A stretch of 64,000 bases of DNA from Geothrix sp. PMB-07 (GTDB lineage Bacteria; Acidobacteriota; Holophagae; Holophagales; Holophagaceae): positions 62,001-126,000 of the forward strand of contig NZ_CP132333.1 in NCBI RefSeq assembly GCF_030758935.1, in the 5' to 3' direction. The position numbers and the translations under genes were made by a program. This document shows, one piece after another, positions 1 through 64,000 of the stretch. Within the stretch, counting starts at the first letter, position 1, and the number at the start of each line of letters is the position of its first letter. The notes beneath the pieces were generated by a model. It was not told the origin of the DNA. It did not search any database and saw only the letters and a list, made by a program, of their open reading frames with translations.

Positions 1-1287
1 GATGAGGGGATGGTGCACCAGGGCCTCGGCCACCAGGGGATCTTCGGACCAGCCCATGTGGGAGGCGATGGTTTCCACGCGATCCCGGTCGAGACCCAGA
101 GCCGTGGCGGCCAGCAGGCGCGGGCTCAGGGCAGGGTTCTCCAGGGCCAATTGGAAGACCTGGGGATTGGGGTCTTTGAGCACAAGGCTGATCTGCTCTT
201 CCTGGGTGGCCTGGGTGGCGAGGAAGACCCGTTCTTCCATGGTGGCCCAGCGGCCCTCTTCGCCCCGCTCGGGCAGCGCCGTGGCGATGCCTGAGCGCTC
301 GCGCTGCAGGCGGTCATAGAAGTACTTCACCACACGCAGCAGGTGCGGCGACTGCCGCTTGGCCCAGTAGGTGATGAACTGGTACTCGCTCTCATCCAGC
401 TGGGTGAAAAAACTCACAATGCGGCGCAGGGCAGCGCGATCAGAGGCACCCTGCTCCAGGGCGGAGACCAGGTGCCCTGAGAGGGCCACCCGACGAGACA
501 GATCCGCCGGACTGCCGGGCGCTTCCTGAAGGCCGGTCCGGATGGGTTCACGGAAGTACCAGCGGGCCTCGGCGTAGACCTCTTCGAAGAAGGCCGACTC
601 GACGCTTTCGGCCAGGGCGCGGCAGATCAGATCCTCGGAGACCAGGGGGTTCTGGAGGGCTGTTTGACGCAGCTCCGCATCCGCGTTCACGAGGAAGGCG
701 AGGAGTTCTTCCGGCTGAGCTGTCTGCCGGGCTCGTTCCAGGCTCCGGGCCCGGTCCAGGCCATCGGTGGGTGGTTGCTGGGGCAGGGCGGCAGGTAAGC
801 TGGCAAGGGCCTCCCAGTCGGGATGCTCCTCGGGCAGCGGCGGCAACTCCAGCGTGCTGCCGGTGGCGGAGACCGTCTTCGCCAGTTGCTTGGCCAGCAG
901 CTTCGCCACGGGCTTCAGGCTCGAGTTCAGCTGTGAGTAAAGGGCCTTCACCGATTCAGAGCGGTCCGCTTTTTCGGCGGCGGGGGCCTGATCCATCTCC
1001 CGCATCTGATCGAACAGCGAGACCACCATTTCGAGGTCGCGGCGGATGGCTTCAGGCGTGGATTCGTTTTCCGCCAGGCCCAGCAGGATGGGCCAGTGGG
1101 CCAGCCAGTGCGGCGTGCGGGCCATGAGGGTGAGCAGCCTCGGAGAGGCCAGGGACCGGGCCAGCCCCTCGAGCATGTGCACTTGACCTTCGGAGGGCAA
1201 CTGGGGGCGCACCAAGGCCAGGTGATGAAAATGAATCCGTTCGGATTCCGCGAGGGTCTCCAGGAACGCGGACTCCTCTTCCCTCAC
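1..1287 (-). CDS. Repeat-containing protein of unknown function (3' end outside window)
   Basis: An open frame of 429 codons runs from a GTG at 1287 off the left edge of the window, so the C-terminus is missing. A strong Shine-Dalgarno (GGGAGGA at 1291-1297) sits just upstream of the GTG, and the preceding HisA-like gene ends only 13 bases away, so the two are probably co-transcribed. The protein is helical and Leu/Ala/Glu-rich. It has no signal peptide or membrane segment. It contains HEAT-like units of the type 'RQTALQNPLVSEDLI' and 'VFQLALENPALSPRLL', which resemble leucine-rich-repeat-variant or DUF2336-like helical repeats. I cannot assign a function; a scaffold or regulatory role is only a guess. 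Confidence 0.8.
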   Translation of the reverse strand, partial: MREEESAFLETLAESERIHFHHLALVRPQLPSEGQVHMLEGLARSLASPRLLTLMARTPHWLAHWPILLGLAENESTPEAIRRDLEMVVSLFDQMREMDQAPAAEKADRSESVKALYSQLNSSLKPVAKLLAKQLAKTVSATGSTLELPPLPEEHPDWEALASLPAALPQQPPTDGLDRARSLERARQTAQPEELLAFLVNADAELRQTALQNPLVSEDLICRALAESVESAFFEEVYAEARWYFREPIRTGLQEAPGSPADLSRRVALSGHLVSALEQGASDRAALRRIVSFFTQLDESEYQFITYWAKRQSPHLLRVVKYFYDRLQRERSGIATALPERGEEGRWATMEERVFLATQATQEEQISLVLKDPNPQVFQLALENPALSPRLLAATALGLDRDRVETIASHMGWSEDPLVAEALVHHPLI

Positions 1288-1300
1288 GGCTCCTCCCAAA

Positions 1301-2065
1301 TCAGGCGCAGGCGCCCTGGAGGAAGGCGAGAAGCCTGGGTTCCTGCTGGAACAGGAGGGCGTCCACCAGGGCACCCTTGAGGGCAGGGTGGTTCTGGACC
1401 GCTTCCAGGTGTTCTGGCGTGGTGATGCTGCCGCCCATGACCATGGGCAGGCCCGTGGCCGCCCCCAATTCCCGGGCAGTCTGGAAATCGGGTTCGGTGG
1501 AGCCCTGATCGGGAATGTCGATGAAGAGGAGGCGTTTGAAACCGTAGGCTTTCGCGCGCAGGGCCAGGTCGAGGGCCGTCAGGCCATCGGCATCCACCCA
1601 GCCGGAACGGTGCACCTTGCCCGCACGGGCATCAATGGCCGCTGTGAGGAAAGGCTGGAACCGCGCCATGAGCTGCTCGGCCACCATGGGCGACTTGTGG
1701 AGAATGGTGCCCGCCACCAGCCAGGTGGCGCCGAGATCGATGAAGTACTGGGCCTGGTCGGAGCTGCGGATGCCGCCGGCGATCTGGACGCAAACCTTGC
1801 GTTCCCGGGCATGGCAACGCTGGAGAATCTGGCCGATCAGCTCGCGGTTGTTGCCACGGCCCATGGCCGCATCCACATCCACCAAGGCCAGTCGGGTAGC
1901 CCCTTCCTCGATCAGTCGGCCGGCCAACTCCCAGGGTGTCAGCAGGCAGGACTCTCCCATGCCCGCGGTTGAAACCACACGGCCATTCTGGAGATTCAAG
2001 GTCGGGTAGATCTTCAAGCGCACATCCCCGTTGAGAGGCAAAGGGGAGTGTAACGCAAGGGTCAC
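1301..2065 (-). CDS. HisA/HisF-family TIM-barrel protein (HisA-like, altered active site)
   Basis: The 254-residue product aligns along its length with HisA, the ProFAR isomerase of histidine synthesis. It has the phosphate-binding 'AGGIRS' and 'MGGS' segments and the 'IDARAGKV' strand that carries the second catalytic Asp. The first catalytic Asp, normally in 'PA(I/L)DL', is replaced by Asn ('PTLNL', about residue 25), and the usual 'DGT' segment reads 'DQGST'. Both changes argue against ordinary isomerase activity. No other his genes are nearby. The GTG start overlaps the rnc stop codon (GTGA), so it is translationally coupled to RNase III. It may be a divergent HisA or a relative with a different substrate. 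Confidence 0.85.
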   Translation of the reverse strand: MTLALHSPLPLNGDVRLKIYPTLNLQNGRVVSTAGMGESCLLTPWELAGRLIEEGATRLALVDVDAAMGRGNNRELIGQILQRCHARERKVCVQIAGGIRSSDQAQYFIDLGATWLVAGTILHKSPMVAEQLMARFQPFLTAAIDARAGKVHRSGWVDADGLTALDLALRAKAYGFKRLLFIDIPDQGSTEPDFQTARELGAATGLPMVMGGSITTPEHLEAVQNHPALKGALVDALLFQQEPRLLAFLQGACA

Positions 2066-2772
2066 CGATCTGTGTGGGTTCCGAGCTGATCCAGCAGCAA
2101 CTGGGCCGCCGTTCCCTCGGCCCGCTTGCGCGTGGGGCCCTCGGCCTGCGCCGTATGGGTGCCCACGGACACTTGCACCTTGAACCTGGGCGCATGGCCC
2201 GGGCCGGTCTGATCCAGCAGGAGATACTCGGGGGCAGGCAGGCCCAGCCGGGCGACGGTTTCCTGAAGGTGGGTCTTGGGATCCGTGCGGGTCCAGCTTT
2301 CGGGTTGGGCCTGGCGGATGGTCTCCAGGAACCGGGCCTCCACAAGGGATTGCACGGTCGAGGCGCCGTTCTGGCCGCTGGCCTGGGCATCCAGATAGAT
2401 GGCGGCCAGGACAGCCTCCAGGGCATCCGCCAGGGGCTTGGGCCCCATGGGCGGCGCCTTGCGGGGGTGCGCGGCCTTGAGGGCCTGGTCGAGCCCCAGG
2501 GCCAGGGCCCAGTCGCGCAGAGCGTCCGTGCGGACCAGGACGCCGCGGAACTTGCTCATGGCGCCCTCCTGCCAGTCCCCGCGTTCCCGGTGCAGAACCA
2601 GCGCGACGGTGAAGTTCAGCAGGGCATCGCCCAGGAACTCCAGCCGCTGGTTGTCGCGGCCCGCGCCAGCGGACGTGTGCGTGAGCGCCTCCCGCAGAAG
2701 GGTTTGGTCTTTGAACGTGTAGGCCAGCCGGGCTTCCAGATCGCCCAGGTCATCCTTGCGTCGGGTCATCAT
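2062..2772 (-). CDS. rnc: Ribonuclease III
   Basis: RNase III cleaves double-stranded RNA during rRNA and mRNA processing. The signature 'NQRLEFLGDAL' lies near residues 41-51 with the metal-binding Glu and Asp intact. The second acidic cluster 'ADALEAVLAAIYLDA' follows, and a double-stranded RNA-binding domain fills the last 70 or so residues ('DPKTHLQETV' to 'KRAEGTAAQLLL'). The length of about 236 residues is typical. I chose the ATG at 2772, which overlaps the kinase stop codon; a TTG at 2775 and an ATG at 2769 are alternatives. The gene lies in a compact run of kinase, rnc, HisA-like protein and repeat protein. Confidence 0.96.
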   Translation of the reverse strand: MMTRRKDDLGDLEARLAYTFKDQTLLREALTHTSAGAGRDNQRLEFLGDALLNFTVALVLHRERGDWQEGAMSKFRGVLVRTDALRDWALALGLDQALKAAHPRKAPPMGPKPLADALEAVLAAIYLDAQASGQNGASTVQSLVEARFLETIRQAQPESWTRTDPKTHLQETVARLGLPAPEYLLLDQTGPGHAPRFKVQVSVGTHTAQAEGPTRKRAEGTAAQLLLDQLGTHTDR

Positions 2773-4457
2773 CAATCCGCAAGGTCGGAGGGCAGTTTCC
2801 GGTTGAACCGGGCCTGATTGAGCACCGAGCGGAAGCGCACATTGCGTCCAGCCATCTGGCTGAGAATGCCCTGGCGGCGGGCCTCCCGCAGCTCCTGGAC
2901 AAACTCCTCGTGGCGCCCCCGATCATAGAGCACCACCGCCAGCCAGGCGTGGGCGTTCACGTTGTAAGGGTCGGCCTTCAGCGCCTGCCGGAAGCCCTGG
3001 ACGGCCTTATCCGGCTGGCTGTCCACCATCTGAATGGCTTCGCTCAGGGAAACATTGCCCAGGTTCTTGCGCTCATGGACTTCCAGCTTGTCGAGCTTCT
3101 CGGGCTGGTAGAGCTCCGGCTGGTCAATGGCTTTGGCGTCCACAGGCCTGGGCGGCAGGGGCCGGGATGGCTCGGGCCCGGGATTGCCCTTGGGCTCTGG
3201 CCGGGAGGGCAGGTCCACTGAAGGATGCAGGGGGCTGTCGGGTTTCTGAGGCGCGGCGGGCACGCCCTTGGCCGCGGCGACCGCTGTTGGTTGGGCCTTG
3301 GTGTCCTTGGGGGCGGGATCCTGATCGTGTGTGGGATCGGCCTTGGCTTCGGCTTGAAGGTTGGGGGCGGGGTTGACCCCGCGATCCTTCAATATCCACC
3401 AAGCCGTGCCGCCCACGCCGACCAGCACCAGGGCGGCGAGGCCAATCCAAAGGCCCTTTCCACCACCGCTGGACGGGGCCAGGGGACGGGGGGAGGGGAC
3501 CGCTGGAGCGGCTGCCACGGGGGGCGCCGGTGGTACCACGGCGGGCCCGGGTGCCGTGATTTCCGGGGCTATGGGGCGCACCTGGGCAGTGGGCGCCGCA
3601 TGAAGCTGGGTGGTGGCCTCTTCCAGTTGCCCCATCCAGGAAGGATCCTTGGCGGCGCGCAGGGACTTGGCGAGATCCTCGGCGGTCTGGAACCGTTCAT
3701 CGGGATTCTTGCAGAGGGCGCGGTCCATGACCGAGCGGATGGCGGGGCTGATGCCGCGCAGCTTTTCCGTTTCGATGGGTTCGGGCGCTTCGTTGACAAT
3801 CTTGTAAAGCACTGTGGGGGTCGTGTCCCCGGCGAAGGGCTTCCGGCCGCTCAGGCACTCATACAGCATCACGCCCACCGCGAAGAGGTCGCTGCGCGGA
3901 TCGGGTTTGCCGGTGCGGATGTACTCCGGCGCCATGTAGCTCACAGTGCCCATGACCATGCCCGTGGCGGTCATGTCGGAATTGCTGATCTTGGCCACGC
4001 CGAAATCCATGACCTTGGCATGGAGGCGCTTGCCGTCCCGCTGGACGCGGACGTTGGTGGGCTTGATGTCCCGGTGCACGATGGCCTGCCGGTGGGCGAA
4101 GCCCAGGCCGTCACAGACCTGGGCGAGGATCTCCAGGGCCTCGGAGCGGGTGAGCGACTGCTCTTGGAGCAGTTCGTCCAGATCGTGGCCCCGGACGAAC
4201 TCCATGGCGATATAGAGCACGCCCTGGTCCTCGCCGAATTCATAGATGGTCACCAGATTCGGGTGGTTCAACACGCCCGCGGCGCGAGCCTCCCGGGCGA
4301 AGCGCTCCTTGGCCTCGCCGCCCTGGGCCGCTGAAGGAAGGATGGTCTTGATGGCGACTTCGCGGCCGATGGAAGGATCCACGCCGAGGTAGACCTCGCC
4401 CATGGCGCCGTTCCCGAGGACGCGCTTGATCTCGAATTTCCCGAGTTTCTCGAACAT
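2772..4457 (-). CDS. Membrane-anchored Hanks-type Ser/Thr protein kinase with C-terminal TPR
   Basis: The 561-residue product has an N-terminal cytoplasmic kinase domain with all key elements: glycine loop 'VLGNGAMGEV' (about 13-22), Lys37, 'HRDIKPTN' (128-135), DFG (151-153) and 'APE' (176-178). A Pro/Ala-rich linker leads to one transmembrane helix at about 335-356. An extracytoplasmic Pro/Lys-rich stretch and a TPR-like segment (about 475-545) follow. There are no PASTA repeats. The ATG at 4457 has a GGAAGGG ribosome-binding site; an upstream in-frame ATG at 4517 has none and would add 20 unlike residues. The substrate is unknown. A divergent PATAN/TPR gene starts 170 bases away. Confidence 0.93.
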   Translation of the reverse strand: MFEKLGKFEIKRVLGNGAMGEVYLGVDPSIGREVAIKTILPSAAQGGEAKERFAREARAAGVLNHPNLVTIYEFGEDQGVLYIAMEFVRGHDLDELLQEQSLTRSEALEILAQVCDGLGFAHRQAIVHRDIKPTNVRVQRDGKRLHAKVMDFGVAKISNSDMTATGMVMGTVSYMAPEYIRTGKPDPRSDLFAVGVMLYECLSGRKPFAGDTTPTVLYKIVNEAPEPIETEKLRGISPAIRSVMDRALCKNPDERFQTAEDLAKSLRAAKDPSWMGQLEEATTQLHAAPTAQVRPIAPEITAPGPAVVPPAPPVAAAPAVPSPRPLAPSSGGGKGLWIGLAALVLVGVGGTAWWILKDRGVNPAPNLQAEAKADPTHDQDPAPKDTKAQPTAVAAAKGVPAAPQKPDSPLHPSVDLPSRPEPKGNPGPEPSRPLPPRPVDAKAIDQPELYQPEKLDKLEVHERKNLGNVSLSEAIQMVDSQPDKAVQGFRQALKADPYNVNAHAWLAVVLYDRGRHEEFVQELREARRQGILSQMAGRNVRFRSVLNQARFNRKLPSDLAD

Positions 4458-4629
4458 GGGCGGACCCTTCCGGGTGCAGGTGATGGACAGTAGGACAGGA
4501 TAGGTCCAGATGGCCACCTGGCCAAGGATTCGGCCATGGACTTGGGATAATTCGGCATGACCCCCCTGCTTTCAGGGCTGGCGAACTGGGCTGGAACATG
4601 CAAACTAGATCCCACCAGCTGGAGTGTCA

Positions 4630-6042
4630 GTGCCCGAAGTGCGCGTTCACCATTTTCTTCCAGCCCTCATGGGCTCCCTCCATCAGCAGCGGGCGGAGGG
4701 TGAGTTGGTGCTGGAGCAGAACGACGGCACCCGCCGCATGTACTGGGTGGAAGGCTCATTGAAGTACCTGCGCAGTGATGCGGTGGGCGAGCAATTCGGC
4801 AGCTTCCTGGTGCGCCGGGGCGTACTGGATATGGCCGCCCTGAAGGAACTGCTCGCGGATGGCGACGGGGCACGGGTGGGCGACCGAGTGGTGCAGTGGG
4901 GCCTGATGTCCCTGCGTGAGCGCGATGAGCGCCTCCACGAGTTGTTCGGTTCCCTGCTGCTGCATGCCATGGAACATCCCATTCTGAAGCTGACCTGGAT
5001 TCCCGGTCCCCTCGCTGAAAACTTGGCAGGGGACATGCTGTTTCAGCTGGATCACCGCCGGGTGGTCTGGGAGATCTTCCAGAGCGCACAGGTGGACCAG
5101 GAGCTCGTGCAGATGTTCCTGAGCGAGCCGAACTGGCGCTGGGAGGCGGTGCCGAATCTGCTGGACGCGCTCAGCGATCTCCCCCTCACCCCGACCCTGG
5201 CTTACGCCCTGTCCCTGCTGGGGACAGAGCCCCTCGGCTGCGACACCATCTCCTCCCTGACGGGCTTGCCCCAGGAAAAGGCCGCCCGTCTGGTCGCGAC
5301 CCTCTGGGCCCTTGGCGGCATGAACCTGGTCCAGGGCGACCTGCCCTTGGTGGAAAAGGCCGCGCTGGAAGCACCGGGCCCCGTCGCTGTGCCCGACATC
5401 GAGATCGAGCTGGAACCCGAACTGGAGCAGGACATTCAACTCGATCTCGGGGTGGATGATCCCATCTCCTCCGAAGGCTTCGGTTCCCAGGAGATCGACA
5501 TCAGCCAGTCGGTGCAGGGGGCCACGCCAGCTCCAACGCTCGGCTCGGTTCTGGGGATGTCCTCGTCCGGTCCTCACGAGGACGAAGAACCGCCCGTTGG
5601 GGAAAGGGCCAGACGCCTGCTGATCAAGGCGAAGTCCTACATGATGCAGGATCGCACCAGTGAGGCCATCCGGGCCCTCGAGCAGGCCATCAAGCTGGAT
5701 GGGGACACGCCCGGGGCCTATGAAACCTGGATGCTCCTGGGCCGGTTGAGGCTCAGCAATCCCGCTTGGTCCACCCGCGCCATCGAAGCGCTCCAGGTGG
5801 CCTCACGCCTGAACCCCCGCGCCGCGGAGCCCTGGGCCCTGATGGGTGAGCTCTATCACCGAAAGGGCTTCCACGCCAACGCCCAGGGCTGCTTTCGCCG
5901 GGCCCTGGAATTGGATCCTTCCGTGGCGGTCCCAGTGGGATGGTCGATGGTGGAAGAGACCGATCAGTCTCAAGGGGGCAAGGATGGTCAGGCGGGGCTC
6001 ATGGGCCGCCTGAAGGGCATGTTTGGACGCGAAAAGGGCTGA
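4630..6042 (+). CDS. DUF4388 (PATAN) domain protein with C-terminal TPR
   Basis: The protein has about 470 residues. The N-terminal 150 residues resemble the DUF4388/PATAN domain ('GSLHQQRAEGELVLEQNDG', 'WVEGSLKYLRS'), found in regulatory proteins of Myxococcota, Acidobacteriota and cyanobacteria. A winged-helix-like middle segment ('CDTISSLTGLPQEKAARLVATL'), an acidic linker and two or three TPR units (about 320-440) follow. There is no membrane segment. I preferred the GTG at 4630 because GGAG lies five bases upstream; GTG at 4624 is possible. It is transcribed divergently from the kinase, so a shared regulatory role is plausible but unproven. Confidence 0.85.
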   Translation: MPEVRVHHFLPALMGSLHQQRAEGELVLEQNDGTRRMYWVEGSLKYLRSDAVGEQFGSFLVRRGVLDMAALKELLADGDGARVGDRVVQWGLMSLRERDERLHELFGSLLLHAMEHPILKLTWIPGPLAENLAGDMLFQLDHRRVVWEIFQSAQVDQELVQMFLSEPNWRWEAVPNLLDALSDLPLTPTLAYALSLLGTEPLGCDTISSLTGLPQEKAARLVATLWALGGMNLVQGDLPLVEKAALEAPGPVAVPDIEIELEPELEQDIQLDLGVDDPISSEGFGSQEIDISQSVQGATPAPTLGSVLGMSSSGPHEDEEPPVGERARRLLIKAKSYMMQDRTSEAIRALEQAIKLDGDTPGAYETWMLLGRLRLSNPAWSTRAIEALQVASRLNPRAAEPWALMGELYHRKGFHANAQGCFRRALELDPSVAVPVGWSMVEETDQSQGGKDGQAGLMGRLKGMFGREKG

Positions 6043-6182
6043 GCGAACTCTGCCGGGTCCGACGGGTACGAATCCTGCAAAATTCGGTTTCTTCGACATG
6101 CCCTTAAAGGGCTCGAATGCCTTTGCCGGTTCCGCACCGGCTGATCCCACGTAACACCCATGACCTCCGGACGGGAGCAAGC
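6043..6182 (+). other. Intergenic leader with two short hairpins
   Basis: The gap holds a 13-base palindrome (GCCCTT-A-AAGGGC at 6100-6112) and a 6-bp stem-loop (GCCGGT at 6125-6130 with ACCGGC at 6136-6141). Neither is followed by a T-run, so terminator function is weakly supported. They could be leader structure for the GT2 gene. I compared the region with the c-di-GMP-I riboswitch by eye and saw no convincing match. Confidence 0.3.
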
Positions 6183-6950
6183 ATGAAAACCGATGTTTCA
6201 GTGGTCATGACGACCGTTTGTCGGGACTCGGTCTACCGGGCCGCAAGGTCTGTCTTTCAGCAGGACTATGAAGGGACGATCCAACTCATTCTTGGTGTCG
6301 ATGTCGAGAAGTTCGGGGACTTCTCCGAAATCATTAGAAACCTGGCCGCGGAATGTCCTCCTCGCCGTGTCTTGACCCCCATCAACCTCGGCTATTCGAC
6401 TTCGGCCCGGCATGGCGGGGTGCACAGCAGCTGGTACGGCGGCTCCTTGCGCACCGCCCTGAGTTTTTTGGCCTCGTCGGAATGGATCGCCTACCTGGAT
6501 GACGACGACTGGTACGAGCCGCAGCACCTTCGCACCCTGCTGGCAGCCGCGCAGGGCAACAGCTGGGCATTTGCCCTGTCGAACTATGCGGATTCAAACG
6601 AAAACAGGATTCTCGGTGTGGACACGATCGAAAGCGTGGGCCCCAATCGCGGCGTGTATCGCGAAAAATTCGGCGGATTTGTGAGGCCATCGGCTTTGAT
6701 GATCAACAAGATCAAACTCTCCCTCATCCTGCACCTGTGGTCGGTGGCTCCCTTTGCCACGGGCGATGGGGAAGACCGGCTGATCTTCAACGAACTCCGG
6801 AAATTCCCCGATTTCGGAGAGACGGGACTTCCAACCGTGAACTGTGCTCTGGATCCGGCGGATGGCATGCATGCGCACCGCCTGGCTTCCTTGTCGGCTC
6901 CTGTGGCCGCTTCTGGCCCCAAGCATCAGTCGCTGCGGAACCAGGCCTAG
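6183..6950 (+). CDS. Family 2 glycosyltransferase
   Basis: The 255-residue product is a GT-A type inverting glycosyltransferase. It opens with the nucleotide-binding strand 'MKTDVSVVMTTVCRD' and carries the metal/nucleotide-sugar motif 'YLDDDDW' at about 104-110. No membrane helix is visible, so it is probably cytoplasmic and adds one sugar to a glycan intermediate. The ATG at 6183 has a GGGAG ribosome-binding site 7 bases upstream; the longer reading from 6117 lacks one. It is the only plus-strand gene of the glycan locus and converges on the next gene, their stop codons sharing the palindrome CTAG at 6947-6950. Donor and acceptor cannot be told from sequence. Confidence 0.9.
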   Translation: MKTDVSVVMTTVCRDSVYRAARSVFQQDYEGTIQLILGVDVEKFGDFSEIIRNLAAECPPRRVLTPINLGYSTSARHGGVHSSWYGGSLRTALSFLASSEWIAYLDDDDWYEPQHLRTLLAAAQGNSWAFALSNYADSNENRILGVDTIESVGPNRGVYREKFGGFVRPSALMINKIKLSLILHLWSVAPFATGDGEDRLIFNELRKFPDFGETGLPTVNCALDPADGMHAHRLASLSAPVAASGPKHQSLRNQA

Positions 6951-7960
6951 GCGTTTTGCCCTTGCCAACTCTGCGCCAGGCGGGAGCCCCAGGTTCCTCG
7001 CAGGCCCTGGATCACCTTTGAATCGGGGCGCACCCAGCTGACCTGCTGGAAGGCGCGGAGGTGTTGCCAAAGATCCGCGGCCTGCTCAACCCACACGATG
7101 GATGGAGGAGTGGCCTGCCCCCTTGGCTTCAGGGCCGCGTCGAGGGAGGCGCGGGCAGAAGCCGGATTCGCCAGCAGGAGCAGCGCCACAGGATCGTCTG
7201 CGGTAAAGGCCTGCACATAGCTGAGCAGGACGGCTTCCCAATCGGCGGACCCCCTATCCGGTTCGAGCAGGAAGGCTTGGGATTGGGGCGTGGGAGTGGT
7301 TCCGGCGACGCCTGGCGCTGTTCCACCGGCAGCATCAGCCAGGGTGTCGTAGGTTCCCAGGGTGGAGGCCCATGCCTGCTTGGCATAGACCGGCCCACTG
7401 CCCGTATAGGTCAACCCGGTGTAATGCTCGGGCATGAAGAAGTGGCTGGGGAGCACGGTGAGGTTGGAATAATTCTCGGCGATCCAGGTTTGAGTGAGGT
7501 AGAGCGGGCCCACGGACTGCCACGCGTCACGATCGGTGACGGTGGGCTGCTTGCGGAGGCCTTCGATCAGGGTGGCGAGAAAGCGCGTGCCGGGAATGGT
7601 TCCGAAATACCCGGCGGCGATCAGCCTGGGGCGGGCCAGTTCGTTTTCCCAGCTGGCGAAGGCTTCGCATTCCAGCAACCAGGCCGGGAGCGGCCGGACA
7701 CAGCAGCTGTCGGCATCCACCAACACGCCGCCCTCTTCATGCAGGATCTCCCAGCGCATCATGTCCGCGACGCCATTCCATTCGCGCTTGGCCATGGCTT
7801 CCATGTGGTGCCCATTGATCCAGCGGCGGCCAGCCAGGTCTTCATTGCCCCAGAGTTTGACTTCCCAGTCGGGGTGGTGATCCACCCAGGTCTGGATGAA
7901 TCGGTTGGGCCGCTTGGATTCATCCCCGACCCAGATGAGGTGGATGATCTTGGGGATCAT
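6947..7960 (-). CDS. DXD-motif glycosyltransferase with shared C-terminal domain
   Basis: The first 200 or so residues match the 'glycosyltransferase sugar-binding region containing DXD motif' family (OCH1/capsular type). The protein opens 'MIPKIIHLIWVG', has 'WNGVADMMRWEILHEEGG' and 'VDADS' with the DXD at about 82-84. Residues about 228-337 form a separate domain ('WEAVLLSYVQAF', 'DPVALLLL', 'SWVRPD') repeated in the three genes upstream. The ATG at 7960 overlaps the stop of the methyltransferase gene (ATGA), so it is the last gene of the operon and translationally coupled. An earlier in-frame ATG at 8278 gives a low-complexity out-of-frame product and was rejected. The sugar specificity is unknown. 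Confidence 0.9.
   Translation of the reverse strand: MIPKIIHLIWVGDESKRPNRFIQTWVDHHPDWEVKLWGNEDLAGRRWINGHHMEAMAKREWNGVADMMRWEILHEEGGVLVDADSCCVRPLPAWLLECEAFASWENELARPRLIAAGYFGTIPGTRFLATLIEGLRKQPTVTDRDAWQSVGPLYLTQTWIAENYSNLTVLPSHFFMPEHYTGLTYTGSGPVYAKQAWASTLGTYDTLADAAGGTAPGVAGTTPTPQSQAFLLEPDRGSADWEAVLLSYVQAFTADDPVALLLLANPASARASLDAALKPRGQATPPSIVWVEQAADLWQHLRAFQQVSWVRPDSKVIQGLRGTWGSRLAQSWQGQNA
6950..7279 (-). repeat. Shared C-terminal domain, copy A
   Basis: This is a 110-residue protein-level repeat at the end of the DXD glycosyltransferase. Landmarks are 'QAFLLEP', 'W..VL..Y..AF', 'DDPVALLLL' and 'VSWV'. It is slightly shorter between the two strands than the other copies. Confidence 0.75.
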
Positions 7961-9141
7961 GCCCTTCCCCGTTGAAGCAAAGCCCGGTTGAACCGGGCAC
8001 CCATGGGCCCATCGAGCGGCGCGTCGGCAGAAGGTCCTGAGGCGACCCACTGCGCGTGATCGTAGTTCCGGAGGGTCTCCAGGAGCTCTTCCGGTTGATC
8101 GACAAGCACGATGTCCGGGAAGGCTTCGATGCCAGCCTGAGTGGCCAGCTCGAGGATGGCCTGCTGAACCGTTTCCAGCGGGTGGCCATGGGGATCGCTT
8201 CCATGCAGAAGCAGAATCAGGGCCACCGGCTCTCCCTGCCGGAAGGTCTCGAAGTAACTCAGGATGACTTCGAGCCATTCATCCCTGTCCCAGGCGGGGT
8301 CGTGGATGAATGCCTCGCGAACCGGCTGGATCTGGGGCCCAAGGGTTTTCAGCCAGAAGGAGCAACCGTTCCTTTCAATGCCACGCAGGGGGCCACCGGT
8401 CCATATCTCATCGAGAATGGAAATCAGTGGCTGGTCATAAATGATGAATTTACACGGTAAAATGATTTCCAGCTTAGGGCCCTGGGCCAAAAGATAACAA
8501 GCTAGACCGTATTGTTCAGAATAATAACGGTTTACCCAATCAGCAGGATAATCATAGGGGAGACAGATATCGTGGAAGTGAACCAGCACACCTGGAGAGA
8601 GCATGGGAAGGATGTCCAGGAAGCTGACCGTCGAATCGGAATTCATAAACATGCGGTGCGAGTTGTCGAAGAACAGAATGTCGCCTTCGCCGAGTAGCGA
8701 AAACACTTCGAGATCAACCTCCTCGCAACGCTTCCGGATGACCTGATCGCAGAGGGCATCGATCTCGGCCCGCGGATCCGGATCAATGGAGATGATTTTG
8801 GTTTTGAGGCCATGGTCTGAGATGGCCTTCCGGGCGAACTTGGTCGAATTTCCGGATCCAACCTCAATGTAATAATTGGGATTGTTTTTTGCGAGAAAGC
8901 AATAGAGTGCCATGCTGTCCAGCGGCGGGATCCATCCGTTCTCCCAGTTGGGTTGAGCGGGGGTGTTGGCCGGAGTGACCGGAATTTGCTTGAAATGAGG
9001 AATGAGCGATCGAATCTCTTGGAGCCACTTCGCGTACACCTCGCGGTTTTGATTGATGATGGCGTACAGGTGACGATTGGGCTTCTCGACGGGGTACCTG
9101 GGCTTGGAAACGAAGGGATAATCCAAAGTGATTTGATACAT
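7957..9141 (-). CDS. Class I SAM-dependent methyltransferase with shared C-terminal domain
   Basis: The N-terminal 270 or so residues form a methyltransferase fold with the SAM-binding motif 'YIEVGSGNST' at about 91-100, an acidic strand 'IISIDPDP', and 'GDILFFDNSH' and 'VHFHDI'. This is the Methyltransf_24 type found in glycan clusters. The last 119 residues are copy B of the shared domain. The methyltransferase part is clearly AT-richer than its neighbours (for example 8400-9140) while the tail is GC-rich, which suggests separate origins. I chose ATG 9141 for its typical N-terminus. ATG 9177 is possible and neither has a strong ribosome-binding site. The next gene overlaps its stop codon. 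Confidence 0.85.
   Translation of the reverse strand: MYQITLDYPFVSKPRYPVEKPNRHLYAIINQNREVYAKWLQEIRSLIPHFKQIPVTPANTPAQPNWENGWIPPLDSMALYCFLAKNNPNYYIEVGSGNSTKFARKAISDHGLKTKIISIDPDPRAEIDALCDQVIRKRCEEVDLEVFSLLGEGDILFFDNSHRMFMNSDSTVSFLDILPMLSPGVLVHFHDICLPYDYPADWVNRYYSEQYGLACYLLAQGPKLEIILPCKFIIYDQPLISILDEIWTGGPLRGIERNGCSFWLKTLGPQIQPVREAFIHDPAWDRDEWLEVILSYFETFRQGEPVALILLLHGSDPHGHPLETVQQAILELATQAGIEAFPDIVLVDQPEELLETLRNYDHAQWVASGPSADAPLDGPMGARFNRALLQRGRA
7960..8316 (-). repeat. Shared C-terminal domain, copy B
   Basis: A 119-residue copy at the end of the methyltransferase. Landmarks are 'EAFIHDPAW', 'EWLEVILSYFETF', 'EPVALILL', 'FPDIVLVDQPEELLETLRNY' and 'AQWV'. Confidence 0.8.
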
Positions 9142-9228
9142 AACGGGCGGCGCTCCAGGGGCTTCAATGCAATTCATTCAGACATAGGTGGTTATAACAA
9201 ATGAGGCTTTTCCTCTGTAGAAGTTTAT

Positions 9229-12200
9229 CTAGGCGTGATTTTTCAGGGATTGAGAGAGTTGTTGGCCCAGGATACCCCTCAGGCTTTCGACATTCCACTG
9301 ACCAGAGCGTACCCAGCTGATGTGGGGGTAGGGCTTGATCTGCTCGAGGATCTCTTCGGGCCGATCCACGAGGACCACTTTGGGAAAGGCTTCCTGGTTC
9401 ATGCTGGCCATCACTTCGAGTACGGATTGTCCCGCCTCCGCCGGGTCGATCTGTCCGGGTTGGGTAGGATCGATGAGGATGATCAGGGCCACGGGATCGT
9501 CTGGGCTGAATGCGGTGAGGTAGCCGTGCAGCACTTCGACCCATTCATAGGCGTTCCACTCGGGCTCGAACAGGAAGGCCTGAGCGGCGGGTTGGGACGC
9601 GTGGAAATCTGACGCGCCCGGGGCTGGATGAAGGCGCGCGAGGGCCTGCTTGAAAAAGCGCCGGTAGTCCTCCATGCGCGCGCGCCAATCGAAATGGCCG
9701 CAGACGGATTCCCGGGCCCGGGCACCCAGCCTTTGGCGCAGCGCCGGATCATCCCGCAGACGAAGAATGGCCTGGGAGATGGCCTCGAAATCACGGGGCA
9801 CGATGAGAGCACTGAGACCGTCTTCCAGGAATTCAGGCACCGTGCCCACGTCGGTGGTCACGATGGCCCGGGCCATGGAAGCTGCCTCCATCAAGGAGTT
9901 GTTGTGCCCTTCGCTGGCCGATGTGCAGATGTAGACATCGATTGACTCATAGAATCCCCGCATCTCGTCGAGGGTCAGCATGCGGTCGCTGTAGCCGCAG
10001 ATCTCAAGCTCGACGCCTGGCAGGGTGGCCAGGGGGGCGATGAAGGCGTCATAACCTTTGATGGCCGCAGCCCGGTTGCCGGCCCAGCCCACCCGGAGCT
10101 TGCCCGGCGTGGCCTGGGGGGCATGCCGTGAGGAGAAGAACTCCGTGTCCACGCCATGGGGAAGGGCCAGCGCGGCGGGAAGCTCCGGCTGGAAGATGCT
10201 CAGCAGGCGCTGCGACACCACGTAGACGCCGCCCTGGTAGAGCTGGTTCAGATGCTGCGCCAGCGCGGAAGGCTCCCAGCCATCCCAGCTCGTATGGGAG
10301 CGGATGCCCGCCACCCACTTGGCTGGAGTGCGCACATGTTCCGGATTGACCATGTGCCACTCCAGGGGGTGGATGAGGTCATAGCGCGCCTCGTCTACGG
10401 GCTGGCCCCGGAATTTGATGTCCATGCCGTAGGCGATGTCGATGTCGAACTCGTCCGCCAGGCGTTCCTGCATCACGTGGGCGTGGCGGTCGAAGATCCA
10501 GTTGGGCACGTCCGCGATGATGAGGAGACGGGGCCGGCGGGGTGGTGGCCCCGGGGGATTCAGGGCCAGCCACTGGGACCCGATGATGCCCGCGGGGGAA
10601 TGGGGCCACTGCGCTACGAGCTGTCTCAGCCCCCGGCGGGCGGCGCGCAAATCGCCCCTTTCCGCGGCTTTTGTCACGAGATCAGCGGCCTGCACGGGCG
10701 TTTCGGCCCTTTCCTCGGCCGGGGCTTTCGAATGGATTTCAGCGGGCTGCGCCTTCGACGGAAGGGGCAGATCCCGGTGCTGGCGCAGCCATTCTTCCAG
10801 GAAGAGCAGCAGCCAGAGGGTCGGTGTGGCCGCACCCTCCAGCAGGGTCTTCATGACCGTTGGGCGGAAGTACTCTCTCAGGGAAGAATCCTCGCCCAGC
10901 AAGCGCGCCATCAACTTGCTGTAGGCCTCTCCGCCAGGGGCGAGCCACCGCGCCACAGGCATGGCGAAGCCCATCTTGGGGCGGTTGAGGAACGCATCGG
11001 GGAAGAAGCGACGGGCCACCCGTTTCAGCATGGCCTTCCGGTTCCAGGAACCGTCTCCGGCTCGGATCATGGAAAAGGAGGAAGGCAGTTTCGCGGCCTC
11101 TTCGATCACCCGGAGATCCACGAAGGGCGTCCGGACTTCGAGCCCGTGCATCATGCTGGCGATGTCGACCTTGGTGAGGATGTCGAAAGGCAGGTAGGTG
11201 TTGATGTCCATGTACTGCACGCGGGCCAGGCCGGAAAACGATTGGGACTCCGACCACAGCTGCTCGAAAAGCTCCTGGCGCGGCTGGAAGGCGGACTGGA
11301 ATTCGGGCCGCCACAGGGCGGACCGGACGGGCCCATCGGTGTAGTGGATGCACCGGATCCAGTCGTAGACGTTGGAGGTCGGGTTGGACATCCAGGAGGC
11401 CTGGGTTCCATAGCCCGCGAACAGCTCATCGGCGCCATCACCCGAGAGCACCATGGGCACGCTGGCCCGGGCCAGCTTGCACACGTGCCAGGTGGGCAGG
11501 GCCGAGCTGTCGCCGAAGGGTTCGCCGTAGTGCTGCACCAGGCTTGGCAGGAGCGACAGTGCATCGCTGCCCATTTCGCCCCGCGTGTGGATCGTTGCGC
11601 AGGTTTTGGCGGCGAAGGCCGCATAGCTGGTTTCGTCGAATTCCGATTCCTTGAACCCGATGCTGAAGGTGCGCACGCGGTCGCTGAGGAGTTCGCTCAT
11701 TTCGGCCACGACAAGGCTGGAATCCACTCCGCCGGACAGGAAGGCGCCGAAGGGCACATCGGACATCAGGTGGGCATCCACCGATTCCTTCACCACGGTG
11801 GCAATGCGCTCCTCCCAGTCGGCGGCCGATACGCCGGGTTCGGGGTCGAAGCGCATGGACCAGTAGCGGCGGGGCTTTTCCACCGCTCCGTCGAAACCCA
11901 CCCGCAGGCGGTGCGCCGGAGGCAGCTTCCGGATCTGGCGATAGGCGCTGCTCGGGGAGGGGATGTATTGCAGCCAGAGGTACTGGTCGATGGCGGTCAA
12001 ATCCAGGGACCCGTTGAAGCCTGGTGTGAGCAGCAGCGGGCTGATCTCGGAGCCGAAGGAGATGGCCTCCTCGGTCTCGCACCAGACCAGGGGCTTGATG
12101 CCGAAGTGATCCCGAGCCAGGAAGACGCAGCCCTGGCGATAATCCGCAATGCCAAAGGCGAACATGCCCCGGAAGCGATCCACGCAGCAGTCGCCCCACT

Positions 12201-12522
12201 CTTCCCAGGCGTGGATGACCACCTCGGTGTCCGAGCGGGTCTTGAACTGGTGCCCGCGGCTCTGGAGCTGGGTCATCAGTTCCTTGTAGTTGTAGATCTC
12301 GCCGTTGAACGTGATCCAGACCGACCCGTCCTCGTTGCTCATGGGCTGGTGCCCGCCGGTGGGATCGATGATGGAGAGGCGGCGATGGCCAAGCCCCACC
12401 GGGCCTTCGATGCGAACGCCTTCACCGTCTGGTCCGCGGTGGGCGATCCGGCGGGTCATGTTCCGGAGGATGTCCTCGGGGTAGATTCCGCCCTTGGTGA
12501 TCAGGCCGACGATTCCACACAT
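9229..12522 (-). CDS. Asparagine synthase-type amidotransferase fused to GT4 glycosyltransferase and shared domain
   Basis: A 1097-residue fusion. Residues 1-590 are a complete glutamine-dependent asparagine synthase: 'MCGIVG' gives the Cys nucleophile of the glutaminase after Met removal, 'RIAHRGPDG' and 'NGEIYN' follow, and the ATP-pyrophosphatase motif 'LSGGVDSS' lies near 263-270. A TPR-like linker follows. Residues about 675-980 are a GT4 glycosyltransferase ('PHGVDTEFF', 'SASEGHNNSLMEAASMARAIV'). Residues 981-1097 are copy C of the shared domain. The ATG at 12522 has a GGAG site. In glycan loci such synthases usually amidate uronic acids, so a coupled amidation and sugar-transfer role is inferred. 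The intact motifs indicate active glutaminase and synthase sites. Confidence 0.92.
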   Translation of the reverse strand: MCGIVGLITKGGIYPEDILRNMTRRIAHRGPDGEGVRIEGPVGLGHRRLSIIDPTGGHQPMSNEDGSVWITFNGEIYNYKELMTQLQSRGHQFKTRSDTEVVIHAWEEWGDCCVDRFRGMFAFGIADYRQGCVFLARDHFGIKPLVWCETEEAISFGSEISPLLLTPGFNGSLDLTAIDQYLWLQYIPSPSSAYRQIRKLPPAHRLRVGFDGAVEKPRRYWSMRFDPEPGVSAADWEERIATVVKESVDAHLMSDVPFGAFLSGGVDSSLVVAEMSELLSDRVRTFSIGFKESEFDETSYAAFAAKTCATIHTRGEMGSDALSLLPSLVQHYGEPFGDSSALPTWHVCKLARASVPMVLSGDGADELFAGYGTQASWMSNPTSNVYDWIRCIHYTDGPVRSALWRPEFQSAFQPRQELFEQLWSESQSFSGLARVQYMDINTYLPFDILTKVDIASMMHGLEVRTPFVDLRVIEEAAKLPSSFSMIRAGDGSWNRKAMLKRVARRFFPDAFLNRPKMGFAMPVARWLAPGGEAYSKLMARLLGEDSSLREYFRPTVMKTLLEGAATPTLWLLLFLEEWLRQHRDLPLPSKAQPAEIHSKAPAEERAETPVQAADLVTKAAERGDLRAARRGLRQLVAQWPHSPAGIIGSQWLALNPPGPPPRRPRLLIIADVPNWIFDRHAHVMQERLADEFDIDIAYGMDIKFRGQPVDEARYDLIHPLEWHMVNPEHVRTPAKWVAGIRSHTSWDGWEPSALAQHLNQLYQGGVYVVSQRLLSIFQPELPAALALPHGVDTEFFSSRHAPQATPGKLRVGWAGNRAAAIKGYDAFIAPLATLPGVELEICGYSDRMLTLDEMRGFYESIDVYICTSASEGHNNSLMEAASMARAIVTTDVGTVPEFLEDGLSALIVPRDFEAISQAILRLRDDPALRQRLGARARESVCGHFDWRARMEDYRRFFKQALARLHPAPGASDFHASQPAAQAFLFEPEWNAYEWVEVLHGYLTAFSPDDPVALIILIDPTQPGQIDPAEAGQSVLEVMASMNQEAFPKVVLVDRPEEILEQIKPYPHISWVRSGQWNVESLRGILGQQLSQSLKNHA
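9232..9582 (-). repeat. Shared C-terminal domain, copy C
   Basis: A 117-residue copy at the end of the AsnB-GT4 fusion. Landmarks are 'QAFLFEPEW', 'EWVEVLHGYLTAF', 'DDPVALIILIDP', 'FPKVVLVDRPEEILEQI' and 'ISWVR'. Confidence 0.82.
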
Positions 12523-12523
12523 A

Positions 12524-13690
12524 TCAGCGCTCCGCCTTCCCGGCTTCGGTCAGCACACGGTCCATGGTCGCCACCAGGACCTGTTGAACGGCCTGGGGGG
12601 AGTGGCAGGTTCGGGCGCGCTGGAAGGCCCGGGAGGCCAGGCCATCCAGCCAGGCAGAATCCCGCCGCGCCCGGTTCAGCAAAGCCAGGAACCGGTCCAC
12701 GTCGCCGTGGGCGCTGGCCGCGCAACCGTGATCGGCGCACCAGCCATCCGGATCGGCGCTGAGAAAGAGGGTGGGGCAGCCCACCATGGCGCCCTGGAGC
12801 ATCAGGTTTGGAAAGCCTTCCAGGGGGCTCGTGTTGACCATGGCGCGGGAGGAAACCATGAGTGAGCGTAGCTCCTCCTGGCTGCCGAGACGGTCTGACA
12901 GGATCACATTCGGGGGCAGGTTGGAGCGCCAGGGCTCTGGAAGGGCCTGGAGCCCTCCGTTGCTGACCATGCGGAACGTGGCGTGTTCCATGTCCCGCGC
13001 CAGCTCGAAGAGGATGTCGGGGTTTTTGTCGGCGAGGGGACGGCCCACCCACAGGAAATCGAAGGCTGGATTCCCACTCCGGGCCGGTGCGTCGCGCTCC
13101 TGTTCCCAGCCCGCTGGAATGGGATTGGGCACCAGGGTGGCGATCCTGCCCACCTGGCGGTACAGCCGATCCTTCTGCCACTGGGTCTGGGCGAGCACCT
13201 CGGTGGCCCGGTGCAGGGCCTCCCAGGCGTGGAATTCCGGAACGAGGTATTCGTTCAGGATCATCGATCCGTTGAAGACCGAGTCGCGCAGGCTCTGGTC
13301 CGAAGCGATGCCCACCACGGCGGGAAGCCCCAGCTGCCGGGCCTGCCGGGTCATCTCGTAGGACACCTCGTTCGCGCCCAGCGACACGAAGCAGTCGGCC
13401 TGAAAGCCTGCGTACAGGTCTGTGATTTCGGGATTCGCCTGGAGGCTGTGGAAGGCGTGACGGGGGATCTGAAACAGGCCCAGGCCCTCCTTTGAGGTTT
13501 CAGGGAAGGGCAGATCCGGTTCGTTCAGCACGGCAAAGGAAACCCTGAAGCGGCCTGAGTCGATCAGCATCCGGGCGAAGGTCAGGGCGCGCACTTCGGC
13601 CCCGCCAAACGGCATCTTCGCGCCAGGGGTCAACAGACCCAGGGCGTTGATTTGGACGAAACAGATGCTGGGTTTGCCGGGTGCAGTCAT
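12524..13690 (-). CDS. Family 4 glycosyltransferase
   Basis: The 388-residue product is a GT-B retaining glycosyltransferase. It has an N-terminal acceptor domain with the glycine-rich loop 'MPFGGAEVRAL', the inter-domain strand 'FDFLWVGRPLADKNPD', and the donor-binding region 'SPLEGFPNLMLQGAMVGCP', which corresponds to the E-x7-E region although the second Glu is replaced. No signal or membrane segment is present. The ATG at 13690 follows an AAGG ribosome-binding site, and the gene ends one base before the AsnB-GT4 start, showing tight coupling. Unlike its neighbours it lacks the shared C-terminal domain. Donor sugar unknown. Confidence 0.88.
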   Translation of the reverse strand: MTAPGKPSICFVQINALGLLTPGAKMPFGGAEVRALTFARMLIDSGRFRVSFAVLNEPDLPFPETSKEGLGLFQIPRHAFHSLQANPEITDLYAGFQADCFVSLGANEVSYEMTRQARQLGLPAVVGIASDQSLRDSVFNGSMILNEYLVPEFHAWEALHRATEVLAQTQWQKDRLYRQVGRIATLVPNPIPAGWEQERDAPARSGNPAFDFLWVGRPLADKNPDILFELARDMEHATFRMVSNGGLQALPEPWRSNLPPNVILSDRLGSQEELRSLMVSSRAMVNTSPLEGFPNLMLQGAMVGCPTLFLSADPDGWCADHGCAASAHGDVDRFLALLNRARRDSAWLDGLASRAFQRARTCHSPQAVQQVLVATMDRVLTEAGKAER

Positions 13691-13750
13691 GGGGCGTACC
13701 TTGGCGCAGATAGACCCTTTCCGTCAAAAGGACGATGGAGCCCTCAGGAG

Positions 13751-16222
13751 TTAGCAACCTTCGCGCCACCATGCGGTTCGCAACTGGTCGAAGCAGGCCT
13801 GCAAGGCATCTGGGGGGATGGGGTCCTTGGGAAGCCACGTGGCCCAGGGGTGATCCGGCAATTGATCCAGGAGCTCGGAGGGGTGGTCGAGGAGGATCAC
13901 CACAGGGAATGTCTCTCGGCCCGTTTCGGCCAGCACCTGCATCACGGCCTCCCCCACCTCGGCCGGAGGCGGTGAAGACACCAGGCCGCCTGGATCCGGC
14001 ACGAGGATCAGGGCCACGGGATCGCTGGGCGCGAAGGTCTCAAGGTAGGCCCGCAGCGTTCGGGTCCATCCGGGGTTCTCCCAGCGTGGCGCATACAGGA
14101 GGGCCGTTGAAGTGGGTCTGGGGCCTGCTGGGTGGCCGGTGTCGCAGGCGGCTCGGAACCAGGGGCCTGTGAAAGGGGAACAGAGGTCTTCGCCAGGTGC
14201 CGGGGCAGGGGGAACCCAGTGGAGGCACTGAAAGGCTCGGAGGCTTGTCAGCAGGTCGTCGGACCTTTCGAGCAGCGCAACGACGGGTGCCGCGCCTGGT
14301 GTCGCGGCACCGATGGCTGAGGCTAAGGCCTGCCCGGCGGCCTCTGCCGTGGGTGTCCCAGGTAGGCTTTCGTCGTGGAGGAGAAAGAGGGCCACCGGTT
14401 CCTCCGGATGGAAGGCGTTCAGATAGCCATTCAGTGCAGCCTCCCAAGAAGCGGAGGCCCAGTCAGGGGATAGCAGGAAGGCATCGCCGGTCGGGGGTGC
14501 TTCCGCCGTGCGCATCTGGAAAACCACGTCCAGATGGGTCGCGAGGAGTGCTTCATCGGTTGGGAAGATCCGAAGCATGGCCTCCAGCCCCTCCCTGGCG
14601 GCATGGAGGTTGTTCTCAGCTAGGGCCTTCCGCGTGGTTTGATCCAGCTCCTCCAGGGTGCGCTTCCTGAGGAAGAGCATCAGGTTGGGGGTTTCCATGA
14701 TGAGCAGGAAGGTGTTCCAGAACTCGCGGGAATCCTTGATCAGCCTGAGCAGGTAGTGTGTCAGCCCGCCCCGTTCCGCCAGCACGTACTCGACCTGATA
14801 GCGTTCGGCGAGGGCGTGGAAATCCCCGCCCGGATAGGGGTAGTTGCCACAGGCTTCGAGCAGCTCGTCCAAAGGCAGCAGCCTTGTGTCGATCATGGCC
14901 GCGGTCAGGACGGGATGGGGCGCACGGTGCAGGGCCTGCCAGTAGACGTTGCCCAGCGGCAGCAAAGGGCCCGGCGGAAGCTGGCGAAGGCGGTCAAAGA
15001 GGGCTTCGGATTGGTGGTAGTCCTCCTCGACCGGGCGCAGGGCATTCAGGTAGTCGCGCACGAAATAGACCGCGGACAGGACGGAGTAGGCGCCGAGCAC
15101 CACGAGCAGCCAGGGCGCCGCAGTCCAGGCACCGAGCGTGAACAGCAGCAGGGAAGGAAGGGTGATGGCCTCGAGGTACCGCTCGCCTTCACCCAGGAAC
15201 AACAGGCCCTTCTGCTTGGTGAGCAGGGCCCAGAGGACGCCGCATCCTGCCCAGACGAGCAGGAATCGCGCGTCGCCGTGAACCAGGTGCTTCCAGGGTG
15301 TGAGAAGCGGAAAGAGGACGATCTGGGGAAAGACCGTGACGAGCAGATGCAGGTAGTGCCTCGAGTGAAAGTACCAATCGAGGAAGGCGTGGAACTCCCC
15401 GCGGACCAGCTGCCCCACGGCCGTTCGGAGGCCTTCCAGGTAGCTTCGGAACGTCAGGATGTGCGGGTAAAGGAAGATTTTTTGGAGATGGGTGAAGTAG
15501 ACGGTGGAATGCGCAAGGCGGCCTCGGAGAATGTGCAGCGTCTTTCCGCCGGTTATCAGGGCCGAGGTCAGGAGGCAGGTGGCCATCAAGAGCAGGTGAA
15601 GCGGCGATATGAGCAGAGTGAAACCCAGCCCGAAGAGCAGAAACACCTGAGTGGAGAAGGTGGCCGTAAAGAGGAGCACGGCCCCGGCGAGCACGCTCAC
15701 CCCGAGCCAGGCGGGGTGGCCAGTGGTCCAACCCACATAGGCGGATAGGATGTGGGTGAGGAACAGGGCCTGCCCAGGGACCCGCGCACTGCCGTTGTAG
15801 GCTCGGGGGCCGGAGCCGATGCGCAGGAGGGCAGGGGCGAAGGCGTAAAGGCTGGCCGTGGTCAAAGCGACCCAAGGCGCGTTTGAGGCACCACCCCGCG
15901 TGGCGAACCACGAGCTGGCGGCGTAGACAATGACGAGAATCAGAGTGTCGAAAACGGCCCCCGTCGCGCGTTCCACCCAGGCCCGGGCGGAGGAAGGGAA
16001 GAGCGCGAGAAGGAAGTGGTAGCCGCAGGGATAGGTGTATTCGTTCTTCAGCAGCACGCCCGGGAGGGTGGGGGGAAGGCGGAACCGCCGCGATCGAATG
16101 AGCTCTGCACAGTACAGGTGATAGTAGGTATCCGACACGATGGCATTCTGCCGGAAGCACCGGGGGAGGAACCGGATGAGAAAGGTCACCACGGCCAGAA
16201 GCGCGAGAAGGCTCAAAGGCAT
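13751..16222 (-). CDS. Polytopic GT-C-like membrane protein with two shared C-terminal domains
   Basis: The 823-residue product starts with about 420 residues of transmembrane helices ('MPLSLLALLAVVTFLIRF' to 'LLVVLGAYSVLSAVYFV'). The first loop carries 'SDTYYHLYCAELI', reminiscent of the acidic catalytic motif of GT-C transferases such as PMT or oligosaccharyltransferases. A soluble region (about 430-575) follows, then two tandem copies of the shared domain (about 580-705 and 706-823). This is probably a lipid-sugar-dependent glycosyltransferase or glycan-assembly membrane protein. The ATG at 16222 has a GGAGCG site. Exact activity cannot be assigned. Confidence 0.85.
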   Translation of the reverse strand: MPLSLLALLAVVTFLIRFLPRCFRQNAIVSDTYYHLYCAELIRSRRFRLPPTLPGVLLKNEYTYPCGYHFLLALFPSSARAWVERATGAVFDTLILVIVYAASSWFATRGGASNAPWVALTTASLYAFAPALLRIGSGPRAYNGSARVPGQALFLTHILSAYVGWTTGHPAWLGVSVLAGAVLLFTATFSTQVFLLFGLGFTLLISPLHLLLMATCLLTSALITGGKTLHILRGRLAHSTVYFTHLQKIFLYPHILTFRSYLEGLRTAVGQLVRGEFHAFLDWYFHSRHYLHLLVTVFPQIVLFPLLTPWKHLVHGDARFLLVWAGCGVLWALLTKQKGLLFLGEGERYLEAITLPSLLLFTLGAWTAAPWLLVVLGAYSVLSAVYFVRDYLNALRPVEEDYHQSEALFDRLRQLPPGPLLPLGNVYWQALHRAPHPVLTAAMIDTRLLPLDELLEACGNYPYPGGDFHALAERYQVEYVLAERGGLTHYLLRLIKDSREFWNTFLLIMETPNLMLFLRKRTLEELDQTTRKALAENNLHAAREGLEAMLRIFPTDEALLATHLDVVFQMRTAEAPPTGDAFLLSPDWASASWEAALNGYLNAFHPEEPVALFLLHDESLPGTPTAEAAGQALASAIGAATPGAAPVVALLERSDDLLTSLRAFQCLHWVPPAPAPGEDLCSPFTGPWFRAACDTGHPAGPRPTSTALLYAPRWENPGWTRTLRAYLETFAPSDPVALILVPDPGGLVSSPPPAEVGEAVMQVLAETGRETFPVVILLDHPSELLDQLPDHPWATWLPKDPIPPDALQACFDQLRTAWWREGC
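13754..14107 (-). repeat. Shared C-terminal domain, copy D2
   Basis: A 118-residue second tandem copy at the very end of the membrane protein. Landmarks are 'GWTRTLRAYLETF', 'SDPVALILVPDP', 'FPVVILLDHPSELLDQL' and 'ATWLP'. Confidence 0.8.
14108..14485 (-). repeat. Shared C-terminal domain, copy D1
   Basis: A 126-residue first tandem copy in the membrane protein, including a short linker. Landmarks are 'DAFLLSPDW', 'SWEAALNGYLNAF', 'EEPVALFLLHD', 'SDDLLTSLRAF' and 'LHWVP'. It is the most diverged in its second half. Confidence 0.75.
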
Positions 16223-16283
16223 GTGCGCTCCAGGCTGGAACTCAGATCATTCTGTCGCGTCGAGGCTGGCTTCCTGGATGGAC

Positions 16284-17177
16284 TCATCCTGTGGCTCCCT
16301 CAAATACGTATCCGGGCTGGCCGCGGAATTCACAGCACTCCCCATCGGCACCCAGGGTCCACGCCGCTCTCACACGCAGGGGGCGGTCTGCGCATTGCAC
16401 GAGCAGGCCGTTGCCATTGAGGCACGCCAGCAGGGAGCCAGGCTGGATCTCAGAAGGAGGCTCTGGGGTCCACTCGCTGGGACCGATGAACACGGGGATG
16501 CCTTGAAGGAGGGTGAAGGCGCCCCGGGTGTACGGCGGTGCCTGGGACCGGATGAAGTTGTGGATGGCCAGGGCCGACCGGTTCCAGTCGATCCTGCCAT
16601 CCGCCAAGGTCCGCTTGCGAAACCTGGTTGCCTTGGATTCATCCTGGGGGGTGAAGGAAAGTTCGCCCCGGCCGAATTGTGCGAGCGATTCCGGAATCCA
16701 CGCAGGCAACAGGGCATCGGCCTTCTGAAACACGTCGTTGATGGTTTCATCGAGGCCCACCTGGAAGGCACGCTGGCATAGGATGGGGCCTGCGTCTGGA
16801 ACGCGGCCCGCGCGGTGCAAGGTGTAGCCCACCTGCGATTCACCATGGATGAGGGCCCAGGTGAAAGCGTGCAGGCCCCGGTAGGCGGGCAGCAGCGAAT
16901 TGTGGCAGTTGAGGAAGAGCTGCCGGTCCAGCAGCTCGGGTTCGATGAGCTCCGGATAGGACAGCAACAGCACACAGTCGACGGGGGCGCGCGTCAGGAG
17001 CAGGGCGGGTGCCGTGTCTCCGGCGCAGCAGGGAACCACTCCCGCCGCCGTGCGAAGGCCCGCCAGACAGGCGTTATCGGTGCAGAGAACATGGCCGAGC
17101 TCGACACCGGCACGGCGGATGGCCGCCACGACGGCCGCTGCGGGTCCGCGCCCGGAGGTCCAAACCCCGAACCTCAC
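16284..17177 (-). CDS. Formyltransferase of the methionyl-tRNA formyltransferase family (probable sugar N-formyltransferase)
   Basis: The 297-residue product has the formyltransferase catalytic triad region: 'NCHNSLLPAYRGLHAFTWAL' supplies Asn and His, and 'VPDAGPIL' supplies the Asp. A C-terminal OB-like half follows. In glycan loci this fold uses N10-formyl-tetrahydrofolate to formylate an amino sugar, as in VioF, so that role is inferred rather than tRNA formylation. The GTG at 17177 overlaps the stop of the upstream GNAT gene (GTGA). The longer reading from 17276 adds 33 Arg-rich residues that are shadow sequence. It is one of two formyltransferase genes in the operon. Confidence 0.87.
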   Translation of the reverse strand: MRFGVWTSGRGPAAAVVAAIRRAGVELGHVLCTDNACLAGLRTAAGVVPCCAGDTAPALLLTRAPVDCVLLLSYPELIEPELLDRQLFLNCHNSLLPAYRGLHAFTWALIHGESQVGYTLHRAGRVPDAGPILCQRAFQVGLDETINDVFQKADALLPAWIPESLAQFGRGELSFTPQDESKATRFRKRTLADGRIDWNRSALAIHNFIRSQAPPYTRGAFTLLQGIPVFIGPSEWTPEPPSEIQPGSLLACLNGNGLLVQCADRPLRVRAAWTLGADGECCEFRGQPGYVFEGATG

Positions 17178-18142
17178 AGCGCCACCCCGAAGGTGTCGCG
17201 GAAATACCCTGAGGCGCCGAAGCTTTCCTTGAACTCGCTGAGGCTGGCGTTGACGACCATCTGGCTCGAGGAGCACCCAAGGTCGAGGTGGGTCCGTCCC
17301 GTCTCAAGGCACCACTGGATGGCATCGAGGGTGAGGAGCGTGAGGGCACTGGTATGCGCGTATTCCCGTGGACAGCTGGGATAGAAGGAGGTGATGCAGG
17401 TAGGACTGCAAAGGAAGACGTTGGCGGCCACGGGCACCCCTTCCAGCCAGGCGAGATCGACCTTGAGAAAGTTGGGATCGATGGTCCGGATGGCCCTCAA
17501 GTCGGCTTCTGAATGGGTGATGCCCTCACGTCCCAGCTGCTGCTTGGCCCGGACCACCAGCGCGTAGGCCGTTTCGAGAGGCGCGTTCCGCTGGAGGGTC
17601 ACTCCAAGCCTCCGCGCTTTGCGGGCCTGCGTCCGAGTGGATGAGTCGAGAGGGAGGAAGGGGTCGCTCACCCCCCCGAGATTGATGGCGTGGGTGATCT
17701 CGCGGTTCCTCAAGGTGAACCCTCGGCTGCAGAGGGCGAACTCTGCAGCATTGGTGTAGGACCTCGCATAGCAGGCAGGGGGCGTGGTGATCAGGCACTC
17801 ATGAACGCCCTGGTCCCGAAGGTGTTCCATCAATTGATCCACCAGCTCCAGCGCGTATTTGAGCCGCAGCTTGGGGCCGTGCACGAATCCACCGATGCTT
17901 GCGCCGAAGGGTGACCGTGCGACCTTCCGACCCTCCTCCAGAAAGATGCCCAGCGGGAGGACGGCGAAGAGGGTGCTTCCCTTCCGCCAGACCAGGTGAT
18001 GGGCGGTCTCCTTGAATCGAGCACTGTGGTATCCCAGGAAATCCTGCCGGTGGAAGAGTGAACCGTTGACAGCGCCTGCCACGAAGGCATCCCAGGCCTG
18101 TGCCTCGCCGGGCGCCAGGCGGCTAAGCGACAGGCCGGCCAT
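17174..18142 (-). CDS. FemAB/GNAT-like acyl- or aminoacyl-transferase
   Basis: The 322-residue product resembles the FemAB/BioF2-like double-GNAT fold. It has an N-terminal 'GSLFHRQDFLGYHSARF' segment, a central basic stretch 'TRTQARKARRLGVTLQ' and a C-terminal 'EGVPVAANVFLCS...YPSCPREYAHTSALTLL' segment typical of this group. Such proteins transfer acyl or aminoacyl groups to amino groups of peptidoglycan or sugars. The ATG at 18142 has a GGAGG ribosome-binding site, and a CCGGG/CCCGG hairpin lies in the short upstream gap. Its place between a deacetylase and a formyltransferase suggests modification of an amino sugar. The exact donor is unknown. Confidence 0.8.
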   Translation of the reverse strand: MAGLSLSRLAPGEAQAWDAFVAGAVNGSLFHRQDFLGYHSARFKETAHHLVWRKGSTLFAVLPLGIFLEEGRKVARSPFGASIGGFVHGPKLRLKYALELVDQLMEHLRDQGVHECLITTPPACYARSYTNAAEFALCSRGFTLRNREITHAINLGGVSDPFLPLDSSTRTQARKARRLGVTLQRNAPLETAYALVVRAKQQLGREGITHSEADLRAIRTIDPNFLKVDLAWLEGVPVAANVFLCSPTCITSFYPSCPREYAHTSALTLLTLDAIQWCLETGRTHLDLGCSSSQMVVNASLSEFKESFGASGYFRDTFGVAL

Positions 18143-18190
18143 GCCGGGCCTCCGTGGGACCGGGAAACCCGGCCATGCCTGCGAAGCGGC

Positions 18191-18904
18191 TCATGGGCAC
18201 GACTCCTCGAATGACCCCTCGGTCAATGCACCAAGGCACGTCGGTCGCAGATCCAGATGGGCAGCCTCCTTCAGAAGGGAGAGGAGAAGGTCGCGAACGC
18301 CGGGAACAGTGGAGCGGTTGCGGTGATCCAGCAGGGCCTTGGGATTCTGGAAGTGGGGGCGTGCGGTTTCATAGCGGTCGAGGGTTTCGGTGTTCAGGTA
18401 GATGTGAATGGGGTGGAAGTTGAGGATGTTCAGCCCCCGGCCGAGATCCAGACCCAGGGCATCGAAGGGCCTGCCGTAGAGGCAGTGCACATCGTCCTCC
18501 CAGTTGAAGGGGATGCGGAGCAGTCCGTTCCAGAGCCGCACCGGCGAGAGCGAACGAGCATAGGGGAGCAAGGTGTTGGCCTCGTAGGCCAGGCCCTGCT
18601 CTCGGAAGAGGGCGGCGAGACGGGAACTGGAGGTCAGGGAATGGGAACGCACCCCGATTGCGCCGGGGTAGTGGTGCTGGAGCTCTGCGAGAATGCTGGA
18701 AGCATGGCCGGTTCCGGCGCCCTCCAGAAGCGGGTTGAAGTTGGGGTGCAGGCCCACTTCGATTCCGGAGGCGGTCCGTTGAAGGAGCGGCGTGGCATGC
18801 GTGGCGAATACCGTGCAGAGCACCCCGTGGTGGGCGAAAAGCTCGAGGGTGTCGGCCAGCACGGCATCTGGGGCCCAATCGAGGTCGCAGGTAAAGGCGA
18901 TCAC
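18191..18904 (-). CDS. Polysaccharide deacetylase-like protein
   Basis: The 237-residue product begins 'VIAFTCDLDWAPDAVL', matching the metal-binding first motif of NodB-type deacetylases with a compact Asp pair. It also has 'EVGLHPNFNP' as a histidine motif and 'ILNFHPIHIYLN' as the late histidine motif. It probably removes an N-acetyl group from a sugar intermediate, leaving an amine for the formyltransferases or acyltransferase encoded next to it. The GTG at 18904 overlaps the stop of the upstream formyltransferase gene. The motifs are non-classical, so substrate and activity are inferred. Confidence 0.82.
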   Translation of the reverse strand: MIAFTCDLDWAPDAVLADTLELFAHHGVLCTVFATHATPLLQRTASGIEVGLHPNFNPLLEGAGTGHASSILAELQHHYPGAIGVRSHSLTSSSRLAALFREQGLAYEANTLLPYARSLSPVRLWNGLLRIPFNWEDDVHCLYGRPFDALGLDLGRGLNILNFHPIHIYLNTETLDRYETARPHFQNPKALLDHRNRSTVPGVRDLLLSLLKEAAHLDLRPTCLGALTEGSFEESCP

Positions 18905-19674
18905 GGCACCACCTCTGCATCCCACAGGATGACCTTTCGGCCTTCGATAAAGGTGAAGGCCCCTGGGTAGGGACGGGTCTGCGCGCGGATGAAGTTCCGG
19001 ATCCGCCGGGAATCCCAGGTCCAGTCGATGAGCCCATCCTCCGGGGAGCGCTGGGGCATCCGGAAGGCCTCCTCTTCCCGCTGGACGATGCGCAGTGCGG
19101 TCCCTTCCTTGATTCGAGGAAGTGCTTCGGAAAGGAGATCGAGAGACGCGGCTTCAGCGGACTTCAAGACCTCCTTGATGGTGTCACCCTCGCCGATCTC
19201 GAAGGACTTTTGGAGGATCAGGTCGCCGTTATCGACGCCTTCTCCGAAATGAAACAGGCTTACCCCGGTCTCACGTTCTCCTTGGATCATCGCCCAGACC
19301 AGCGGCGCTCCCCCGCGGTACTTGGGCAAGAGCGAGGCGTGGATGCCGATGCACCCCAGAGGTGCGAGATCCCGCATGGATTTCGGGATCATGTGGTACC
19401 AGCCAATGCAGATGATTAGATCCGGGGCCATGTGAGTCAGGTGGGGTTGGCATTCCCGCATCCCGTGCGCGGCTTCAACCACGGGAATCCCGTGTTGGGC
19501 GGCCAGCCCATGGAAGTCGGCGTGCAGGACATTGACCACCGGCTTCGAGGAATAGGAGATGTTGAATGCGGCGGGAAGGGTGAAGATGCCCACTATCTCG
19601 CCCAGGCCCTGGTCAAGGATGTGGGCGCAGCAGCGCCGCCCCAGTTCGGAAGCTCCGAAAAAGGCGATTCTCAT
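18901..19674 (-). CDS. Formyltransferase family protein (probable sugar N-formyltransferase)
   Basis: The 257-residue product has a Rossmann-type start 'MRIAFFGASELGRRC', the catalytic segment 'GIHASLLPKYRGGAPLVWAM' and 'FGEGVDNGDLI' containing the catalytic Asp, then a short C-terminal domain. It is shorter than tRNA formyltransferases (about 310 residues), which fits the sugar-modifying group. The ATG at 19674 overlaps the stop of the methyltransferase gene, and its own stop overlaps the deacetylase start, so the three genes are translationally coupled. Likely role: N-formylation of an amino sugar made by this operon. Confidence 0.88.
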   Translation of the reverse strand: MRIAFFGASELGRRCCAHILDQGLGEIVGIFTLPAAFNISYSSKPVVNVLHADFHGLAAQHGIPVVEAAHGMRECQPHLTHMAPDLIICIGWYHMIPKSMRDLAPLGCIGIHASLLPKYRGGAPLVWAMIQGERETGVSLFHFGEGVDNGDLILQKSFEIGEGDTIKEVLKSAEAASLDLLSEALPRIKEGTALRIVQREEEAFRMPQRSPEDGLIDWTWDSRRIRNFIRAQTRPYPGAFTFIEGRKVILWDAEVVP

Positions 19675-20621
19675 AGCCTTTTCTCCGCAACCATCGTGAT
19701 GCCCGCCTCCTCCACCGCCACGCGGGCAGGAAAGAGCCCCGCCTCGCAGGTCCAGGCCTCCACCTGCTCTGGGGTTTGCCGATGGCAGTTCAAGGGGCGG
19801 AACCAGTCAAAGTTGACATGGTTCATCTCATCCTGCGACCAGTCGGGGCGGAAATAGGCTTTGCAGATGTGCCAATAGAAAAACCGCTGCAGATCCATCC
19901 TTCCCTTTCGGATGCCCAAAATGGGGATGTCGGCGGGGATGTCGATTTCCGCTTCCATCTGCCCCAGCGCCATCCCGAGTTGGGTCAGGCCCTGGAGGGC
20001 CTCCCAGGCTTCTGCATCCGGCAAGGGACGGAGGTGTTCACGGATCAAGTCGTCGGTGAATTCCCGGATGGGCGCCTTCTTGGCGTAGACATAGAAGAGG
20101 AAGCGCCCACCTGGCTTGAGCTTCTTCGCCAGGGCCTTGATGGCCCGTTCGGTGCTGTCGGTGTGGTGGAGCACGCCTTCGGAAAAAATGAGGTCAAAGG
20201 TGTCGTCTGGCACGGGTAGATCCATGAGGTCGCAGCGGAGGAAGTCGCCGGGAAGGCCTTGCTCCTGGAATCGCTGCCGACCCACATCTACCGCTGCGGA
20301 CAGATCCACACCGAGGTAGTCGTGATCCCGCAGGCGTTGGCCGAAAAAGAGAAGGGCCGAATGTCCGGCACCGCAACCGGCATCCAGAATCAGCCGCCGG
20401 CCGCTGGCTGGATCCAACCACTGGTCGAGCTGAGTCGCATCACCGCCGCAGTACCGGTCAAACAGCCAGGTCTGGGCGGCTCGTTGGACGGCCTCGCTCT
20501 CGTAGGTGTGGCGCTTGGCCCATTTGAATCCGAAGGCCTCTTGGGTTTGTTCCTGATCCCCCGACCGGGGGTTTTCCGGAGCTCTGAGGCGCTCGAGGTG
20601 GAGGCGGGCCAGGGCAGACAT
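19671..20621 (-). CDS. Class I SAM-dependent methyltransferase
   Basis: The 316-residue product has motif I 'ILDAGCGAGHSALLF', motif II 'YLGVDLS', and 'FDLIFSEGVLHHTDSTERAI' followed by 'LKPGGRFLFYVY', all typical of Methyltransf_11/25 enzymes. The N-terminal segment 'FGFKWAKRHTYESE' is common among methyltransferases of surface-polysaccharide loci. The ATG at 20621 has a strong GGAGG ribosome-binding site and lies 3 bases after the aminotransferase gene. It probably O- or N-methylates a sugar or lipid-linked intermediate. The target is unknown. Confidence 0.9.
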   Translation of the reverse strand: MSALARLHLERLRAPENPRSGDQEQTQEAFGFKWAKRHTYESEAVQRAAQTWLFDRYCGGDATQLDQWLDPASGRRLILDAGCGAGHSALLFFGQRLRDHDYLGVDLSAAVDVGRQRFQEQGLPGDFLRCDLMDLPVPDDTFDLIFSEGVLHHTDSTERAIKALAKKLKPGGRFLFYVYAKKAPIREFTDDLIREHLRPLPDAEAWEALQGLTQLGMALGQMEAEIDIPADIPILGIRKGRMDLQRFFYWHICKAYFRPDWSQDEMNHVNFDWFRPLNCHRQTPEQVEAWTCEAGLFPARVAVEEAGITMVAEKRL

Positions 20622-20624
20622 GCT

Positions 20625-21821
20625 TCACACCTCCTTGGCCAAGTTGAGCAAGGATTCCACCACGAGGTTGAACTCCCCGTCCGTCATCCCGACGTACAAA
20701 GGGAGCGCAATGCTGAGTCGATCAGCGGCGTAGGCCTTCGGGAAATCGGCATCGGCCAGGCCATATCGCGCCTGGTAGTACTCCAGGGTGGGAACCGCGT
20801 GGGTGCCCTGCCGGGTGGCGATGCCCAGGGATTCCAGGCGGGCCATCAGGGTGTTGCGACGGCGGTTCAGCCGATCCACGCCAGCGAGGCTCAGCTGATC
20901 CACGGCTTCGCCCCCGTGGTAGAGGCAGACGTAGGACTGGTAGCCGTGGACATGGCCGGGAGGAACGAGGGTGGGGCTGAGGGCGCCGCAGCCCTGGAGC
21001 GCCGCGTCATAGCGGGCCGCTAGTGTGGTCCTGGCCTCCAGAATCCGCGCGACCTTGCCCATCTGGGCCACCCCGAGGGCACCTTGGAGATCGGTCATAC
21101 GGTAGTTGTAGCCCCGCGCGGCGAAGCCCGGAAGGAGGGATCCGCCCTCTTCCTGATGGCGCTGAAGGTCGCTCTTCCCAGCGCCGTGATCACGCAACGA
21201 GGAGAGGGTGCCAGCTAGGCGGCCATCGGCCGTGGTGACCATGCCGCCCTCGCCCGTGGTGATGCTCTTTCTGGGATGGAAGGAGAAGCATCCGGCATCG
21301 CCGAAGGTGCCCGCATGCTGGCCGCCCAGGCGTGCGCCCAGCCCGCAGGCGGCATCCTCCACCACCTTCAGTTGGTAGCGGCGAGCCAGATCCATCACCC
21401 GGGGCATGTCCACGCAGAGGCCGAAGAGGTGGACGGGCATGATGGCGCGAATGGTGCGGCCGCCATCCGCTTCCAGCAGGGCCTCGGCCTGGTTCAGGTC
21501 GAGGTTGAAGGTCGCGAGGTCGATGTCGCAGAAGGCCACGCGGGCGCCGGTGTATTCCACGGCATTGGCGCTGGCGATGTAGGTGAAGGAAGGTACGATC
21601 ACGCGATCACCCGGGCCGATGCCCAGGCCTTCCAGGGCCAGGTGCAGGGCCGTGGTGCAGTTGGAGGTGGCCTTGGCGAACGGCGCGCCGGTGAAGGCTC
21701 CAAAGAGTCGCTCGAACTCCGCCACATAGGGCCCCTGCACCAGCCATCCGCTTTCCAGGGGCTTCCGCACGAGCTCGAATTCGGTCTCATCGAAGCAGGG
21801 GCGGGTGATGGGAATGGGCAC
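20625..21821 (-). CDS. DegT/DnrJ/EryC1/StrS-family PLP-dependent sugar aminotransferase (WbpE-like)
   Basis: The 398-residue product is a fold-type I PLP enzyme that aminates a keto-sugar nucleotide. Motifs are 'VIVPSFTYIASANAVEYTGA', 'VVEDAACGLGA' and the PLP lysine in 'SFHPRKSITTGEGGM', with the C-terminal 'RQGTHAVPTLEYYQ' active-site loop. In WbpE-type pathways it converts UDP-3-keto-GlcNAcA to the 3-amino sugar. The WbpB- and WbpD-like genes upstream support that step. The GTG at 21821 has a GGGAG site five bases upstream. Confidence 0.93.
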   Translation of the reverse strand: MPIPITRPCFDETEFELVRKPLESGWLVQGPYVAEFERLFGAFTGAPFAKATSNCTTALHLALEGLGIGPGDRVIVPSFTYIASANAVEYTGARVAFCDIDLATFNLDLNQAEALLEADGGRTIRAIMPVHLFGLCVDMPRVMDLARRYQLKVVEDAACGLGARLGGQHAGTFGDAGCFSFHPRKSITTGEGGMVTTADGRLAGTLSSLRDHGAGKSDLQRHQEEGGSLLPGFAARGYNYRMTDLQGALGVAQMGKVARILEARTTLAARYDAALQGCGALSPTLVPPGHVHGYQSYVCLYHGGEAVDQLSLAGVDRLNRRRNTLMARLESLGIATRQGTHAVPTLEYYQARYGLADADFPKAYAADRLSIALPLYVGMTDGEFNLVVESLLNLAKEV

Positions 21822-21830
21822 GGAGTCTCC

Positions 21831-23711
21831 CTAGGGCATGAAGGTCTTGAGCCACCATTCGAAACAGAGGAATGACCATATCAGGAGGCGGCGATTCGCC
21901 TGGCCGTTGAAATGACCGTTCATCAGTTCCTGGGCGGCGCTGGGCTGGATGTAATCGTAGATGCGCGCCTTGCGGCTGAAGAGGAGTGATCTCACGTAGT
22001 CGATGCTCTCTCCCTTGAACCAGCTGGCATCGGGCGCGGAGAACCCCTGCTTGACGCCGTTGGCATACGCATCGGGAACATAGCGGGCGAAGGCCTTGCG
22101 GAGAAGGATCTTGCCGTCGCTGGAGGGATCCAGAAAGCGCCGCGATTTCGGGCCCAGTTCATTCTCGTTGATGCCGACCACTTCCTTGAGGTCCCGCAGC
22201 TTGTGCCGCACGGGCAAGCGCATGGCGAAATCCACCAGATCGTTGTCCAGGAATGGCACCCGCGTTTCCAGGCCATGGGCCATGCTCAACTTGTCTTCCA
22301 CGACCAGGAGGCCATGCAGGAAGGTGCGTGCTTCCAGGTACAGCGATTGGTTGACGTAATCTTCTGGTGTGTGCAGCGGGTTGGGGCGATCCGCCAGGAT
22401 GCCTCCAAAAATGTCCTTGCAGGGGTGTGACTGGATGGCCGGTTGGAGATGCCCCTGGTAGAAGGACGGTTTCAGGCTGTCGGGAATGAGGCGTTGCCAG
22501 TAGCGGTAGTACTTATCCGCGTAGTGCTCAGGTCCGTCGTTCACGACCGCCCGGTAGTAGCGCCACGGGTAGCCCGCGAACAGCTCATCGCCCCCGGCGC
22601 CCGAGAGCACGACCTTGACGAACTTGCTGGCGAGCCGGGCCACATAGTAGTTGGGGTAGCTCTGGCCGACGCGAGGATCTTCCATGTGCCGGATGAGGTC
22701 GGGCATCACCCGTTCCATATCGCCGGCCTTCAACACCACCTCGTAGTGCTCGGTGCGGAAACGGCTGGAGAGGAATTCGGCCTTGGCGCGCTCGTCGAAG
22801 CCCAGTTCCAGGCCTGAAGCCGAGGATAGGTCGAAGCCTCCGGTGAAGGATTTCAGATTCGGAAAGTTTCGGGCGGCGATGCAGGTGATGGACCCGGAAT
22901 CCATGCCGCCGCTCAGGTAGGCCCCCACTTCCACATCGCTGACCAGCTGCCGGTTCACGGCCTGCTCAAAGAGGCGTTCGAGCTCTTCGAGATACTCGCG
23001 TTCATCCTTCAATCCGGCATCTTCCTCGAAGGCGAAATCCCAATAGCGCTCCACGCGTGGGGGGGTGGTGCTGTCCAGGTCCAGGGTCATCGTGTGGGCG
23101 GCGGGCAAGAGGCGGATGCCTTCGAAGAGCGTGAGATCCGAGAAGACGTTCTGGAAGGAGAAGTACTCGTTCAGGGCCGGGACACACACCCTGACCCCGA
23201 CATCTGGATGGCGGAGAATGGCCTTGATCTCCGAGGCGAACACCAGTGTGCCGTCCTGGAACCAGTAGTAGAGGGGCTTGATGCCGTAGCGGTCCCGGGC
23301 CAGGAAGAGCCGGTTCCGCTGGGTGTCCCAGATGGCGAAGGCGAACATGCCGTTGAAGCGGTGAACACAGTCCGCGCCCCATTCGCGGTAGGCGGCGAGG
23401 ACCACCTCGGAATCACTGCGGGAACGGAAGGCGTGGCCCCGGGCCTCCAGCTCCACCCGAAGGTTCTGGAAGTTGTAGATCTCGCCGTTGTAGGTGAGGA
23501 CGCAGGAGCCATCGCGGGTCTGCATGGGCTGGTGCGCGAGGGGCGAGAGGTCGAGGATGGCCAGCCTGCGGTGGCCAAGCCCGATGAAGGAATGGATCCA
23601 GGCGCCTTCACCATCAGGGCCCCGGTGGGCGATGGCATCGGTCATGCTCTTGAGCGCCGCCACGGCCACGGAGCGGCCGTCGGTATTGAAGATCCCCGCG
23701 ATCCCGCACAT
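21831..23711 (-). CDS. asnB: Asparagine synthase (glutamine-hydrolysing) type amidotransferase
   Basis: The 626-residue product is a full-length AsnB-like enzyme. 'MCGIAGIFN' provides the N-terminal Cys, with 'AIAHRGPDGEG', 'TYNGEIYNF' and the synthetase P-loop 'YLSGGMDSGS'. The ATG at 23711 exposes the Cys after Met removal; the seven-residue longer reading would destroy it. It lies between epimerase and aminotransferase genes, like amidotransferases of Pseudomonas O-antigen loci that convert uronic acids to uronamides. I infer that role rather than free asparagine synthesis. It lacks the GT4 and shared domains of the other AsnB-like protein at 9229-12522. Confidence 0.92.
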   Translation of the reverse strand: MCGIAGIFNTDGRSVAVAALKSMTDAIAHRGPDGEGAWIHSFIGLGHRRLAILDLSPLAHQPMQTRDGSCVLTYNGEIYNFQNLRVELEARGHAFRSRSDSEVVLAAYREWGADCVHRFNGMFAFAIWDTQRNRLFLARDRYGIKPLYYWFQDGTLVFASEIKAILRHPDVGVRVCVPALNEYFSFQNVFSDLTLFEGIRLLPAAHTMTLDLDSTTPPRVERYWDFAFEEDAGLKDEREYLEELERLFEQAVNRQLVSDVEVGAYLSGGMDSGSITCIAARNFPNLKSFTGGFDLSSASGLELGFDERAKAEFLSSRFRTEHYEVVLKAGDMERVMPDLIRHMEDPRVGQSYPNYYVARLASKFVKVVLSGAGGDELFAGYPWRYYRAVVNDGPEHYADKYYRYWQRLIPDSLKPSFYQGHLQPAIQSHPCKDIFGGILADRPNPLHTPEDYVNQSLYLEARTFLHGLLVVEDKLSMAHGLETRVPFLDNDLVDFAMRLPVRHKLRDLKEVVGINENELGPKSRRFLDPSSDGKILLRKAFARYVPDAYANGVKQGFSAPDASWFKGESIDYVRSLLFSRKARIYDYIQPSAAQELMNGHFNGQANRRLLIWSFLCFEWWLKTFMP

Positions 23712-23715
23712 GGAT

Positions 23716-24687
23716 TCACCCGTGCCGTTCACGGTGGGCGCGGCGCCAGGCGATGAGTTTCTGCAGGCCTTCGCGCAGTCCGATGGTGGTGCGGAAATCC
23801 AGATCGCGCTTGGCGCGGTCCGTACTGCCGATGCGGTTGGTGACGAAGGTGGGCCCGGCGGGTTCGTACTGGATGGAGAGGTTCGATCCAGTCAACTCCA
23901 GCAACAGTTCGCAGACTTCCTTGATGGAAGTTCGCGTGCCGCTGCCGATGTTGTAGAAGCGGTCACTGGCGTCGCTCTTGAGGGCACACACGTTGGCCCT
24001 GCCCACTTCCGAGACGTAGATGAAATCGTAGCTCTGGCTTCCGTCGCCGTAGACGATGGGGGGAAGGCCCTGGTCGATGCGGTCGAGGATTTTCATGATC
24101 ACGGCGATGTAGGCGCCCTTGTAGTCCTGGCGGGCACCATAGACGTTCATGTAGCGCAGGCCCGCATAGGGGAGGCCATAACGCTCGTTGAAGGCGCGGC
24201 ACATGGCTTCGCCCGCGATCTTGGTGGCCCCGTAGAAGGTGCGGTTGTTGAAGGGGTGCTCTTCGGTCATGGGGATGTCGACGGCATCGCCGTAGACCGA
24301 GGCGGAGGAGCTGTATACCAATCGCTTGATGTGGTGATCGCGGCAGGCCTCCAGCACGTTGAAGGTGCCACGGATGTTCACATCGAAGGCGGAGCGCGGG
24401 TATTCGTGGCACTGCAGCAGCCAGAGGGCGGCGAGGTGGATGACGTGGTCGGATTCCTTCATGGCCTGGCCCAGGATGTCGGTCTGCAGGATGTCGCCCC
24501 CGATTTCAAAGATGCGCACCCGGGGATCCTTCAAGGCCTCGGCGAGGTTCTCCCGGGTGCCCCGGCAGAAGTTGTCGTACACGATGATCTGGGCGACGTC
24601 TTCCTGAAGCAGGGCGTCCACGGCATGGGAGCCGATGAGGCCGGCGCCGCCGACGACCAGTACCCGGGAACCACGGATGTCAGGCAC
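23716..24687 (-). CDS. NAD-dependent nucleotide-sugar epimerase/dehydratase (extended SDR)
   Basis: The 323-residue product has the Rossmann motif 'VVGGAGLIGSH', 'IHLAALWLLQCHEYPRSAFDVNI', the Ser-Tyr-Lys catalytic set ('SSSASVYGD' and 'YGATK') and 'GLRYMNVYGARQDY', typical of GalE/WbpP-like enzymes. It probably epimerises C4 (or oxidises and reduces) a UDP-sugar of this pathway. The GTG at 24687 has a GGAGTG site and overlaps the end of the acetyltransferase gene by 8 bases. Exact substrate cannot be told; a UDP-uronic-acid epimerase is an alternative. Confidence 0.9.
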   Translation of the reverse strand: MPDIRGSRVLVVGGAGLIGSHAVDALLQEDVAQIIVYDNFCRGTRENLAEALKDPRVRIFEIGGDILQTDILGQAMKESDHVIHLAALWLLQCHEYPRSAFDVNIRGTFNVLEACRDHHIKRLVYSSSASVYGDAVDIPMTEEHPFNNRTFYGATKIAGEAMCRAFNERYGLPYAGLRYMNVYGARQDYKGAYIAVIMKILDRIDQGLPPIVYGDGSQSYDFIYVSEVGRANVCALKSDASDRFYNIGSGTRTSIKEVCELLLELTGSNLSIQYEPAGPTFVTNRIGSTDRAKRDLDFRTTIGLREGLQKLIAWRRAHRERHG

Positions 24688-25324
24688 GGTTCACTCCAGC
24701 AGAGGTGGAAGCATTGGGATTCAAAGGCTGGTCCTCGGGCCAATCGAGGCAGCGGAGGGTACCGGCCGGCTGCTCCAGGTAGCGCCATCCGCTCAAGGGG
24801 CAGTGCCGCACGCCTTCCGCATCAGGATCGGGGAGGCGGGCCCCGTGGCGGCTCATCCAGCCGGCTTGCCGGGCGGGCACACCAAGCATGAGGCCATAGT
24901 CGGGCACATCGGAAGCCACCACGGCGCCTGCGCCGATGAAGGCGTAGCGGCCCACGGTGACGCCGCACACCAGGGTGGCGTTGGCGCCGATGGAGGCACC
25001 GCGGCGCACAAGGGTGCGGCGGTTGTGCTGGGCTCCACTCTGGGGGAATTCACACCGGGGGTTCGGGATGTTGGTGAACACCATGGAGGGGCCGCAGAAG
25101 ACGTAATCTTCAAGTTCCACGCCGTTGTAGAGCGACACATTGTTCTGAATCTTGCAGTGATTCCCGATTTTGACATCTGGCCCGGCCATGACGTTCTGGC
25201 CCAGGGTGCAGCCCGATCCGATGACCGTTCCGGGCAGGATGTGGCTGAAGTGCCAGATGCGGGTGCCTTCGCCGATGAGGGCACCTTCGTCGATGACCGC
25301 GGTGGGATGGATGAATCTGGGCAT
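24680..25324 (-). CDS. Left-handed beta-helix N-acetyltransferase (WbpD-like)
   Basis: The 214-residue product opens 'MPRFIHPTAVIDEGALIGEG' and consists of hexapeptide repeats ('ALIGEGTRIWHFSHILPG', 'CTLGQNVMAGPDVKIGNHC', 'ASIGANATLVCGVTVGRYAFIGAGAVV'), the trimeric left-handed beta-helix fold. WbpD/WlbB enzymes acetylate the 3-amino group of UDP-2-acetamido-3-amino-glucuronate. Between WbpB- and WbpE-like genes this role is well supported. The C-terminus carries a 30-residue extension ('HCPLSGWRYLEQPAG'). The ATG at 25324 has a GGAGC site; the longer reading from 25396 is shadow. Confidence 0.92.
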   Translation of the reverse strand: MPRFIHPTAVIDEGALIGEGTRIWHFSHILPGTVIGSGCTLGQNVMAGPDVKIGNHCKIQNNVSLYNGVELEDYVFCGPSMVFTNIPNPRCEFPQSGAQHNRRTLVRRGASIGANATLVCGVTVGRYAFIGAGAVVASDVPDYGLMLGVPARQAGWMSRHGARLPDPDAEGVRHCPLSGWRYLEQPAGTLRCLDWPEDQPLNPNASTSAGVNRA

Positions 25325-25334
25325 GGGCGCTCCT

Positions 25335-26291
25335 TCAACCCAAGTCTTGCCGGAAGCCGACAAGGGCCTTCGCGTCGGAAGCGGCTGGCGTGGCATGGCG
25401 GATCCGGTGGGCCAGTTCCACGGATGGGCGGGCGTCTTCTACTCCGTAGCCGCCCCCGGCCAGCACCTCCTGGTAGACGGCCGTGTGCAGGCCCGTGAAG
25501 CCGTCCGAAAATTCATACACGTCGCCATCCACGGCCAGGCGCCGGAAGGCCGGTTGGTTGGCTTCGCGCGCTGACGCCGGAAGGTCGTCCGGATCCACGG
25601 ACAGGAACCAGCGCACCCGGGCCTTCTCCAGATCGAGGTACCCCGCACTCCTCCGGGCATCCTGGAAGTGCACCCGGACCTCCAGCGCCCGGCCGAAGAT
25701 CCACTGAAGCATGTCGAAGAAATGGACACCGATGTTCATGGCGACACCGCCTGATTTGGACGCGTCGCCCTTCCAGGAAACGTGATACCAGGGGCCGCGT
25801 GCTGTGAGATAGGTGAGATCCACCTCATGGATGGTCCCGGGGCCCTCCTGGTCGATGCGTGCCTTCAGGGCCCGGATGGCAGGATGCAGCCGGAGTTGGA
25901 GCACGGTGCAGATGCGTCGTCCGCTCTCGGCCTCCAGGGCGGCAAGGGCATCCAGGTTCCAGGGATTGAGGACGAGGGGTTTTTCGCAGATGGCATCGGC
26001 CCCGATGCGAAGCGCGAACCGGATGTGGGCATCGTGGAGGTAGTTGGGGGAACACACGCTCACCCAGTGGATCCGGTGATCGGGGTCGCCCCGGCGGAGT
26101 TTTTCCGCGTGCCGGTCGAAGCGTTCAAATTCGGTAAAGAAAGCCGCATCCATGAAGTAGCGGTCCAGCACACCCACGGAATCGTTCTTGTCCAGGGCCG
26201 CCACCAGCCGATGGCCCGACTCCTGGATCGCCTGAAGGTGCCTGGGCGCAACAAAGCCGCCAGCGCCAATCAGGGCGAAATTCAGAGGCAT
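25335..26291 (-). CDS. Gfo/Idh/MocA-family oxidoreductase (WbpB-like)
   Basis: The 318-residue product has the N-terminal NAD-binding motif 'FALIGAGGFVAPRHLQAI', the catalytic 'CEKPLVLNPWNLDAL' and 'SGGVAMNIGVHFFDML', which closely match WbpB/WlbA, the UDP-N-acetyl-glucosaminuronate 3-dehydrogenase. The ATG at 26291 has a GGAG ribosome-binding site; the first 24 residues of the longer reading are atypical. It is the first gene of the minus-strand operon, with the promoter presumably in the 290-base gap to 26582. The partner 6-dehydrogenase WbpA and 2-epimerase WbpI are not in the window. Confidence 0.92.
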   Translation of the reverse strand: MPLNFALIGAGGFVAPRHLQAIQESGHRLVAALDKNDSVGVLDRYFMDAAFFTEFERFDRHAEKLRRGDPDHRIHWVSVCSPNYLHDAHIRFALRIGADAICEKPLVLNPWNLDALAALEAESGRRICTVLQLRLHPAIRALKARIDQEGPGTIHEVDLTYLTARGPWYHVSWKGDASKSGGVAMNIGVHFFDMLQWIFGRALEVRVHFQDARRSAGYLDLEKARVRWFLSVDPDDLPASAREANQPAFRRLAVDGDVYEFSDGFTGLHTAVYQEVLAGGGYGVEDARPSVELAHRIRHATPAASDAKALVGFRQDLG

Positions 26292-26581
26292 GTCGGGTCT
26301 CCAGGCGTCGGAACAGGGCTTCCCCTCACTGGGGGCAACGAATGAATGGGATGGAGCAGGCATGCATTTTCCATTCCAGGGGGGGCAAAGGGGTAGGGTT
26401 TGCGCGAGGAGGCCTCCATCCTCTGCCTATGGCCATCGCCCCTGGGCCAGCCTCAAGGGTGGTCCGCAGTGCCCTGGACCTGGGTCTGCCAATTTCATGG
26501 CGCTTCCACGGGGAAAGGTCCTGTGGCGCCGAAAGGGCGTTTCGGTTTCCATGAAGCATCAGATCGACAACCAGGTGCGAC
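26292..26581. other. Divergent intergenic region between the glycan operon and the multi-module transferase gene
   Basis: This region must contain the promoters for the minus-strand operon and probably for the plus-strand 26582 gene. I see no clear -10/-35 pair or terminator. There are G-runs ('agggggggcaaaggggtaggg' near 26380) and no convincing small gene. An ATG at 26551 is out of frame with the downstream gene. Confidence 0.4.
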
Positions 26582-29500
26582 GTGACCGAACCGATTTCCG
26601 AATCTCTGCCCAGTGCTGGCGCGGTGAACCCTGTTGAGGAGGCGGATCAAGCCGAGCTGGACTTGAGGGAAGCCTGCCGGTGGTTCGACCTGGGGAACCT
26701 GCCCCAGGCGGAGCTCTTCGCCCGACGCTGCCTGGCGCGGGATGAAGGGAATCTGGGGGCAGCGGCCCTGATCGAGGCCTTGCGGGAAGCCTATGGCCTC
26801 CCCCCGGGATTCAACCTCTCGGAGCGAACCCCTGCACCTGGTACCTGGCCCGACGATACCGAGGAGCGATTCCTGGTCATCAAGGCCTGGGGCTACGGTT
26901 TCTGGAGTGAGGGCCACCACCTGGCAGGCCAGCTGTTGCTGGCGGAGCTGACTCAGCGGACGCCGGTGATGCTCTGGGGAACGAACTGCCTGTTCCGCCG
27001 GGAGGCGGATATCGATGCCAGCAGGCATTTCTTCGAGGGCCTGTCGAGCGTCAGGGTGGAGGATCTTCCCCGCACCGCCGACCTCTATCCGCCCAAGTGG
27101 ACCTGGGACAACCTGCTCGAGGAGAATCACCACAAGTGGGAGGGCGAGGGGTCGAGGCTGGCTGCCCAGTTCCTCTTCGCGAGGCCTGAGCAGGTGGTGG
27201 TCAGCGATTTCTACTCGACAGTGGCTTCCATCCGGCCGTGGATCGGCCCCACTTCGCGGTTCTTCGGGCTCTCCGACGACGAGATCTATGCGGAGATCTT
27301 CCAGAACCGCCTGAGGCCGGTGGCCGCCATCGCCGACCGGGCCGAGGCCTTCCATGAACGCCACATGCAGGGGCGGAACTGGATCGGGGCTCACGTGCGG
27401 GGTTCGGACAAGGTGCTCGAGTCACCGTCCCTCCCTAAGACGAACGCGGCCTACTTCGGAATCATCGACCAGATTCGTGAACAGAACCCGGGCCTTGGTG
27501 TGCTCCTCCTGACCGACTCCCTGTCTGTGGTGGACGAATATCGGGGTCGGTATGGAGGCGACCTGCTCTTCGCCGAGGCCACCCGCACCGACAGCCAGGT
27601 CGGCGTGCATCTGGCGGGTCACGATGGCGTGGCGCTGGGTGAAGAGGTCTACATCGATGCGCTGTTGGCCCTCAAGTGCAGCTTCTTCGTGGGCAATCAG
27701 ATGTCCAATGTCTCGTTGGCCGTGGCGAGCCTGCGGGACTGGCCGGAAGGCTGCCTCCACCTGTTGGGCGAAACCAACGGGCGCGGTGAGAACGAGTTCC
27801 TCCATCGCCGCAAACCCCAGGCTGGTCCTCCCTGCCGTCTCTGCCAGTCCGCGACCGCGGCGGTCTTCTCCCGACTGGTGCTCTCGAGGCATGAAGTCAC
27901 CTACTTCGAATGCAGCGGCTGCGGCTCCCTGCAGACCGGAGCCCCCCATTGGCTGGAGGAGGCCTACAGCTCCGGGACCGAGCCCTTCGAGGCGGAACGG
28001 GCCTCCCGGACCCTCCTGAACTTTCTGGCCCTGCAGCGGCTTTTCGAGCTGATCGGCATCCGGATGGATGATCGTTGTGCCGATTTCGGCGGCCGGGATG
28101 GCTTGTTCGCGCGCTACATGCGCGATGCCGGCTACAACTTCTACACCTTCGATCCGCAGGGGGATGGCTCTCTCTGCCGCGGATTCAGCTGGGAGGCCTT
28201 CGACAAGCCTCTGAAGCTGGCCACCACCTTTGAACATGCGGAACCCTTCGTGAACCCCACCGTGAAATGGGATGCGTTGTTCGCGACGGATCCCGATTTT
28301 GTGGTGGGAACCACCAGCCTCTACCTGGGCCAGGGTGCCGGGTGGGAGGAACTGGCCCCGGAATGTGGCCGCCATCACTTCTTTTACGCCCCCAGCGCCC
28401 TGGGGGAGATCGCCTCCCGGTACGGGCGGGATGCCTATCTGTTGGGCGGGTACTTTCTGTTCTCCCGCTTCCCGCTTTCAGAGCGGGCGCTGGCGGATGC
28501 CGAGGAATGGGCGCGGAATCCCCGCGGAGCCATGAATGATGGACTCTACGAGTGGATGAAGCGGCCACTGGAGGCCGCCTCGGGGGACAACCAGCACCTG
28601 GCATCTCTGGCACAGCTGCGGAAGGCGGGCGTCCGGATCGCCTTGGATGGCGTCTTCTTCCGCTTCACCTCAGGCATCGCCCGTGTATGGAAGAACCTGC
28701 TGGCGGAATGGTCGGCCAACGGGTTTGGCGAATTCATCGTGGTGCTCGACCGCGACCACACCGCCCCGCGCTTCTCGGGCATCGCCTACGTCGATGTTCC
28801 GCCCCACAGCTACCTGGATCTCGAGGCTGATCGCGCCATGCTGCAGGAGGTCTGCGATAGGGAAGGCATCTCGCTGTTCGCCTCGACCTACTACACGAGG
28901 CCCCTCACCACGCGGGCTGCGCTGATGGTTTACGACATGATCCCGGAGGTGATGGGCTTCGACTTGGAAGAGGCCCAGTGGCGGGAGAAGCGCGATGCCA
29001 TTGGCTACGCCCGCCATTTCCTGTCCATTTCCCATTCGACGACAAGGGATCTTGGGCGCTTCTACCCGAAAGTCGTCCAGGCCGAGGTGGTCACCGCCTA
29101 CTGTGGAACGGATTTCCGCACCCCTTCGCCGGAAGGGGTCGAGGCCTTTCGGGCGCGCTTCGGCATTGACCGACCCTACTTCCTGATTTCAGGGGTGAAG
29201 ACGAGCTACAAGAACGCGCTGCTCTTCTTCCAGGCCTTCGAGCGGTTGGGAGACAGCCGGGATGGCTACGCCATCGTCTGCACCAACTCCCGGCCCGTGC
29301 TGGAGCCCGAGTTCGCCGCCTGTGTGGGCGGGGCGAAGGTCCACCTGCTGGTCCTGTCCGATGCGGACCTTCAGTGCGCCTACGCGGGGGCGCTCGCCCT
29401 CGCCTACCCGTCGCGCTACGAGGGGTTCGGCCTGCCCATTCTGGAGGCCATGGCCTGCTCCTGCCCCGTGATCACCTGCGAGAACAGCTCCATCGGCGAG

Positions 29501-30310
29501 GTGGCCGGAGATGCGGCGATCTATGTGGAACCGGATGATGTCCAGGCCATGCTCGACGCTCTGATGGCCGTGCAGGATGATGCGGTGCGAGGTGATTTGA
29601 TTCTTGAAGGGCAGCGGCGGATCGAGGCCTTCTCCTGGCGGGATATGGCTGGGCGGGTCGCGGAGGCATTGACGGGCTGGTCCCTGGATGCGACCGCGGA
29701 AGCCGCTGCTCAGGCAGCGCCTCCAGCGATGCCGGTGCCCTCTTCGCTGACAATGCCTCCCCCGGCAGCACAGGTTTCGGCCGAGCCTTCCACCCGGCGG
29801 CTGCACATCGGCGGCAAGACGAAGGCGGAGGGGTGGGAAATCCTGGACGCCTTGCCGGGGCCAGCTGTGGACCATGTCTGCAATGCCAACGACCTGTCTC
29901 GTTTCGCCGACGGCACCTTCACCGAGGTCTACGCCTCGCACGTGGTCGAGCACTTCGACTACAACGGAGAGCTGGCGAAGGCACTGCAGGAATGGTATCG
30001 CGTGCTCAGGCCGGGCGGGCGGGCCTACATCAGTGTTCCCGACCTCGATACCCTCGCGAAGTTGCTGCTGGACAAGGAGGCCTACAGCCTCGAAGAGCGC
30101 TTCAAGGTGATGCGCATGCTCTTTGGCGGGCACATTGATCGCTACGACTACCACGTGGTGGGGCTCAACGAGGAATTCCTGGCCTCGTACCTGCTGCGGG
30201 CCGGATTCAAGCATCTGAAGCGGGTTCCTGGTTTTGGGCTCTTCCAGGACACCAGCGCCACCACCTTCCATGGCATTCCCATCAGCCTCAATTTTGTGGC
30301 GGAGAAATAG
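26582..30310 (+). CDS. Multi-module protein: fucosyltransferase-like, methyltransferase, GT4 glycosyltransferase, methyltransferase
   Basis: A 1242-residue protein with at least five parts. Residues 1-85 are TPR-like. About 95-395 resemble NodZ/FUT8-type fucosyltransferases, with the donor-binding 'IGAHVRGSDK' near 271-280. About 417-680 start with a Cys-rich zinc-type motif ('CRLC', 'CSGCG') and continue as a SAM-binding fold ('ADFGGRDGLFARYM'). About 683-1040 are a GT4 domain with the E-x7-E motif 'EGFGLPILE' near 950. After a Pro/Ala linker, 1070-1242 form a second methyltransferase ('LHIGGKTKAEGW', 'ASHVVEHF', 'VLRPGGRAYISVPD'). The start is GTG 26582. It could assemble and methylate one oligosaccharide segment; order of action is inferred. 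Confidence 0.88.
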   Translation: MTEPISESLPSAGAVNPVEEADQAELDLREACRWFDLGNLPQAELFARRCLARDEGNLGAAALIEALREAYGLPPGFNLSERTPAPGTWPDDTEERFLVIKAWGYGFWSEGHHLAGQLLLAELTQRTPVMLWGTNCLFRREADIDASRHFFEGLSSVRVEDLPRTADLYPPKWTWDNLLEENHHKWEGEGSRLAAQFLFARPEQVVVSDFYSTVASIRPWIGPTSRFFGLSDDEIYAEIFQNRLRPVAAIADRAEAFHERHMQGRNWIGAHVRGSDKVLESPSLPKTNAAYFGIIDQIREQNPGLGVLLLTDSLSVVDEYRGRYGGDLLFAEATRTDSQVGVHLAGHDGVALGEEVYIDALLALKCSFFVGNQMSNVSLAVASLRDWPEGCLHLLGETNGRGENEFLHRRKPQAGPPCRLCQSATAAVFSRLVLSRHEVTYFECSGCGSLQTGAPHWLEEAYSSGTEPFEAERASRTLLNFLALQRLFELIGIRMDDRCADFGGRDGLFARYMRDAGYNFYTFDPQGDGSLCRGFSWEAFDKPLKLATTFEHAEPFVNPTVKWDALFATDPDFVVGTTSLYLGQGAGWEELAPECGRHHFFYAPSALGEIASRYGRDAYLLGGYFLFSRFPLSERALADAEEWARNPRGAMNDGLYEWMKRPLEAASGDNQHLASLAQLRKAGVRIALDGVFFRFTSGIARVWKNLLAEWSANGFGEFIVVLDRDHTAPRFSGIAYVDVPPHSYLDLEADRAMLQEVCDREGISLFASTYYTRPLTTRAALMVYDMIPEVMGFDLEEAQWREKRDAIGYARHFLSISHSTTRDLGRFYPKVVQAEVVTAYCGTDFRTPSPEGVEAFRARFGIDRPYFLISGVKTSYKNALLFFQAFERLGDSRDGYAIVCTNSRPVLEPEFAACVGGAKVHLLVLSDADLQCAYAGALALAYPSRYEGFGLPILEAMACSCPVITCENSSIGEVAGDAAIYVEPDDVQAMLDALMAVQDDAVRGDLILEGQRRIEAFSWRDMAGRVAEALTGWSLDATAEAAAQAAPPAMPVPSSLTMPPPAAQVSAEPSTRRLHIGGKTKAEGWEILDALPGPAVDHVCNANDLSRFADGTFTEVYASHVVEHFDYNGELAKALQEWYRVLRPGGRAYISVPDLDTLAKLLLDKEAYSLEERFKVMRMLFGGHIDRYDYHVVGLNEEFLASYLLRAGFKHLKRVPGFGLFQDTSATTFHGIPISLNFVAEK

Positions 30311-30358
30311 CCGCGAAACAGGGCCCCTTTCCTCTCCGTCCTCTTGCAAGGCCTGCCC

Positions 30359-31267
30359 ATGAAACGGTCCATCCTCCTCACCGGCGCCTCAGGGTTCGTG
30401 GGCCAGCACATGGCCCGGCTGCTGCTGCGCCGGGGCTTCGAGGTGTCGGCTCTGCAGCGCGGATCTCTGGGAGTTTCGCTTCCGCGCGGGGTCAAGACCA
30501 TTTACGCCGACTTGATGGATCCGGCCTCCTTGGCGGGGATTCCAAGACGCTGGTACGGGGTGATCCATCTGGCTGGAGCCTCCATACCGGCGTCCTTTCG
30601 GACCATGGCGCCGGTGGTGCAGAACGTGGCGATGTCCCTGAACCTGCTGGAGCACCTGGAGGAGGCGAGGATCCTGCTCATCTCCAGCTGCCATGTCTAT
30701 GCGCCTTCCAACCAGCTGAGGATGGAGGAGGCCGCCCTGTTGCCCCAGGGTCGCTACGGGCTCAGCAAACACCTGGTCGAACAGATGGTGCCGCACTACG
30801 CAGGCCGTCTCGACATCCGCGTGGCTCGGCCCTTCAACCACCTTGGACCGCGGCAGCGGCCGGAGCTGGTGATTCCTTCGCTGCTGCGCCGCCTTTCGGC
30901 CACTCGGGAGGATGGTTCACCCGTGCTCATGCGAGGCATGGACAGCGTCCGGGATTTCATCGATGTGCGTGATGTGGCGGAGGCCTACCTGGCCATCCTG
31001 GGTTTGGAGCCGCAGCGGGGCGCGACCTACAACGTATGCAGCGGCAAGGCTCGGAGCATTGGAGAGCTTGTGGCCACCGTGCTGAGCCTGCTCGGCTCGA
31101 AACGGGAGGTGCTGTTCGAGGGAAATCCGAACTCCGCAGACGATATCCCCTGGCTGGTGGGCTCTCCTGAGCGGCTCATGGCGGCCTCGGGCTGGGCCCT
31201 CCGTTGGGGCTTGGAGCAGAGTCTTCGGGCCATGCTGGAGTCCCTCCCTGAGGAGGACCAAGCCTGA
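30359..31267 (+). CDS. NAD(P)-dependent nucleotide-sugar epimerase/reductase (extended SDR)
   Basis: The 302-residue product starts 'MKRSILLTGASGFVGQHMA' with the SDR glycine motif. It continues with 'IHLAGASIPASF', the catalytic 'SSCHVYAP' and 'YGLSK', and 'RPFNHLGPRQ', which resembles GDP-mannose 4,6-dehydratase/GDP-6-deoxy-4-keto-mannose reductase (Rmd) enzymes. Such enzymes make GDP-rhamnose or GDP-fucose-type donors, which would fit the fucosyltransferase-like module encoded just upstream. The ATG at 30359 is preferred over the TTG at 30344. It converges with the next gene, 10 bases apart. Confidence 0.88.
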   Translation: MKRSILLTGASGFVGQHMARLLLRRGFEVSALQRGSLGVSLPRGVKTIYADLMDPASLAGIPRRWYGVIHLAGASIPASFRTMAPVVQNVAMSLNLLEHLEEARILLISSCHVYAPSNQLRMEEAALLPQGRYGLSKHLVEQMVPHYAGRLDIRVARPFNHLGPRQRPELVIPSLLRRLSATREDGSPVLMRGMDSVRDFIDVRDVAEAYLAILGLEPQRGATYNVCSGKARSIGELVATVLSLLGSKREVLFEGNPNSADDIPWLVGSPERLMAASGWALRWGLEQSLRAMLESLPEEDQA

Positions 31268-31277
31268 AGGAGGTTTG

Positions 31278-32930
31278 TCAGAACTGAATTTGAAGCATCT
31301 CTCGATAGGCCTGTTCGAGGCCCTTCGTGAAGCGGGTACGATCGCAAAGCGGCGAGCGGGCCACGCGTCCACGCAAGTTCATCCGCAGGGTGGCGAGTTG
31401 ATCCAGATCCTCCGAGAGTCCGGCAGCCAATGCCACGTACTCCTCCGCATGGGACACAGCCAGGCCGTCGAGGTCCACCGCGGATAGGATGCTCAGCCCC
31501 ACCCGCGCGGCATGCAGGTTTCCGACCAGGGAAATGACGGGAACGCCCATCCACAAGGCTTCGCAGGTGGTGGTCGTCCCGTGGTACGGGTAGGTATCGA
31601 GGGCGATGTCGACCTTTCCGTAGGCGGAGAGGTGGTCTTGGGCGCCCTCGGTGTGGCCTGCCAACGTCAGTCGGTCGGCGGCGATGCCGCGTTGAGCGAA
31701 TCGTTGGACGTAGAGTTCACGCACAGCCGCATTGGAAAAGGCGCGGGCCTTGAGAAAGAGGCGTGAATCGGGAACGTCGACGAGCACCTGCGACCAGAGA
31801 TCCAGGGTGTCCTCGGAGATCTTGGAGGAATGGTTGAAGGAGCCGAAGGTGATGAAGCCACGGTCAAGGGCGGGCAACGGCGCCACGTCAGGACAGACGG
31901 GATGAGGGTCGTAGCACAGGAAGGGCTCAGGCAGGCGCACCAGGCGCTCGGAGGAGAAGGGCTCACTGCCTTCTGGATCGGTGAGGCTGTCCACCAGGCG
32001 GACATCCATGAAGGGGCATCCCGTGGTGGCCGGGTAGCCCAGGTAGGTGACCTGGATGGGCGCGGGACGGAGCGCGAAAATGTCCAGCCGGTTGCCCGAG
32101 GTGTGGCCGCCCAGATCCACGAGAATGTCGATGTGGTCCTTCTCGATGTGGCGGGCGGCTTCCGCAGCGGTGGTGGTTGAAAGGTCGATGAAGTGATCCG
32201 CCAGATGGCGGAAGCTTTCGGTGCGCTGGTCGGGCGCATGGGTGGTGGAATAGCAAAACACCTCGAAGGCGCTGCGGTCGTGCGCGTGGATGATCGGAGC
32301 CATGAAAAAGGACACGGAATGGCTGCGGAAATCACCCGATACATAGCCGATTCGAATGCGCCTGGAATCCCGGGCGTCAGTCCGTTTTGGTGGAGATGAC
32401 GGCAGCTGGCCACAAAGCAGGAAATGGATGTGCGCCAGGTCGGCGCCATTCGTGGCGACATAGTTGAGGTGCAGCAGGAGGTTGTCGCGGATGAGGCGAT
32501 CCTCGGGCGCTAGGGCGAGTGCCTGCTGCAAGGCGTCCAGGCCTTCGGAAACGCGCCCTTGATGGCTGAGGGCCAGGCCCAGATTGGTCCAGGCGGCGTG
32601 ATCCTCAGGATGCGCTGCGAGGATGAGCCGACAGGCCTGTTCCGCCGCGCAAGGATCACCCAGCCGCAGGTTCGTGCCGGCCAGGTTGTTGAGCGCCTCC
32701 AATGAGCTTGGCTGCAGCCTCAGGGCCGCCTCCAGCTGATCACGGGCGGCTTCATAGCGGTTGCAGCGCATGAGCGCCGTGCCGTAGGTGACATGCAGAT
32801 CGTAGCTGGATTCGCCGAGGGCGCTCAGCGCCGCGAAAGCCTCAGCCGCCTCACGCCAGCGCCCAGCCTTGGCCAGAGCGGTTGCTTCTTCCATGCGGCG
32901 CGCATTCCCCGAATTTTCCGGCTCCACCAC
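31278..32930 (-). CDS. TPR-containing O-GlcNAc-transferase-like protein (GT41/SPINDLY)
   Basis: The 550-residue product has about four N-terminal TPR units (to about 165) and a C-terminal GT41 catalytic region: 'RIGYVSGDFRSHSVSFFMAPI', 'HIDILVDLGGHTSGNRLDIFALRPAPIQVTYLGYP', 'GFITFGSFNHSSKIS' and 'ALDTYPYHGTTTTCEALWMGVPV'. Bacterial members glycosylate Ser/Thr of flagellin or adhesins. It lies directly beside the flagellin gene and is transcribed divergently from it, so flagellin is the likely acceptor (inference). Start is GTG at 32930 (or GTG 32927), preceded by a GGGGGA site. The sequence is complete. Confidence 0.92.
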   Translation of the reverse strand: MVEPENSGNARRMEEATALAKAGRWREAAEAFAALSALGESSYDLHVTYGTALMRCNRYEAARDQLEAALRLQPSSLEALNNLAGTNLRLGDPCAAEQACRLILAAHPEDHAAWTNLGLALSHQGRVSEGLDALQQALALAPEDRLIRDNLLLHLNYVATNGADLAHIHFLLCGQLPSSPPKRTDARDSRRIRIGYVSGDFRSHSVSFFMAPIIHAHDRSAFEVFCYSTTHAPDQRTESFRHLADHFIDLSTTTAAEAARHIEKDHIDILVDLGGHTSGNRLDIFALRPAPIQVTYLGYPATTGCPFMDVRLVDSLTDPEGSEPFSSERLVRLPEPFLCYDPHPVCPDVAPLPALDRGFITFGSFNHSSKISEDTLDLWSQVLVDVPDSRLFLKARAFSNAAVRELYVQRFAQRGIAADRLTLAGHTEGAQDHLSAYGKVDIALDTYPYHGTTTTCEALWMGVPVISLVGNLHAARVGLSILSAVDLDGLAVSHAEEYVALAAGLSEDLDQLATLRMNLRGRVARSPLCDRTRFTKGLEQAYREMLQIQF

Positions 32931-33118
32931 TTACGTCCCCCTTGTGGAATCACATGGCATGCACGTTTCGGCTGGCCCAAGGGAAGAGGTTCCGCGCCGG
33001 GCCCCGCTCAGTCTATTCACTCGGCACTCACACGAGGGTGCCGCGGGACCTTTAGGTCGGGGGCGGTCTCTCGCCTGACCCTGTAAACCGAGGCAAAGGC
33101 AAAGGAAGGGAGTTGACG

Positions 33119-33180
33119 ATTTCGAATTTTTAAACATCTTATAATTAATAATTTACAAGTTGCCGAGAAAAAAAGTTAAA
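33119..33180 (+). promoter_or_regulatory. AT-rich flagellin promoter region
   Basis: This short stretch is very AT-rich in a GC-rich genome. It holds a perfect sigma70-type -10 (TATAAT, 33140-33145) and a sigma28-like -10 (GCCGAGAA, 33162-33169; consensus GCCGATAA). The TTGACG at 33113-33118 is 21 bases from TATAAT, too far for a normal pair. Which sigma factor is used cannot be decided. Confidence 0.5.
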
Positions 33181-33183
33181 GGT

Positions 33184-33203
33184 TTTCGGAGGCATTTCCG
33201 AAA
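33184..33203 (+). promoter_or_regulatory. Leader hairpin 5' of flagellin
   Basis: TTTCGGA (33184-33190) pairs with TCCGAAA (33197-33203) around a 6-base loop. If transcription starts in the AT-rich block this is near the 5' end of the flagellin mRNA and could protect it from decay. Confidence 0.4.
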
Positions 33204-33235
33204 GAGGGAGGGTCGGGGATTTCCCCTACACAACC

Positions 33236-33276
33236 TGGCAGCACGGATGCTGCCAAACAACATCACGGAGGATGTT
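33236..33276 (+). promoter_or_regulatory. Twin GGA-loop hairpins over the flagellin ribosome-binding site (candidate CsrA target)
   Basis: Hairpin 1 is TGGCAGC/GCTGCCA (33236-33242 and 33249-33255) with loop ACGGAT. Hairpin 2 is AACATC/GATGTT (33259-33264 and 33271-33276) with loop ACGGAG, which is also the Shine-Dalgarno; the ATG follows immediately. The two GGA triplets are 22 bases apart. CsrA family proteins bind GGA in hairpin loops and bridge paired sites of about this spacing. The function is inferred from this geometry. Confidence 0.6.
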
Positions 33277-33879
33277 ATGGTTACCATTCTGAGCAACGTG
33301 TCCGCGTTGGCCGCCAGCCGTCAGCTTGGCGTGAGCAAGATCGGACTCAACACCGCCATTGAGCGGCTCACCACTGGTCGTCGTGTCAACCACGCCAACG
33401 ACGATTCCGCGGCCCTCACGGCCGGCAACACGGCCATGGCCAACTCCCGCAGCGCTGCGGCGAAGGTCTATGCCAACAACGCTGCTTACTTCGCCGCGTT
33501 GAATGCTGACGGCGCGAACGCGCAGAAGACCCAGGACGCCTACCGCATGGCCGAAATGGAAGGCGCCGGCACCACCTCTGACGCGGAATATGCCACGCTC
33601 CAGACCTCGACTGGCGGCACCACTTCCGCTGCGGCCCTCACGGCCATCGCCGCAAGCCAGGTGACCAATGCCAACGCCATGGCTTCGGCCCTGACGTCTG
33701 CGCAGACCAATGGCATCCAGGCTGAAACGTCCCAGGGCATCGCGGATGCGTGGCTGGGCGCTGACATGGGCGCCGAAATGGCGAACCTGACCAAGTACCA
33801 GATCCTCATGCAGGCTGGCACCAGCGCTCTGAACAACGCGAACCAGTCCGCGAACTCCGTCCTCGGCCTCTTCCGGTAA
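33277..33879 (+). CDS. Flagellin (short, about 200 residues)
   Basis: Major filament subunit candidate. The N-terminal D0/D1 helix is recognisable ('ALAASRQLGVSKIGLNTAIERLTTGRRVNHANDDSAAL', compare the RINSAKDDAAGLA region) and the C-terminus 'YQILMQAGTSALNNANQSANSVLGLF' is typical. The centre is a short Ala/Thr/Ser-rich stretch with no D2/D3 domains. The ATG at 33277 follows a strong CGGAGG site; the longer reading from 33160 is leader sequence. It is followed by a hairpin and flaG, fliD and fliS. The Ser/Thr-rich middle (about residues 85-155) is a plausible target of the neighbouring GT41 enzyme. Confidence 0.9.
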   Translation: MVTILSNVSALAASRQLGVSKIGLNTAIERLTTGRRVNHANDDSAALTAGNTAMANSRSAAAKVYANNAAYFAALNADGANAQKTQDAYRMAEMEGAGTTSDAEYATLQTSTGGTTSAAALTAIAASQVTNANAMASALTSAQTNGIQAETSQGIADAWLGADMGAEMANLTKYQILMQAGTSALNNANQSANSVLGLFR

Positions 33880-33897
33880 GTAGGCAATCTCTAGCTT

Positions 33898-33930
33898 CTG
33901 GAGGGGGCGGATCTGATCTGCCCCCTCCAG
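33898..33930 (+). terminator. 11-bp hairpin between flagellin and flaG
   Basis: CTGGAGGGGGC (33898-33908) pairs perfectly with GCCCCCTCCAG (33920-33930). The loop contains a small GATC-T-GATC palindrome. There is no good T-run afterwards, so it may be a partial terminator or an mRNA-stabilising stem that sets a high flagellin-to-FlaG ratio. Confidence 0.6.
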
Positions 33931-33956
33931 TCGTCTGAGTTTGGAAAGGAGGGGTT

Positions 33957-34346
33957 ATGACGAGTCAGGTAAGCGCTGTGGGCGGTTCAATGTCGAGTGT
34001 TGTCTTGACCCAGGTGGCTACCGCCCCACCTAATGCTTCCGTCGCGAAACCTGCCCCATCGGTGGCAGGCAATGATCCAATCCAAGCAGGCGAATCCAAT
34101 CAGCGCGTCTCCGGACCAACCGAGACGGCTTCCGCAGTGGCGCACATCAATCAGCATCTCGGGCAGGCCCAGTCCGACCTGAAGATGCACATGGACCCCG
34201 CCTCAGGCCGTCCGGTCTACCAGGTGATTCAGCAGGGCACGGGCCAAGTACTACTTCAGGTTCCTTCCGCGGAAGTGCTGGGCATGTCTCGCCGCATGCG
34301 CGACCTGGAAGGCCAAGCGGGTGGCCTCGTCGATAAGCAGGGCTAG
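33957..34346 (+). CDS. flaG: FlaG family protein
   Basis: The 129-residue product ends with the FlaG core: 'LKMHMDPASGRPVYQVIQQGTGQVLLQVPSAEVL', corresponding to the family's 'tGevirqiPseevl' motif. FlaG proteins influence filament length and are usually encoded between flagellin and fliD, as here. The N-terminal 60 residues are low-complexity Ala/Ser/Pro. The ATG at 33957 has a near-perfect AAAGGAGG ribosome-binding site. No membrane or signal segment is visible. Confidence 0.9.
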   Translation: MTSQVSAVGGSMSSVVLTQVATAPPNASVAKPAPSVAGNDPIQAGESNQRVSGPTETASAVAHINQHLGQAQSDLKMHMDPASGRPVYQVIQQGTGQVLLQVPSAEVLGMSRRMRDLEGQAGGLVDKQG

Positions 34347-34376
34347 GAACGGCACTGTTCCTGCATGGGGTGAGTC

Positions 34377-36353
34377 ATGGCTACGACGAATGCGTCCTCG
34401 AATTCTCTGAATGGTGTTGCGACTGGTATCGACACCACGGCTCTGATCAACGCCATGGTGGCCCAGAAGAGCGGCAACCTGAACCGGTTGCAGGCCAAGA
34501 AAACCCAGAATGATGCGCGGTCGACCGCGCTGACCGCCATGCGAACCAGCCTGTCTGCGCTGACACTCAGCATGGCGGCGCTGCAGGACAGGCTCAACAA
34601 CAACGCCGTGGCGAGCACTGACATCAACAACACCTATGTCACCGCCACGGCCAAGGCCTCCCTTGGGGCGGCCTCGGGTTCGTTCGACATCAACGTGGCG
34701 AGCGTGGCCACCAAGGCGCGGATCTCCACCACCTCTACGTTTCAGGGTTCGTCCTCGAATCCGGCAGTTCTGACCTACACCAGTTCGACCGCGAAGACGA
34801 CGACGAGGGCCATCACTTTCAACATCACTGCCAATGATGGCGCTGGCAATGTCGCGGGTACCTTCACGGTCGGTGGCAACACCTACAATTTGACGGGGAC
34901 CAATGGCACCTTGAGCGGGCAGGCGGGAACGCCATTGGAGGGCCTCAAGGTCTCCGTGACGGGCTCCGCGACCGGTGCCGGGACGCTGACCCTTTCGACG
35001 ACCACGACCATGGCGGCAAGTGATCCCACCGCGGCCATTTTCAGCGGGGGCAATGGCACGGCCAGCTTTGCCATCAAGGGGACCGATGGCACTGTTACCG
35101 CCTTCAACCTGACGGACAACAGCCTCAACGGCCTGCGCTCCGCCATCAATGCCAACAGCAAGACGGTCACTGCCACCATCATCAACACGGGAGCTGGGGC
35201 GAACCCCTATCAGCTGGTGCTGACGGCCAAGGATACAGGCACCGGAAAGACCGGTGGTGTCATCACCCTGGCCGATGTCACAGCACCAGGTGGTGCCACC
35301 GTGAACGCAAGCCTGGGCATCACCGCGGGAACCCTGACCGGTACGATCAGTGCGCCCACCGGCCTCACAGGGGGCCTTACGTCTGACATGTCCGGCGCCT
35401 CGGCGAAGGATGCGGTCTTTACGCTGAACGGCATCCAGCTGACCCGTCAATCGAACGTGGTCAGCGACGCCAGTGATGGCATGACCTTCACCCTGAAGCA
35501 GGGTGGACAGACGGGTACGACCACCCTGACCGTGACCCCGGACAAGATCAACGCCACCACGGCCATGCAGGATTTCATCGCCAAGTACAACCAGTTTGTG
35601 AAGGACTACAAGGCGGCCTCCCAGGCCACCAAGAACACGGATGGATCGGTGGCTCTGGCGCCGCTGTCGAATGACCCCAGCGCCCGCGCGTTCATGGCAG
35701 ACCTCAAGGCGGCCTTGGCAAGCACTGCCGCCGGCATCCCGGGCACGGATGGCTACAAAACCTGGGCGAGCCTGGGAGTCACCAACCTGGCGGACGGCAG
35801 CCTCATGCTGAACAATGCCACCTTCCAAAATGCACTGACCACCGACCTCACCAATGTCCAGAAGCTTTTCACTTTCTCGGGAACCACCACCAATCCGAAT
35901 GTGACTTTCAAGAGCGCTGGTCCGAGTACGGTCACGGGACCGGTCGATTTTTCGATCACGAAAGATGGGAACGGAGCTTTGTGGGGGACTTTCACCAGGA
36001 ACGGCGTGACCAGCTCCCCGGTGCAAGTAAGTTCGGACGGCACCCTTACGGGCACAGGTGACTATGCCGGGCTGGTGCTGAACGTGACGGGAACGGGCAC
36101 TGGCACTTTGAATTTGGTGCGCGGCCCGGGGCGGACCGCCGTGGACCTGATCAACAAATTCACAAACACGAATGGCACCATCACCACGCTTTTGAATTCA
36201 ATCACGACGCAGAATGCTGGACTGGCAAAGCAGATCCAGGCGGCGCAATCGTTGGTGGATTCTCAGACAACCCAACTGAAGGCGAAGTTCGCCGAAATGG
36301 AACGGGTGGTGGGTCAGATGAAGGCTTCGGCCGGCTCCTTGATTGGTGGCTAA
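34377..36353 (+). CDS. fliD: Flagellar filament cap protein FliD (hook-associated protein 2)
   Basis: The 658-residue product has the FliD N-terminal region ('GVATGIDTTALINAMVAQKSGNLNRLQAKKTQNDARSTAL', matching the 'GlaSGiDt..iv..lm' motif) and a C-terminal coiled-coil region ('TTLLNSITTQNAGLAKQIQAAQSLVDSQTTQLKAKFAEMERVVGQM'). The middle is a long Thr/Gly/Asn-rich beta domain. FliD caps the growing filament and promotes flagellin polymerisation. The ATG at 34377 follows GGGGTGAG. It is longer than many FliD proteins (about 450-500 residues) because of the expanded central domain. Confidence 0.93.
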   Translation: MATTNASSNSLNGVATGIDTTALINAMVAQKSGNLNRLQAKKTQNDARSTALTAMRTSLSALTLSMAALQDRLNNNAVASTDINNTYVTATAKASLGAASGSFDINVASVATKARISTTSTFQGSSSNPAVLTYTSSTAKTTTRAITFNITANDGAGNVAGTFTVGGNTYNLTGTNGTLSGQAGTPLEGLKVSVTGSATGAGTLTLSTTTTMAASDPTAAIFSGGNGTASFAIKGTDGTVTAFNLTDNSLNGLRSAINANSKTVTATIINTGAGANPYQLVLTAKDTGTGKTGGVITLADVTAPGGATVNASLGITAGTLTGTISAPTGLTGGLTSDMSGASAKDAVFTLNGIQLTRQSNVVSDASDGMTFTLKQGGQTGTTTLTVTPDKINATTAMQDFIAKYNQFVKDYKAASQATKNTDGSVALAPLSNDPSARAFMADLKAALASTAAGIPGTDGYKTWASLGVTNLADGSLMLNNATFQNALTTDLTNVQKLFTFSGTTTNPNVTFKSAGPSTVTGPVDFSITKDGNGALWGTFTRNGVTSSPVQVSSDGTLTGTGDYAGLVLNVTGTGTGTLNLVRGPGRTAVDLINKFTNTNGTITTLLNSITTQNAGLAKQIQAAQSLVDSQTTQLKAKFAEMERVVGQMKASAGSLIGG

Positions 36354-36416
36354 ACGCCCGCCGGTACTCACGTTTTGGCGAAATCAGCCGATATGACTTT
36401 GTAGGGAGGGCAACTC

Positions 36417-36842
36417 GTGAACGCTTATGCCAAATCGGCCGATGCCTATCTCGTACAACGCATCATGGGTGCCAGCCCTGAGCAGCAGGCCGCGCTCATC
36501 ATGGAAGCCGGACAGCTTCACATGGGCCGTGCCATCCATGCCATGGGCCAGAACAACATGTCCGCCGCGTTCAACAGCTTTATCCGGGTTTCTGAGGTCA
36601 TCATGGAAGCCACGGTCCGCCTTGATCTGGAAGAGGGGGGCGAGCTGGCGCACAATCTGAAAAAGCTCTATGACTGGTGGTCCTGGGAGATCAAAGTAGC
36701 CAGCAAGTCCAGGGACCGGGCGCGCCTGGAGGCGGTGGCCCGGGACATGGGCGAGATCCGGATGGCCTGGGAGCAGTACCACACCAAGAAGTCGGCGCTC
36801 GACGGGCAATCAGACCTCCTCCTGCGGGACCGGGTGGTATGA
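36417..36842 (+). CDS. fliS: Flagellin export chaperone FliS
   Basis: The 141-residue, all-helical product fits FliS: 'MNAYAKSADAYLVQRIMGASPEQQAALIMEAG' at the N-terminus, then 'HNLKKLYDWWSWEIKVASKSRDRARLEAVARDMGEIRMAWEQ'. FliS binds the C-terminus of flagellin and keeps it unfolded before export. The GTG at 36417 has a GGGAGGG ribosome-binding site. Its stop codon overlaps the ATG of the next small gene (ATGA), indicating translational coupling. A divergent second FliS-like gene lies at 39114-39518. Confidence 0.9.
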   Translation: MNAYAKSADAYLVQRIMGASPEQQAALIMEAGQLHMGRAIHAMGQNNMSAAFNSFIRVSEVIMEATVRLDLEEGGELAHNLKKLYDWWSWEIKVASKSRDRARLEAVARDMGEIRMAWEQYHTKKSALDGQSDLLLRDRVV

Positions 36843-37138
36843 GCGATGCAAGGGTTCGCGCCGCCATCGAGCAGATGGAGGCGTGGCTGGATAGCCCTGA
36901 ATGGGTGCCTGAGGCTCAGTTCCTGGCCGAATGGAAAGCAGGTTTCGATGCGGCGCTCACGCAGGCGGAGAAGGCACCGGGATGGCCGGACATGATGATC
37001 CGCGCCCATGCCGCAGGTGAGCGCTTGCTGGAGCGCAGTTTGGTGTTGGAGAAGGAACTGAACCGGCTGAGGCTGGAAATTCAGGCGCAGGAACGTGGAA
37101 ACCGGGCACTCAAGGGGTATGGCGCGACTGTCCGTTGA
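36839..37138 (+). CDS. Small helical protein in FliT position
   Basis: The 99-residue product is helical and has no recognisable named domain. It has 'VRAAIEQMEAWLDSPEW' at the start and a C-terminal coiled coil 'LERSLVLEKELNRLRLEIQAQERGNRAL'. The ATG overlaps the fliS stop codon. Small chaperones such as FliT commonly follow fliS, so a FliD or FliS partner is a reasonable inference from position and size only. It converges on the next gene with a 3-base gap. Confidence 0.7.
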   Translation: MSDARVRAAIEQMEAWLDSPEWVPEAQFLAEWKAGFDAALTQAEKAPGWPDMMIRAHAAGERLLERSLVLEKELNRLRLEIQAQERGNRALKGYGATVR

Positions 37139-37141
37139 CCT

Positions 37142-38917
37142 TCATGCGCCCTGCGAGAGGTCCTCGATGACTTGGCAGATGACAGATGCCCAGTCTCCGT
37201 ACACCGGTTGCCGGTAGAGATGCAGAGACGGGTACCAGGGACTGTCGCTGCGATCGAGCAGCCAGCGCCAGTCCGGCTGAAAAGGAAGCAGCAGCAGCGT
37301 GGGAATGCCCAGGGCTCCGGCGAGATGCGCCACCGAGGTATCCACGGTGATGAGCAGATCCATGCCACTCAGGGCGTAGGCCGTATCCGAGAAATCGCCG
37401 AGCAGGGGAGCCAGGTCGATGAGGCCAGGTAAAGGCGGAGCCTCCTGTCCACCCACCTGCAGACTGTACCAAGTCACGCCTTCCAGGGCGCCCAGGGGCG
37501 CGAGCGAGGTTGCGGGTATCGACCGCTCGAAATCGCGGCCGTACTCAGGGCGGCCGGCCCACACCAGGCCGATCCTAGCCCTTCCTTCCGCCAGGGCCAG
37601 GCGTTCCAGAATTGCCGACTGGTGGGGAACTCGCTCAGGGACGTCGAGGTACGGAATCTCGGCCGGAATGGTGGCGAGGTCCGTCTGGAACACCCTGGGC
37701 AAAGACATGAGGGGGAGTTGGATATCGAAGGCTGGCAGCGGCGTGCCTGCCGGGAGGATGGCATCGGCGCCATCGCAGGTGGCCACGAGATGGACAAGAG
37801 CCGACTGTGCTTCGAGGATGACCGTTCCGCCCAGAGCCTTCACCATCGGAAGGTACCGCACGAACATCAAGGTATCGCCCAAGCCTTGTTCGGCCCACAG
37901 CAGAAGCGTCTTGCCGGCGAAGGGTGCTCCATCCCATGTCGGTGCCGTAAAGGTTCGGGGAGGCTCGGCCCCGAGGGCAAGTTTCAAGCGCGCCTCGTAA
38001 CGATTCCAGCCGCGGGGCAACTCACCGGAGAGCAGTTCCAGGAAACTGTGTTCATAGTCGGCCTGGGGAGAGGCGGGGTCGACCTTTCGGAACCGCTCGA
38101 TTTCCGCGAGGTATTCCGCCCAGCGGCCATGCGTGTAGTGGGTTGCCAATACGCTCTTGTGGACGGTGGAATCCTTGGGGGCTTGACGGATGACTTTGGC
38201 AATCTCCTGGTCCGCGCGGAGGAGGTCGCTCATTCTGGAAAGGCAGGTGATCCACAGCAATCGGCCCCGTTCCCGGTGCGGGTGCGCCGCGACCAGGCTG
38301 CCGAAGACCTTCTCGGCTTCAGTCAGGCGGCCTTCGGCCATTCTGATGGAGCCGAGGTTCGCCTTGGCTGTGAAGTTGCGGGGGTCGATCTGGAGTGCCT
38401 TCTCGCAGGCCTGTGCGGCCTGCGAGAAGCGGCGTAATTCGAACATCCCGAGGCTGAGAATGCCCCAAAGCTCCGCGTGGTGGGACTGAAGCGGCCCTTG
38501 GATAGGAACCTGCTGTCCAGCGGCTTCCAAGGCGCTTTGGGCCCCATCGAGATCCCGCCTGTAGAGCTTGCACTCCGCCCAGAAAAGCTGGGCATCCAGC
38601 CGCTGGCCATCGATCTTCAGGACGGCAGAAAGGTGGTTTTCCGCCTGATCCAGCTGACCCAACTGCATCAAGGCCCGACCCAGATTGGCGCGAGCCGCCA
38701 GGTGATTCACGTCGAGACCGAGGGCTGTTTCACACGCTTTTCGGGCGTCATCTGGTCGGCCCAACATCAGACATTTGGCCGCGCAGGCGGACCAGGCATC
38801 GGCGTGGTTCGGCTCCCGAGCCAGGAAGGCCTGATAAGCGGCAAGTGCATCACTGGGGGTTCCCGAACGGTCCAGGGCCTGGGCTTTGTGCAGCAGCTTC
38901 TGATGGCTCGGATTCAC
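37142..38917 (-). CDS. TPR protein with C-terminal GT9-like glycosyltransferase region
   Basis: The 591-residue product carries many TPR units in residues 1-300 ('DALAAYQAFLAREPNHADAWSACAAKCLMLGRPDDA' and repeats), followed by a family 9-like glycosyltransferase region: 'LLLWAEQGLGDTLMFVRYLPMVKALGG', 'RIGLVWAGRPEYGRDFERSIP', 'LLITVDTSVAHLAGALGIPTLLLLPFQPDWRWLL'. Such TPR-GT proteins are common beside flagellar genes and are thought to act in flagellin glycosylation; this is an inference here. The GTG at 38917 has a CCGGAG site. It is the second TPR-glycosyltransferase flanking the filament genes. Confidence 0.87.
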   Translation of the reverse strand: MNPSHQKLLHKAQALDRSGTPSDALAAYQAFLAREPNHADAWSACAAKCLMLGRPDDARKACETALGLDVNHLAARANLGRALMQLGQLDQAENHLSAVLKIDGQRLDAQLFWAECKLYRRDLDGAQSALEAAGQQVPIQGPLQSHHAELWGILSLGMFELRRFSQAAQACEKALQIDPRNFTAKANLGSIRMAEGRLTEAEKVFGSLVAAHPHRERGRLLWITCLSRMSDLLRADQEIAKVIRQAPKDSTVHKSVLATHYTHGRWAEYLAEIERFRKVDPASPQADYEHSFLELLSGELPRGWNRYEARLKLALGAEPPRTFTAPTWDGAPFAGKTLLLWAEQGLGDTLMFVRYLPMVKALGGTVILEAQSALVHLVATCDGADAILPAGTPLPAFDIQLPLMSLPRVFQTDLATIPAEIPYLDVPERVPHQSAILERLALAEGRARIGLVWAGRPEYGRDFERSIPATSLAPLGALEGVTWYSLQVGGQEAPPLPGLIDLAPLLGDFSDTAYALSGMDLLITVDTSVAHLAGALGIPTLLLLPFQPDWRWLLDRSDSPWYPSLHLYRQPVYGDWASVICQVIEDLSQGA

Positions 38918-39113
38918 GGATGGCTCCGGTTTCGGCAGGGCGCTCCCTTTGTCTCACGGAATGGCTCCGGGTGGAGGCCTGATCCTCGGGCCATGGGCAG
39001 ACCTGGCGGCATCAAGTTTCATCGTCGCTTTGCCGATGGGCAGATTGGGAAGCAATGGGGCGATCCCAGGAATTCGTGTCGCCAGGACGATTCTGGAGGG
39101 AGAGCCATTTCTG

Positions 39114-39518
39114 ATGACCAACTCAGTCCATGGCGAAGGTTCATCGTTGGCCGAGTCAGGGGCCATCCCCGAACATGTGGTCGTGCTGCTTCTGGAGGCG
39201 GCTCAGCGCTTCTTGGTGAAACTGGAAGAGGCACTCCCTGGCGGTGATCCGAGGCCTAGGGAGTACTTCGTCAAGAAGCTCCTGGCCATTCTGGATGCGC
39301 TGCACCAGCGGTTGAATCACGAAGCGGGCGGAGAGCTTGTGGGCAATCTGATCCGGCTCTACGCCTGGTGGGGGCACGAGATTATCGAGGCCAGCGACGC
39401 CGCGGATGGGCCACGCTTGAAACGGGTCTGTGCCCAGATGGGTGACATCCGTCAAGCTTGGGAAAAGGTGCTCTTCCAAGGCGAAGGCATGTCCGAGGGG
39501 CCATCGCTCTTTCTTTAG
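39114..39518 (+). CDS. FliS-like protein (second copy)
   Basis: The 134-residue product resembles FliS at 36417-36842 through the core: 'IPEHVVVLLLEAAQRFLV' against 'SPEQQAALIMEAGQLHMG', 'GGELVGNLIRLYAWWGHEIIEAS' against 'GGELAHNLKKLYDWWSWEIKVAS', and 'RLKRVCAQMGDIRQAWEKV' against 'RLEAVARDMGEIRMAWEQY'. I chose ATG 39114; the reading from 38949 adds low-complexity residues. A weak GGAGGGAGAG site precedes it. It could serve as chaperone for a different flagellin or for FliD, or be an evolving duplicate. Confidence 0.8.
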   Translation: MTNSVHGEGSSLAESGAIPEHVVVLLLEAAQRFLVKLEEALPGGDPRPREYFVKKLLAILDALHQRLNHEAGGELVGNLIRLYAWWGHEIIEASDAADGPRLKRVCAQMGDIRQAWEKVLFQGEGMSEGPSLFL

Positions 39519-39617
39519 GTTCCGTGTTCAAGAGTGCATGGCCTTGGGGGCTTGTGGGCGTACAGATGAGGCCCTTGGCTTACATGGATCTAGTGTGGAT
39601 AGCCTCGGCCCGGCAGG

Positions 39618-40244
39618 CTATGCGGTGCCGAAGAGCCGATCTCCCGCGTCTCCGAGCCCCGGAAGGATGTAGCCCTTCTCGTTGAGCTGGCGGTCCACTG
39701 CGCCCACCCAGATGGTGAGGTCAGGATGATCGCCTTGTAGCCTCTCCAGGCCCTCGGGCGCGGCGAGGAGGGCCACCAGGGTGAGGCTGATGGCACCCGC
39801 GCCCTTCAACTGGCGCACGGCCTCGGAGGCACTGCCACCGGTGGCGAGCATGGGATCGAGGATGAACACCGGACGCGCTTCGAGAAGCGGAGGAAAGTTG
39901 CGGTAGTAGGGCACCGGCACCAGCGAGTCGTGATCACGGTAGAGGCCAAGGTGACCTACTTTCGCCGTGGGCAGCAGCTGGAGGAAGGGAGGCAAGAGGC
40001 CCAGGCCAGCGCGCAGAACCGGCACGAGGACGGGATCGAGGGAGCGGAGGCGCTGGGTGCCCGTGCGTTCGAGGGGCGTTTCCACCACGACGGATTCGGT
40101 GGGGAGGGTGCGCGTTGCCTCGGTGGCCAAGATCAATCCAGCTTCCTCGATCAAGGCGCGGAACAGGCTGCCAGGCGTCTTGCGGTCGCGGATCAGGGAA
40201 AGTTTGTGGTGGACGAGGGGATGGTCAACGACGTGGATGGTCAT
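39618..40244 (-). CDS. upp: Uracil phosphoribosyltransferase
   Basis: The 208-residue enzyme converts uracil and PRPP to UMP in pyrimidine salvage. The PRPP-binding signature 'VFILDPMLATGGSASEAV' and the uracil-binding C-terminus 'EKGYILPGLGDAGDRLFGT' are intact, as are 'PVLRAGLGLLPPFLQLLPTAKVGHLGLYRD'. Length is normal for Upp. The ATG at 40244 has a GTGAGG site four bases upstream. It is separated from the TrpC-like gene by a long divergent intergenic region. Confidence 0.96.
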   Translation of the reverse strand: MTIHVVDHPLVHHKLSLIRDRKTPGSLFRALIEEAGLILATEATRTLPTESVVVETPLERTGTQRLRSLDPVLVPVLRAGLGLLPPFLQLLPTAKVGHLGLYRDHDSLVPVPYYRNFPPLLEARPVFILDPMLATGGSASEAVRQLKGAGAISLTLVALLAAPEGLERLQGDHPDLTIWVGAVDRQLNEKGYILPGLGDAGDRLFGTA

Positions 40245-40719
40245 GGGGCCTCACGAAGCTTCCGGCAGGTTCCGAGGTACCGTTCGCACGGCGCCGGGGA
40301 GCGGAAGGCGCGTGTTGAAGCCTAGCAGGGGAGCGGCCTTCCTGGAGGGGTGAAGGTGGGATGGCGATCCCTCCCGGTGAGGCCTTCCGATGATCGACGC
40401 AGCTGATTCTCAATGAACAAACGACAAGGAGTGAATCGTCGCAGATCCTTTGACTGCGCGGATTCGACGGCTGATGACTTCAGTCGTCGCGATGGAGCTT
40501 CCTTGCACATCTGCACTCAAGATCGTTCGCATCGAGCCGAAAGGGGTGGAAACGAATGATGGGTTGTGGGAGAGGTAGCGACAAAAAAAATGATGATTTT
40601 TGATATTTCTCTGTTGACCTCATCCAGATCGCTGGTTTCATGTTGAATCAGAGGAAAAACGGCCGATCATCTTCCCCATAGGGCCATTAGCGAGGTATCT
40701 GAGATTTGGAGCGTGGGAA
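40245..40719. other. 475-base divergent intergenic region, AT-rich at its right end
   Basis: This region separates upp from the TrpC-like fusion gene. A bulged stem-loop is visible at 40465-40489 (CGACG with CGTCG, inner CTGA with TCAG). The stretch 40578-40660 is AT-rich with an A8 run and a TTGACC at 40614-40619 that could be a -35, but no convincing -10 lies 17 bases downstream. No plausible small gene was found. The right end supplies the GGAGCGTGGG ribosome-binding site of the next gene. Confidence 0.45.
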
Positions 40720-42165
40720 ATGCTAAAGAAAGTCGCCATCTTCAAGGCCCTGGATGTGGAAATCAAGAAGCAGAAGGGCCCCGTGGCGGTAAAAGATGCC
40801 TACAAGGGCCATCATTCCTTGAAGGAGGAGCTCAGCCAGCCTGGAATCACCATTTTGGGAGAAGTCGCCGGGGGTGACCCCGGCCGTGGTCAGGTCCGGG
40901 ACTCTTATAAGGCTTCAACCCACGCCAAGAGCTTGGCGGAGAACGGTGCCCGGGCCCTTTCGGTGGCAACCGATAAGTTCCTCTACTTTGGCGAGGACAA
41001 ACACCTCTCTGAGGTGCGAAGCCAAGTGAAACTTCCTCTGGTGCGGAGGGAGTTCATCTTCGAGGAGTACCAGGTCGAGGAAAGCAAAATCCTCGGCGCC
41101 GATGCCATCTTCCTCATGCCTGCGCTGCTCACCCAGGATCGTTTGCAGACCCTGCTGAAATTCGCCACCAGCAAGGGTTTGGACGTGGTCGTCGAAGTGA
41201 CCTCCGAGGCTGAACTCGCCCGAGCTGTGGAGGCGGGTGCGGACATCGTCTGCGCCGTGGGTCGCAATCTGGATACCTGGGAAGCGTCCTGGGAGCAGGC
41301 AGTGGCACTCGTGAAAAAGGTCCCCAAAAGTTGCCTCAAAATTGTTGAAGGTGGCATTCATAAACTGGATCAAATCAAGCAAATGGAAGTCCTTGGGGTC
41401 CATGGTTTGTTGATCGGAGATGCCCTTCTCGATGACTACTATCCCGGCAAGCGTCTGGCCCAGATCCTGGCAGGCGTTGAGCCCCCGAAAAAAGCCGCGA
41501 AGCCCAAGGGCAAGACCGGCTCTGCCGCTGATGCGGCGCTAGCCCCCACGGCCGCTCCGGCGACCAAGGAACGCATATCCACCCAGCGTGAAGTCCAGGC
41601 CCAATCTGGCGCGAAGGATGCCAAAGGCAAGCCCGCTTCCCGCACGACCCCTTCCAACCCCGCCCAAAAGGGCGTAAAGGAGCCACCCATGGCCGAACTG
41701 ACCAACCCGGTCGCCACCACCGAAGCCCCCGCCGCCAAGAAGCCGGCGAAGAAGGCTGCCCCCAAGAAGAAGGCTGCTGCGAAGAAGCCCGCCGCGAAGA
41801 AGGCCGCGCCGAAGAAGGCTGCTGCGAAGAAGCCCGCCGCGAAGAAGGCCGCCCCCAAGAAGGCCGCCGCGAAGAAGTCGGCTGCGAAGAAGGCCGCCCC
41901 CAAGAAGGCTGCCGTGAAGAAGGCTGCCCCCAAGAAGGCCGCCGTGAAGAAGGCTGCCCCCAAGAAGGCCGCCGTGAAGAAGGCCGCCCCCAAGAAGGCC
42001 GCTGCCAAGAAGGTCGTGAAGAAGGCCGTGAAGAAGGCCGCGCCGAAGAAGGCCGCTGCCAAGAAGCCGGCGGTGAAGAAGGTTGTGAAGAAGGCCGCGC
42101 CGAAGAAGGCCGCTGCCAAGAAGCCGGCCGCCAAGAAGGTTGTGAAGAAGGCCACGAAGAAGTAG
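40720..42165 (+). CDS. TrpC-like TIM-barrel domain fused to histone H1-like Lys/Ala-rich tail
   Basis: The 481-residue product has three parts. Residues 1-247 follow the indole-3-glycerol-phosphate synthase fold, but most catalytic positions differ: the 'ECKKASPSKG' motif reads 'GEVAGGDPGRG', the Lys of 'CKDF' is Arg ('RREF'), the 'NNRDL' loop is 'VGRNL', and 'SESGI' is 'VEGGI'. Residues 248-322 are a linker. Residues 340-481 are almost only Lys, Ala, Pro and Val in KKAAPKKA-type repeats, like bacterial histone H1 proteins. An in-frame ATG at 41689 with AAAGGAG upstream could start the tail separately. The TrpC part is probably not a normal synthase. The ATG at 40720 has a GGAGCG site. Confidence 0.85.
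   Translation: MLKKVAIFKALDVEIKKQKGPVAVKDAYKGHHSLKEELSQPGITILGEVAGGDPGRGQVRDSYKASTHAKSLAENGARALSVATDKFLYFGEDKHLSEVRSQVKLPLVRREFIFEEYQVEESKILGADAIFLMPALLTQDRLQTLLKFATSKGLDVVVEVTSEAELARAVEAGADIVCAVGRNLDTWEASWEQAVALVKKVPKSCLKIVEGGIHKLDQIKQMEVLGVHGLLIGDALLDDYYPGKRLAQILAGVEPPKKAAKPKGKTGSAADAALAPTAAPATKERISTQREVQAQSGAKDAKGKPASRTTPSNPAQKGVKEPPMAELTNPVATTEAPAAKKPAKKAAPKKKAAAKKPAAKKAAPKKAAAKKPAAKKAAPKKAAAKKSAAKKAAPKKAAVKKAAPKKAAVKKAAPKKAAVKKAAPKKAAAKKVVKKAVKKAAPKKAAAKKPAVKKVVKKAAPKKAAAKKPAAKKVVKKATKK
41689..42165 (+). CDS. Possible internally initiated histone H1-like protein (nested in-frame)
   Basis: Within the fusion gene an ATG at 41689 is preceded by AAAGGAG (41677-41683) at six bases spacing, better than many gene starts in this window. 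Translation from it would give a 158-residue protein 'MAELTNPVATTEAPAAKKPAKK...' ending in the same Lys/Ala tail. The N-terminus looks like a natural start of stand-alone bacterial H1-like DNA-binding proteins. Whether both products are made is not known; this is an inference from the ribosome-binding site. Confidence 0.5.
   Translation: MAELTNPVATTEAPAAKKPAKKAAPKKKAAAKKPAAKKAAPKKAAAKKPAAKKAAPKKAAAKKSAAKKAAPKKAAVKKAAPKKAAVKKAAPKKAAVKKAAPKKAAAKKVVKKAVKKAAPKKAAAKKPAVKKVVKKAAPKKAAAKKPAAKKVVKKATKK
41733..42162 (+). repeat. Tandem degenerate repeat encoding KKAAPKKAA-type units
   Basis: The DNA consists of variations on AAGAAGGC(C/T)GC with inserted CCC and GTG codons, giving a nearly uniform Lys/Ala/Pro/Val tail. 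Such repeats are prone to copy-number change, so the tail length may vary between strains. Confidence 0.85.
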
Positions 42166-42193
42166 GCCCATTCAGGCAACACAACCTGGCTAA

Positions 42194-43519
<1,326 letters not shown>

Positions 43520-43531
43520 TAGGAACCCTGG

Positions 43532-43837
43532 ATGAACGCCAACTGGCTCCTGAAGTCCTCCACCCTGTGGGGAGTGCTGGGAGCCTCTGGCTTTTTGTCC
43601 CTCCTGGCCGTCCTCTTTTCCCAGGGTGGGCTGCCCGAGCTCCGCAAGCGCGAGGCGGAGCTGCAAACGGCCCGGACCCGGCTGCTGGAGCTGAACCACC
43701 GCAACCGCGAGCTGCTGGAGGAAGTCCAGCGGCTCGCGGCCAAGGATCCTGAACTGATGGAGGCCCTGGCCCGGCGCCAGGGCTATGCGCGCAAGGGCGA
43801 GACGGTCTACACGTTCCGCAACAGCCGGGAACGGTGA
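43532..43837 (+). CDS. FtsB/DivIC-like septum formation initiator
   Basis: The 101-residue product has one N-terminal membrane helix ('STLWGVLGASGFLSLLAVLF'), then a coiled coil ('LRKREAELQTARTRLLELNHRNRELLEEVQRLA') and a C-terminal 'ARRQGYARKGETVYTF' that matches the FtsB/DivIC motif. These bitopic proteins link FtsL and FtsQ in the divisome. A position directly after eno is the classic location of ftsB in many bacteria. The ATG at 43532 lies 12 bases after eno, so they are co-transcribed. Confidence 0.92.
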   Translation: MNANWLLKSSTLWGVLGASGFLSLLAVLFSQGGLPELRKREAELQTARTRLLELNHRNRELLEEVQRLAAKDPELMEALARRQGYARKGETVYTFRNSRER

Positions 43838-43838
43838 C

Positions 43839-44642
43839 TTGGAGCTCCACCTGGCCTCTGCCTCGGGCAATGTCTTCGGCTACCTCTGGCTGGAGGAGGC
43901 TAAAGACTGCCCTTGCGAGGATTATGCTAAATTGCTCTGTCCGAAGGGGCACGGGTTTGGATTAGATGGCCTTTTTTTGATGCAAAGGCCTGGTTCGGGC
44001 CCCTGGCGGCTGGAGCACTGGGATACCGATGGGGCTAAGACCTTTTGTTCCAATGGTAGCAGGGCATCCATGGTTATTCCCGGAGCGCCCTCCGAGGCGG
44101 AAATCCGGGTGAGCTCCAATGGCGAGGAGATTCTGCTTCGACGTTCGGATGACCACATCGGCATCCGCATGCCTGAAGGAGAAGGCTTCGGTCTGCGCGC
44201 CGTACCCATGGCGACGACCTCGCCCGCGGGCTTTGGTTGGATCGGAAATCCGCAGCTGGTGCTGCGCGTACCTTCCGTCTCTGCTGTGGACCTGCCGGTG
44301 TTCGCGCCGCCGCTGCGGCATCACGCGGCGCTGCAGGGCGGCACCAACGTGAACGTGGTCGAGGTGCTGGCGCCGGGCGAGGCGCGGATCCGCTCTTGGG
44401 AGCGGGGCGTGGAAGGAGAGACCCTCTGCTGCGGTACGGGCTGCGCGGTGGCTGCGGCGTGGCTGGCCAGCACCGAAGGGATCACCACGTGGCAGCTACA
44501 CACCGCCAGCGGCGAAGTGGTGACGGTGAAGCTGGAGCTGGATGCGAAGGGTGCGTGGCGCAACCTATGGCTCTCCGGTCCTGTCCGAAGACTTGGCGTG
44601 GTGCACCCAGATCCAGCGCTGCTGCAGCGGTTGCGGAGCTGA
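43839..44642 (+). CDS. dapF: Diaminopimelate epimerase (divergent)
   Basis: DapF converts LL- to meso-diaminopimelate for lysine and peptidoglycan synthesis with two Cys residues. The 267-residue product retains both: 'FCSNGSRA' and 'GETLCCGTGCAVAAAWLA', and 'GFGLDGLFLM'. The usual 'GLGNDF' near the start reads 'ASGNVF' and the first Cys motif reads CSNG instead of CGNG, so it is more divergent than normal. No better start than TTG at 43839 fits the frame; the ORF overlaps nothing but starts one base after ftsB ends. The GGGA upstream serves as a ribosome-binding site. Confidence 0.87.
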   Translation: MELHLASASGNVFGYLWLEEAKDCPCEDYAKLLCPKGHGFGLDGLFLMQRPGSGPWRLEHWDTDGAKTFCSNGSRASMVIPGAPSEAEIRVSSNGEEILLRRSDDHIGIRMPEGEGFGLRAVPMATTSPAGFGWIGNPQLVLRVPSVSAVDLPVFAPPLRHHAALQGGTNVNVVEVLAPGEARIRSWERGVEGETLCCGTGCAVAAAWLASTEGITTWQLHTASGEVVTVKLELDAKGAWRNLWLSGPVRRLGVVHPDPALLQRLRS

Positions 44643-44757
44643 TCACAGCGGGCCTCCGCCGTGGAACCCCGACCTGCTAGACTGGCATGTTCCACACCCG
44701 AGGGGATGCCGAGATGGTTGGTTCCACCAGCACCTGCGCGATGAAGAGGGCCGCCTG

Positions 44758-45537
44758 ATGCGCGCCCGGGTGGTGGTGTTGGCGAACCAGAAGGGCGGCG
44801 TGGGCAAGACCACCACCGCCATCAACCTTGCCGCGTCCCTCGCGATGATGGAGAAGATGGTGCTGCTCGTGGATTTCGATCCCCAGGGCCACAGCACCAC
44901 CGGTCTTGGCTTTCCCAAGCCGGATCACCGCGCGGGATCCTACGCGCTGATGAAGGGCGCCCCCGCGGAAGCCCTGCTGCTCAGCACGGAAGTGCCCATG
45001 ATGCAGGTGATCCCGGCGGGCAAGGACTTGGCGCAGTTGGAATTCGAGCTCTTCGAAATGCCCCAGCTCCAGGTGCTCAAGCAGGGGTTGGCGCCGATCA
45101 TGGACAAGTTCGACTACATCCTCATCGATCCGCCCCCGAGCCTGGGCATGATCACCCTGAACGCGCTGACGGCGGCGGATGAGGTCATCGTCCCCATGCC
45201 TTGCGAGTTCTTCGCGCTGGACGGTTTGGCCGAGCTCACCGAAACGCTGCGCCGCATCCAGTCCGGTCCCAACCCCCAGCTTCAGCTGGGCGGCATCCTC
45301 CTCACCATGGCGGAGGAACGCACCAACCTGGGCGCGGCCGTCGCCAATGAAGTCCGCCACGCCTTCCCGGGCAAGGTCTTCCAGACGATCATCCCCCGCA
45401 ACATCCGGCTGGCCGAAGCCCCCAGCCATGGCAAGCCCGTGGCCTTCTATGATCTGCGCTCCAAGGGCGCCCAGGCCTACCTCAGCCTCGCGAAGGAATG
45501 GCTGGGCCTGGAACTCCCCGCGAGGAGGGAAGCCTAA
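44758..45537 (+). CDS. parA: Chromosome partitioning ATPase ParA (Soj)
   Basis: The 259-residue product has the deviant Walker A 'KGGVGKTT' (about 12-19), Walker A' 'LLVDFDPQGHSTTGLG' and 'YILIDPPPSLGMITLNAL'. It binds DNA in the ATP form and is stimulated by ParB to segregate the origin region. The ATG at 44758 follows GAGGG; the longer reading from 44542 is shadow. The stop codon (TAA at 45535-45537) shares its last base with the ATG of parB, so translation is coupled. Confidence 0.96.
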   Translation: MRARVVVLANQKGGVGKTTTAINLAASLAMMEKMVLLVDFDPQGHSTTGLGFPKPDHRAGSYALMKGAPAEALLLSTEVPMMQVIPAGKDLAQLEFELFEMPQLQVLKQGLAPIMDKFDYILIDPPPSLGMITLNALTAADEVIVPMPCEFFALDGLAELTETLRRIQSGPNPQLQLGGILLTMAEERTNLGAAVANEVRHAFPGKVFQTIIPRNIRLAEAPSHGKPVAFYDLRSKGAQAYLSLAKEWLGLELPARREA

Positions 45538-46403
45538 TGAATCAGTTGAAGCGTCCGGCGCTGGGCCGGGGACTCACGTCGCTCATGAGCCAGATGGCCC
45601 CTGAGGATGCCAATCAGCGTGAGCTGCCCCTGGGCAGCATGGTGCCCAACCGCGCTCAGCCCCGCACTCACTTCGACGAGGCGGCGCTGGTGGAGCTGGC
45701 CGAAAGCCTGAAGCAGCACGGCATGGTGCAGCCCATCGTGGTGCGGAAGGTGGGCGACAAGTTCGAGATCATCGCCGGCGAGCGGCGTTGGCGGGCCGCC
45801 CGCAAGGCGGGCCTGGCCATGGTGCCGGTGATCATCAAGGAAGTGCCCGATGACAAACTGCTCGAGATCGCCCTGGTGGAGAACATTCAACGGCAGGAGC
45901 TGAATCCCATCGAAGAGGCCACGGCCTACTGGCAGCTGGGCGAGCACCTGCGGCTCACCCAGGAGCAAGTGGCCGATCGGGTGGGCAAGTCCCGTCCCCA
46001 GGTGGCCAACACCCTTCGCCTGCTGAGGTTGCCGGCGGAGCTGAAGGCGGAGGTGGCGGATGGCCGCCTGAGCACGGGCCACGCGAAGGTGCTGCTGGGC
46101 GTGCCCGACCTGCGTCTTCAGGAGCAACTGGCCCAGGAAGTGGTGGACCAGCAGCTCAGCGTTCGTGCCCTGGAAGCCCGCATCCAGCAGCTCCAGAAAC
46201 AGACCAAGGCCAAGTCCAAGAAGAAGCACCCCCAAGAGCTGTTCATCAAGGCGGCCGCCGAGGAACTCACCCAGTCCTGGGGCACCCGCGTCGAGATCAA
46301 GGCCAAGGGCAAGACCGGCACCCTGGTGATGCACTACGGCAGCGAAGGTGAACTGGATCGCCTCTTCGAGGCCCTCAAGCACGGTCCGGCGAAGCGCCGC
46401 TAG
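45537..46403 (+). CDS. parB: Chromosome partitioning protein ParB
   Basis: The 288-residue product has the ParB CTPase region 'VPNRAQPRTHFDEAALVELAESLKQHGMVQPIVVR', the 'GERRWRAA' box, 'LVENIQRQELNPIEEA', the helix-turn-helix 'TQEQVADRVGKSRPQVANTLRLLRLP' and a C-terminal dimerisation segment after a Lys-rich linker. It spreads on DNA around parS. The start codon overlaps the parA stop and has an excellent GGAGGG site. I did not find a complete parS site in the window. Confidence 0.96.
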   Translation: MNQLKRPALGRGLTSLMSQMAPEDANQRELPLGSMVPNRAQPRTHFDEAALVELAESLKQHGMVQPIVVRKVGDKFEIIAGERRWRAARKAGLAMVPVIIKEVPDDKLLEIALVENIQRQELNPIEEATAYWQLGEHLRLTQEQVADRVGKSRPQVANTLRLLRLPAELKAEVADGRLSTGHAKVLLGVPDLRLQEQLAQEVVDQQLSVRALEARIQQLQKQTKAKSKKKHPQELFIKAAAEELTQSWGTRVEIKAKGKTGTLVMHYGSEGELDRLFEALKHGPAKRR

Positions 46404-46428
46404 GTCCGGGTTCAAGCAAGGAGTCCCC

Positions 46429-47286
46429 ATGTCGTCATGGTTCGTGAAGAAGCGCCAGCAGAAGACCGCCGTCGAAGAAAAGACTGTCCGGGTGCCCGAG
46501 GGCCTCTGGATCAAGTGCGAGGCCTGCAAAGAGCTGATCTACCGGAAAGAGCTCGTCAACACCCACAACGTTTGCCCCAAGTGCGGCTATCACTTCCGCA
46601 TCGGCGTGGATGAGCGGCTGGAGAACCTCATGGACGAGGGGTGGAAGCCGCTGTTCGGGAACCTGCGCAGCAGCGACCCCCTGGGCTTCGTGGCCATCAA
46701 GAGCTACCAGGACCAGCTGAAGAAGCTGGACGAGGCGGGCCAGACCGATGACGCCGTGGTGGTGGTGGAGGGCACCCTCTCGGGCCACCCCGTGGTGACC
46801 GCCATCATGAACTTCGACTTCCTGGCCGCCAGCATGGGCAGCGTGGTGGGCGAGAAGCTGCGGCTGGGGGCCGAGCGCGCCCTGGAAAAGCAGTGCGCCT
46901 TCATCATCGTCAGCTGCAGCGGTGGCGCCCGCATGCAGGAGGGCACCCTGTCGCTGATGCAGATGGCCAAGGTCAGCGCGGCCCTGGCCAAGCTCGACAA
47001 GGCTGGGTTGCCTTATCTCAGCCTGCTGACGGATCCCACCACCGGCGGTGTCAGCGCCAGTTACGCCATGCTGGGCGATCTGAACATCGCCGAGCCCAAG
47101 GCCCTCATCGGTTTTGCCGGCCCTCGCGTCATTGAGCAGACCATCAAGCAGAGTCTGCCCGAAGGCTTCCAGCGCTCGGAATTCCTCCAGGCCCACGGCA
47201 TGGTGGACAAGGTGGTGAACCGCGACCACCTCAAGGATTTCATCGCCGCCTGCCTGGCGTGGATGATGCCCGCAGCCAGGGACTGA
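46429..47286 (+). CDS. accD: Acetyl-CoA carboxylase carboxyltransferase subunit beta
   Basis: AccD transfers the carboxyl group from biotin to acetyl-CoA with AccA. The 285-residue product has the four-Cys zinc ribbon (Cys30, Cys33, Cys49, Cys52), 'FLAASMGSVVGEKLRLGAERAL', 'IVSCSGGARMQEGTLSLMQMAK' and 'LLTDPTTGGVSASYAMLGD'. Length is typical. The ATG at 46429 follows AAGGAG. The stop codon overlaps the folC start (TGATG), so the two genes are translationally coupled, an arrangement known as accD-folC in several bacteria. Confidence 0.97.
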   Translation: MSSWFVKKRQQKTAVEEKTVRVPEGLWIKCEACKELIYRKELVNTHNVCPKCGYHFRIGVDERLENLMDEGWKPLFGNLRSSDPLGFVAIKSYQDQLKKLDEAGQTDDAVVVVEGTLSGHPVVTAIMNFDFLAASMGSVVGEKLRLGAERALEKQCAFIIVSCSGGARMQEGTLSLMQMAKVSAALAKLDKAGLPYLSLLTDPTTGGVSASYAMLGDLNIAEPKALIGFAGPRVIEQTIKQSLPEGFQRSEFLQAHGMVDKVVNRDHLKDFIAACLAWMMPAARD

Positions 47287-48515
47287 TGGACGAAGCCTTC
47301 ACGCCCATCCACATCCCGCGTCTCCAGGAGCGGGGGCACATGGGCATCAAATGCGGCCTGGAAAACATCCGGGCCCTCCTGGGCGCCTTGGGTCGGCCCG
47401 ATGAGGGCTTTCCCGTGGTGCTCATCGCGGGCACCAACGGCAAGGGCAGCACGGGCGCCTTCCTGGCGCACATGCTCAGGGCCGCGGGGTTCACGGTGGG
47501 CTGGACCACCTCGCCCCATCTGGCCGATGTGACCGAGCGCATCTGGGTGGATGGCGAGCCCATCGGCGAAGGGGCCCTCGACCTGCTGCTGGGCGAAGCC
47601 TTCGACGCGGAGGCGCGTACGGGCATCCAGGCCACGTACTTTGAATTGATGATCACGGCGGCCCTCCTCGCCTTCCGCATGACCGGCGTGGAAGTGGCGC
47701 TGCTGGAGGTGGGCATGGGTGGGCGCTGGGATGCCACCAATGCCACCGAGCCCATCCTCACGGTGCTCACCACCGTAGGGTTGGACCATCAGCAGTACCT
47801 GGGCGACACGCGGGAAGCCATCGCCCGGGAGAAACTCTGCACCGCCCGCGACGGCAAGCCGCTGGTGCTCGGCCCTTCCCTTGATCCCGAGTGGATCCGC
47901 CCACTGCTCGCCTGCGAGCCCAGCCTGCACGTGGCGCCACGGCTGGGACCGGCGGACATCCGCTGGGATCATTCGCGGGTGGAGGGCAAGCGGGTGGGGC
48001 TGGCAGGCCTCCACCAACTGGACAACCTGGCCACGGCCTTTGAAGCAGTGCGGCAACTCCGAGCACAGGGTTTCCCCATTCCCGAGGACCGGCTCTGGGC
48101 AGGCGTGGCGCAGGCCCGCTGGCCTGGCCGTCTCTGGCAGGTGCCGGGGCTGGAGGGGGTGTGGATGGATGGCGCGCACAACGTGGATGGTGCCCGCGCC
48201 CTGGCTGAGCATGCCCTGGCCTGCGGGGTGCGTCCGCACCTCTACGTGGGGGCCATGGGCGACAAGGATCTGGCCGGCGTGGCGGAGGAACTGAAGCGCA
48301 TCCGCCCCCTGTCGGTGACCTTCGTGCAAGGGGACGCGCCCCGCTACGCCACGCTGCGTCAGCTCCAGGAGGCTTGGAACCTGGACGCGCCGCTGCTCAC
48401 ACTGCGCCAAGCGGCGACCCACCTGCGGGCCTCGGCCGAGGCTCCTCGCCTGGTCACGGGATCCCTCTACCTGATCGGGGATCTGTTGCGGGAGCTGGGC
48501 ATCCGGCCATTCTAA
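47286..48515 (+). CDS. folC: Bifunctional folylpolyglutamate/dihydrofolate synthase
   Basis: FolC adds glutamate to folates and to dihydropteroate. The 409-residue product has the Mur-ligase P-loop 'VVLIAGTNGKGSTGAFL', 'WTTSPHLADVTERIWVDG', 'LLEVGMGGRWDATNAT' and 'VWMDGAHNVDGARALAE'. The ATG at 47286 overlaps the accD stop. Its product supplies the polyglutamylated folate cofactor that the two sugar formyltransferases would need, although it is a general housekeeping gene. Confidence 0.95.
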   Translation: MDEAFTPIHIPRLQERGHMGIKCGLENIRALLGALGRPDEGFPVVLIAGTNGKGSTGAFLAHMLRAAGFTVGWTTSPHLADVTERIWVDGEPIGEGALDLLLGEAFDAEARTGIQATYFELMITAALLAFRMTGVEVALLEVGMGGRWDATNATEPILTVLTTVGLDHQQYLGDTREAIAREKLCTARDGKPLVLGPSLDPEWIRPLLACEPSLHVAPRLGPADIRWDHSRVEGKRVGLAGLHQLDNLATAFEAVRQLRAQGFPIPEDRLWAGVAQARWPGRLWQVPGLEGVWMDGAHNVDGARALAEHALACGVRPHLYVGAMGDKDLAGVAEELKRIRPLSVTFVQGDAPRYATLRQLQEAWNLDAPLLTLRQAATHLRASAEAPRLVTGSLYLIGDLLRELGIRPF

Positions 48516-48548
48516 GGATTCGGACCCCTTTGGGCCGATGAGGAACCC

Positions 48549-49217
48549 ATGCGGCGGTGTCTTCTCGGTTTCAGCTTGGTCGGCCTCCTCGGTGCTCAGG
48601 CGCCCCTCCACATTGTGTCGGTGGAGCGCCGGGGGCTGCCACCCTATGAGGCGACGGACCGGATATACGGGCTCGATGGGGGGCTGCCCCAGGGCCTTCA
48701 TGTGGGGGACCGTCTTCGGGTGAAACGGGCGGGCGACTACCAATTCATCGGCCGCCTCTGGATCACCGAGCTGCGGGGAGAGCAATCCGCGGCACGCTTC
48801 GAGCCGGTGGGAACCTCCTTTCCCATGAAGGGTGACCTGGTGTTTCCGGAGGTGCTGCTGTGGCCGCCGGCGGTGCGGCCCGTGAACCAAGATCCCCTGG
48901 CGCTGGTGCAGGCGCCGCTGGCCACCGCCGAAGCCCCGCCTCGGGAAGGCATCATTTATTTCTTGCCCCAGCAAACCGAGGTGAGTCCCGCAGGGGTTCG
49001 CAAGCTGGAGGGCTGGGTGAAAGCCTGGGGTGCCTCAGGGCGTTGGTCGGTGCAGGTGCCGTCCACCAAGGCTTTGAGTGCCTCGCTCCTGAAGCAGCGG
49101 ACGGAATCCCTGCAGGCTGCGCTGCGGGCCTTGGGCATCCAGCAGGTTGGCGTCGAAACCGAGGCCCGGACCCTGGAGAGCAAGTTCGATCCCACTTGGA
49201 TCCGCCACTGGGACTGA
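48549..49217 (+). CDS. Exported protein of unknown function
   Basis: The 222-residue product has a signal peptide ('MRRCLLGFSLVGLLGAQA') and a beta-rich domain ('LHVGDRLRVKRAGDYQFIGRLWITELRGEQSAARFE'). Its C-terminal half ('IIYFLPQQTEVSPAGVRKLEGWVKAWG', 'RTESLQAALRALGI') looks like a degenerate OmpA-type peptidoglycan-binding fold. I do not recognise a family for the whole protein. The ATG at 48549 has a GAGGA site, and it follows folC closely. A cell-envelope role is likely. Confidence 0.8.
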   Translation: MRRCLLGFSLVGLLGAQAPLHIVSVERRGLPPYEATDRIYGLDGGLPQGLHVGDRLRVKRAGDYQFIGRLWITELRGEQSAARFEPVGTSFPMKGDLVFPEVLLWPPAVRPVNQDPLALVQAPLATAEAPPREGIIYFLPQQTEVSPAGVRKLEGWVKAWGASGRWSVQVPSTKALSASLLKQRTESLQAALRALGIQQVGVETEARTLESKFDPTWIRHWD

Positions 49218-49234
49218 GGCGCTAAGCTGGGCGG

Positions 49235-50137
49235 ATGTCCACCGGATCCACCCGTGCCGTCGCCCTCGCCTTGACCGCCAATGGCGGCATCGCCCTCTCC
49301 AAGTTCGCCGTCTTTCTGCTGACGGGCAGCTCCAGCCTCCTGACGGAAGCCATCCACTCGGCCGCCGACTGTGCCAACCAGGTCTTGCTGTTTCTCGGCA
49401 TGCGCCAGGGCGCAAGGCCCCCCAGCGCGAAGCATCCGCTGGGCCACGGGCAGGCCGCCTTCGTGGCCAGTTTCCTCGTGGCCCTGCTGCTCTTCAGCGT
49501 GGGCGGCCTCTATTCACTGGTGGAGGGCCTCCACAAGATCCGGCACCCGGAGCAGCCCCATCACCTGAGCTGGGCTGTGGCACTGCTTCTCTTTGCGGTG
49601 GCCTTGGAGGGCTGGTCCCTCCGGGGCGCGCTGCAGGCGGCGGCGACAGAGCGACACGGCCGCTCTCTCCTCCGGTACCTTCGGCAGTCCAGCAGTACCG
49701 AGCTGGTGGTGGTGCTGGCAGAGGACATCGCGGCACTGGTCGGCCTGCTGTTCGCGCTGGCGGCGGTGCTGCTGACCATGGCCACGGGGAATCCTGTGTG
49801 GGATGGCGTCGGCAGCGTGGCCATCGGCCTTCTGCTCATCGCCGTGGCGGCCTTCGTGGGCGTGGAAGTGACCAGCCTGCTGCTGAACGAGGCGCCACCT
49901 CTGGCGTTGCGCGCCCGCATCCGCGCGGCGGTGAACGAGGATCCAGCTGTGAACCACGTGCTGAACCTGGTGGCGGTGATCGTGGGCAGTGATCGACTCA
50001 TGGTGGCTCTGCAGGTGAAGTTCCATGAGCAGTCCAGTGGCGCGGCCTTGGTGGAGGCCATCAACGCTTTGGAGCGGCGCCTTCACGAGCGCTTCCCCCA
50101 GGTCCAGCACCTCTTCGTGGAGCCGGACGAGGGCTGA
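49235..50137 (+). CDS. Cation diffusion facilitator family transporter
   Basis: The 300-residue product has about six membrane helices with the CDF metal site: 'LTEAIHSAADCANQ' in helix 2 (the H-x3-D pattern), 'HPLGHGQAAF' in the following loop, and 'AEDIAALVG' in helix 5 giving the second half of the zinc site. A cytoplasmic C-terminal domain follows ('NEDPAVNHVLNLVAVIVGSDRLMVALQVKF'). It exports zinc or related divalent metals with proton exchange. The ATG at 49235 is 17 bases after the preceding gene. Confidence 0.92.
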   Translation: MSTGSTRAVALALTANGGIALSKFAVFLLTGSSSLLTEAIHSAADCANQVLLFLGMRQGARPPSAKHPLGHGQAAFVASFLVALLLFSVGGLYSLVEGLHKIRHPEQPHHLSWAVALLLFAVALEGWSLRGALQAAATERHGRSLLRYLRQSSSTELVVVLAEDIAALVGLLFALAAVLLTMATGNPVWDGVGSVAIGLLLIAVAAFVGVEVTSLLLNEAPPLALRARIRAAVNEDPAVNHVLNLVAVIVGSDRLMVALQVKFHEQSSGAALVEAINALERRLHERFPQVQHLFVEPDEG

Positions 50138-50167
50138 GGCCTTTCGCATTCAATCCCCATCCCGTGC

Positions 50168-50302
50168 ATCCCCTTCATCCAGGCTAAACATTGTTTTCTT
50201 TTGCCAGGATGGAGGGGATGAAGGGGATCTGGATAAGGGTCATTCGGCGGACCCGCCACTTGGCAGCCAGGAATCCCTGTTTATCCGCGTGAATCCGTGG
50301 TT
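50168..50302. repeat. Intergenic inverted-repeat element
   Basis: ATCCCCTTCATCC (50168-50180) is the exact reverse complement of GGATGAAGGGGAT (50216-50228), with further GGAGGGGATG and GGATC repeats between and after. A 'TTTATCCGCGTGAATCCGTGGTT' tail (about 50280-50302) resembles short dispersed intergenic repeats seen in several bacterial phyla. It lies between convergent genes. It is probably a non-coding mobile or palindromic repeat. Confidence 0.55.
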
Positions 50303-50310
50303 GCCCCGTT

Positions 50311-50928
50311 TCACGGCAGTTCGGAGGGGCCCAGACGGAAGGTCTGGCCCAGGGTTCCGTAGTTGGGCCCGGCCACGGAGGCCAGGCGGGACAGGGGCGT
50401 CCACCGGCTCGCATCGGCGCAATCATGCTCCTCGCTCCAAATGCGATCGGCCGCATGGATGCGCACCACGTCCAGCAGGACCAGGGTACTGCCCGGACCC
50501 AGCTCAAGCTCACGGTTGAGGCGACATTCCAGGGCCACCGGCGCATCCTGCAAGCGAGGCGGCGCGACGCAATCTGAAGCTTCGATGTCCAGTCCCAGCC
50601 GATCCACTTCGCTGATCTCGGGCCCCACTTCGTCGGCACTGGCGTGGAGGGCTTCCAGCAAGGGCAGGTCCGCCAGATGCACCACGGCCTCCTGGTTCTC
50701 CCGCAGGTTGCGGTGGGTGTCCTTTAATGATCCATCCCGACGCCGTCCCAGGGTCACAGCCAGCATGGGCGGCCCGAAGATGCCCATGAAGCTGCTGAAG
50801 GGCGCCAGGTTCAAATGGCCCTCCGCATCCACGGAGGTGATCCAGGCAATGGGCCGGGGGATGACGAGGCTGGACAGGATGCGGTAGACATCACGCTTGG
50901 GCAGGGCACTCAGATCGCGGGTGATCAT
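50311..50928 (-). CDS. Flavin reductase-like FMN-binding protein
   Basis: The 205-residue product matches the flavin-reductase-like split-barrel family: 'VYRILSSLVIPRPIAWITSVDAEGHLNLAPFSSFMGIFGPPMLAVTLG' at the N-terminus and 'RNLRENQEAVVHLAD' further on. These proteins bind FMN and reduce it or other substrates with NAD(P)H. The ATG at 50928 lies 2 bases from the stop of the YjbQ-like gene, so the two form an operon. The physiological substrate is unknown. Confidence 0.9.
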   Translation of the reverse strand: MITRDLSALPKRDVYRILSSLVIPRPIAWITSVDAEGHLNLAPFSSFMGIFGPPMLAVTLGRRRDGSLKDTHRNLRENQEAVVHLADLPLLEALHASADEVGPEISEVDRLGLDIEASDCVAPPRLQDAPVALECRLNRELELGPGSTLVLLDVVRIHAADRIWSEEHDCADASRWTPLSRLASVAGPNYGTLGQTFRLGPSELP

Positions 50929-50930
50929 GT

Positions 50931-51365
50931 TCAGGCTCCGATGATCTTAATAAGGACGCGCTTGTCGCGGCGACCGTCGAACTCACCATAGAAGATCTGC
51001 TCCCAGGTACCGAAATCCAGGCGGCCATTTGTGATCGCGACCACCACTTCGCGGCCCATGATCTGGCGCTTGTGGTGGGCATCGCCGTTATCTTCGCCCG
51101 TGCGGTTGTGCAGGTATCCGCCCTGGGCGGGATCGCTGCCCTCGTTGAAAGGCGCCAGCCGCTCCAGCCAGCGGAGGTAGTCCTGCTTCAGGCCGGATTC
51201 CTCATCATTGATGAAGATGCTGGAGGTGATGTGCATGCTGTTCACCAGGCAGAGCCCCTCCTTGACGCCGCTTTCATGGACGGCGCGGGCGACTTCCTCG
51301 GTGATGTTCACGAAACCGGAGCGTGCGGGAACGTGCAGGGTGAGGACTTTGCGATGGCTTTTCAT
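50931..51365 (-). CDS. YjbQ family protein (secondary thiamine-phosphate synthase-like)
   Basis: The 144-residue product belongs to the UPF0047/YjbQ family: '[39 protein letters not shown]', '[37 protein letters not shown]' and '[26 protein letters not shown]'. Members form trimers and weakly complement thiamine-phosphate synthase; the true function is unsettled. The ATG at 51365 is preferred to the longer reading from 51428. It is encoded upstream of the flavin reductase-like gene. Confidence 0.93.
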
Positions 51366-51458
51366 GGGCGAAGCATAGCCGGGACCGCTCTTCACACCAA
51401 TTAACAGCTGGGGGCGCCCTGAAGTCACGGCACACTGGAGTCCCCATCAGGACATCCC

Positions 51459-52481
51459 ATGTTCATGCTGCCCGCCCTTGCCTTCCTTCAGGCCCCGGTT
51501 CCCGCTCCGGCTCAGGCTCCCAAGCCGGATCCCGTGCCCCCCGCTCGCATCACCCTCACCACGCCCTTCCCGGTACACCTCGGTAAAGTGGGCCCGCGGG
51601 AAATCCGGGAAGCGGCCTACGGCATCCGCAGCACCCACGACCGGCCCTTCCACTTTCGAGTGCTGGACCTTTCTCCGGGCGTCACCCTCGACGAAACCCA
51701 ATTCGCCGAGCCCATGAAGCCGGGGGAATTGCGCACCATCCGGCTCAAGGTGGATCCCTCCGGAATGGTGGGGCACATCAAGGGCGCAGTGCGCCTTGGT
51801 ACGGATGATCCCACCCAGCCCAGCTACATCTTGCGGTTGGACATGGAGGTGCGGCCGGAAGTGGCGGTGGACAGCGAGCGGAAGAGCCTGGGCGAGGTGG
51901 CGCCCCACGAGCGGCCCGAGGCGCGGTTCCATTTCACCCGGGAAGGTGGGGATCCCCTCAAATTGGTGCTGGCCAGTGCGGTTCCCGACTACCTCAGTGC
52001 CGACCTGGCCCACGAAGGCACCGCCGCGGACCTGCGCCTGGTCCTGCATCCCGAGCGTCTCAAGCCCGGCGTGGTGGCCGGCCTGGACATCTTCAAGGTG
52101 GCCACCAACGGGCCCCAGCAACCCCTCTTCACCCTCTACCTGGATTGGCGTGTGGTGACCCCGGTGATCCCCACGCCCTCGCGCCTGGTGTTCGCCGATC
52201 TGGCCACCACCCAGCTGACCGTGGAGCTGGCCGCGCGGGATGGCAAACCCTTCCGCATCACCAAGGCGGACATCCAGGGCAGCGGCTTCGAGCTGGTGGA
52301 GGCCCCAGGGCCCGAAGCGGCCAAGCAGGTGTTGAGGGTCCGCCGCGTGGGCCACGATCCCGAGGCCATGCTGGTGCTCACGTGTTCCAACCAGGAGGGG
52401 CCCTTGCACATTCCCCTCCGCTTCCTGGATCCCACAGTCAAACCTGCCGATCCAAGTGCCCCTGCGGACCCACGACCTTAG
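51459..52481 (+). CDS. Exported protein with DUF1573-like repeats
   Basis: The 340-residue product starts with a short hydrophobic, Ala/Pro-rich segment that looks like a signal peptide ('MFMLPALAFLQAPVPAPAQA'). Two or three beta-sandwich units follow, each starting like 'FPVHLGKVGPREIREAAYGIRSTHDRPFHF' or 'KSLGEVAPHERPEARFHF', similar to the DUF1573 immunoglobulin-like family. The tail is Pro/Ala-rich. No catalytic residues are visible. Function unknown; an envelope or periplasmic binding role is plausible. Confidence 0.8.
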   Translation: MFMLPALAFLQAPVPAPAQAPKPDPVPPARITLTTPFPVHLGKVGPREIREAAYGIRSTHDRPFHFRVLDLSPGVTLDETQFAEPMKPGELRTIRLKVDPSGMVGHIKGAVRLGTDDPTQPSYILRLDMEVRPEVAVDSERKSLGEVAPHERPEARFHFTREGGDPLKLVLASAVPDYLSADLAHEGTAADLRLVLHPERLKPGVVAGLDIFKVATNGPQQPLFTLYLDWRVVTPVIPTPSRLVFADLATTQLTVELAARDGKPFRITKADIQGSGFELVEAPGPEAAKQVLRVRRVGHDPEAMLVLTCSNQEGPLHIPLRFLDPTVKPADPSAPADPRP

Positions 52482-52556
52482 CGGAATATTAACGGTGGTG
52501 CGGCTGAGCCCCGGACAGTGGGCCTGTTAACCTGACGCGCCCCTTGGAGGTGCCCT

Positions 52557-53468
52557 TTGATTCTCTTGGCCGTTCTGCTTCTCGTGGTGGGTGTCCTGGC
52601 CTGGCGTTGGAAAACCAAGGTGGGGTTCCCCTTGTCGGCCCGCCTGGCCATCGTGCAGTGGGTGGGCCTGGGCCTGGGCGTCCTTGTCCTGCTGGCCTCC
52701 ATGGCCGTGGTGGTGCCGCCGGGACAGGCGGGCATCCAGGTGCTGTTCGGCAAGGTGAATTCGGAACCCCTGCCTTCCGGCCTGCACTTCATCAATCCCT
52801 TCAGCCAGGTCGTGGAGATGGAGGTCCGCACCCGGAACTACACCATGTCCAACGTGGCGGATGAGGGCCAGCGCAAGGGGGACGATTCCATCGCGGTCAT
52901 CAGCAGCGACGGCCTCACGGTGAAGCTGGACGCCACCATCTTCTACTCTCTGCAGCAGGCCCGCCTGCCAGAGATCTACCGCACCATCGGTCCGGATGTG
53001 GAAGAGCGCATCGTCCGCAGTGAGATCCGCGCCAGCCTCCGCGATGCTGCCGCGGCACTCTCCGCCACGGAACTCTACACCTCCAAGCGCCAGTCCTTCG
53101 TGGATCAGGTGACCAAAACCCTGAAGGCCGCCTTCGAGGCTCGCGGCATCAACCTTGAACAGATGCTCCTGCGCAACGTCATCCTGCCCGACCAGATCAC
53201 CAAGGCCATCAACGACAAGATCAGCGCCGATCAGGACGCCCAGAAGATGGCCTTCGTGCTGCAGAAGGAAAAGCAGGAAGCCGAGCGCAAGCGCATCGAG
53301 GCCGAGGGCCAGGCCCGGGCCCAGCAGATCGTGAGCCAGAGCCTCACGCCCCAGATCATCGAGTACCAGCGTATCCAGGCGCTGCGGGACATCGGCGCCA
53401 AGGGCAACCTCATCATCACGCCCATGGGCGGCGCCACGCCCATGATCCAGGTGTCCGCCAAGAAGTGA
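52557..53468 (+). CDS. Prohibitin/SPFH-domain membrane protein
   Basis: The 303-residue product has N-terminal hydrophobic helices ('LLAVLLLVVGVLAW' and 'GLGLGVLVLLASMAVVV'), the SPFH start 'VPPGQAGIQVLFGKVNSEPLPSGLHFINPF', and a long coiled coil ('DQDAQKMAFVLQKEKQEAERKRIEAEGQARAQQIV') as in prohibitins. These proteins form ring-like membrane scaffolds and often modulate membrane proteases. The TTG at 52557 has a very good TTGGAGG site eight bases upstream. An HtrA protease gene converges immediately downstream, possibly functionally related. Confidence 0.9.
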   Translation: MILLAVLLLVVGVLAWRWKTKVGFPLSARLAIVQWVGLGLGVLVLLASMAVVVPPGQAGIQVLFGKVNSEPLPSGLHFINPFSQVVEMEVRTRNYTMSNVADEGQRKGDDSIAVISSDGLTVKLDATIFYSLQQARLPEIYRTIGPDVEERIVRSEIRASLRDAAAALSATELYTSKRQSFVDQVTKTLKAAFEARGINLEQMLLRNVILPDQITKAINDKISADQDAQKMAFVLQKEKQEAERKRIEAEGQARAQQIVSQSLTPQIIEYQRIQALRDIGAKGNLIITPMGGATPMIQVSAKK

Positions 53469-53469
53469 T

Positions 53470-54666
53470 TCAGATGCTGGCGGGCTGGGGTTTAACCGGC
53501 TCGCCAGCTTTGGACCCTTTGAGATTGAGCTTCACCTTGATGACCTCTCCACTGCGAAGGACATCGAATTCGATTTCATCCTTGGGGGTCTCCACCTCCA
53601 GCATGGCCATGAACTGGCCTTCGCTTTCAATGACGCGGCCCTGATAGGCCAACAGGATGTCACCCATCTCCTTGACCCGGCCCTGGGCATCCACGGAAAG
53701 AGGCCGGAGTCCGGCCCGACCCGCCGGAGAGGCTGGATCCACCGATAAGACAAGCAGGCCTTGGGTGATTCCAAGAGACTGTTGAGCAAGGGCGGACGTC
53801 ATGACCTCGAAGCCCATGCGGGGCGGCTCAAGCCGTGTCCGGGCGATGAGCTTGGGAACGATGTCGTTGAGGGTATCCACGGGAATGGCAAAGCCGACGC
53901 CCACGGAGCCCTCCCCTTTGGTGGCCACAATGGCGGTGTTCATGCCCACCAGTCGACCACCGCTATCCAGGAGGGGGCCGCCGGAGTTGCCTGGGTTCAC
54001 GGCCGCATCGGTCTGAATGGCGTTCAGGATGTGGGTGCTGTAGCCGGTGTCGATCTTCCGGTTTTTCGCGGAGACCACACCCTTGGTCAAGGAATGATCA
54101 AGACCGAAGGGGTTTCCGATGGCCATCACGGACTGGCCCACCTGAAGAGATTGGCTGCGGCCGATGGGAATGGGGCGCATGGCTTGGAGGGGGGCGAACA
54201 CCTGGATGACGGCGATGTCGTAGGCGAAGCTGAACCCAATGACACGGCCTTTGTAGGTTTGCCCATCGGCGAGTGTGACTTCCACCTCCTGGACTTCCGT
54301 GATGCGCTGCCCTCCTTCTTCGACCGTGACCACATGATGGTTGGTGACGATGTGCCCCCATTCATCCCAGACGAAGCCTGTGCCTGCTCCGAACGGGATC
54401 TTGGCAGAATCCTGTGTTCTGAGATCGTGCCCCTTCAGGATCGCGGATACGAACACCACGCTGGATTTCGCCTCCCTGAAGCGTCGAATGGTGTTCCGTT
54501 CCTCGGCACTGAGCGGGGCTTCGGGCGCCACGACCCGGGGCTTGGCGTGGGCCCGGAAGCGTTCAATGGTGGAATCTTCGGTGGGCGTGGCCGGTTTCTG
54601 CGCCTTCTGGGCGGCCAAGGGCAGGGACCAGATGGCCAGCAGCGCGATGAGGGTGGCACGAATCAT
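53470..54666 (-). CDS. HtrA/DegP-like S1C serine protease with one PDZ domain
   Basis: The 398-residue product has a signal peptide ('MIRATLIALLAIWSLPLAAQ'), a trypsin-like domain with catalytic His111 ('TNHHV'), Asp150 ('YDIAVIQV') and Ser228 ('GNSGGPL'), and one C-terminal PDZ domain (about 300-385). It is a periplasmic quality-control protease. The ATG at 54666 has a GGAGC site; the first 77 residues of the longer reading from 54897 are not needed. It ends one base from the SPFH stop, in convergent orientation. Confidence 0.92.
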   Translation of the reverse strand: MIRATLIALLAIWSLPLAAQKAQKPATPTEDSTIERFRAHAKPRVVAPEAPLSAEERNTIRRFREAKSSVVFVSAILKGHDLRTQDSAKIPFGAGTGFVWDEWGHIVTNHHVVTVEEGGQRITEVQEVEVTLADGQTYKGRVIGFSFAYDIAVIQVFAPLQAMRPIPIGRSQSLQVGQSVMAIGNPFGLDHSLTKGVVSAKNRKIDTGYSTHILNAIQTDAAVNPGNSGGPLLDSGGRLVGMNTAIVATKGEGSVGVGFAIPVDTLNDIVPKLIARTRLEPPRMGFEVMTSALAQQSLGITQGLLVLSVDPASPAGRAGLRPLSVDAQGRVKEMGDILLAYQGRVIESEGQFMAMLEVETPKDEIEFDVLRSGEVIKVKLNLKGSKAGEPVKPQPASI

Positions 54667-54766
54667 GGGAGCTCCGGGATCGATTATGGGGTCTTGCAAC
54701 GAAGCCCGCTCCCCATAGCCGTGGACTTGGGTTACCTTGAGCCACATTCCTCCATGGACCCCAGTC

Positions 54767-56290
54767 ATGCCGGACCCCCCAGATCCACGCATGCCCCGCC
54801 GCCTCCCCTTGGCTGCGGCCTGCTTGCTGGTGCTGCTGTTGCTGGCAGGGCTGGTCACGGCTTGGCTGCTGAATCGCCGCGGTTTCGGGCAACCCATTCA
54901 GGTGCTGCTCGTCCGAGTGGAAACCACCCAGGCCCCGGGGCTCACCCAGGGGGCCCGGCGCACCTTGTGGGATCTCATGACCTGGGATCTCGAAACCCTC
55001 GGTCCGGTGTCGGTCACGGACCTCGTCCAATCGCCTGGTTCCGTGCACCTCGAACGCCTGCCGGACACCGCCCTTCTGTTGGAAGTGCTGCCCCGGAAAG
55101 AGGGATCCCTTCTGGCCCTGACCATCCGGTCCACTCGGGTGGACCAGCTGAAGTGGAACGGGGACGCCGCTTGGCGCACCACGGAAATCTCGGCCCGCCC
55201 ACCCGCCGAGGCCTTCAAGGCCATGAGGGGGCGGCTTCCCTTCAGCCTCAGCCCCCCCTTCGATCCGAATCGTTTGCTTCCCGAGGACACCGAGGCGTTC
55301 TGGACCCTCCTAGAAGCCATGGAGTGGCGGGAGCATGACGATGGCCTGCTGGGCGCCATGAAGCTGGCCGAGCAGGTCACCAATGCCGAACCCCGGTGCG
55401 CCATGGCCTGGATGGCGCGGGGGGACCTGCTCTACCGCCACCTGCTCATCCAGCCCAAAGGCCACCCACAGGGGCAATCCGAAGCGGAACGGTACCTGCG
55501 CATTGCCCTGGATCTCGCGCCCAATCACCCGCAGTGTGGATTCCTGCTGGGCCAGCTGAAGACGGATTCCGGCGACCAGCGGGAAGCCTTCTACGTTTTG
55601 CAAGGATGCCTCCAGGCCCATCCCCAGAACTCCACGCTTTTCAAGGGACTGGCCTACGCGGCCCGTTGCGCGGGTTTGCTGGATGTGGCGAAGGGAGCCC
55701 TCAAGCGCCGGAATCAATTGGTCTTCTCGGAATTCATGCCTGATTCCACGGAGAACACCTATCTCTATTGCGGGGACGTGGCGCATTTCGAGGCGGGATT
55801 GGTGGAATTTCCCGGCGATCCCCGGACGGCCCTGGTGCGGTTCTACCGCGGCTACCTGGCCCTGATGCGGGGGGATCGGGCCATGGCGCGGTTCTGGTTC
55901 GCCCAAACGCAGTCGCAAAAGGAAGGTTTCACGCAGTTCAAGCAATTGGCGGGCGTGTACGAAGCCATCGCTGAGGGGAACTCAGCCGTGGCCGCTGACC
56001 GCCTCAAGAGGCTGGAGGCAGACCGGGTGGGACTGCGCGTGCCCGATGGGGAATTCACCTTCAAGATGGCCGAAGCCTGTGCGCTCATCGGGGATGCGAA
56101 TCAGGCGATGGGCATGGCATCGCGGGCCTTCAGCCAGGGATTCGGGTGTCTCCGCTGGTACCAGGAGAGTCCGTTCCTCCGGTCCATTCGCGGGACGCCC
56201 CGATGGAATGCGCTCATGCAGCACGTGGAGGCGCGGCAGCGCCTGCTGCAAGGCCACTTCTCGCCAGCTCAGTTCGGGATCTACTCCTAG
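54767..56290 (+). CDS. Membrane-anchored TPR protein, paralogue 1
   Basis: The product of about 507 residues has an N-terminal membrane helix ('[23 protein letters not shown]'), a domain starting '[16 protein letters not shown]', then TPR units and a C-terminal segment '[41 protein letters not shown]'. It is a tandem duplicate of the next gene, with conserved '[12 protein letters not shown]' and '[20 protein letters not shown]'. The start is uncertain: ATG 54767 was chosen over TTG 54737 and ATG 54791; none has a strong ribosome-binding site. Function unknown. Confidence 0.8.
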
Positions 56291-56306
56291 ACGCCACAGA
56301 GCGTCT
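56289..56306 (+). terminator. Weak stem-loop after TPR paralogue 1
   Basis: AGACGC (56289-56294) pairs with GCGTCT (56301-56306), followed by a moderately T-rich TCATTCT. It overlaps the stop codon and may be a weak terminator between the two paralogues. Confidence 0.35.
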
Positions 56307-56444
56307 TCATTCTACAAGCATGCTTGACCACCATCGGGGGTCTGTGACCGGTTCGACGCGGGTTACCTGATAGGCTTTGACTCGCTTTTGCCCAGCCCGT
56401 CCAGTGTTTCGGCGCGGCATGGTGGAGGCCTGTGACGAGATTTT

Positions 56445-57965
56445 ATGCCTCAGCCTGTATCCCGTACCCCTTCCCAGCCCACCAGCCTCCTCCTTGGATT
56501 GGCTTTCCTGCTGCTGCTAGGTGGTGGAGGGGCCGTGGCTTGGCTGCTCGCCCGCCAAGGCGTCCGCGCACCTTTGCGCGTGTTGCTGGTGGCACCTGAG
56601 GTGGCGGCACCCAGCGGCCTGGATGAGGCTCAGGGCAGAGCCCTGAATGCCATGATCCAGGACCACCTGGAGCACCTGGGCGGATTCGCGGTGACCGTGG
56701 TGGGCGAGATGCCTTCGGATGTGAGTCCGCTGCAGGGGCAGGCCCGGACCCTGGTGGTGCAACTGCAGCCACGCCGGCGGGACCAGGCATTGGATCTCTC
56801 CTACCGCTTCGTCTGGGGAAGGCGCCTCCAGCCGAAATCGGCTTCGCCGTGGGAGGAGCGCCATGCGAAGGTGCTGCCGCCGGATCGGGCTTTTGAAACC
56901 TTCCTAAAAGACTTCCCCCGATCCGTGGACCGGCCTGGGGTCAACCTGGTGCCCAAGACCCCCAGTGTGTTCTGGGATCTGGTGCAGGCCGCCGCCTGGC
57001 GGCTGCAGAACCAGCACCTGGAGGAGGCCATGAACCTCGTCGAGAAGACCACCCGCCAGGAACCGGACTGCGCCTCTGCCTGGATTCTCCTGGGGAACCT
57101 CCGTTACCGCTGGATGCTCAACAGCACCACGGCCTTCCGACAGGATCAAGTGGACGCCGAGGCCGCCCTGCAGCAGGGGCTGAACCTGGCGCCGGGCCAC
57201 CCCCGGGGCGTCTTCCTGCTGTCGCTGCTCAAGACGGATATCGGCAACCAGCGCGAGGCCCTCGACCTGCTTCTGCGGACGAGGCACAAACAACCGCACA
57301 ATCCCACCCTCCTCACCGGCATCGCCTATGCCGCCAGGGGCGCCGGATTGCTGCCTCTGGCCAGGAAGGCCATGGATCTGCGTGACAACCTCGCCTTTGC
57401 CAGTCTCCAGCCCCAGGCCGTGGACATCACCTGCCTCTACACAGGTGAAATTTCACGCTTCGAGGCCAGCCTTCAGGAGCAGCCGGGGCATCTTCGGAGT
57501 ACCTCCGGCGTGCTGCCCTTCTACCGTGGCTACCTGGCCTTGGTGCGCGGCGACCAGGCTCGCGCCCACAAAGAATTCCAGGCGGCAGAGGGATTGGCCA
57601 ATGGTTACCCGAACATCATGCGCCTCAGCGAGATCTACGATTTGATCCTCCGGGGGGAAAAAGATCAGGCCTGGGTGAAGCTGCGGGAGTACGACCAGGA
57701 GCGCATCGGCATGCGCGAACCCGATGGCGAATTCACCATCCGCTTGGCCGAGGCCTATGCCCTCGTGGGTGACCGTGCCAGCGCCATGGAGATGGCCTCT
57801 CGTGCGTTTGCCCGGGGCTTCGGCTGTACCGCCTGGTACGAACGCAGTCCCATGCTGGAGCCCCTGCGAACCTTGCCGAAATGGAAGGCTTTGCTGCAGC
57901 ACCTGAAGGAACGGCAGGCGCTTATGGAGGACCAGTTCCCCCTGGGCCTCCTGGAGGACAACTGA
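56445..57965 (+). CDS. Membrane-anchored TPR protein, paralogue 2
   Basis: The 506-residue product has the same design as its neighbour: a membrane helix ('[21 protein letters not shown]'), a domain '[21 protein letters not shown]', TPR-type repeats and the C-terminal '[43 protein letters not shown]'. The last segment resembles TPR tails of adenylate cyclase or eukaryotic-like kinase sensor proteins, though neither catalytic domain is present. The ATG at 56445 has a weak site. Both paralogues face the periplasm by topology prediction. Function unknown. Confidence 0.82.
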
Positions 57966-58038
57966 CCTTGGGTCAGCCTCTGCTTCGGTTGGAGGGGGAT
58001 GCCCGGTAGACTTGGACCTCGCCCCACCGGGAGTATCC

Positions 58039-61000
58039 ATGTCCACACATTCGACGGTCAGCGCCGCTGACCATCTGAGCGAAGGCTACGTGCCTCGGCA
58101 CAAGGTGCGCTTCGTGACCGCCGCCAGCCTGTTTGATGGCCATGACGCCAGCATCAACATCATGCGGCGCATTCTCCAGGCCACAGGCTGCGAAGTGATC
58201 CATTTGGGCCACAACCGCGCCGTACAGGACATCGTCGACACCGCCATCCAGGAGGATGCCCAGGGCATCGCGCTGTCGAGCTACCAGGGTGGCCATGTGG
58301 AGTATTTCAAGTACATGGTGGACCTGCTGCGGGAGCGCGGTGCGGGTCACATCCAGGTCTTCGGCGGTGGCGGGGGTGTGATCTCCCCGGACGAGATTCG
58401 TGAGCTGGAAGCCTACGGTGTGGGTCGCATCTACAGCCCGGAGGACGGCCGCCAGATGGGCCTGCAGGGCATGATCGATGACATGGTGCGCCGCTGCGAC
58501 ATTGATCCCCGCACCACGCCGGAATTCCATCCCCTGGCCCGCCGCATCACGCGCATCGAGCTGGGCGACGTCGCTGCGCTGCCCTCCTCCACCACCTCTC
58601 AGCGCATTCCCGTATTGGGTATCACCGGTACCGGCGGCGCGGGCAAGTCCTCGCTCATCGACGAGCTGCTGCGCCGCTTCCTGGTGGACTTCCCCGACAA
58701 GCGCGTGGCGGTGCTCAGTGTGGACCCCACCAAGCGCAAGACTGGCGGCGCCCTGTTGGGCGACCGCATTCGCATGAACGCGCTCTACCACCCCGAGCTG
58801 CGCGATCGCGTCTTCATGCGCAGTCTGGCCACCCGCAGCGCCGCCCATCGCGCCACCAGCGAGGCCCTGGTGGCCAGCATCGCCGCGGCCAAGGCCGATG
58901 GCTTCGACTTGGTGATCGTCGAGACTGCGGGCATTGGCCAGAGTGACAGCGAGATCGCCGACATGGTGGATCTGGCCATGTACGTGATGACCCCTGAGTA
59001 CGGCGCCGCCAGCCAGCTCGAGAAGATCGACATGCTGGATTTCGCCGATCTGGTGGTGCTGAACAAGGCCGACAAGCGAGGCGCCGAGGATGCGCTGCGC
59101 GATGTGCGCAAGCAGTACCAGCGGGCCCACAAGCGCTTCTCGGAACCTGTCGATGAGATGCCGGTCTACGCCACCTGCGCCAGCCAATTCAACGACCCCG
59201 CCACCAACTGGCTCTTCGTGAACCTGGTGAAGGTCATCGCCGCGAAGGCCGGTTTGGACTGGGTGCCCAAGCTTGAAGCCGAGGCCGTGAATCCACGCCG
59301 TGCCGCCATCATCCCGCCCGAGCGAGTGCGCTATCTGGCAGAGATCGCCGATACCGTGCAGGGCTACAAAGCCTGGGCCCGCCGCCAGGCCGATACCGCT
59401 GAGTTGTCCTTCGCGCTCTGGACCAGCCTCAAGGCCCTGGGGGACAAGGTGCCGCCCGCAGGCGCCTTCTACGACAGCAGCCATCTCACCGAGGCGGTGG
59501 CGGGGGACCAGGGGGCCGCCATCCTACTGCTTCGCCAGCGCTACCAGGAACACCTGGGCGAACTGAACAACGAAAGCCGTCGCCTCATCCACGACTGGGC
59601 CGAGGTGAAGCGCAGCTACGCCGAACCCGAGAACATCTATGTGGTGCGTGGCCGGGAAATTCGAACCGCCAACTACACCACCTCCCTCAGCGGCTCGCTG
59701 GTGCCCAAGGTGGCCCTGCCGCCCTATTCCGGCTGGGCCGAGCTGCTGCGCTGGCAGCTGCTGGAGAACCTGCCGGGCCGCTTCCCCTTCACGGCAGGCG
59801 TCTTCGAATACAAGCGCGTGGGGGAGGATCCCACCCGCATGTTCGCCGGCGAGGGCACGCCCGAGCGCACCAACAAGCGCTTCCACTACGTAAGCAAGGG
59901 TCAGCCTGCCGTGCGGTTGAGCACGGCTTTCGACAGCGTGACCCTCTACGGCGAAGATCCACATGTCCGGCCCGACATCTACGGCAAGGTGGGCAACAGC
60001 GGCGTGTCGGTGTGCACCGTGGACGACGCCAAGAAGCTGTACTCGGGCTTCGATCTGCTCTGCCCCACCACCAGCGTGAGCATGACCATCAACGGCCCTG
60101 CGCCCACCATGCTGGCCTTCTTCCTCAACGCCGCCATCGACCAGCGGGCCGAGCAGTGGCTGAAGGAGCACGGCCAGTTCGAGGCGGCTCAGGCGAAGAT
60201 CGATGCCCTCTACGGGGCCAAGGGCCTAAGCCGACCCCGCTATGAAGGCGATCTGCCCGAGGGCAACAACGGCCTGGGGCTGGCCCTGCTGGGCGTGACC
60301 TCGGATGAGCTGCTGCCGCCGGAGGTCTACGCCAAACTGCGGGCCGAGGCCCTCCAGACCGTGCGCGGCACCGTGCAGGCCGACATCCTGAAAGAAGACC
60401 AGGCCCAGAACACCTGCATCTTCAGCACGGAGTTCAGCCTCAAGGTCATGGGGGACATCCAGGCCACCTTCATCGAGGAGAAGGTCCGCAACTTCTACTC
60501 CGTGAGCATCAGCGGCTATCACATTGCCGAGGCGGGGGCGAACCCCATCAGCCAGCTGGCCTTCACCCTGGCCAACGGCTTCACCTTCGTTGAGTACTAC
60601 CTGTCCCGCGGCATGCACATCGACGACTTCGCGCCGAACCTCAGCTTCTTCTTCAGCAATGGCCTCGACCCCGAATACAGCGTCATCGGCCGCGTGGCCC
60701 GCCGCATCTGGGCCGTGGCCATGAAGGAGAAGTACGGTGCCAACGACCGCAGCCAGAAGCTGAAGTACCACATCCAGACCTCAGGCCGCTCCCTGCATGC
60801 CCAGGAGATCGACTTCAACGACATCCGCACCACGCTGCAGGCCCTCTACGCCATCTACGACAACTGCAACAGCCTGCACACCAACGCCTACGACGAGGCC
60901 ATCACCACGCCCACCGAGGAGAGCGTGCGCCGGGCCATCGCCGTGCAGCTCATCATCAACCGCGAGCTGGGTCAGGCGAAGAACGAGAACCCCCTGCAGG

Positions 61001-61461
61001 GCGCCTTCCTCATCGAGCAGCTGACGGAGCTGGTGGAGGAGGCCGTGCTGTTGGAGTTCCGCCGCATCGCCGACCGCGGCGGCGTGCTGGGCGCCATGGA
61101 GACCATGTACCAGCGGGGCAAGATCCAGGAAGAGTCCATGCACTACGAGCACCTCAAGCACAGCGGGGAGCTGCCCATCGTCGGCGTGAACACCTTCCTC
61201 AACCCTCAGGCCGCCGAACCCGGCACACCCGAGCTCATCCGCAGCACCGAGGCGGAGAAGCAGCAGCAGATCGCGAACCTCGCGGCCTTCCATGCCCGCA
61301 ACGCCGACCGCGCCCCGGCGGCCCTGCTGCGGCTGAAGGAGGTCTCCCGCGCCAACGGCAACCTCTTCGAGGCCCTGCTGGACGCCGCCAAGGTATGCAG
61401 CCTCGGCCAGATCAGTCAGGCCCTCTACGAGGTGGGCGGGCAGTACCGGAGAAACATGTAG
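58039..61461 (+). CDS. icmF: Fused isobutyryl-CoA mutase IcmF (B12-binding, MeaB GTPase and mutase domains)
   Basis: The 1140-residue product combines three parts. Residues about 22-150 bind cobalamin, with the axial His in 'DGHDAS' (33-38). About 190-460 are the MeaB-like G-protein chaperone with the P-loop 'GTGGAGKSS' near 197. About 550-1140 are the acyl-CoA mutase core ('[24 protein letters not shown]', '[29 protein letters not shown]'). IcmF isomerises isobutyryl-CoA and n-butyryl-CoA. The ATG at 58039 has a GGGAG site. The domain order and length identify IcmF; substrate preference rests on family knowledge. Confidence 0.95.
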
Positions 61462-61474
61462 GCGGCCAGCCAAC

Positions 61475-61500
61475 AAAAAACCGGGGCCCGAAGGCCCCGG
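61475..61500 (-). terminator. Intrinsic terminator of the thioredoxin-like gene
   Basis: On the minus strand CCGGGGCC, loop TTCG and GGCCCCGG (61481-61500) are followed by a run of six Ts (61475-61480). The stem is perfect and the UUCG-type loop is very stable. It lies between the converging icmF and thioredoxin-like genes and may also stop icmF transcription. Confidence 0.88.
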
Positions 61501-61519
61501 CCCTGTCGCGCTTCGCGAC

Positions 61520-61951
61520 CTACTTCTTGAGCTTGGCCAGTTCCGCAATGAAGGGCTTGGGGCCGCCCTCCATGTAGCCCAGTTTGCCGACGGGCATGCC
61601 GCTGCCTTCCAAGACGAAGATCGTCGGGTAGCCCTTGATGCCGTACTTGGCGGCCAGTTGCTGGTTCGTGGCCTTCTGCTGAGCGCTCATCTCCTTCTTG
61701 CGGGGGAAGTCGACTTCCACGAGCACCAGGTTCTTGGCGGCATAGGCCTCGAATTCCGGGGTGTCGAAAACTTCCTTCTTGAGCTTGATGCACCAGCCAC
61801 ACCAGTCGGAACCGGTGAAGTCGAGCACGACGAGTTTGTTTTCGGCCTTGGCCTTGGCAATCGCCTTGGGCACGTCGGTGCCCCATTCGGCCGCGTGGGC
61901 GGTGCCGAGGGTGGAAAGGATGATCGCGGCAGTCGCGAGCAGGGACTTCAT
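61520..61951 (-). CDS. Exported thioredoxin-like protein
   Basis: The 143-residue product has a signal peptide ('MKSLLATAAIILSTLGTAHA') and a thioredoxin fold with active site 'WCGWC' (about 50-54), 'LVVLDFTGSDWCGWC' and the cis-Pro in 'GIKGYPTIFVLEGSG'. It resembles the DsbD-gamma/thioredoxin_7 group of periplasmic disulfide reductases. The ATG at 61951 has a strong AGGAGGA site. A strong terminator follows. Partners are unknown. Confidence 0.93.
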   Translation of the reverse strand: MKSLLATAAIILSTLGTAHAAEWGTDVPKAIAKAKAENKLVVLDFTGSDWCGWCIKLKKEVFDTPEFEAYAAKNLVLVEVDFPRKKEMSAQQKATNQQLAAKYGIKGYPTIFVLEGSGMPVGKLGYMEGGPKPFIAELAKLKK

Positions 61952-62134
61952 GGACTTCCTCCTGTGGGTGATCGTCCCTTGCCATCGGTAGCGCCAGGGG
62001 GTCTTAGTATTCCATCCCATGCCCCAATCTTCCTACTGGTGTACCCGCTCACACTAAGATTTCCGAGGATCGACCTTGGATCAGCCGTGAGGGATTCCAG
62101 CCTCAGGCGCTGCCCTCCTCGGCCGATCCACCCT

Positions 62135-63001
62135 ATGGACGTATCATGGTCCCAGATGCTGCGTCGCGTTCTGATCCTTTCCGCCTCGGTCCTGGCGCTC
62201 GCCGGGACGCCGAAGGCCGCGCGGGATTTCCGGAAGCCCCAAGTCACCTACCTCTATACCTACTACGACAAGCAGGGCCGCCTGATCATCAACAACCTGC
62301 CGCCCAGCTACATGAAGGGTCAGGGGCTGGTGCTGAAGCATGTGGGCGTGGGCAAGGTGCAGCTGGCCATCACGCCGGCGGAGATGGCGAAGGCCCTGAA
62401 GAGCCCCGAACTCATCGCCCTGGTGGATGAGATTGCCCAGGCCGAAGGCGTGGACAACCACCTGGCCCGGGCCATCATCCAGACGGAAAGCGCCTTCAAC
62501 TACAAGGCCCGCTCCAAGGCCGGGGCCCTGGGACTCATGCAGCTGATGCCCTCCACGGCGGAGCGGTTCGGCGTCATGGATCCCTTCGATCCCCGCCAGA
62601 ACATCAGCGGGGGTGTGAAGTACCTGAAGTGGCTCCACGACTACTATGCGGGGGATTTGATCCGGGTGGTCGCCGCCTACAACGCGGGTGAAGGGGCCGT
62701 GAACCGGCACAAGGGCATCCCACCCTTCCGCGAGACGCAGGCCTATGTGCCCCGCGTGCTGAGCCTCTACCGCAACAAGGCCGTGCAGGCTGATCCCAAG
62801 CTGGCGGGCAGCATGGCCCTGCTGCAGAAGGGGCGCGGCGGCTTCACCGTGGATGAGCAGAAGGTGGTGCCCGAACCCACGCCCCAGCAGCGGGCTTCCA
62901 CGCGCATCTACCAGTGGACCGATGCCAACGGCCGCATCCAGATCAGCGACCAGCCGCCGCCCAAGGGCGCCACGGCGGTGCGGCCCTTCGGGGCGCCCTG
63001 A
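62135..63001 (+). CDS. Lytic transglycosylase (SLT/Slt70-type) with DUF4124-like ends
   Basis: The 288-residue exported product carries a lysozyme-like SLT domain: 'AIIQTESAFNYKARSKAGALGLMQLMPSTAERFGV' with catalytic Glu118, then 'NISGGVKYLKWLHDYYAGDLIRVVAAYNAGEGAV'. It cleaves peptidoglycan glycan strands, releasing anhydro-muropeptides. Two DUF4124-like segments flank it ('YTYYDKQGRLIINNLPPSY' near the start and 'IYQWTDANGRIQISDQPPP' at the end). A signal peptide begins at 'MLRRVLILSASVLALAG'. The start is ATG 62135 or 62156; neither has a clear ribosome-binding site. Confidence 0.9.
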   Translation: MDVSWSQMLRRVLILSASVLALAGTPKAARDFRKPQVTYLYTYYDKQGRLIINNLPPSYMKGQGLVLKHVGVGKVQLAITPAEMAKALKSPELIALVDEIAQAEGVDNHLARAIIQTESAFNYKARSKAGALGLMQLMPSTAERFGVMDPFDPRQNISGGVKYLKWLHDYYAGDLIRVVAAYNAGEGAVNRHKGIPPFRETQAYVPRVLSLYRNKAVQADPKLAGSMALLQKGRGGFTVDEQKVVPEPTPQQRASTRIYQWTDANGRIQISDQPPPKGATAVRPFGAP

Positions 63002-63006
63002 CTTCG

Positions 63007-64000
63007 CTAGCGAAGTTTGGCTGCATAGGCTTCCAGGGCGGCCAGGGAATCCAGGAACAAACGCTCCAGGTCAGCCTGGAGATCCGGGCCCGCCTCCACG
63101 GAGCCGCTGCGGCCCAGGGCTTCGATGTCCGCCGCATAGCGGCGCATGGCGGCAGCGCCGAGGGCCCCGGCTCCACCCTTGAGGGCGTGGCCCGCATGGG
63201 AGAATTCCAGAGCGTCGCCTTTGGCTGCGGCGGCGAGGATGTCGTGGATGCGCCGGGGGGTGTCCTCCCGGAAGATCTCGATCAATTCCGACAGCAAACC
63301 ACTACCGCCATCATCGAGCTCCACCAGATTCTGGAGGGTGGCGTGATCCAGCATGTCCTGGGGCAGGTCGCGGGGGGGTAGGGATTCATCCCTGGGGGCT
63401 GGGCACATGGGAGGCTCCTGGGTCCAATGCTGGATTACTCGGGCCAATTCGTCCAACCTAAGCGGCTTGGTCAGGTAGTCATCCATGCCTGCGGCCAGAC
63501 ACCGGGCCCGCTCCCCGGCCATGGCATGGGCGGTCAGCGCCACGATGGGAATCCGGGGGGCGCCAGCCTGGGATTCCTGTGAGCGCAGGGCCACTGTGGC
63601 TTCAAAGCCGTCCATTTCGGGCATCTGGCAATCCATGAAGATGAGGTCGTAGGGCAGTCGGGCGCAGGCCTCAAGGGCTTCCAGGCCGTTCGCGGCCACA
63701 TCCACCCGGAAGCCGAGCCGTTCCAGGTAGCGCACTGCCACCTTCTGGTTGACGGGGTTGTCTTCGGCCACCAGCAGCCGCCCCTGACGGGGCATGGCCA
63801 GAAGGTCGGCGCTCGGCGTATCCGCAGTCAGAGGCTCGGGCGTGAAGCCCAGGGCCCCGGCCAGGGCTGCCATGAGGGGACGCTGTCGGATGGGCCTGAC
63901 GAGGGTCGCCCTGTGGGAGGCGTGGCGGGCCGGATGGCTCCAGGGCACCACGTGGATGAAGGGCAGCTGGTCCGTCTCCCAGCCGTCGGGCAGGTCGCCC
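63007..64000 (-). CDS. Hybrid sensor histidine kinase, C-terminal part (receiver and Hpt domains; 5' end outside window)
   Basis: The frame is open to the right edge, so the N-terminal sensor and kinase domains lie outside. The first visible residues ('LPFIH' then 'VRPIRQRPLMAALAGAL') look like the end of a first, degenerate receiver domain. A complete receiver follows ('RLLVAEDNPVNQKVAVRYLERLGF', phospho-Asp in 'DLIFMDCQMPEMDG', Lys in 'DDYLTKPL'), then an Hpt domain with the phospho-His in 'AGHALKGGAGALGA'. This is a multi-step phosphorelay protein. The internal GTG at 63951 is not the true start. Confidence 0.9.
   Translation of the reverse strand, partial: GDLPDGWETDQLPFIHVVPWSHPARHASHRATLVRPIRQRPLMAALAGALGFTPEPLTADTPSADLLAMPRQGRLLVAEDNPVNQKVAVRYLERLGFRVDVAANGLEALEACARLPYDLIFMDCQMPEMDGFEATVALRSQESQAGAPRIPIVALTAHAMAGERARCLAAGMDDYLTKPLRLDELARVIQHWTQEPPMCPAPRDESLPPRDLPQDMLDHATLQNLVELDDGGSGLLSELIEIFREDTPRRIHDILAAAAKGDALEFSHAGHALKGGAGALGAAAMRRYAADIEALGRSGSVEAGPDLQADLERLFLDSLAALEAYAAKLR

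Follow-up and report, generated by a model that had tools for sequence, protein, structure and literature searches.

The glycan pathways of bacteria tend to be described enzyme by enzyme, and little is known about how their successive steps are kept together. Non-catalytic domains of the GT-B fold are already known, and two proteins of the streptococcal accessory Sec system, Asp1 and GtfB, have a glycosyltransferase-like fold and a role in protein glycosylation or export without catalysis. The flagellin O-glycosyltransferase FlmG of Caulobacter is modular and is targeted by a separate N-terminal flagellin-binding domain (PMC7591256). In flagellin glycosylation islands, for example in Geobacillus, the glycan genes adjoin the flagellin genes (PMC5109656).

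The locus described here lies in a window of 64,000 nucleotides from the soil bacterium Geothrix sp. PMB-07 (NZ_CP132333.1, positions 62,001 to 126,000). As in flagellin glycosylation islands, its glycan genes adjoin flagellin at a site with conserved flanks; unlike the known islands, it shows a shared tail on several enzymes. A TPR-GT41 protein lies beside the flagellin gene and may be read as FlmG-like by analogy, although the targeting domain of FlmG is N-terminal and is not a GT-B-derived tail. Asp1 and GtfB also differ from the tails in being whole proteins rather than half-domain tails. What appears new is a half-domain that recurs as the tail of mutually unrelated enzymes in a single pathway, with no named family in the libraries that were searched.

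Results

Five copies of one domain end four different proteins

The window contains five copies of a domain of about 115 residues, all on the minus strand (Table 1). Pairwise blastp comparisons of the five copies gave 26-43% identity with E-values from 2e-8 to 7e-28, and a profile search of the whole 4.24-Mb single-contig genome matched these five copies only. The first-pass annotation had described a shared domain at these positions, at the ends of four different proteins, and both the blastp comparisons and the profile search bear this out. The columns that are invariant among the five are, in the numbering of the AsnB-GT4 copy, P4, A8, P13, W20, Y27, F31, P36, V37, A38, L39, P73, W96 and L107. 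The same annotation had placed the end of the domain at a final WV, which is too early: the domain runs for about 25 further residues, through the last helix of the AlphaFold2 model, and in the tails of relatives the end follows the pattern L.G..G.RFA.AR.

Table 1. Coordinates within the window of the tailed genes, the tail copies and neighboring features.
Feature	Coordinates	Strand	Basis and remarks
GT2 gene	6117-6950	+	Without tail
GT32-like DXD glycosyltransferase (PF04488, Gly_transf_sug), 337 aa	6947-7960	-	Pfam E 2.6e-7; ATG at 7960
Tail copy 1	6950-7288	-	C-terminus of GT32-like protein; blastp to other copies; profile E 1.8e-35
Methyltransf_24 protein, 406 aa	7957-9177	-	Pfam E 9.7e-12
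Tail copy 2	7960-8325	-	Methyltransferase C-terminus; blastp; profile E 4.5e-45
AsnB amidotransferase-GT4 fusion, 1,097 aa	9229-12522	-	Asn_synthase E 5e-78, GATase_7 E 1e-45, Glyco_trans_1_4 E 5e-14
Tail copy 3	9232-9591	-	AsnB-GT4 C-terminus; blastp; profile E 7e-46; copy modelled by AlphaFold2, pLDDT 92.9
GT4-like protein	12524-13690	-	Weak Pfam GT4; same gene run, without tail
Multi-spanning membrane protein, 823 aa	13751-16222	-	GT-C-like by about 9 predicted spans and D-x-Y-Y-H-L loop only
Tail copy 5	13754-14116	-	Second of tandem pair, membrane protein; blastp; profile E 4e-38
Tail copy 4	14114-14491	-	First of tandem pair, membrane protein; blastp; profile E 3e-37
Formyltransferase	16287-17276	-	Formyl_trans_N and Formyl_trans_C
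Second formyltransferase-like frame	18904-19674	-	
Second AsnB-type amidotransferase	21831-23732	-	
GT4 and methyltransferase domain fusion, 1,242 aa	26582-30307	+	
TPR-GT41 protein	31284-32930	-	Glyco_transf_41 E 3e-62; TPRs
Flagellin	33160-33876	+	Pfam Flagellin_C
flaG	33957-34343	+	Pfam FlaG
fliD	34377-36350	+	Pfam FliD_N/FliD_C
fliS	36417-36839	+	Pfam FliS

Pfam upheld the earlier identification of the GT32-like, methyltransferase and AsnB-GT4 hosts, and the AsnB-GT4 fusion also scored above the cut-off of TIGR01536 (NCBIfam). The fourth host had been called GT-C-like; its predicted spans and loop motif agree with that name, but neither Pfam, NCBIfam nor a PDB sequence search gave a match to this protein. 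The GT32-like gene and the methyltransferase gene upstream of it overlap by ATGA. The GT4-like protein encoded in the same run gave no match to the tail profile.

The tail resembles the first half of a GT4 donor domain

AlphaFold2 modelling based on 22 tails predicted the order β-α-β-α-β-α-β-α with high confidence (pLDDT 92.9, pTM 0.87), in agreement with the half-Rossmann unit proposed earlier; with 115-125 residues and four strands, the tail does not amount to two complete Rossmann domains. With four input sequences, the full-length model of the GT32 protein was of poor quality (pLDDT 54.6, pTM 0.38), and its tail part repeats the same order of strands and helices. A structure search with the tail returned generic Rossmann-like folds (best Z 6.3), with several glycosyltransferases and Asp1 among the best and none of them outstanding. 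Asp1 ranked second, its residues 320-488 matching at Z 6.1 over 101 aligned residues with an rmsd of 3.8, a level to be read against the Z 5-6 of unrelated Rossmann-like folds. Foldseek found nothing at E <= 0.001 among the PDB and viral models; its top viral rows were glycosyltransferase-like yet generic (E 1.4e-3, TM 0.50).

Comparison of sequences was more specific as to origin. A tail-only profile built from the 22 tails matched the donor domain of a GT4 protein from a different family (G192) with 25.1 bits, for a whole-genome E of 1.7e-6 for the locus, and a second GT4 donor half (G051) with 17.0 bits, and in several further genomes weaker matches fell, in the same register, on the first halves of GT4 donor domains. 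The best of 10,302 decoys reached 6.7 bits among the 1,717 reversed sequences and 8.2 bits among the 8,585 shuffled ones. Profile-profile comparison of the tails with GT4 gave E-values from 2e-5 to 5e-5. In the alignment, GT4 FLATFDWSLRKGWDVLVEAYARAFTAADDVCLVL corresponds to FLLEPDWS..-W.EVLL.YL.AF.PGDPVALVL of the tail, and the pattern FL..-W-S..W..LL.AY..AF...D.V.L.L is common to the tail and the GT4 donor domain (PF00534 Glycos_transf_1 / PF20706 GT4-conflict). On that donor domain the tail extends from strand 1 to the helix after the EGFG / E-x7-E loop, with strands and helices in the order expected of a GT-B donor first half and the profile in register; the last strands of the donor are missing.

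The tail differs from GT4 in being half a donor domain that lacks the acceptor domain, and none of the 22 aligned tails has the R-K-G that follows strand 1 or the first Glu of E-x7-E, in line with the earlier remark that catalytic motifs are lacking. Taken together, the in-register GT4 profile matches and the loss of these residues make it very probable, as judged from sequence, that the tail is what is left of a GT4 (GT-B) donor domain cut down to its first half and no longer catalytic. The first-pass annotation had raised a GT-B donor remnant as a possibility; the distance of the two best GT4 matches from the decoys now gives this statistical support, and such a remnant is likely. The annotation had also assigned the domain to no named family, which the profile and Pfam checks support: among the 22 tails, neither Pfam nor NCBIfam gave a match above its curated cut-off, Pfam called GT4 on none of them, and there were only scattered, single-member chance matches with E 0.014 or weaker. 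A PDB sequence search with the tail profile returned chance matches such as methane monooxygenase, none of them a glycosyltransferase.

The core of the tail is conserved and its surface diverges

The most informative columns of the tail are nearly all core-type residues (W, Y, F, P, V, L); in the AsnB-GT4 copy, by the numbering of the AlphaFold2 model, they are W17, Y24, P33, F28, V34, P10, P70, F6, W93 and L36. A P-V-x-L core is invariant in all 22 copies. Loops at the Rossmann ligand-binding edge average about 1.6 bits, as against about 2.5 at the opposite edge, which argues against a retained active site; a P-[DE]-W after strand 1 and a D after strand 3 are fairly conserved at the ligand-binding edge. 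By sequence, no conserved surface patch was evident.

Tails change much faster than the enzymes that carry them. Among the GT32 orthologues of three relatives (G043, G065 and G066), all of them tailed, identity is 68-77% in the catalytic part and 31-48% in the tail, and between two AsnB-GT4 fusions the values are 78% for AsnB, 71% for GT4, 45% for the linker and 39% for the tail. Close pairs (G008 and G018, and two copies in G069) keep 92-94% identity in the tail, so that it is not simply decaying. A tree of the tails does not match the host enzymes, requiring 11 changes for 7 host groups, and is mostly unresolved. In it, the AsnB-GT4 tail of G043 groups with the methyltransferase tail of the present genome (G000; support 93/85) and not with its AsnB-GT4 tail, with the alternative not rejected (p-AU 0.14); AU p-values for grouping the tails by genome or by host ranged from 0.07 to 0.6. 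There is a hint of tails going with gene position and not with host.

Tails occur on several glycan enzymes of Holophagaceae

By profile search, tails are present in 8 of the 47 genomes from the genus, in 13 of the 77 from the Holophagaceae and in 13 of the 93 from the class; among 396 genomes across the phylum, the sole match outside Holophagaceae was the GT4 donor domain in G192. A contig scan with a short pattern found five loci, all in Geothrix, Holophagaceae or unclassified Acidobacteria MAGs; the scan misses known carriers, so its result is no evidence of absence from other phyla. A tblastn search of plasmids found no tail, and a limited literature search found no publication on such a tail.

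Across the carriers the hosts are GT32, Methyltransf_24, AsnB-GT4, membrane, GT2, tandem GT4 and GT41-like proteins, the last of these (L035) assigned by reading of the sequence. The linker that precedes the tail is often short, variable and rich in Ala, Pro and Thr. The C-terminal position claimed earlier is true of the four proteins in the window and fails in one relative (L037), where the tail is flanked by GT2 domains within a 1,944-aa multi-GT2 frame, 251 residues before its end.

Six of the 13 carrier genomes, of which two are single-contig and one consists of two contigs, encode a single tailed protein, in every case a multidomain protein with GT4. In genomes with several tails, these are in adjacent or near-adjacent genes, except in G069, where they are on separate contigs. 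The start of the tailed GT32 gene overlaps another tailed gene by ATGA in four of four genomes, and the partner enzyme is always different from GT32 (a methyltransferase, an AsnB-GT4 fusion and, twice, a GT2). The membrane part of the GT-C-like protein has no homologue in the stretches around the tails of the 12 other genomes, where only its C-terminal part finds matches.

Some tailed loci lie beside flagellin genes

The flagellin-flaG-fliD-fliS genes (33160-36839, plus strand) form the far border of the glycan island, a context that the first-pass annotation had missed. The flagellin frame is short and divergent, with Flagellin_C above the cut-off and Flagellin_N below it (22.8 against 26.6 bits). 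Tails lie beside flagellin-flaG-fliD-fliS in 4 of the 13 carrier genomes (the present genome, G043, G008 and G018), and in each of these four the glycan genes stand next to the flagellin genes at a conserved variable site. At the same site, with the same flanks on both sides, G008 (L033) and G018 (L032) have a single triple-GT4 protein with a tail (1,351 aa) in place of the long cluster, and G043 has a larger cluster. From this position, with its conserved flanks, the locus in the present genome probably serves as an island for flagellin glycosylation.

As assembled, the remaining nine genomes have their tails elsewhere or on separate contigs, away from flagellin genes, which indicates that the tail is a feature of glycan loci at large and that flagellin is not its universal acceptor. 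In several of these nine, tails are near MutL genes, recognized by their N-terminal sequence, or near PEGA/TPR/HEAT genes; MutL-like frames occur near tailed genes in L031, L034 and L037. A short protein of the type GEGKIGC...VPVYY, whose copy in L036 has no Pfam match, recurs near tailed genes at the sites away from flagellin, together with PEGA/TPR genes (L030, L031, L034, L036, L040 and L041).

Discussion

We tentatively favor, at somewhat less than an even chance, a GT-B-derived accessory tail that lost its donor site and was copied onto glycan enzymes as an interaction or targeting module. The tail would have arisen from the first half of a GT4 donor domain, from strand 1 to the helix that follows the E-x7-E loop, would have lost its donor-binding residues, and would then have been copied onto the C-termini of surface- or flagellar-glycan enzymes in Holophagaceae. 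As a protein-interaction or targeting module, it might join sequential enzymes or take them to a common acceptor, and the adjacency of tailed genes and their ATGA overlaps fit such a role. In this genome the acceptor would probably be flagellin, given that the island abuts flagellin-flaG-fliD-fliS and holds the TPR-GT41 (FlmG-like) enzyme, whose own acceptor is by analogy probably flagellin. Rapid change of the surface with a preserved core is what may be expected of a tail that tracks a variable partner. Tail-to-tail docking between different enzymes is not the general role in view of the six genomes with one tailed protein, in which self-association or docking on another protein can still be accommodated. 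Against this reading, the GT4 matches are modest, with no Pfam GT4 call on any tail and no glycosyltransferase in the PDB profile search, the structural matches are at the level common to Rossmann-like folds, the sequences show no conserved surface patch, and in nine carrier genomes the tails do not adjoin flagellin as assembled.

Part of the same evidence could be read differently. If the tail were a structural cap that packs on, stabilizes or solubilizes the preceding enzyme and binds nothing else, conservation mainly of the hydrophobic core, fast divergence of the surface relative to the enzyme and the existence of single-tail genomes would all be accounted for. We nevertheless think a cap unlikely, since several folds with no relation to one another precede the same tail, often with a short variable linker in between, which is unlike a fitted cap, and since a confident fold is predicted for the tail alone. 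The tail could instead be a lectin- or nucleotide-like domain that concentrates substrate through a residual affinity for a sugar nucleotide, a lipid-linked sugar or a glycan, in keeping with its descent from a sugar-nucleotide-binding half domain and with the P-[DE]-W and D positions. The loss of R-K-G and the first Glu from every tail, the lower average conservation of the ligand edge and the missing second half of the donor site make residual binding quite unlikely.

The first-pass annotation had proposed that soluble enzymes dock through their tails onto the tandem tails of the GT-C-like protein, forming a membrane-bound assembly line, and the presence of tandem tails on a membrane protein, together with the tails of three enzymes encoded in the same run, speaks for such docking. 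We consider it very unlikely, because the 12 other genomes have no homologue of the GT-C-like protein around their tails and six genomes have only one tailed protein. Known GT-C enzymes have a periplasmic C-terminal domain, and a C-terminus so placed, on a roughly estimated topology, would put the tandem tails across the membrane from the enzymes that use SAM and nucleotide sugars. Finally, genes of a recombining glycan island could have been fused and deleted time and again, leaving truncated GT4 ends on their neighbors as a nearly neutral residue; fast divergence of the tail and a tree that departs from the host enzymes, including the grouping of the G043 AsnB-GT4 tail, would be compatible with this. 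Open frames, a core retained across four genera and the invariant P-V-x-L point to purifying selection, however, and render a mere residue improbable.

If the preferred reading of an interaction or targeting module is taken further, the tail might act within one bacterial family as a portable zip code, a decayed glycosyltransferase half that brings any enzyme carrying it to a shared acceptor (here flagellin) or to other tagged enzymes. This extension is speculative and on balance doubtful, yet if true it would mean that new glycans could arise through exchange of the catalytic domains that precede an unchanging tail. A non-catalytic tail common to the enzymes of a pathway would be a sign of their physical co-assembly or common targeting, could help to find further members by sequence and would clearly exemplify an enzyme domain that has become an adaptor.

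The glycan cluster holds further genes besides those with tails. The GT2 gene, whose product keeps 69% identity in G043, and the tailed GT32 gene are convergent, and their stop codons overlap. The second AsnB-type protein has Met-Cys-Gly-Ile, as has the AsnB-GT4 fusion, so that the amidotransferase Cys is kept in both, and the two formyltransferase-type frames suggest N-formylated amino sugars. The fusion of GT4 and methyltransferase domains lies between the tail cluster and flagellin.

Follow-up and report, generated by a model that had tools for sequence, protein, structure and literature searches.

Whether an open reading frame that joins an amidotransferase to a glycosyltransferase is a genuine enzyme fusion, and what such a protein would do for its host, is the question raised by a 1097-aa frame of Geothrix sp. 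PMB-07 (TRI; 9229–12522, − strand). We analyzed this frame within a 64,000-nt stretch of the chromosome (NZ_CP132333.1, positions 62,001 to 126,000; hereafter the window). The first-pass annotation had described an amidotransferase with intact Cys and ATP-pyrophosphatase motifs, a GT4 glycosyltransferase and a domain shared with neighbouring proteins, here called the tag, all fused in one frame. The frame indeed runs without interruption from ATG to TAG, and its third-position G+C lies between 0.61 and 0.95 along the whole length. When the frame is cut into blocks of 60 codons (19 blocks, the final one shorter), the third position is highest or joint highest in each of them, including those that span the two junctions. 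This steady signal indicates that a single frame is coding throughout.

Module 1 (aa 1–582; 10777–12522), whose boundary was set from the TIGR03104 and phrog matches (both 1–582), is a WbpS-like class-II glutamine amidotransferase with an Asn_synthase ATP-pyrophosphatase domain, as judged from Pfam, NCBIfam and motifs (GATase_7, residues 46–164, 1e-45; Asn_synthase, 240–580, 5.3e-78). All of the inspected motifs are intact, as originally annotated: Cys2, SGGVDSS from residue 263, SGDGADELFAGY from 360 and K516. A linker (aa 591–655; 10558–10752) leads to module 2 (aa 656–965; 9628–10557), a GT4 glycosyltransferase recognized by Pfam and alignment. Glyco_trans_1_4 (PF13692) matched residues 845–925 (4.7e-14; 53.3 bits against a gathering score of 27), and the C-terminal half was matched at 827–953 by Pfam and NCBIfam. 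The alignment places the GT4 residues at R817, K822 and E871-x7-E879; the two glutamates of this EX7E motif are invariant across three GT4-tag proteins. A loss of donor-binding residues in all homologues, which had been named as a ground for rejecting the fusion, was not found. The roles of these residues in the two catalytic modules are those that we presume from the respective enzyme kinds. Module 3 (aa 975–1097; 9232–9600) is the tag.

A search for the same architecture in other genomes, as the first-pass annotation had advised, found it in one other species, an uncultured Holophagaceae bacterium (G004, locus L048), where an orthologue of 1087 aa is 68% identical to TRI over 1098 columns. 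The gene order there is TPR, GT2-like, DXD-tag, TRI, GT4b. The last of these is a GT4-like gene that in the window lies 1 bp from TRI (12524–13690, − strand) and is 60% identical to its counterpart in the same place in G004. Because a full-length orthologue and the gene order are kept in an independent species, TRI is not a sequencing artefact; the frame break between its modules that would have refuted the fusion was not found. We conclude that TRI is a real fusion, conserved yet seldom encountered, in which familiar types of enzyme are followed by a tail domain that has no name; it is this joining and the tag that are unusual.

TRI is the thirteenth of fifteen genes in a tightly packed − strand run extending from a WbpB-like gene (starting at 26363) to a DXD-type transferase gene (ending at 6947). 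No intergenic gap exceeds 61 bp, and the run is predicted to form one transcription unit. It encodes a WbpB-like dehydrogenase (25335–26363; PDB 3oa2, 8.8e-103), a WbpD-type N-acetyltransferase (24680–25396; 7.9e-69 to PDB 3mqg, which we take to be Bordetella WlbB), a second, unfused AsnB-like amidotransferase recognized by Pfam, NCBIfam and motifs (21831–23711), a DegT aminotransferase whose nearest solved relatives are perosamine synthases (20625–21821), a WbmS-like deacetylase (18191–18925), a FemAB/GNAT-like transferase (17174–18142), an 823-aa protein with two tandem C-terminal tags and no Pfam match (13751–16222), a methyltransferase with a C-terminal tag (Methyltransf_24; 7957–9177) and the DXD-type glycosyltransferase, also with a C-terminal tag (Gly_transf_sug; 6947–7960), together with an epimerase and two formyltransferases. 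The likely start of the DXD enzyme, at 7960, lies within a longer frame (6947–8278). The unfused AsnB-like frame extends to 23732; it is a start at 23711 that brings the Cys to the N-terminus, in agreement with the earlier annotation. To the eye, the hydrophobic N-terminal part of the 823-aa protein resembles a membrane protein, and it could be a membrane glycosyltransferase of the island. Between 16284 and 19674, the WbmS-like and FemAB-like genes are flanked by the two formyltransferase genes, an arrangement reminiscent of N-acyl exchange of the Wbp/Vim type on a diamino-uronic acid.

On the other side of the − strand unit, 21–24 kb from TRI, the + strand encodes flagellin (33160–33879), FlaG (33957–34346) and FliD (34377–36353), next to a TPR-containing transferase that we read as SPINDLY-like (31278–32930), SPINDLY being the name that we assume for such TPR transferases. 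We take flagellin as the putative acceptor of the glycan made by the island. A further fusion occurs in the same region, where a frame of 1242 aa (26582–30310, + strand) combines a GT4 with a methyltransferase domain at its C-terminus.

The first-pass annotation had left the substrate of module 1 as a sugar acid or an aspartate-like residue. The highest-scoring NCBIfam model for TRI was TIGR03108 (eps_aminotran_1; 555.1 bits), whose cut-off of 816.9 was missed, and we therefore call the module WbpS-like rather than WbpS. TIGR01536 (asparagine synthase) was passed with 431.7 bits against a cut-off of 267.1, so automatic naming would yield asparagine synthase; this model is broad, and all five of the other AsnB-like proteins scanned pass it as well. 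TRI carries the N-terminal Cys, the GATase_7 domain and the Asn_synthase domain with SGGxDSS that mark the WbpS type, and it is encoded alongside Wbp genes, of WbpB and WbpD type in both islands and of WbpI type in that of G004. According to one report, WbpS and WbqG are members of the TIGR03108 family, deletion of wbpS in P. gingivalis stopped uronamide formation, and the uronamide precursor is supplied by the WbpA/B/E/D pathway (PMC7468200); another describes a truncated glycan upon wbpS disruption in H. pullorum (PMC6025236).

Comparison of the two islands provides the strongest evidence on the substrate, because the part common to both consists of the diacetamido-uronic acid genes. The G004 island contains WbpB-type (77% identical) and WbpD-type (75%) genes, an AsnB-like gene, flagellin, FlaG and FliD, and adds a WbpI-type 2-epimerase (1.2e-103) and a TviB-type UDP-GlcNAc dehydrogenase. 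The DegT, formyltransferase, WbmS-like and FemAB-like genes of the window had no match in the G004 stretches compared, where a different formyltransferase is present. The island in the window contains neither a WbpE-type gene nor a dehydrogenase gene of its own. Elsewhere in the genome we found a TviB-type dehydrogenase candidate (L090) and a candidate WbpE-like aminotransferase (L081), which matched a WbpE chain at 2.7e-79 and, more strongly, a scyllo-inositol transaminase chain at 3.4e-89. The co-conserved WbpB- and WbpD-type genes and the family containing WbpS and WbqG favor the sugar-acid half of the earlier proposal, and the housekeeping asparagine synthase B, a different protein encoded elsewhere in the genome (L006, 819 bits), speaks against the aspartate half. 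We infer with moderate confidence that module 1 acts on a sugar acid rather than on aspartate; this acid may be carried as the UDP-sugar or be linked to a lipid or protein.

Our main reading, to which we assign a probability of about 0.55, is that TRI is a bifunctional enzyme of flagellar glycan synthesis, in which a WbpS-like amidotransferase is fused to a GT4 that adds a uronic acid or uronamide residue, and to a non-catalytic tag. In module 1, glutamine would be stripped of its ammonia by the N-terminal Cys, and a 2-acetamido or 2,3-diacetamido uronic acid would be activated with ATP at its C6 carboxylate in the pyrophosphatase site, giving the uronamide. The GT4 would then attach the uronamide residue to the growing glycan or add the following sugar to that residue, with the fusion holding amidation and transfer together. 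The tag, found on several island enzymes, would be what is left of a GT4 donor half that has lost its catalytic role, and most likely a structural or assembly tail. The substrate, the order of the steps, the coupling of amidation to transfer, the role of the tag and flagellin as acceptor are all put forward here as proposals.

It counts against TRI as the uronamide maker that each island encodes a second AsnB-like protein that could do the same. The two AsnB-like proteins of each island are divergent (35% identity between module 1 and the unfused protein in the window), and the FemAB-like and formyltransferase genes suggest further N-acyl decoration, as would be expected if the unfused protein made the plain uronamide and module 1 acted after transfer or made a substituted amide. 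We nevertheless consider this division of labor unlikely, since TRI keeps the acidic residue of SGDG, whereas the unfused proteins (21831–23711 in the window; 8012–9928 of locus L079) have A or Q at that position of SGxG, from which it follows that their chemistry may differ from that of TRI, and since TRI scores 555 bits against the WbpS family model as compared to 452 bits for the unfused AsnB-like protein. That TRI is an ordinary asparagine synthase fused by chance to a GT4, with no function belonging to the fusion itself, would be compatible with its passing the TIGR01536 cut-off and with the rarity of the fusion (two of 47 genomes of the genus), but this is highly improbable: between the two species module 1 is kept at 77–82% and the GT4 at 70% with gene order conserved, and the housekeeping enzyme lies elsewhere.

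The rarity of the AsnB-GT4 fusion holds for all of the genomes and plasmids sampled. Two of the 47 genomes of the genus, that of the window included, carry the GT4 of TRI, which at 1e-15 was detected in 19 of 396 Acidobacteriota genomes. Among 18 listed Acidobacteriota places outside TRI and its orthologue, none of the six examined had AsnB within the stretch covered; the remaining 12 are frames of 378–752 aa. Among the best-scoring places of an Asn_synthase survey across 297 genomes, eight with frames of 810–1258 aa were examined, and none of these was a GT4 fusion; one was an AsnB-methyltransferase fusion, and the others were AsnB alone with an open frame upstream. The methyltransferase fusion (L095, 1641–4373; 911 aa; another Acidobacteriota genome) appears by eye to be AsnB continuing in frame into a methyltransferase-like part. 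When plasmids were searched with the whole TRI protein, none of the 595 records covered 80% of it, and the best match, from Photobacterium sp. GJ3, proved to be two separate genes. None of the titles and abstract openings retrieved from the open PMC literature describes an AsnB-GT4 fusion.

The GT4 and the tag also occur together without AsnB. A contig of a Nitrosomonadales MAG (L049) encodes a 793-aa protein in which the same GT4 (58% identical) is followed by a tag, and in which the N-terminal part looks by eye like another glycosyltransferase-like partner. Since the GT4-tag unit is found with a different N-terminal partner, it either predates the fusion to AsnB or moves more readily than that fusion does. 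A GT4-tag profile matched 12 of 300 genomes of that order, at full length solely in the MAG itself, whose contig is the last of its bin (8850 bp, 48% G+C) and may be misbinned; horizontal spread of the unit was rejected. The structure model of the GT4-tag unit (443 aa; pLDDT 58.6) was too poor for use.

The tag is indeed a shared C-terminal domain. Its five genomic copies all lie in the TRI cluster, where TRI, the methyltransferase and the DXD transferase have one each and the 823-aa protein carries a tandem pair. It was detected in seven of 60 relatives, including the genome of the window, and at E 0.001 in 13 of 396 Acidobacteriota genomes, 11 of which belong to the same family as the window; of the two outside it, one match is a GT4 domain (L077) and the other looks like chance (L078). 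In relatives the tag ends GT4, GT2, DXD and SPINDLY-like proteins, the domain names being assigned partly by eye; one protein read by eye as SPINDLY-like is found in another species of the genus (L076, 843–2816). The tag is not tied solely to flagellin genes, for five of 12 tag-bearing genomes had no flagellin match on the tag contig; in four, flagellin lay within 19 kb on the same contig, in one at 65 kb, and in two one-contig genomes hundreds of kb away.

The last 123 residues of TRI had no Pfam match. Pfam searches with 12 tags gave two single-member matches (0.016 and 0.025) that we take as chance, and PHROGs searches with two tags gave none; the tag is not a copy of any named functional domain. 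An AlphaFold model built from eight rows (pLDDT 88) alternates strand and helix four times. That the tag is an unrelated small Rossmann-like domain, binding for example a nucleotide or a protein, would fit this lack of Pfam matches above chance, and likewise the absence of any Foldseek match to the model at E ≤ 0.001 the VIA-align results, in which Z reached at most 6.5 with mixed folds and no GT-B match was prominent, and the shortness of the profile alignment described next (64 columns). This origin is doubtful, however. When the tag profile was compared with those of eleven GT4-type donor halves, the score was 39.7 (P 6.5e-6), as compared to at most 20.2 in 200 column shuffles and 8.9–16.8 in eight controls. 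In addition, a tag HMM search of 396 genomes picked up a genuine GT4 donor half in one that lacks tags (E 4.3e-5 within that genome). The C-terminal half of TRI's own GT4 subfamily is one of the eight low controls, and the matching halves are those of other multi-domain proteins. The alignment of 12 tags shows no conservation of EX7E, indicating that the tag is at most a degenerate GT4 relative and not a working GT4. From these comparisons, the tag is a probable degenerate, Rossmann-like GT4 donor half.

The tag also diverges far more than the catalytic modules to which it is joined. Between TRI and its orthologue, identity is 82% in the glutaminase, 77% in the synthetase, 70% in the GT4, 37% in the linker and 34% in the tag; for the DXD enzyme the values are 77% (catalytic part) versus 34% (tag). 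No such acceleration of the tag is seen in a close pair of genomes, G002/G032 (94% vs 90–94%). The tag of the G004 orthologue is 46% identical to the methyltransferase tag of the window versus 32% to the TRI tag, and a tree in which most other groupings are unresolved places it with the former with support 89/84. The methyltransferase-tag gene is absent from its place in G004; recombination between neighbouring tags may have removed it and left this likeness behind. The tag seems to move between genes. A bolder and rather unlikely version of our reading would make the tag a new family of assembly domains derived from half a GT4 and linking unrelated island enzymes (GT4, GT2, DXD transferase, methyltransferase, SPINDLY-like protein and the two-copy membrane-like protein) into one complex, with recombination swapping copies and rewiring the assembly line, and with TRI as its amidation-and-transfer station.

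Several known systems resemble TRI in part. WbpS, WbqG and P. gingivalis PGN_1234 (TIGR03108) likewise combine a class-II amidotransferase with Asn_synthase and are encoded with Wbp-pathway genes, whereas TRI is fused to a GT4 and a tag and scores under the family cut-off. The XrtA/PEP-CTERM amidotransferases, which share the family model, are stand-alone proteins that adjoin GT4 genes, as in Photobacterium sp. GJ3, but are not fused to them. The GT4 WIFDRHAH/WAHD-type subgroup has the EX7E and donor half of the TRI GT4; its Acidobacteriota relatives are stand-alone or otherwise fused and, unlike TRI, had AsnB in none of the six examined. As described in PMC7591256, FlmG of Caulobacter is, like TRI, modular, a flagellin glycosyltransferase with a non-catalytic protein-binding part; this part is an N-terminal TPR domain and there is no amidotransferase, whereas the extra domain of TRI is C-terminal and Rossmann-like. 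In the open PMC literature, no work on flagellar glycosylation was found with Geothrix in title or abstract. If our reading is correct, one protein would be responsible for making an amidated flagellar-glycan sugar and also for adding it, and half of a sugar transferase, no longer active, would serve as a module reused across many enzymes of a single pathway. How cytoplasmic glycan enzymes stay together would then become a testable question in the Holophagaceae.

Follow-up and report, generated by a model that had tools for sequence, protein, structure and literature searches.

In this study we describe twin hairpins directly upstream of the flagellin gene of the soil bacterium Geothrix sp. 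PMB-07, which very probably form a dual-site translational switch for CsrA, with FliW as the likely antagonist. What we observe are the hairpins themselves, compensatory changes in their stems, the position of the Shine-Dalgarno (SD) sequence, adjacent csrA and fliW genes, the co-occurrence of these genes in the genus and the recurrence of the element in other phyla. CsrA binding, bridging by one dimer, repression and release by FliW are proposed from homology and from the systems of B. subtilis and C. jejuni. The window that we analysed is a stretch of 64,000 nucleotides from a genome of 4.24 Mb in one contig (Geothrix, Acidobacteriota), and its relevant features are:

33179..33205, + strand: sigma-28-like promoter, TAAAGG...CCGAAA (consensus match only)
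33216..33227, + strand: small GGGG-ATTT-CCCC hairpin in the presumed 5' UTR (predicted fold)
33237..33254, + strand: hairpin 1, upstream predicted CsrA site, GGCAGC[ACGGAT]GCTGCC (sequence, fold, relatives)
33259..33276, + strand: hairpin 2, predicted CsrA site over the Shine-Dalgarno, AACATC[ACGGAG]GATGTT (sequence, fold, relatives)
33277..33879, + strand: flagellin, 200 aa (Pfam Flagellin_N and Flagellin_C above cut-off)
33957..34346, + strand: FlaG (Pfam PF03646, 1.2e-9)
34377..36353, + strand: FliD, filament cap (Pfam FliD_N and FliD_C)
36417..36842, + strand: FliS, flagellin chaperone (Pfam PF02561, 3e-19)

The gene at 33277-33879 is the sole flagellin that we found in the genome. One other Flagellin_N match was considered as a second flagellin and rejected, being FlgL, located behind FlgK. 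With a length of just 200 aa the flagellin is almost or entirely devoid of a variable outer domain, and the same applies to its closest relatives. A second FliS-type open reading frame (38949-39518; PF02561, 1.8e-16) lies a few kb from the first, so that the window carries two FliS paralogues close to one flagellin.

Hairpin 1 is made up of GGCAGC (33237-33242), the loop ACGGAT (33243-33248) and GCTGCC (33249-33254), with a seventh pair T33236-A33255. Hairpin 2 is made up of AACATC (33259-33264), the loop ACGGAG (33265-33270) and GATGTT (33271-33276), and the ATG follows at 33277. Both stems are perfect, and the distance from one GGA start to the other is 22 nt. A first-pass annotation of this DNA had described two perfect adjacent stems with these loops and this spacing, the second loop being the SD and its stem ending at the ATG, and all of this proved exact. 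The MFE and centroid folds both contain the two hairpins; the 44-mer leader has a z of -4.7, an equally good fold occurring in none of 200 shuffles. When the 64-kb window was searched for hairpins with an NNGGAN hexaloop and five or more Watson-Crick pairs, these two were the only ones lying close together, and 300 dinucleotide shuffles of the window gave no such pair. The loop of hairpin 2 matches the CANGGANG consensus quoted in PMC4894983. Two ANGGA hexaloops, the second over the SD and both conserved in relatives, thus present what seems to be the dual-site CsrA geometry that the first-pass annotation had proposed. Its further statement that the hairpins sequester the start does not hold for the stem alone. 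The loop of hairpin 2 contains the SD core GGAG, which is predicted to be unpaired at ~0.9, and the ATG follows immediately after the stem. According to the fold model, hairpin 2 presents the SD and does not bury its core, and 'sequester' fits only the CsrA-bound state. With the SD in the loop, its hiding would fall to CsrA and not to the stem.

For the analysis of conservation, flagellin relatives were taken from 60 genomes, and 25 leaders, the window's own included, were aligned over 48 columns. GGA is invariant in both loops across these leaders, 93.9% of the stem cells are paired, and changes on both sides occur in 6 of the 12 pairs. Cells changed on both sides number 15, compared with 3.5 in shuffles (0 of 500 shuffles were as good), and slid controls score far lower. 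Each hairpin contributes three of its six pairs to the both-side changes, and in hairpin 1 all cells (100%) are paired. Relatives therefore keep both hairpins, whose stems have each undergone compensatory changes; it was by such conservation that the earlier annotation had suggested its reading be checked. The double role of GGAG as SD accounts for part of the conservation of loop 2, but not for that of loop 1. Upstream of the hairpins, 20 of the 25 leaders in the alignment, which includes the window's own, have a sigma-28-like pattern, and 17 of 25 have a G-run/C-run hairpin comparable to the small one in the presumed 5' UTR. The genome encodes the sigma factor FliA (261 bits). In one relative (G022; L008, G022:C13) three flagellin genes follow one another in tandem, and twin hairpins precede each of them. 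The second and third copies retain the hairpins although they have no sigma-28-like element of their own, which points to post-transcriptional control. Two flagellins from csrA-bearing Geothrix genomes (G036 and G029; L022 and L027) are without the canonical twin. In the L022 leader GCACC[GTGGAC]GGTGC is followed downstream by AGAGGAG, which is unstructured, and in the L027 leader the first site is without a GGA hexaloop.

Both csrA and fliW, for which the first-pass annotation had proposed to look, are present in the genome, single-copy and adjacent. The only csrA match (79.7 bits, E 7e-22) is above the Pfam cut-off, the only fliW match reaches 122.8 bits (E 2e-35), and the fliW frame stops ~22 nt upstream of the csrA start. 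The best solved-structure matches of the two proteins are the two chains of 5dmb, the FliW-CsrA complex of Geobacillus. Directly 3' of csrA in the fliW-csrA cluster there is an open reading frame of 61 aa (MGGFMEVSAAGSVAQSQALVQGQ..., L002:2157-2342). Of nine RNA-binding residues of CsrA listed as conserved across bacteria (PMC6692469), eight are identical here (L2, R6, K7, I14, I18, A36, R44 and E46), and the one change is V instead of I at position 42. Within the genus, fliW and flagellin are present in all 25 genomes with csrA, while three genomes, which are incomplete (72-87%), have flagellin without csrA or fliW. Nine of the 37 Geothrix genomes lack flagellin, and the same nine lack csrA and fliW; this joint absence suggests that CsrA in Geothrix serves mainly the flagellum.

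A covariance model of the leader gave one strong match in the own genome of 4.24 Mb (72.2 bits). The runner-up (26.6 bits) lies within the start of thrS and was judged to be chance; other weak matches are mostly inside long open frames. Across 297 genomes of the phylum, the model's strong matches are leaders of flagellins from the window's family; of the matches ranking next, two precede flagellins in other parts of the phylum (G055, G237). Several matches with E values of 1e-4 to 1e-2 were set aside, as they fall within coding sequence or come from genomes that lack csrA. In family f3 of the class, where csrA, fliW and flagellin are present, the model found no match among the genomes sampled. 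Two Geothrix genomes carry twin hairpins of the same kind that reach up to the start codon (ATG) of short, unrelated-looking open reading frames, MSSISGLSSAPTQSY... and MSGIQGVSAAASAAA..., at L115:2001-2046 and L116:2001-2047 (both - strand); the first loop of L116 is AAAGAC, without GGA. It might be possible that these are further CsrA targets. Neither the window nor 15 motif-positive loci contained a match to any Rfam family at the gathering threshold, and at permissive thresholds the best match had 19 bits against a cut-off of 70 bits, nothing real. The twin leader is thus covered by no curated Rfam family.

A degenerate motif derived from the leader, GCACGGANGCN{8,20}WTCANGGAGGAW, was scanned against ~85,000 species genomes and gave at least 121 matches in at least 120 stretches. 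Among the 121 matches listed, 90 lie directly before a flagellin according to a local profile, and an independent Pfam search called flagellin in 61 of the 73 listed members scanned; three further listed matches precede incomplete open reading frames with flagellin-like beginnings. The listed flagellin matches come from at least about 12 phyla, named by record title and mostly from MAG records: Acidobacteria, Spirochaetes (with the twin element in Brachyspira and Treponema), Bacillota, Gemmatimonadetes, Nitrospirae, Deltaproteobacteria, Omnitrophota, Hydrogenedentota, Armatimonadetes, Verrucomicrobia (Opitutales), Planctomycetes and Goldiibacteriota. Listed matches in Pseudomonas, Rhodobacter, Methylocapsa and Arenibaculum are not flagellins. 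In the stem columns left free by the motif, 83 distinct listed flagellin leaders pair far above shuffled partners. The third pair of hairpin 1, for example, is paired in 95% of them versus 56% after shuffling, with five pair types. The pairing excess is much smaller in 28 listed non-flagellin matches. FliW and CsrA were each found in 35 of the 38 flagellin-match genomes tested, compared with 3 (FliW) and 4 (CsrA) of 12 non-flagellin-match genomes; Fisher p values of 2e-5 for FliW and 1e-4 for CsrA are indicative, the genomes having been hand-picked for variety. Three of the 38 are without both csrA and fliW, and all three are MAGs that may be incomplete. We lean towards the view that the twin leader forms an RNA family which spans phyla and has so far gone unrecognised, and that it is a standard CsrA operator before flagellins in a large part of the FliW bacteria. 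As such it would either go back to the ancestor of the flagellar system in these bacteria or have evolved repeatedly, and the Geothrix leader is then one clear member.

In the switch that we propose, one CsrA dimer would hold the ACGGA hexaloops of both hairpins. Since the CsrA site in hairpin 2 is the SD itself, bound CsrA would block ribosomes and flagellin would not be made. After completion of the hook, the export of flagellin would release FliW from it, and the free FliW could bind CsrA. The block would then be lifted, and cytoplasmic flagellin would be kept low.

It might be asked whether a protein is needed at all. As a plain SD hairpin or RNA thermometer, hairpin 2 could tune initiation by melting, and its low predicted stability (-4.2 kcal/mol) and its position against the start codon would suit such a role. 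However, little would be gained from melting an SD core that is already predicted to be unpaired, and for this reason we reject the thermometer. Moreover, the conservation of hairpin 1, which has no contact with the SD, is no lower than that of hairpin 2, its loop carries an invariant GGA, and melting explains neither the identity of the loops nor the link to csrA and fliW. Altogether we consider protein-free control highly improbable.

We attach equally little weight to the idea that the hairpins bind another protein or a small RNA and that the link to csrA is coincidental. The loops could conceivably be bound by an antisense RNA, and in the literature searched we found no binding, expression or footprint data for this organism. 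Against this idea, the loops match the CANGGANG hexaloop consensus of CsrA (PMC4894983), csrA, fliW and flagellin are jointly present or absent in the genus, and CsrA and FliW accompany the motif in 35 of the 38 flagellin genomes tested elsewhere. CsrA might also bind without repressing, the leader mainly stabilising the mRNA or titrating CsrA as a decoy. The flaA leader of C. jejuni does titrate CsrA besides being repressed (PMC4894983), but titration is there an addition to repression, and the position of hairpin 2 on the SD favours a block of ribosomes. A decoy role could coexist with repression here; as a replacement for it, we give this reading a slim chance.

For the dual-site CsrA switch, the closest described case is the flaA leader of Campylobacter jejuni, with two ANGGA stem-loops at a spacing of 21 nt, the second over the ribosome-binding site, and with measured CsrA binding and repression and FliW as antagonist (PMC4894983). 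Like flaA, the Geothrix gene has a short leader with two ANGGA hexaloop stem-loops, the second over the ribosome-binding site, a sigma-28-type promoter, csrA and fliW in the genome, and covariation in relatives. The spacing of 22 nt, start to start, fits the 21 nt of flaA and the optimum of 18 nt quoted in PMC4894983. In contrast to flaA, the leader belongs to another phylum, its loops have ACGGA instead of A(U/A)GGA (PMC6692469), and the binding and repression that were measured in C. jejuni are predicted here. The first-pass annotation had drawn its analogy with the hag leader of B. subtilis. This stands as to the kind of system, since the CsrA-FliW-Hag partner switch has the same mode of action (review PMC7652899) and hag too has two CsrA sites (predicted in Geothrix), one over the SD, and FliW as antagonist; however, flaA is the nearer precedent, and the likeness to hag, where function was shown, is one of description. 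Spirochaete flaB leaders (Borrelia, Leptospira, Treponema) have CsrA sites at the flagellin SD (PMC8668096, PMC9481697) and share with Geothrix this position of the site (predicted here), GGA hexaloops and the fliW-csrA gene pair, although one hexaloop is described for Leptospira flaB leaders and the Geothrix leader has two.

The same annotation had expected an extension of the mechanism to a new phylum. Acidobacteria are already among the phyla listed as possibly using FliW against CsrA (PMC4682653), so the presence of the mechanism in the phylum was anticipated; we did not find the RNA element itself described in that paper. The literature searched contained no paper joining Geothrix, flagella and CsrA, and none joining RNA motif, flagellin, CsrA and Rfam. 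The mechanism is therefore already known, and our contribution consists of the RNA element as it occurs in Acidobacteriota, the covariation that it shows and evidence for the recurrence of the twin leader in ~12 phyla.

Our findings support, at the level of sequence, a control of flagellin by CsrA and FliW in Acidobacteriota, a phylum for which previous work had listed just the two genes. A single short motif based on the Geothrix leader recovers flagellin leaders of ~12 phyla, with independent covariation. As such it leads from case studies to a definable RNA element that could be modelled and added to Rfam, and that could help to predict CsrA targets in the genomes of uncultured bacteria.
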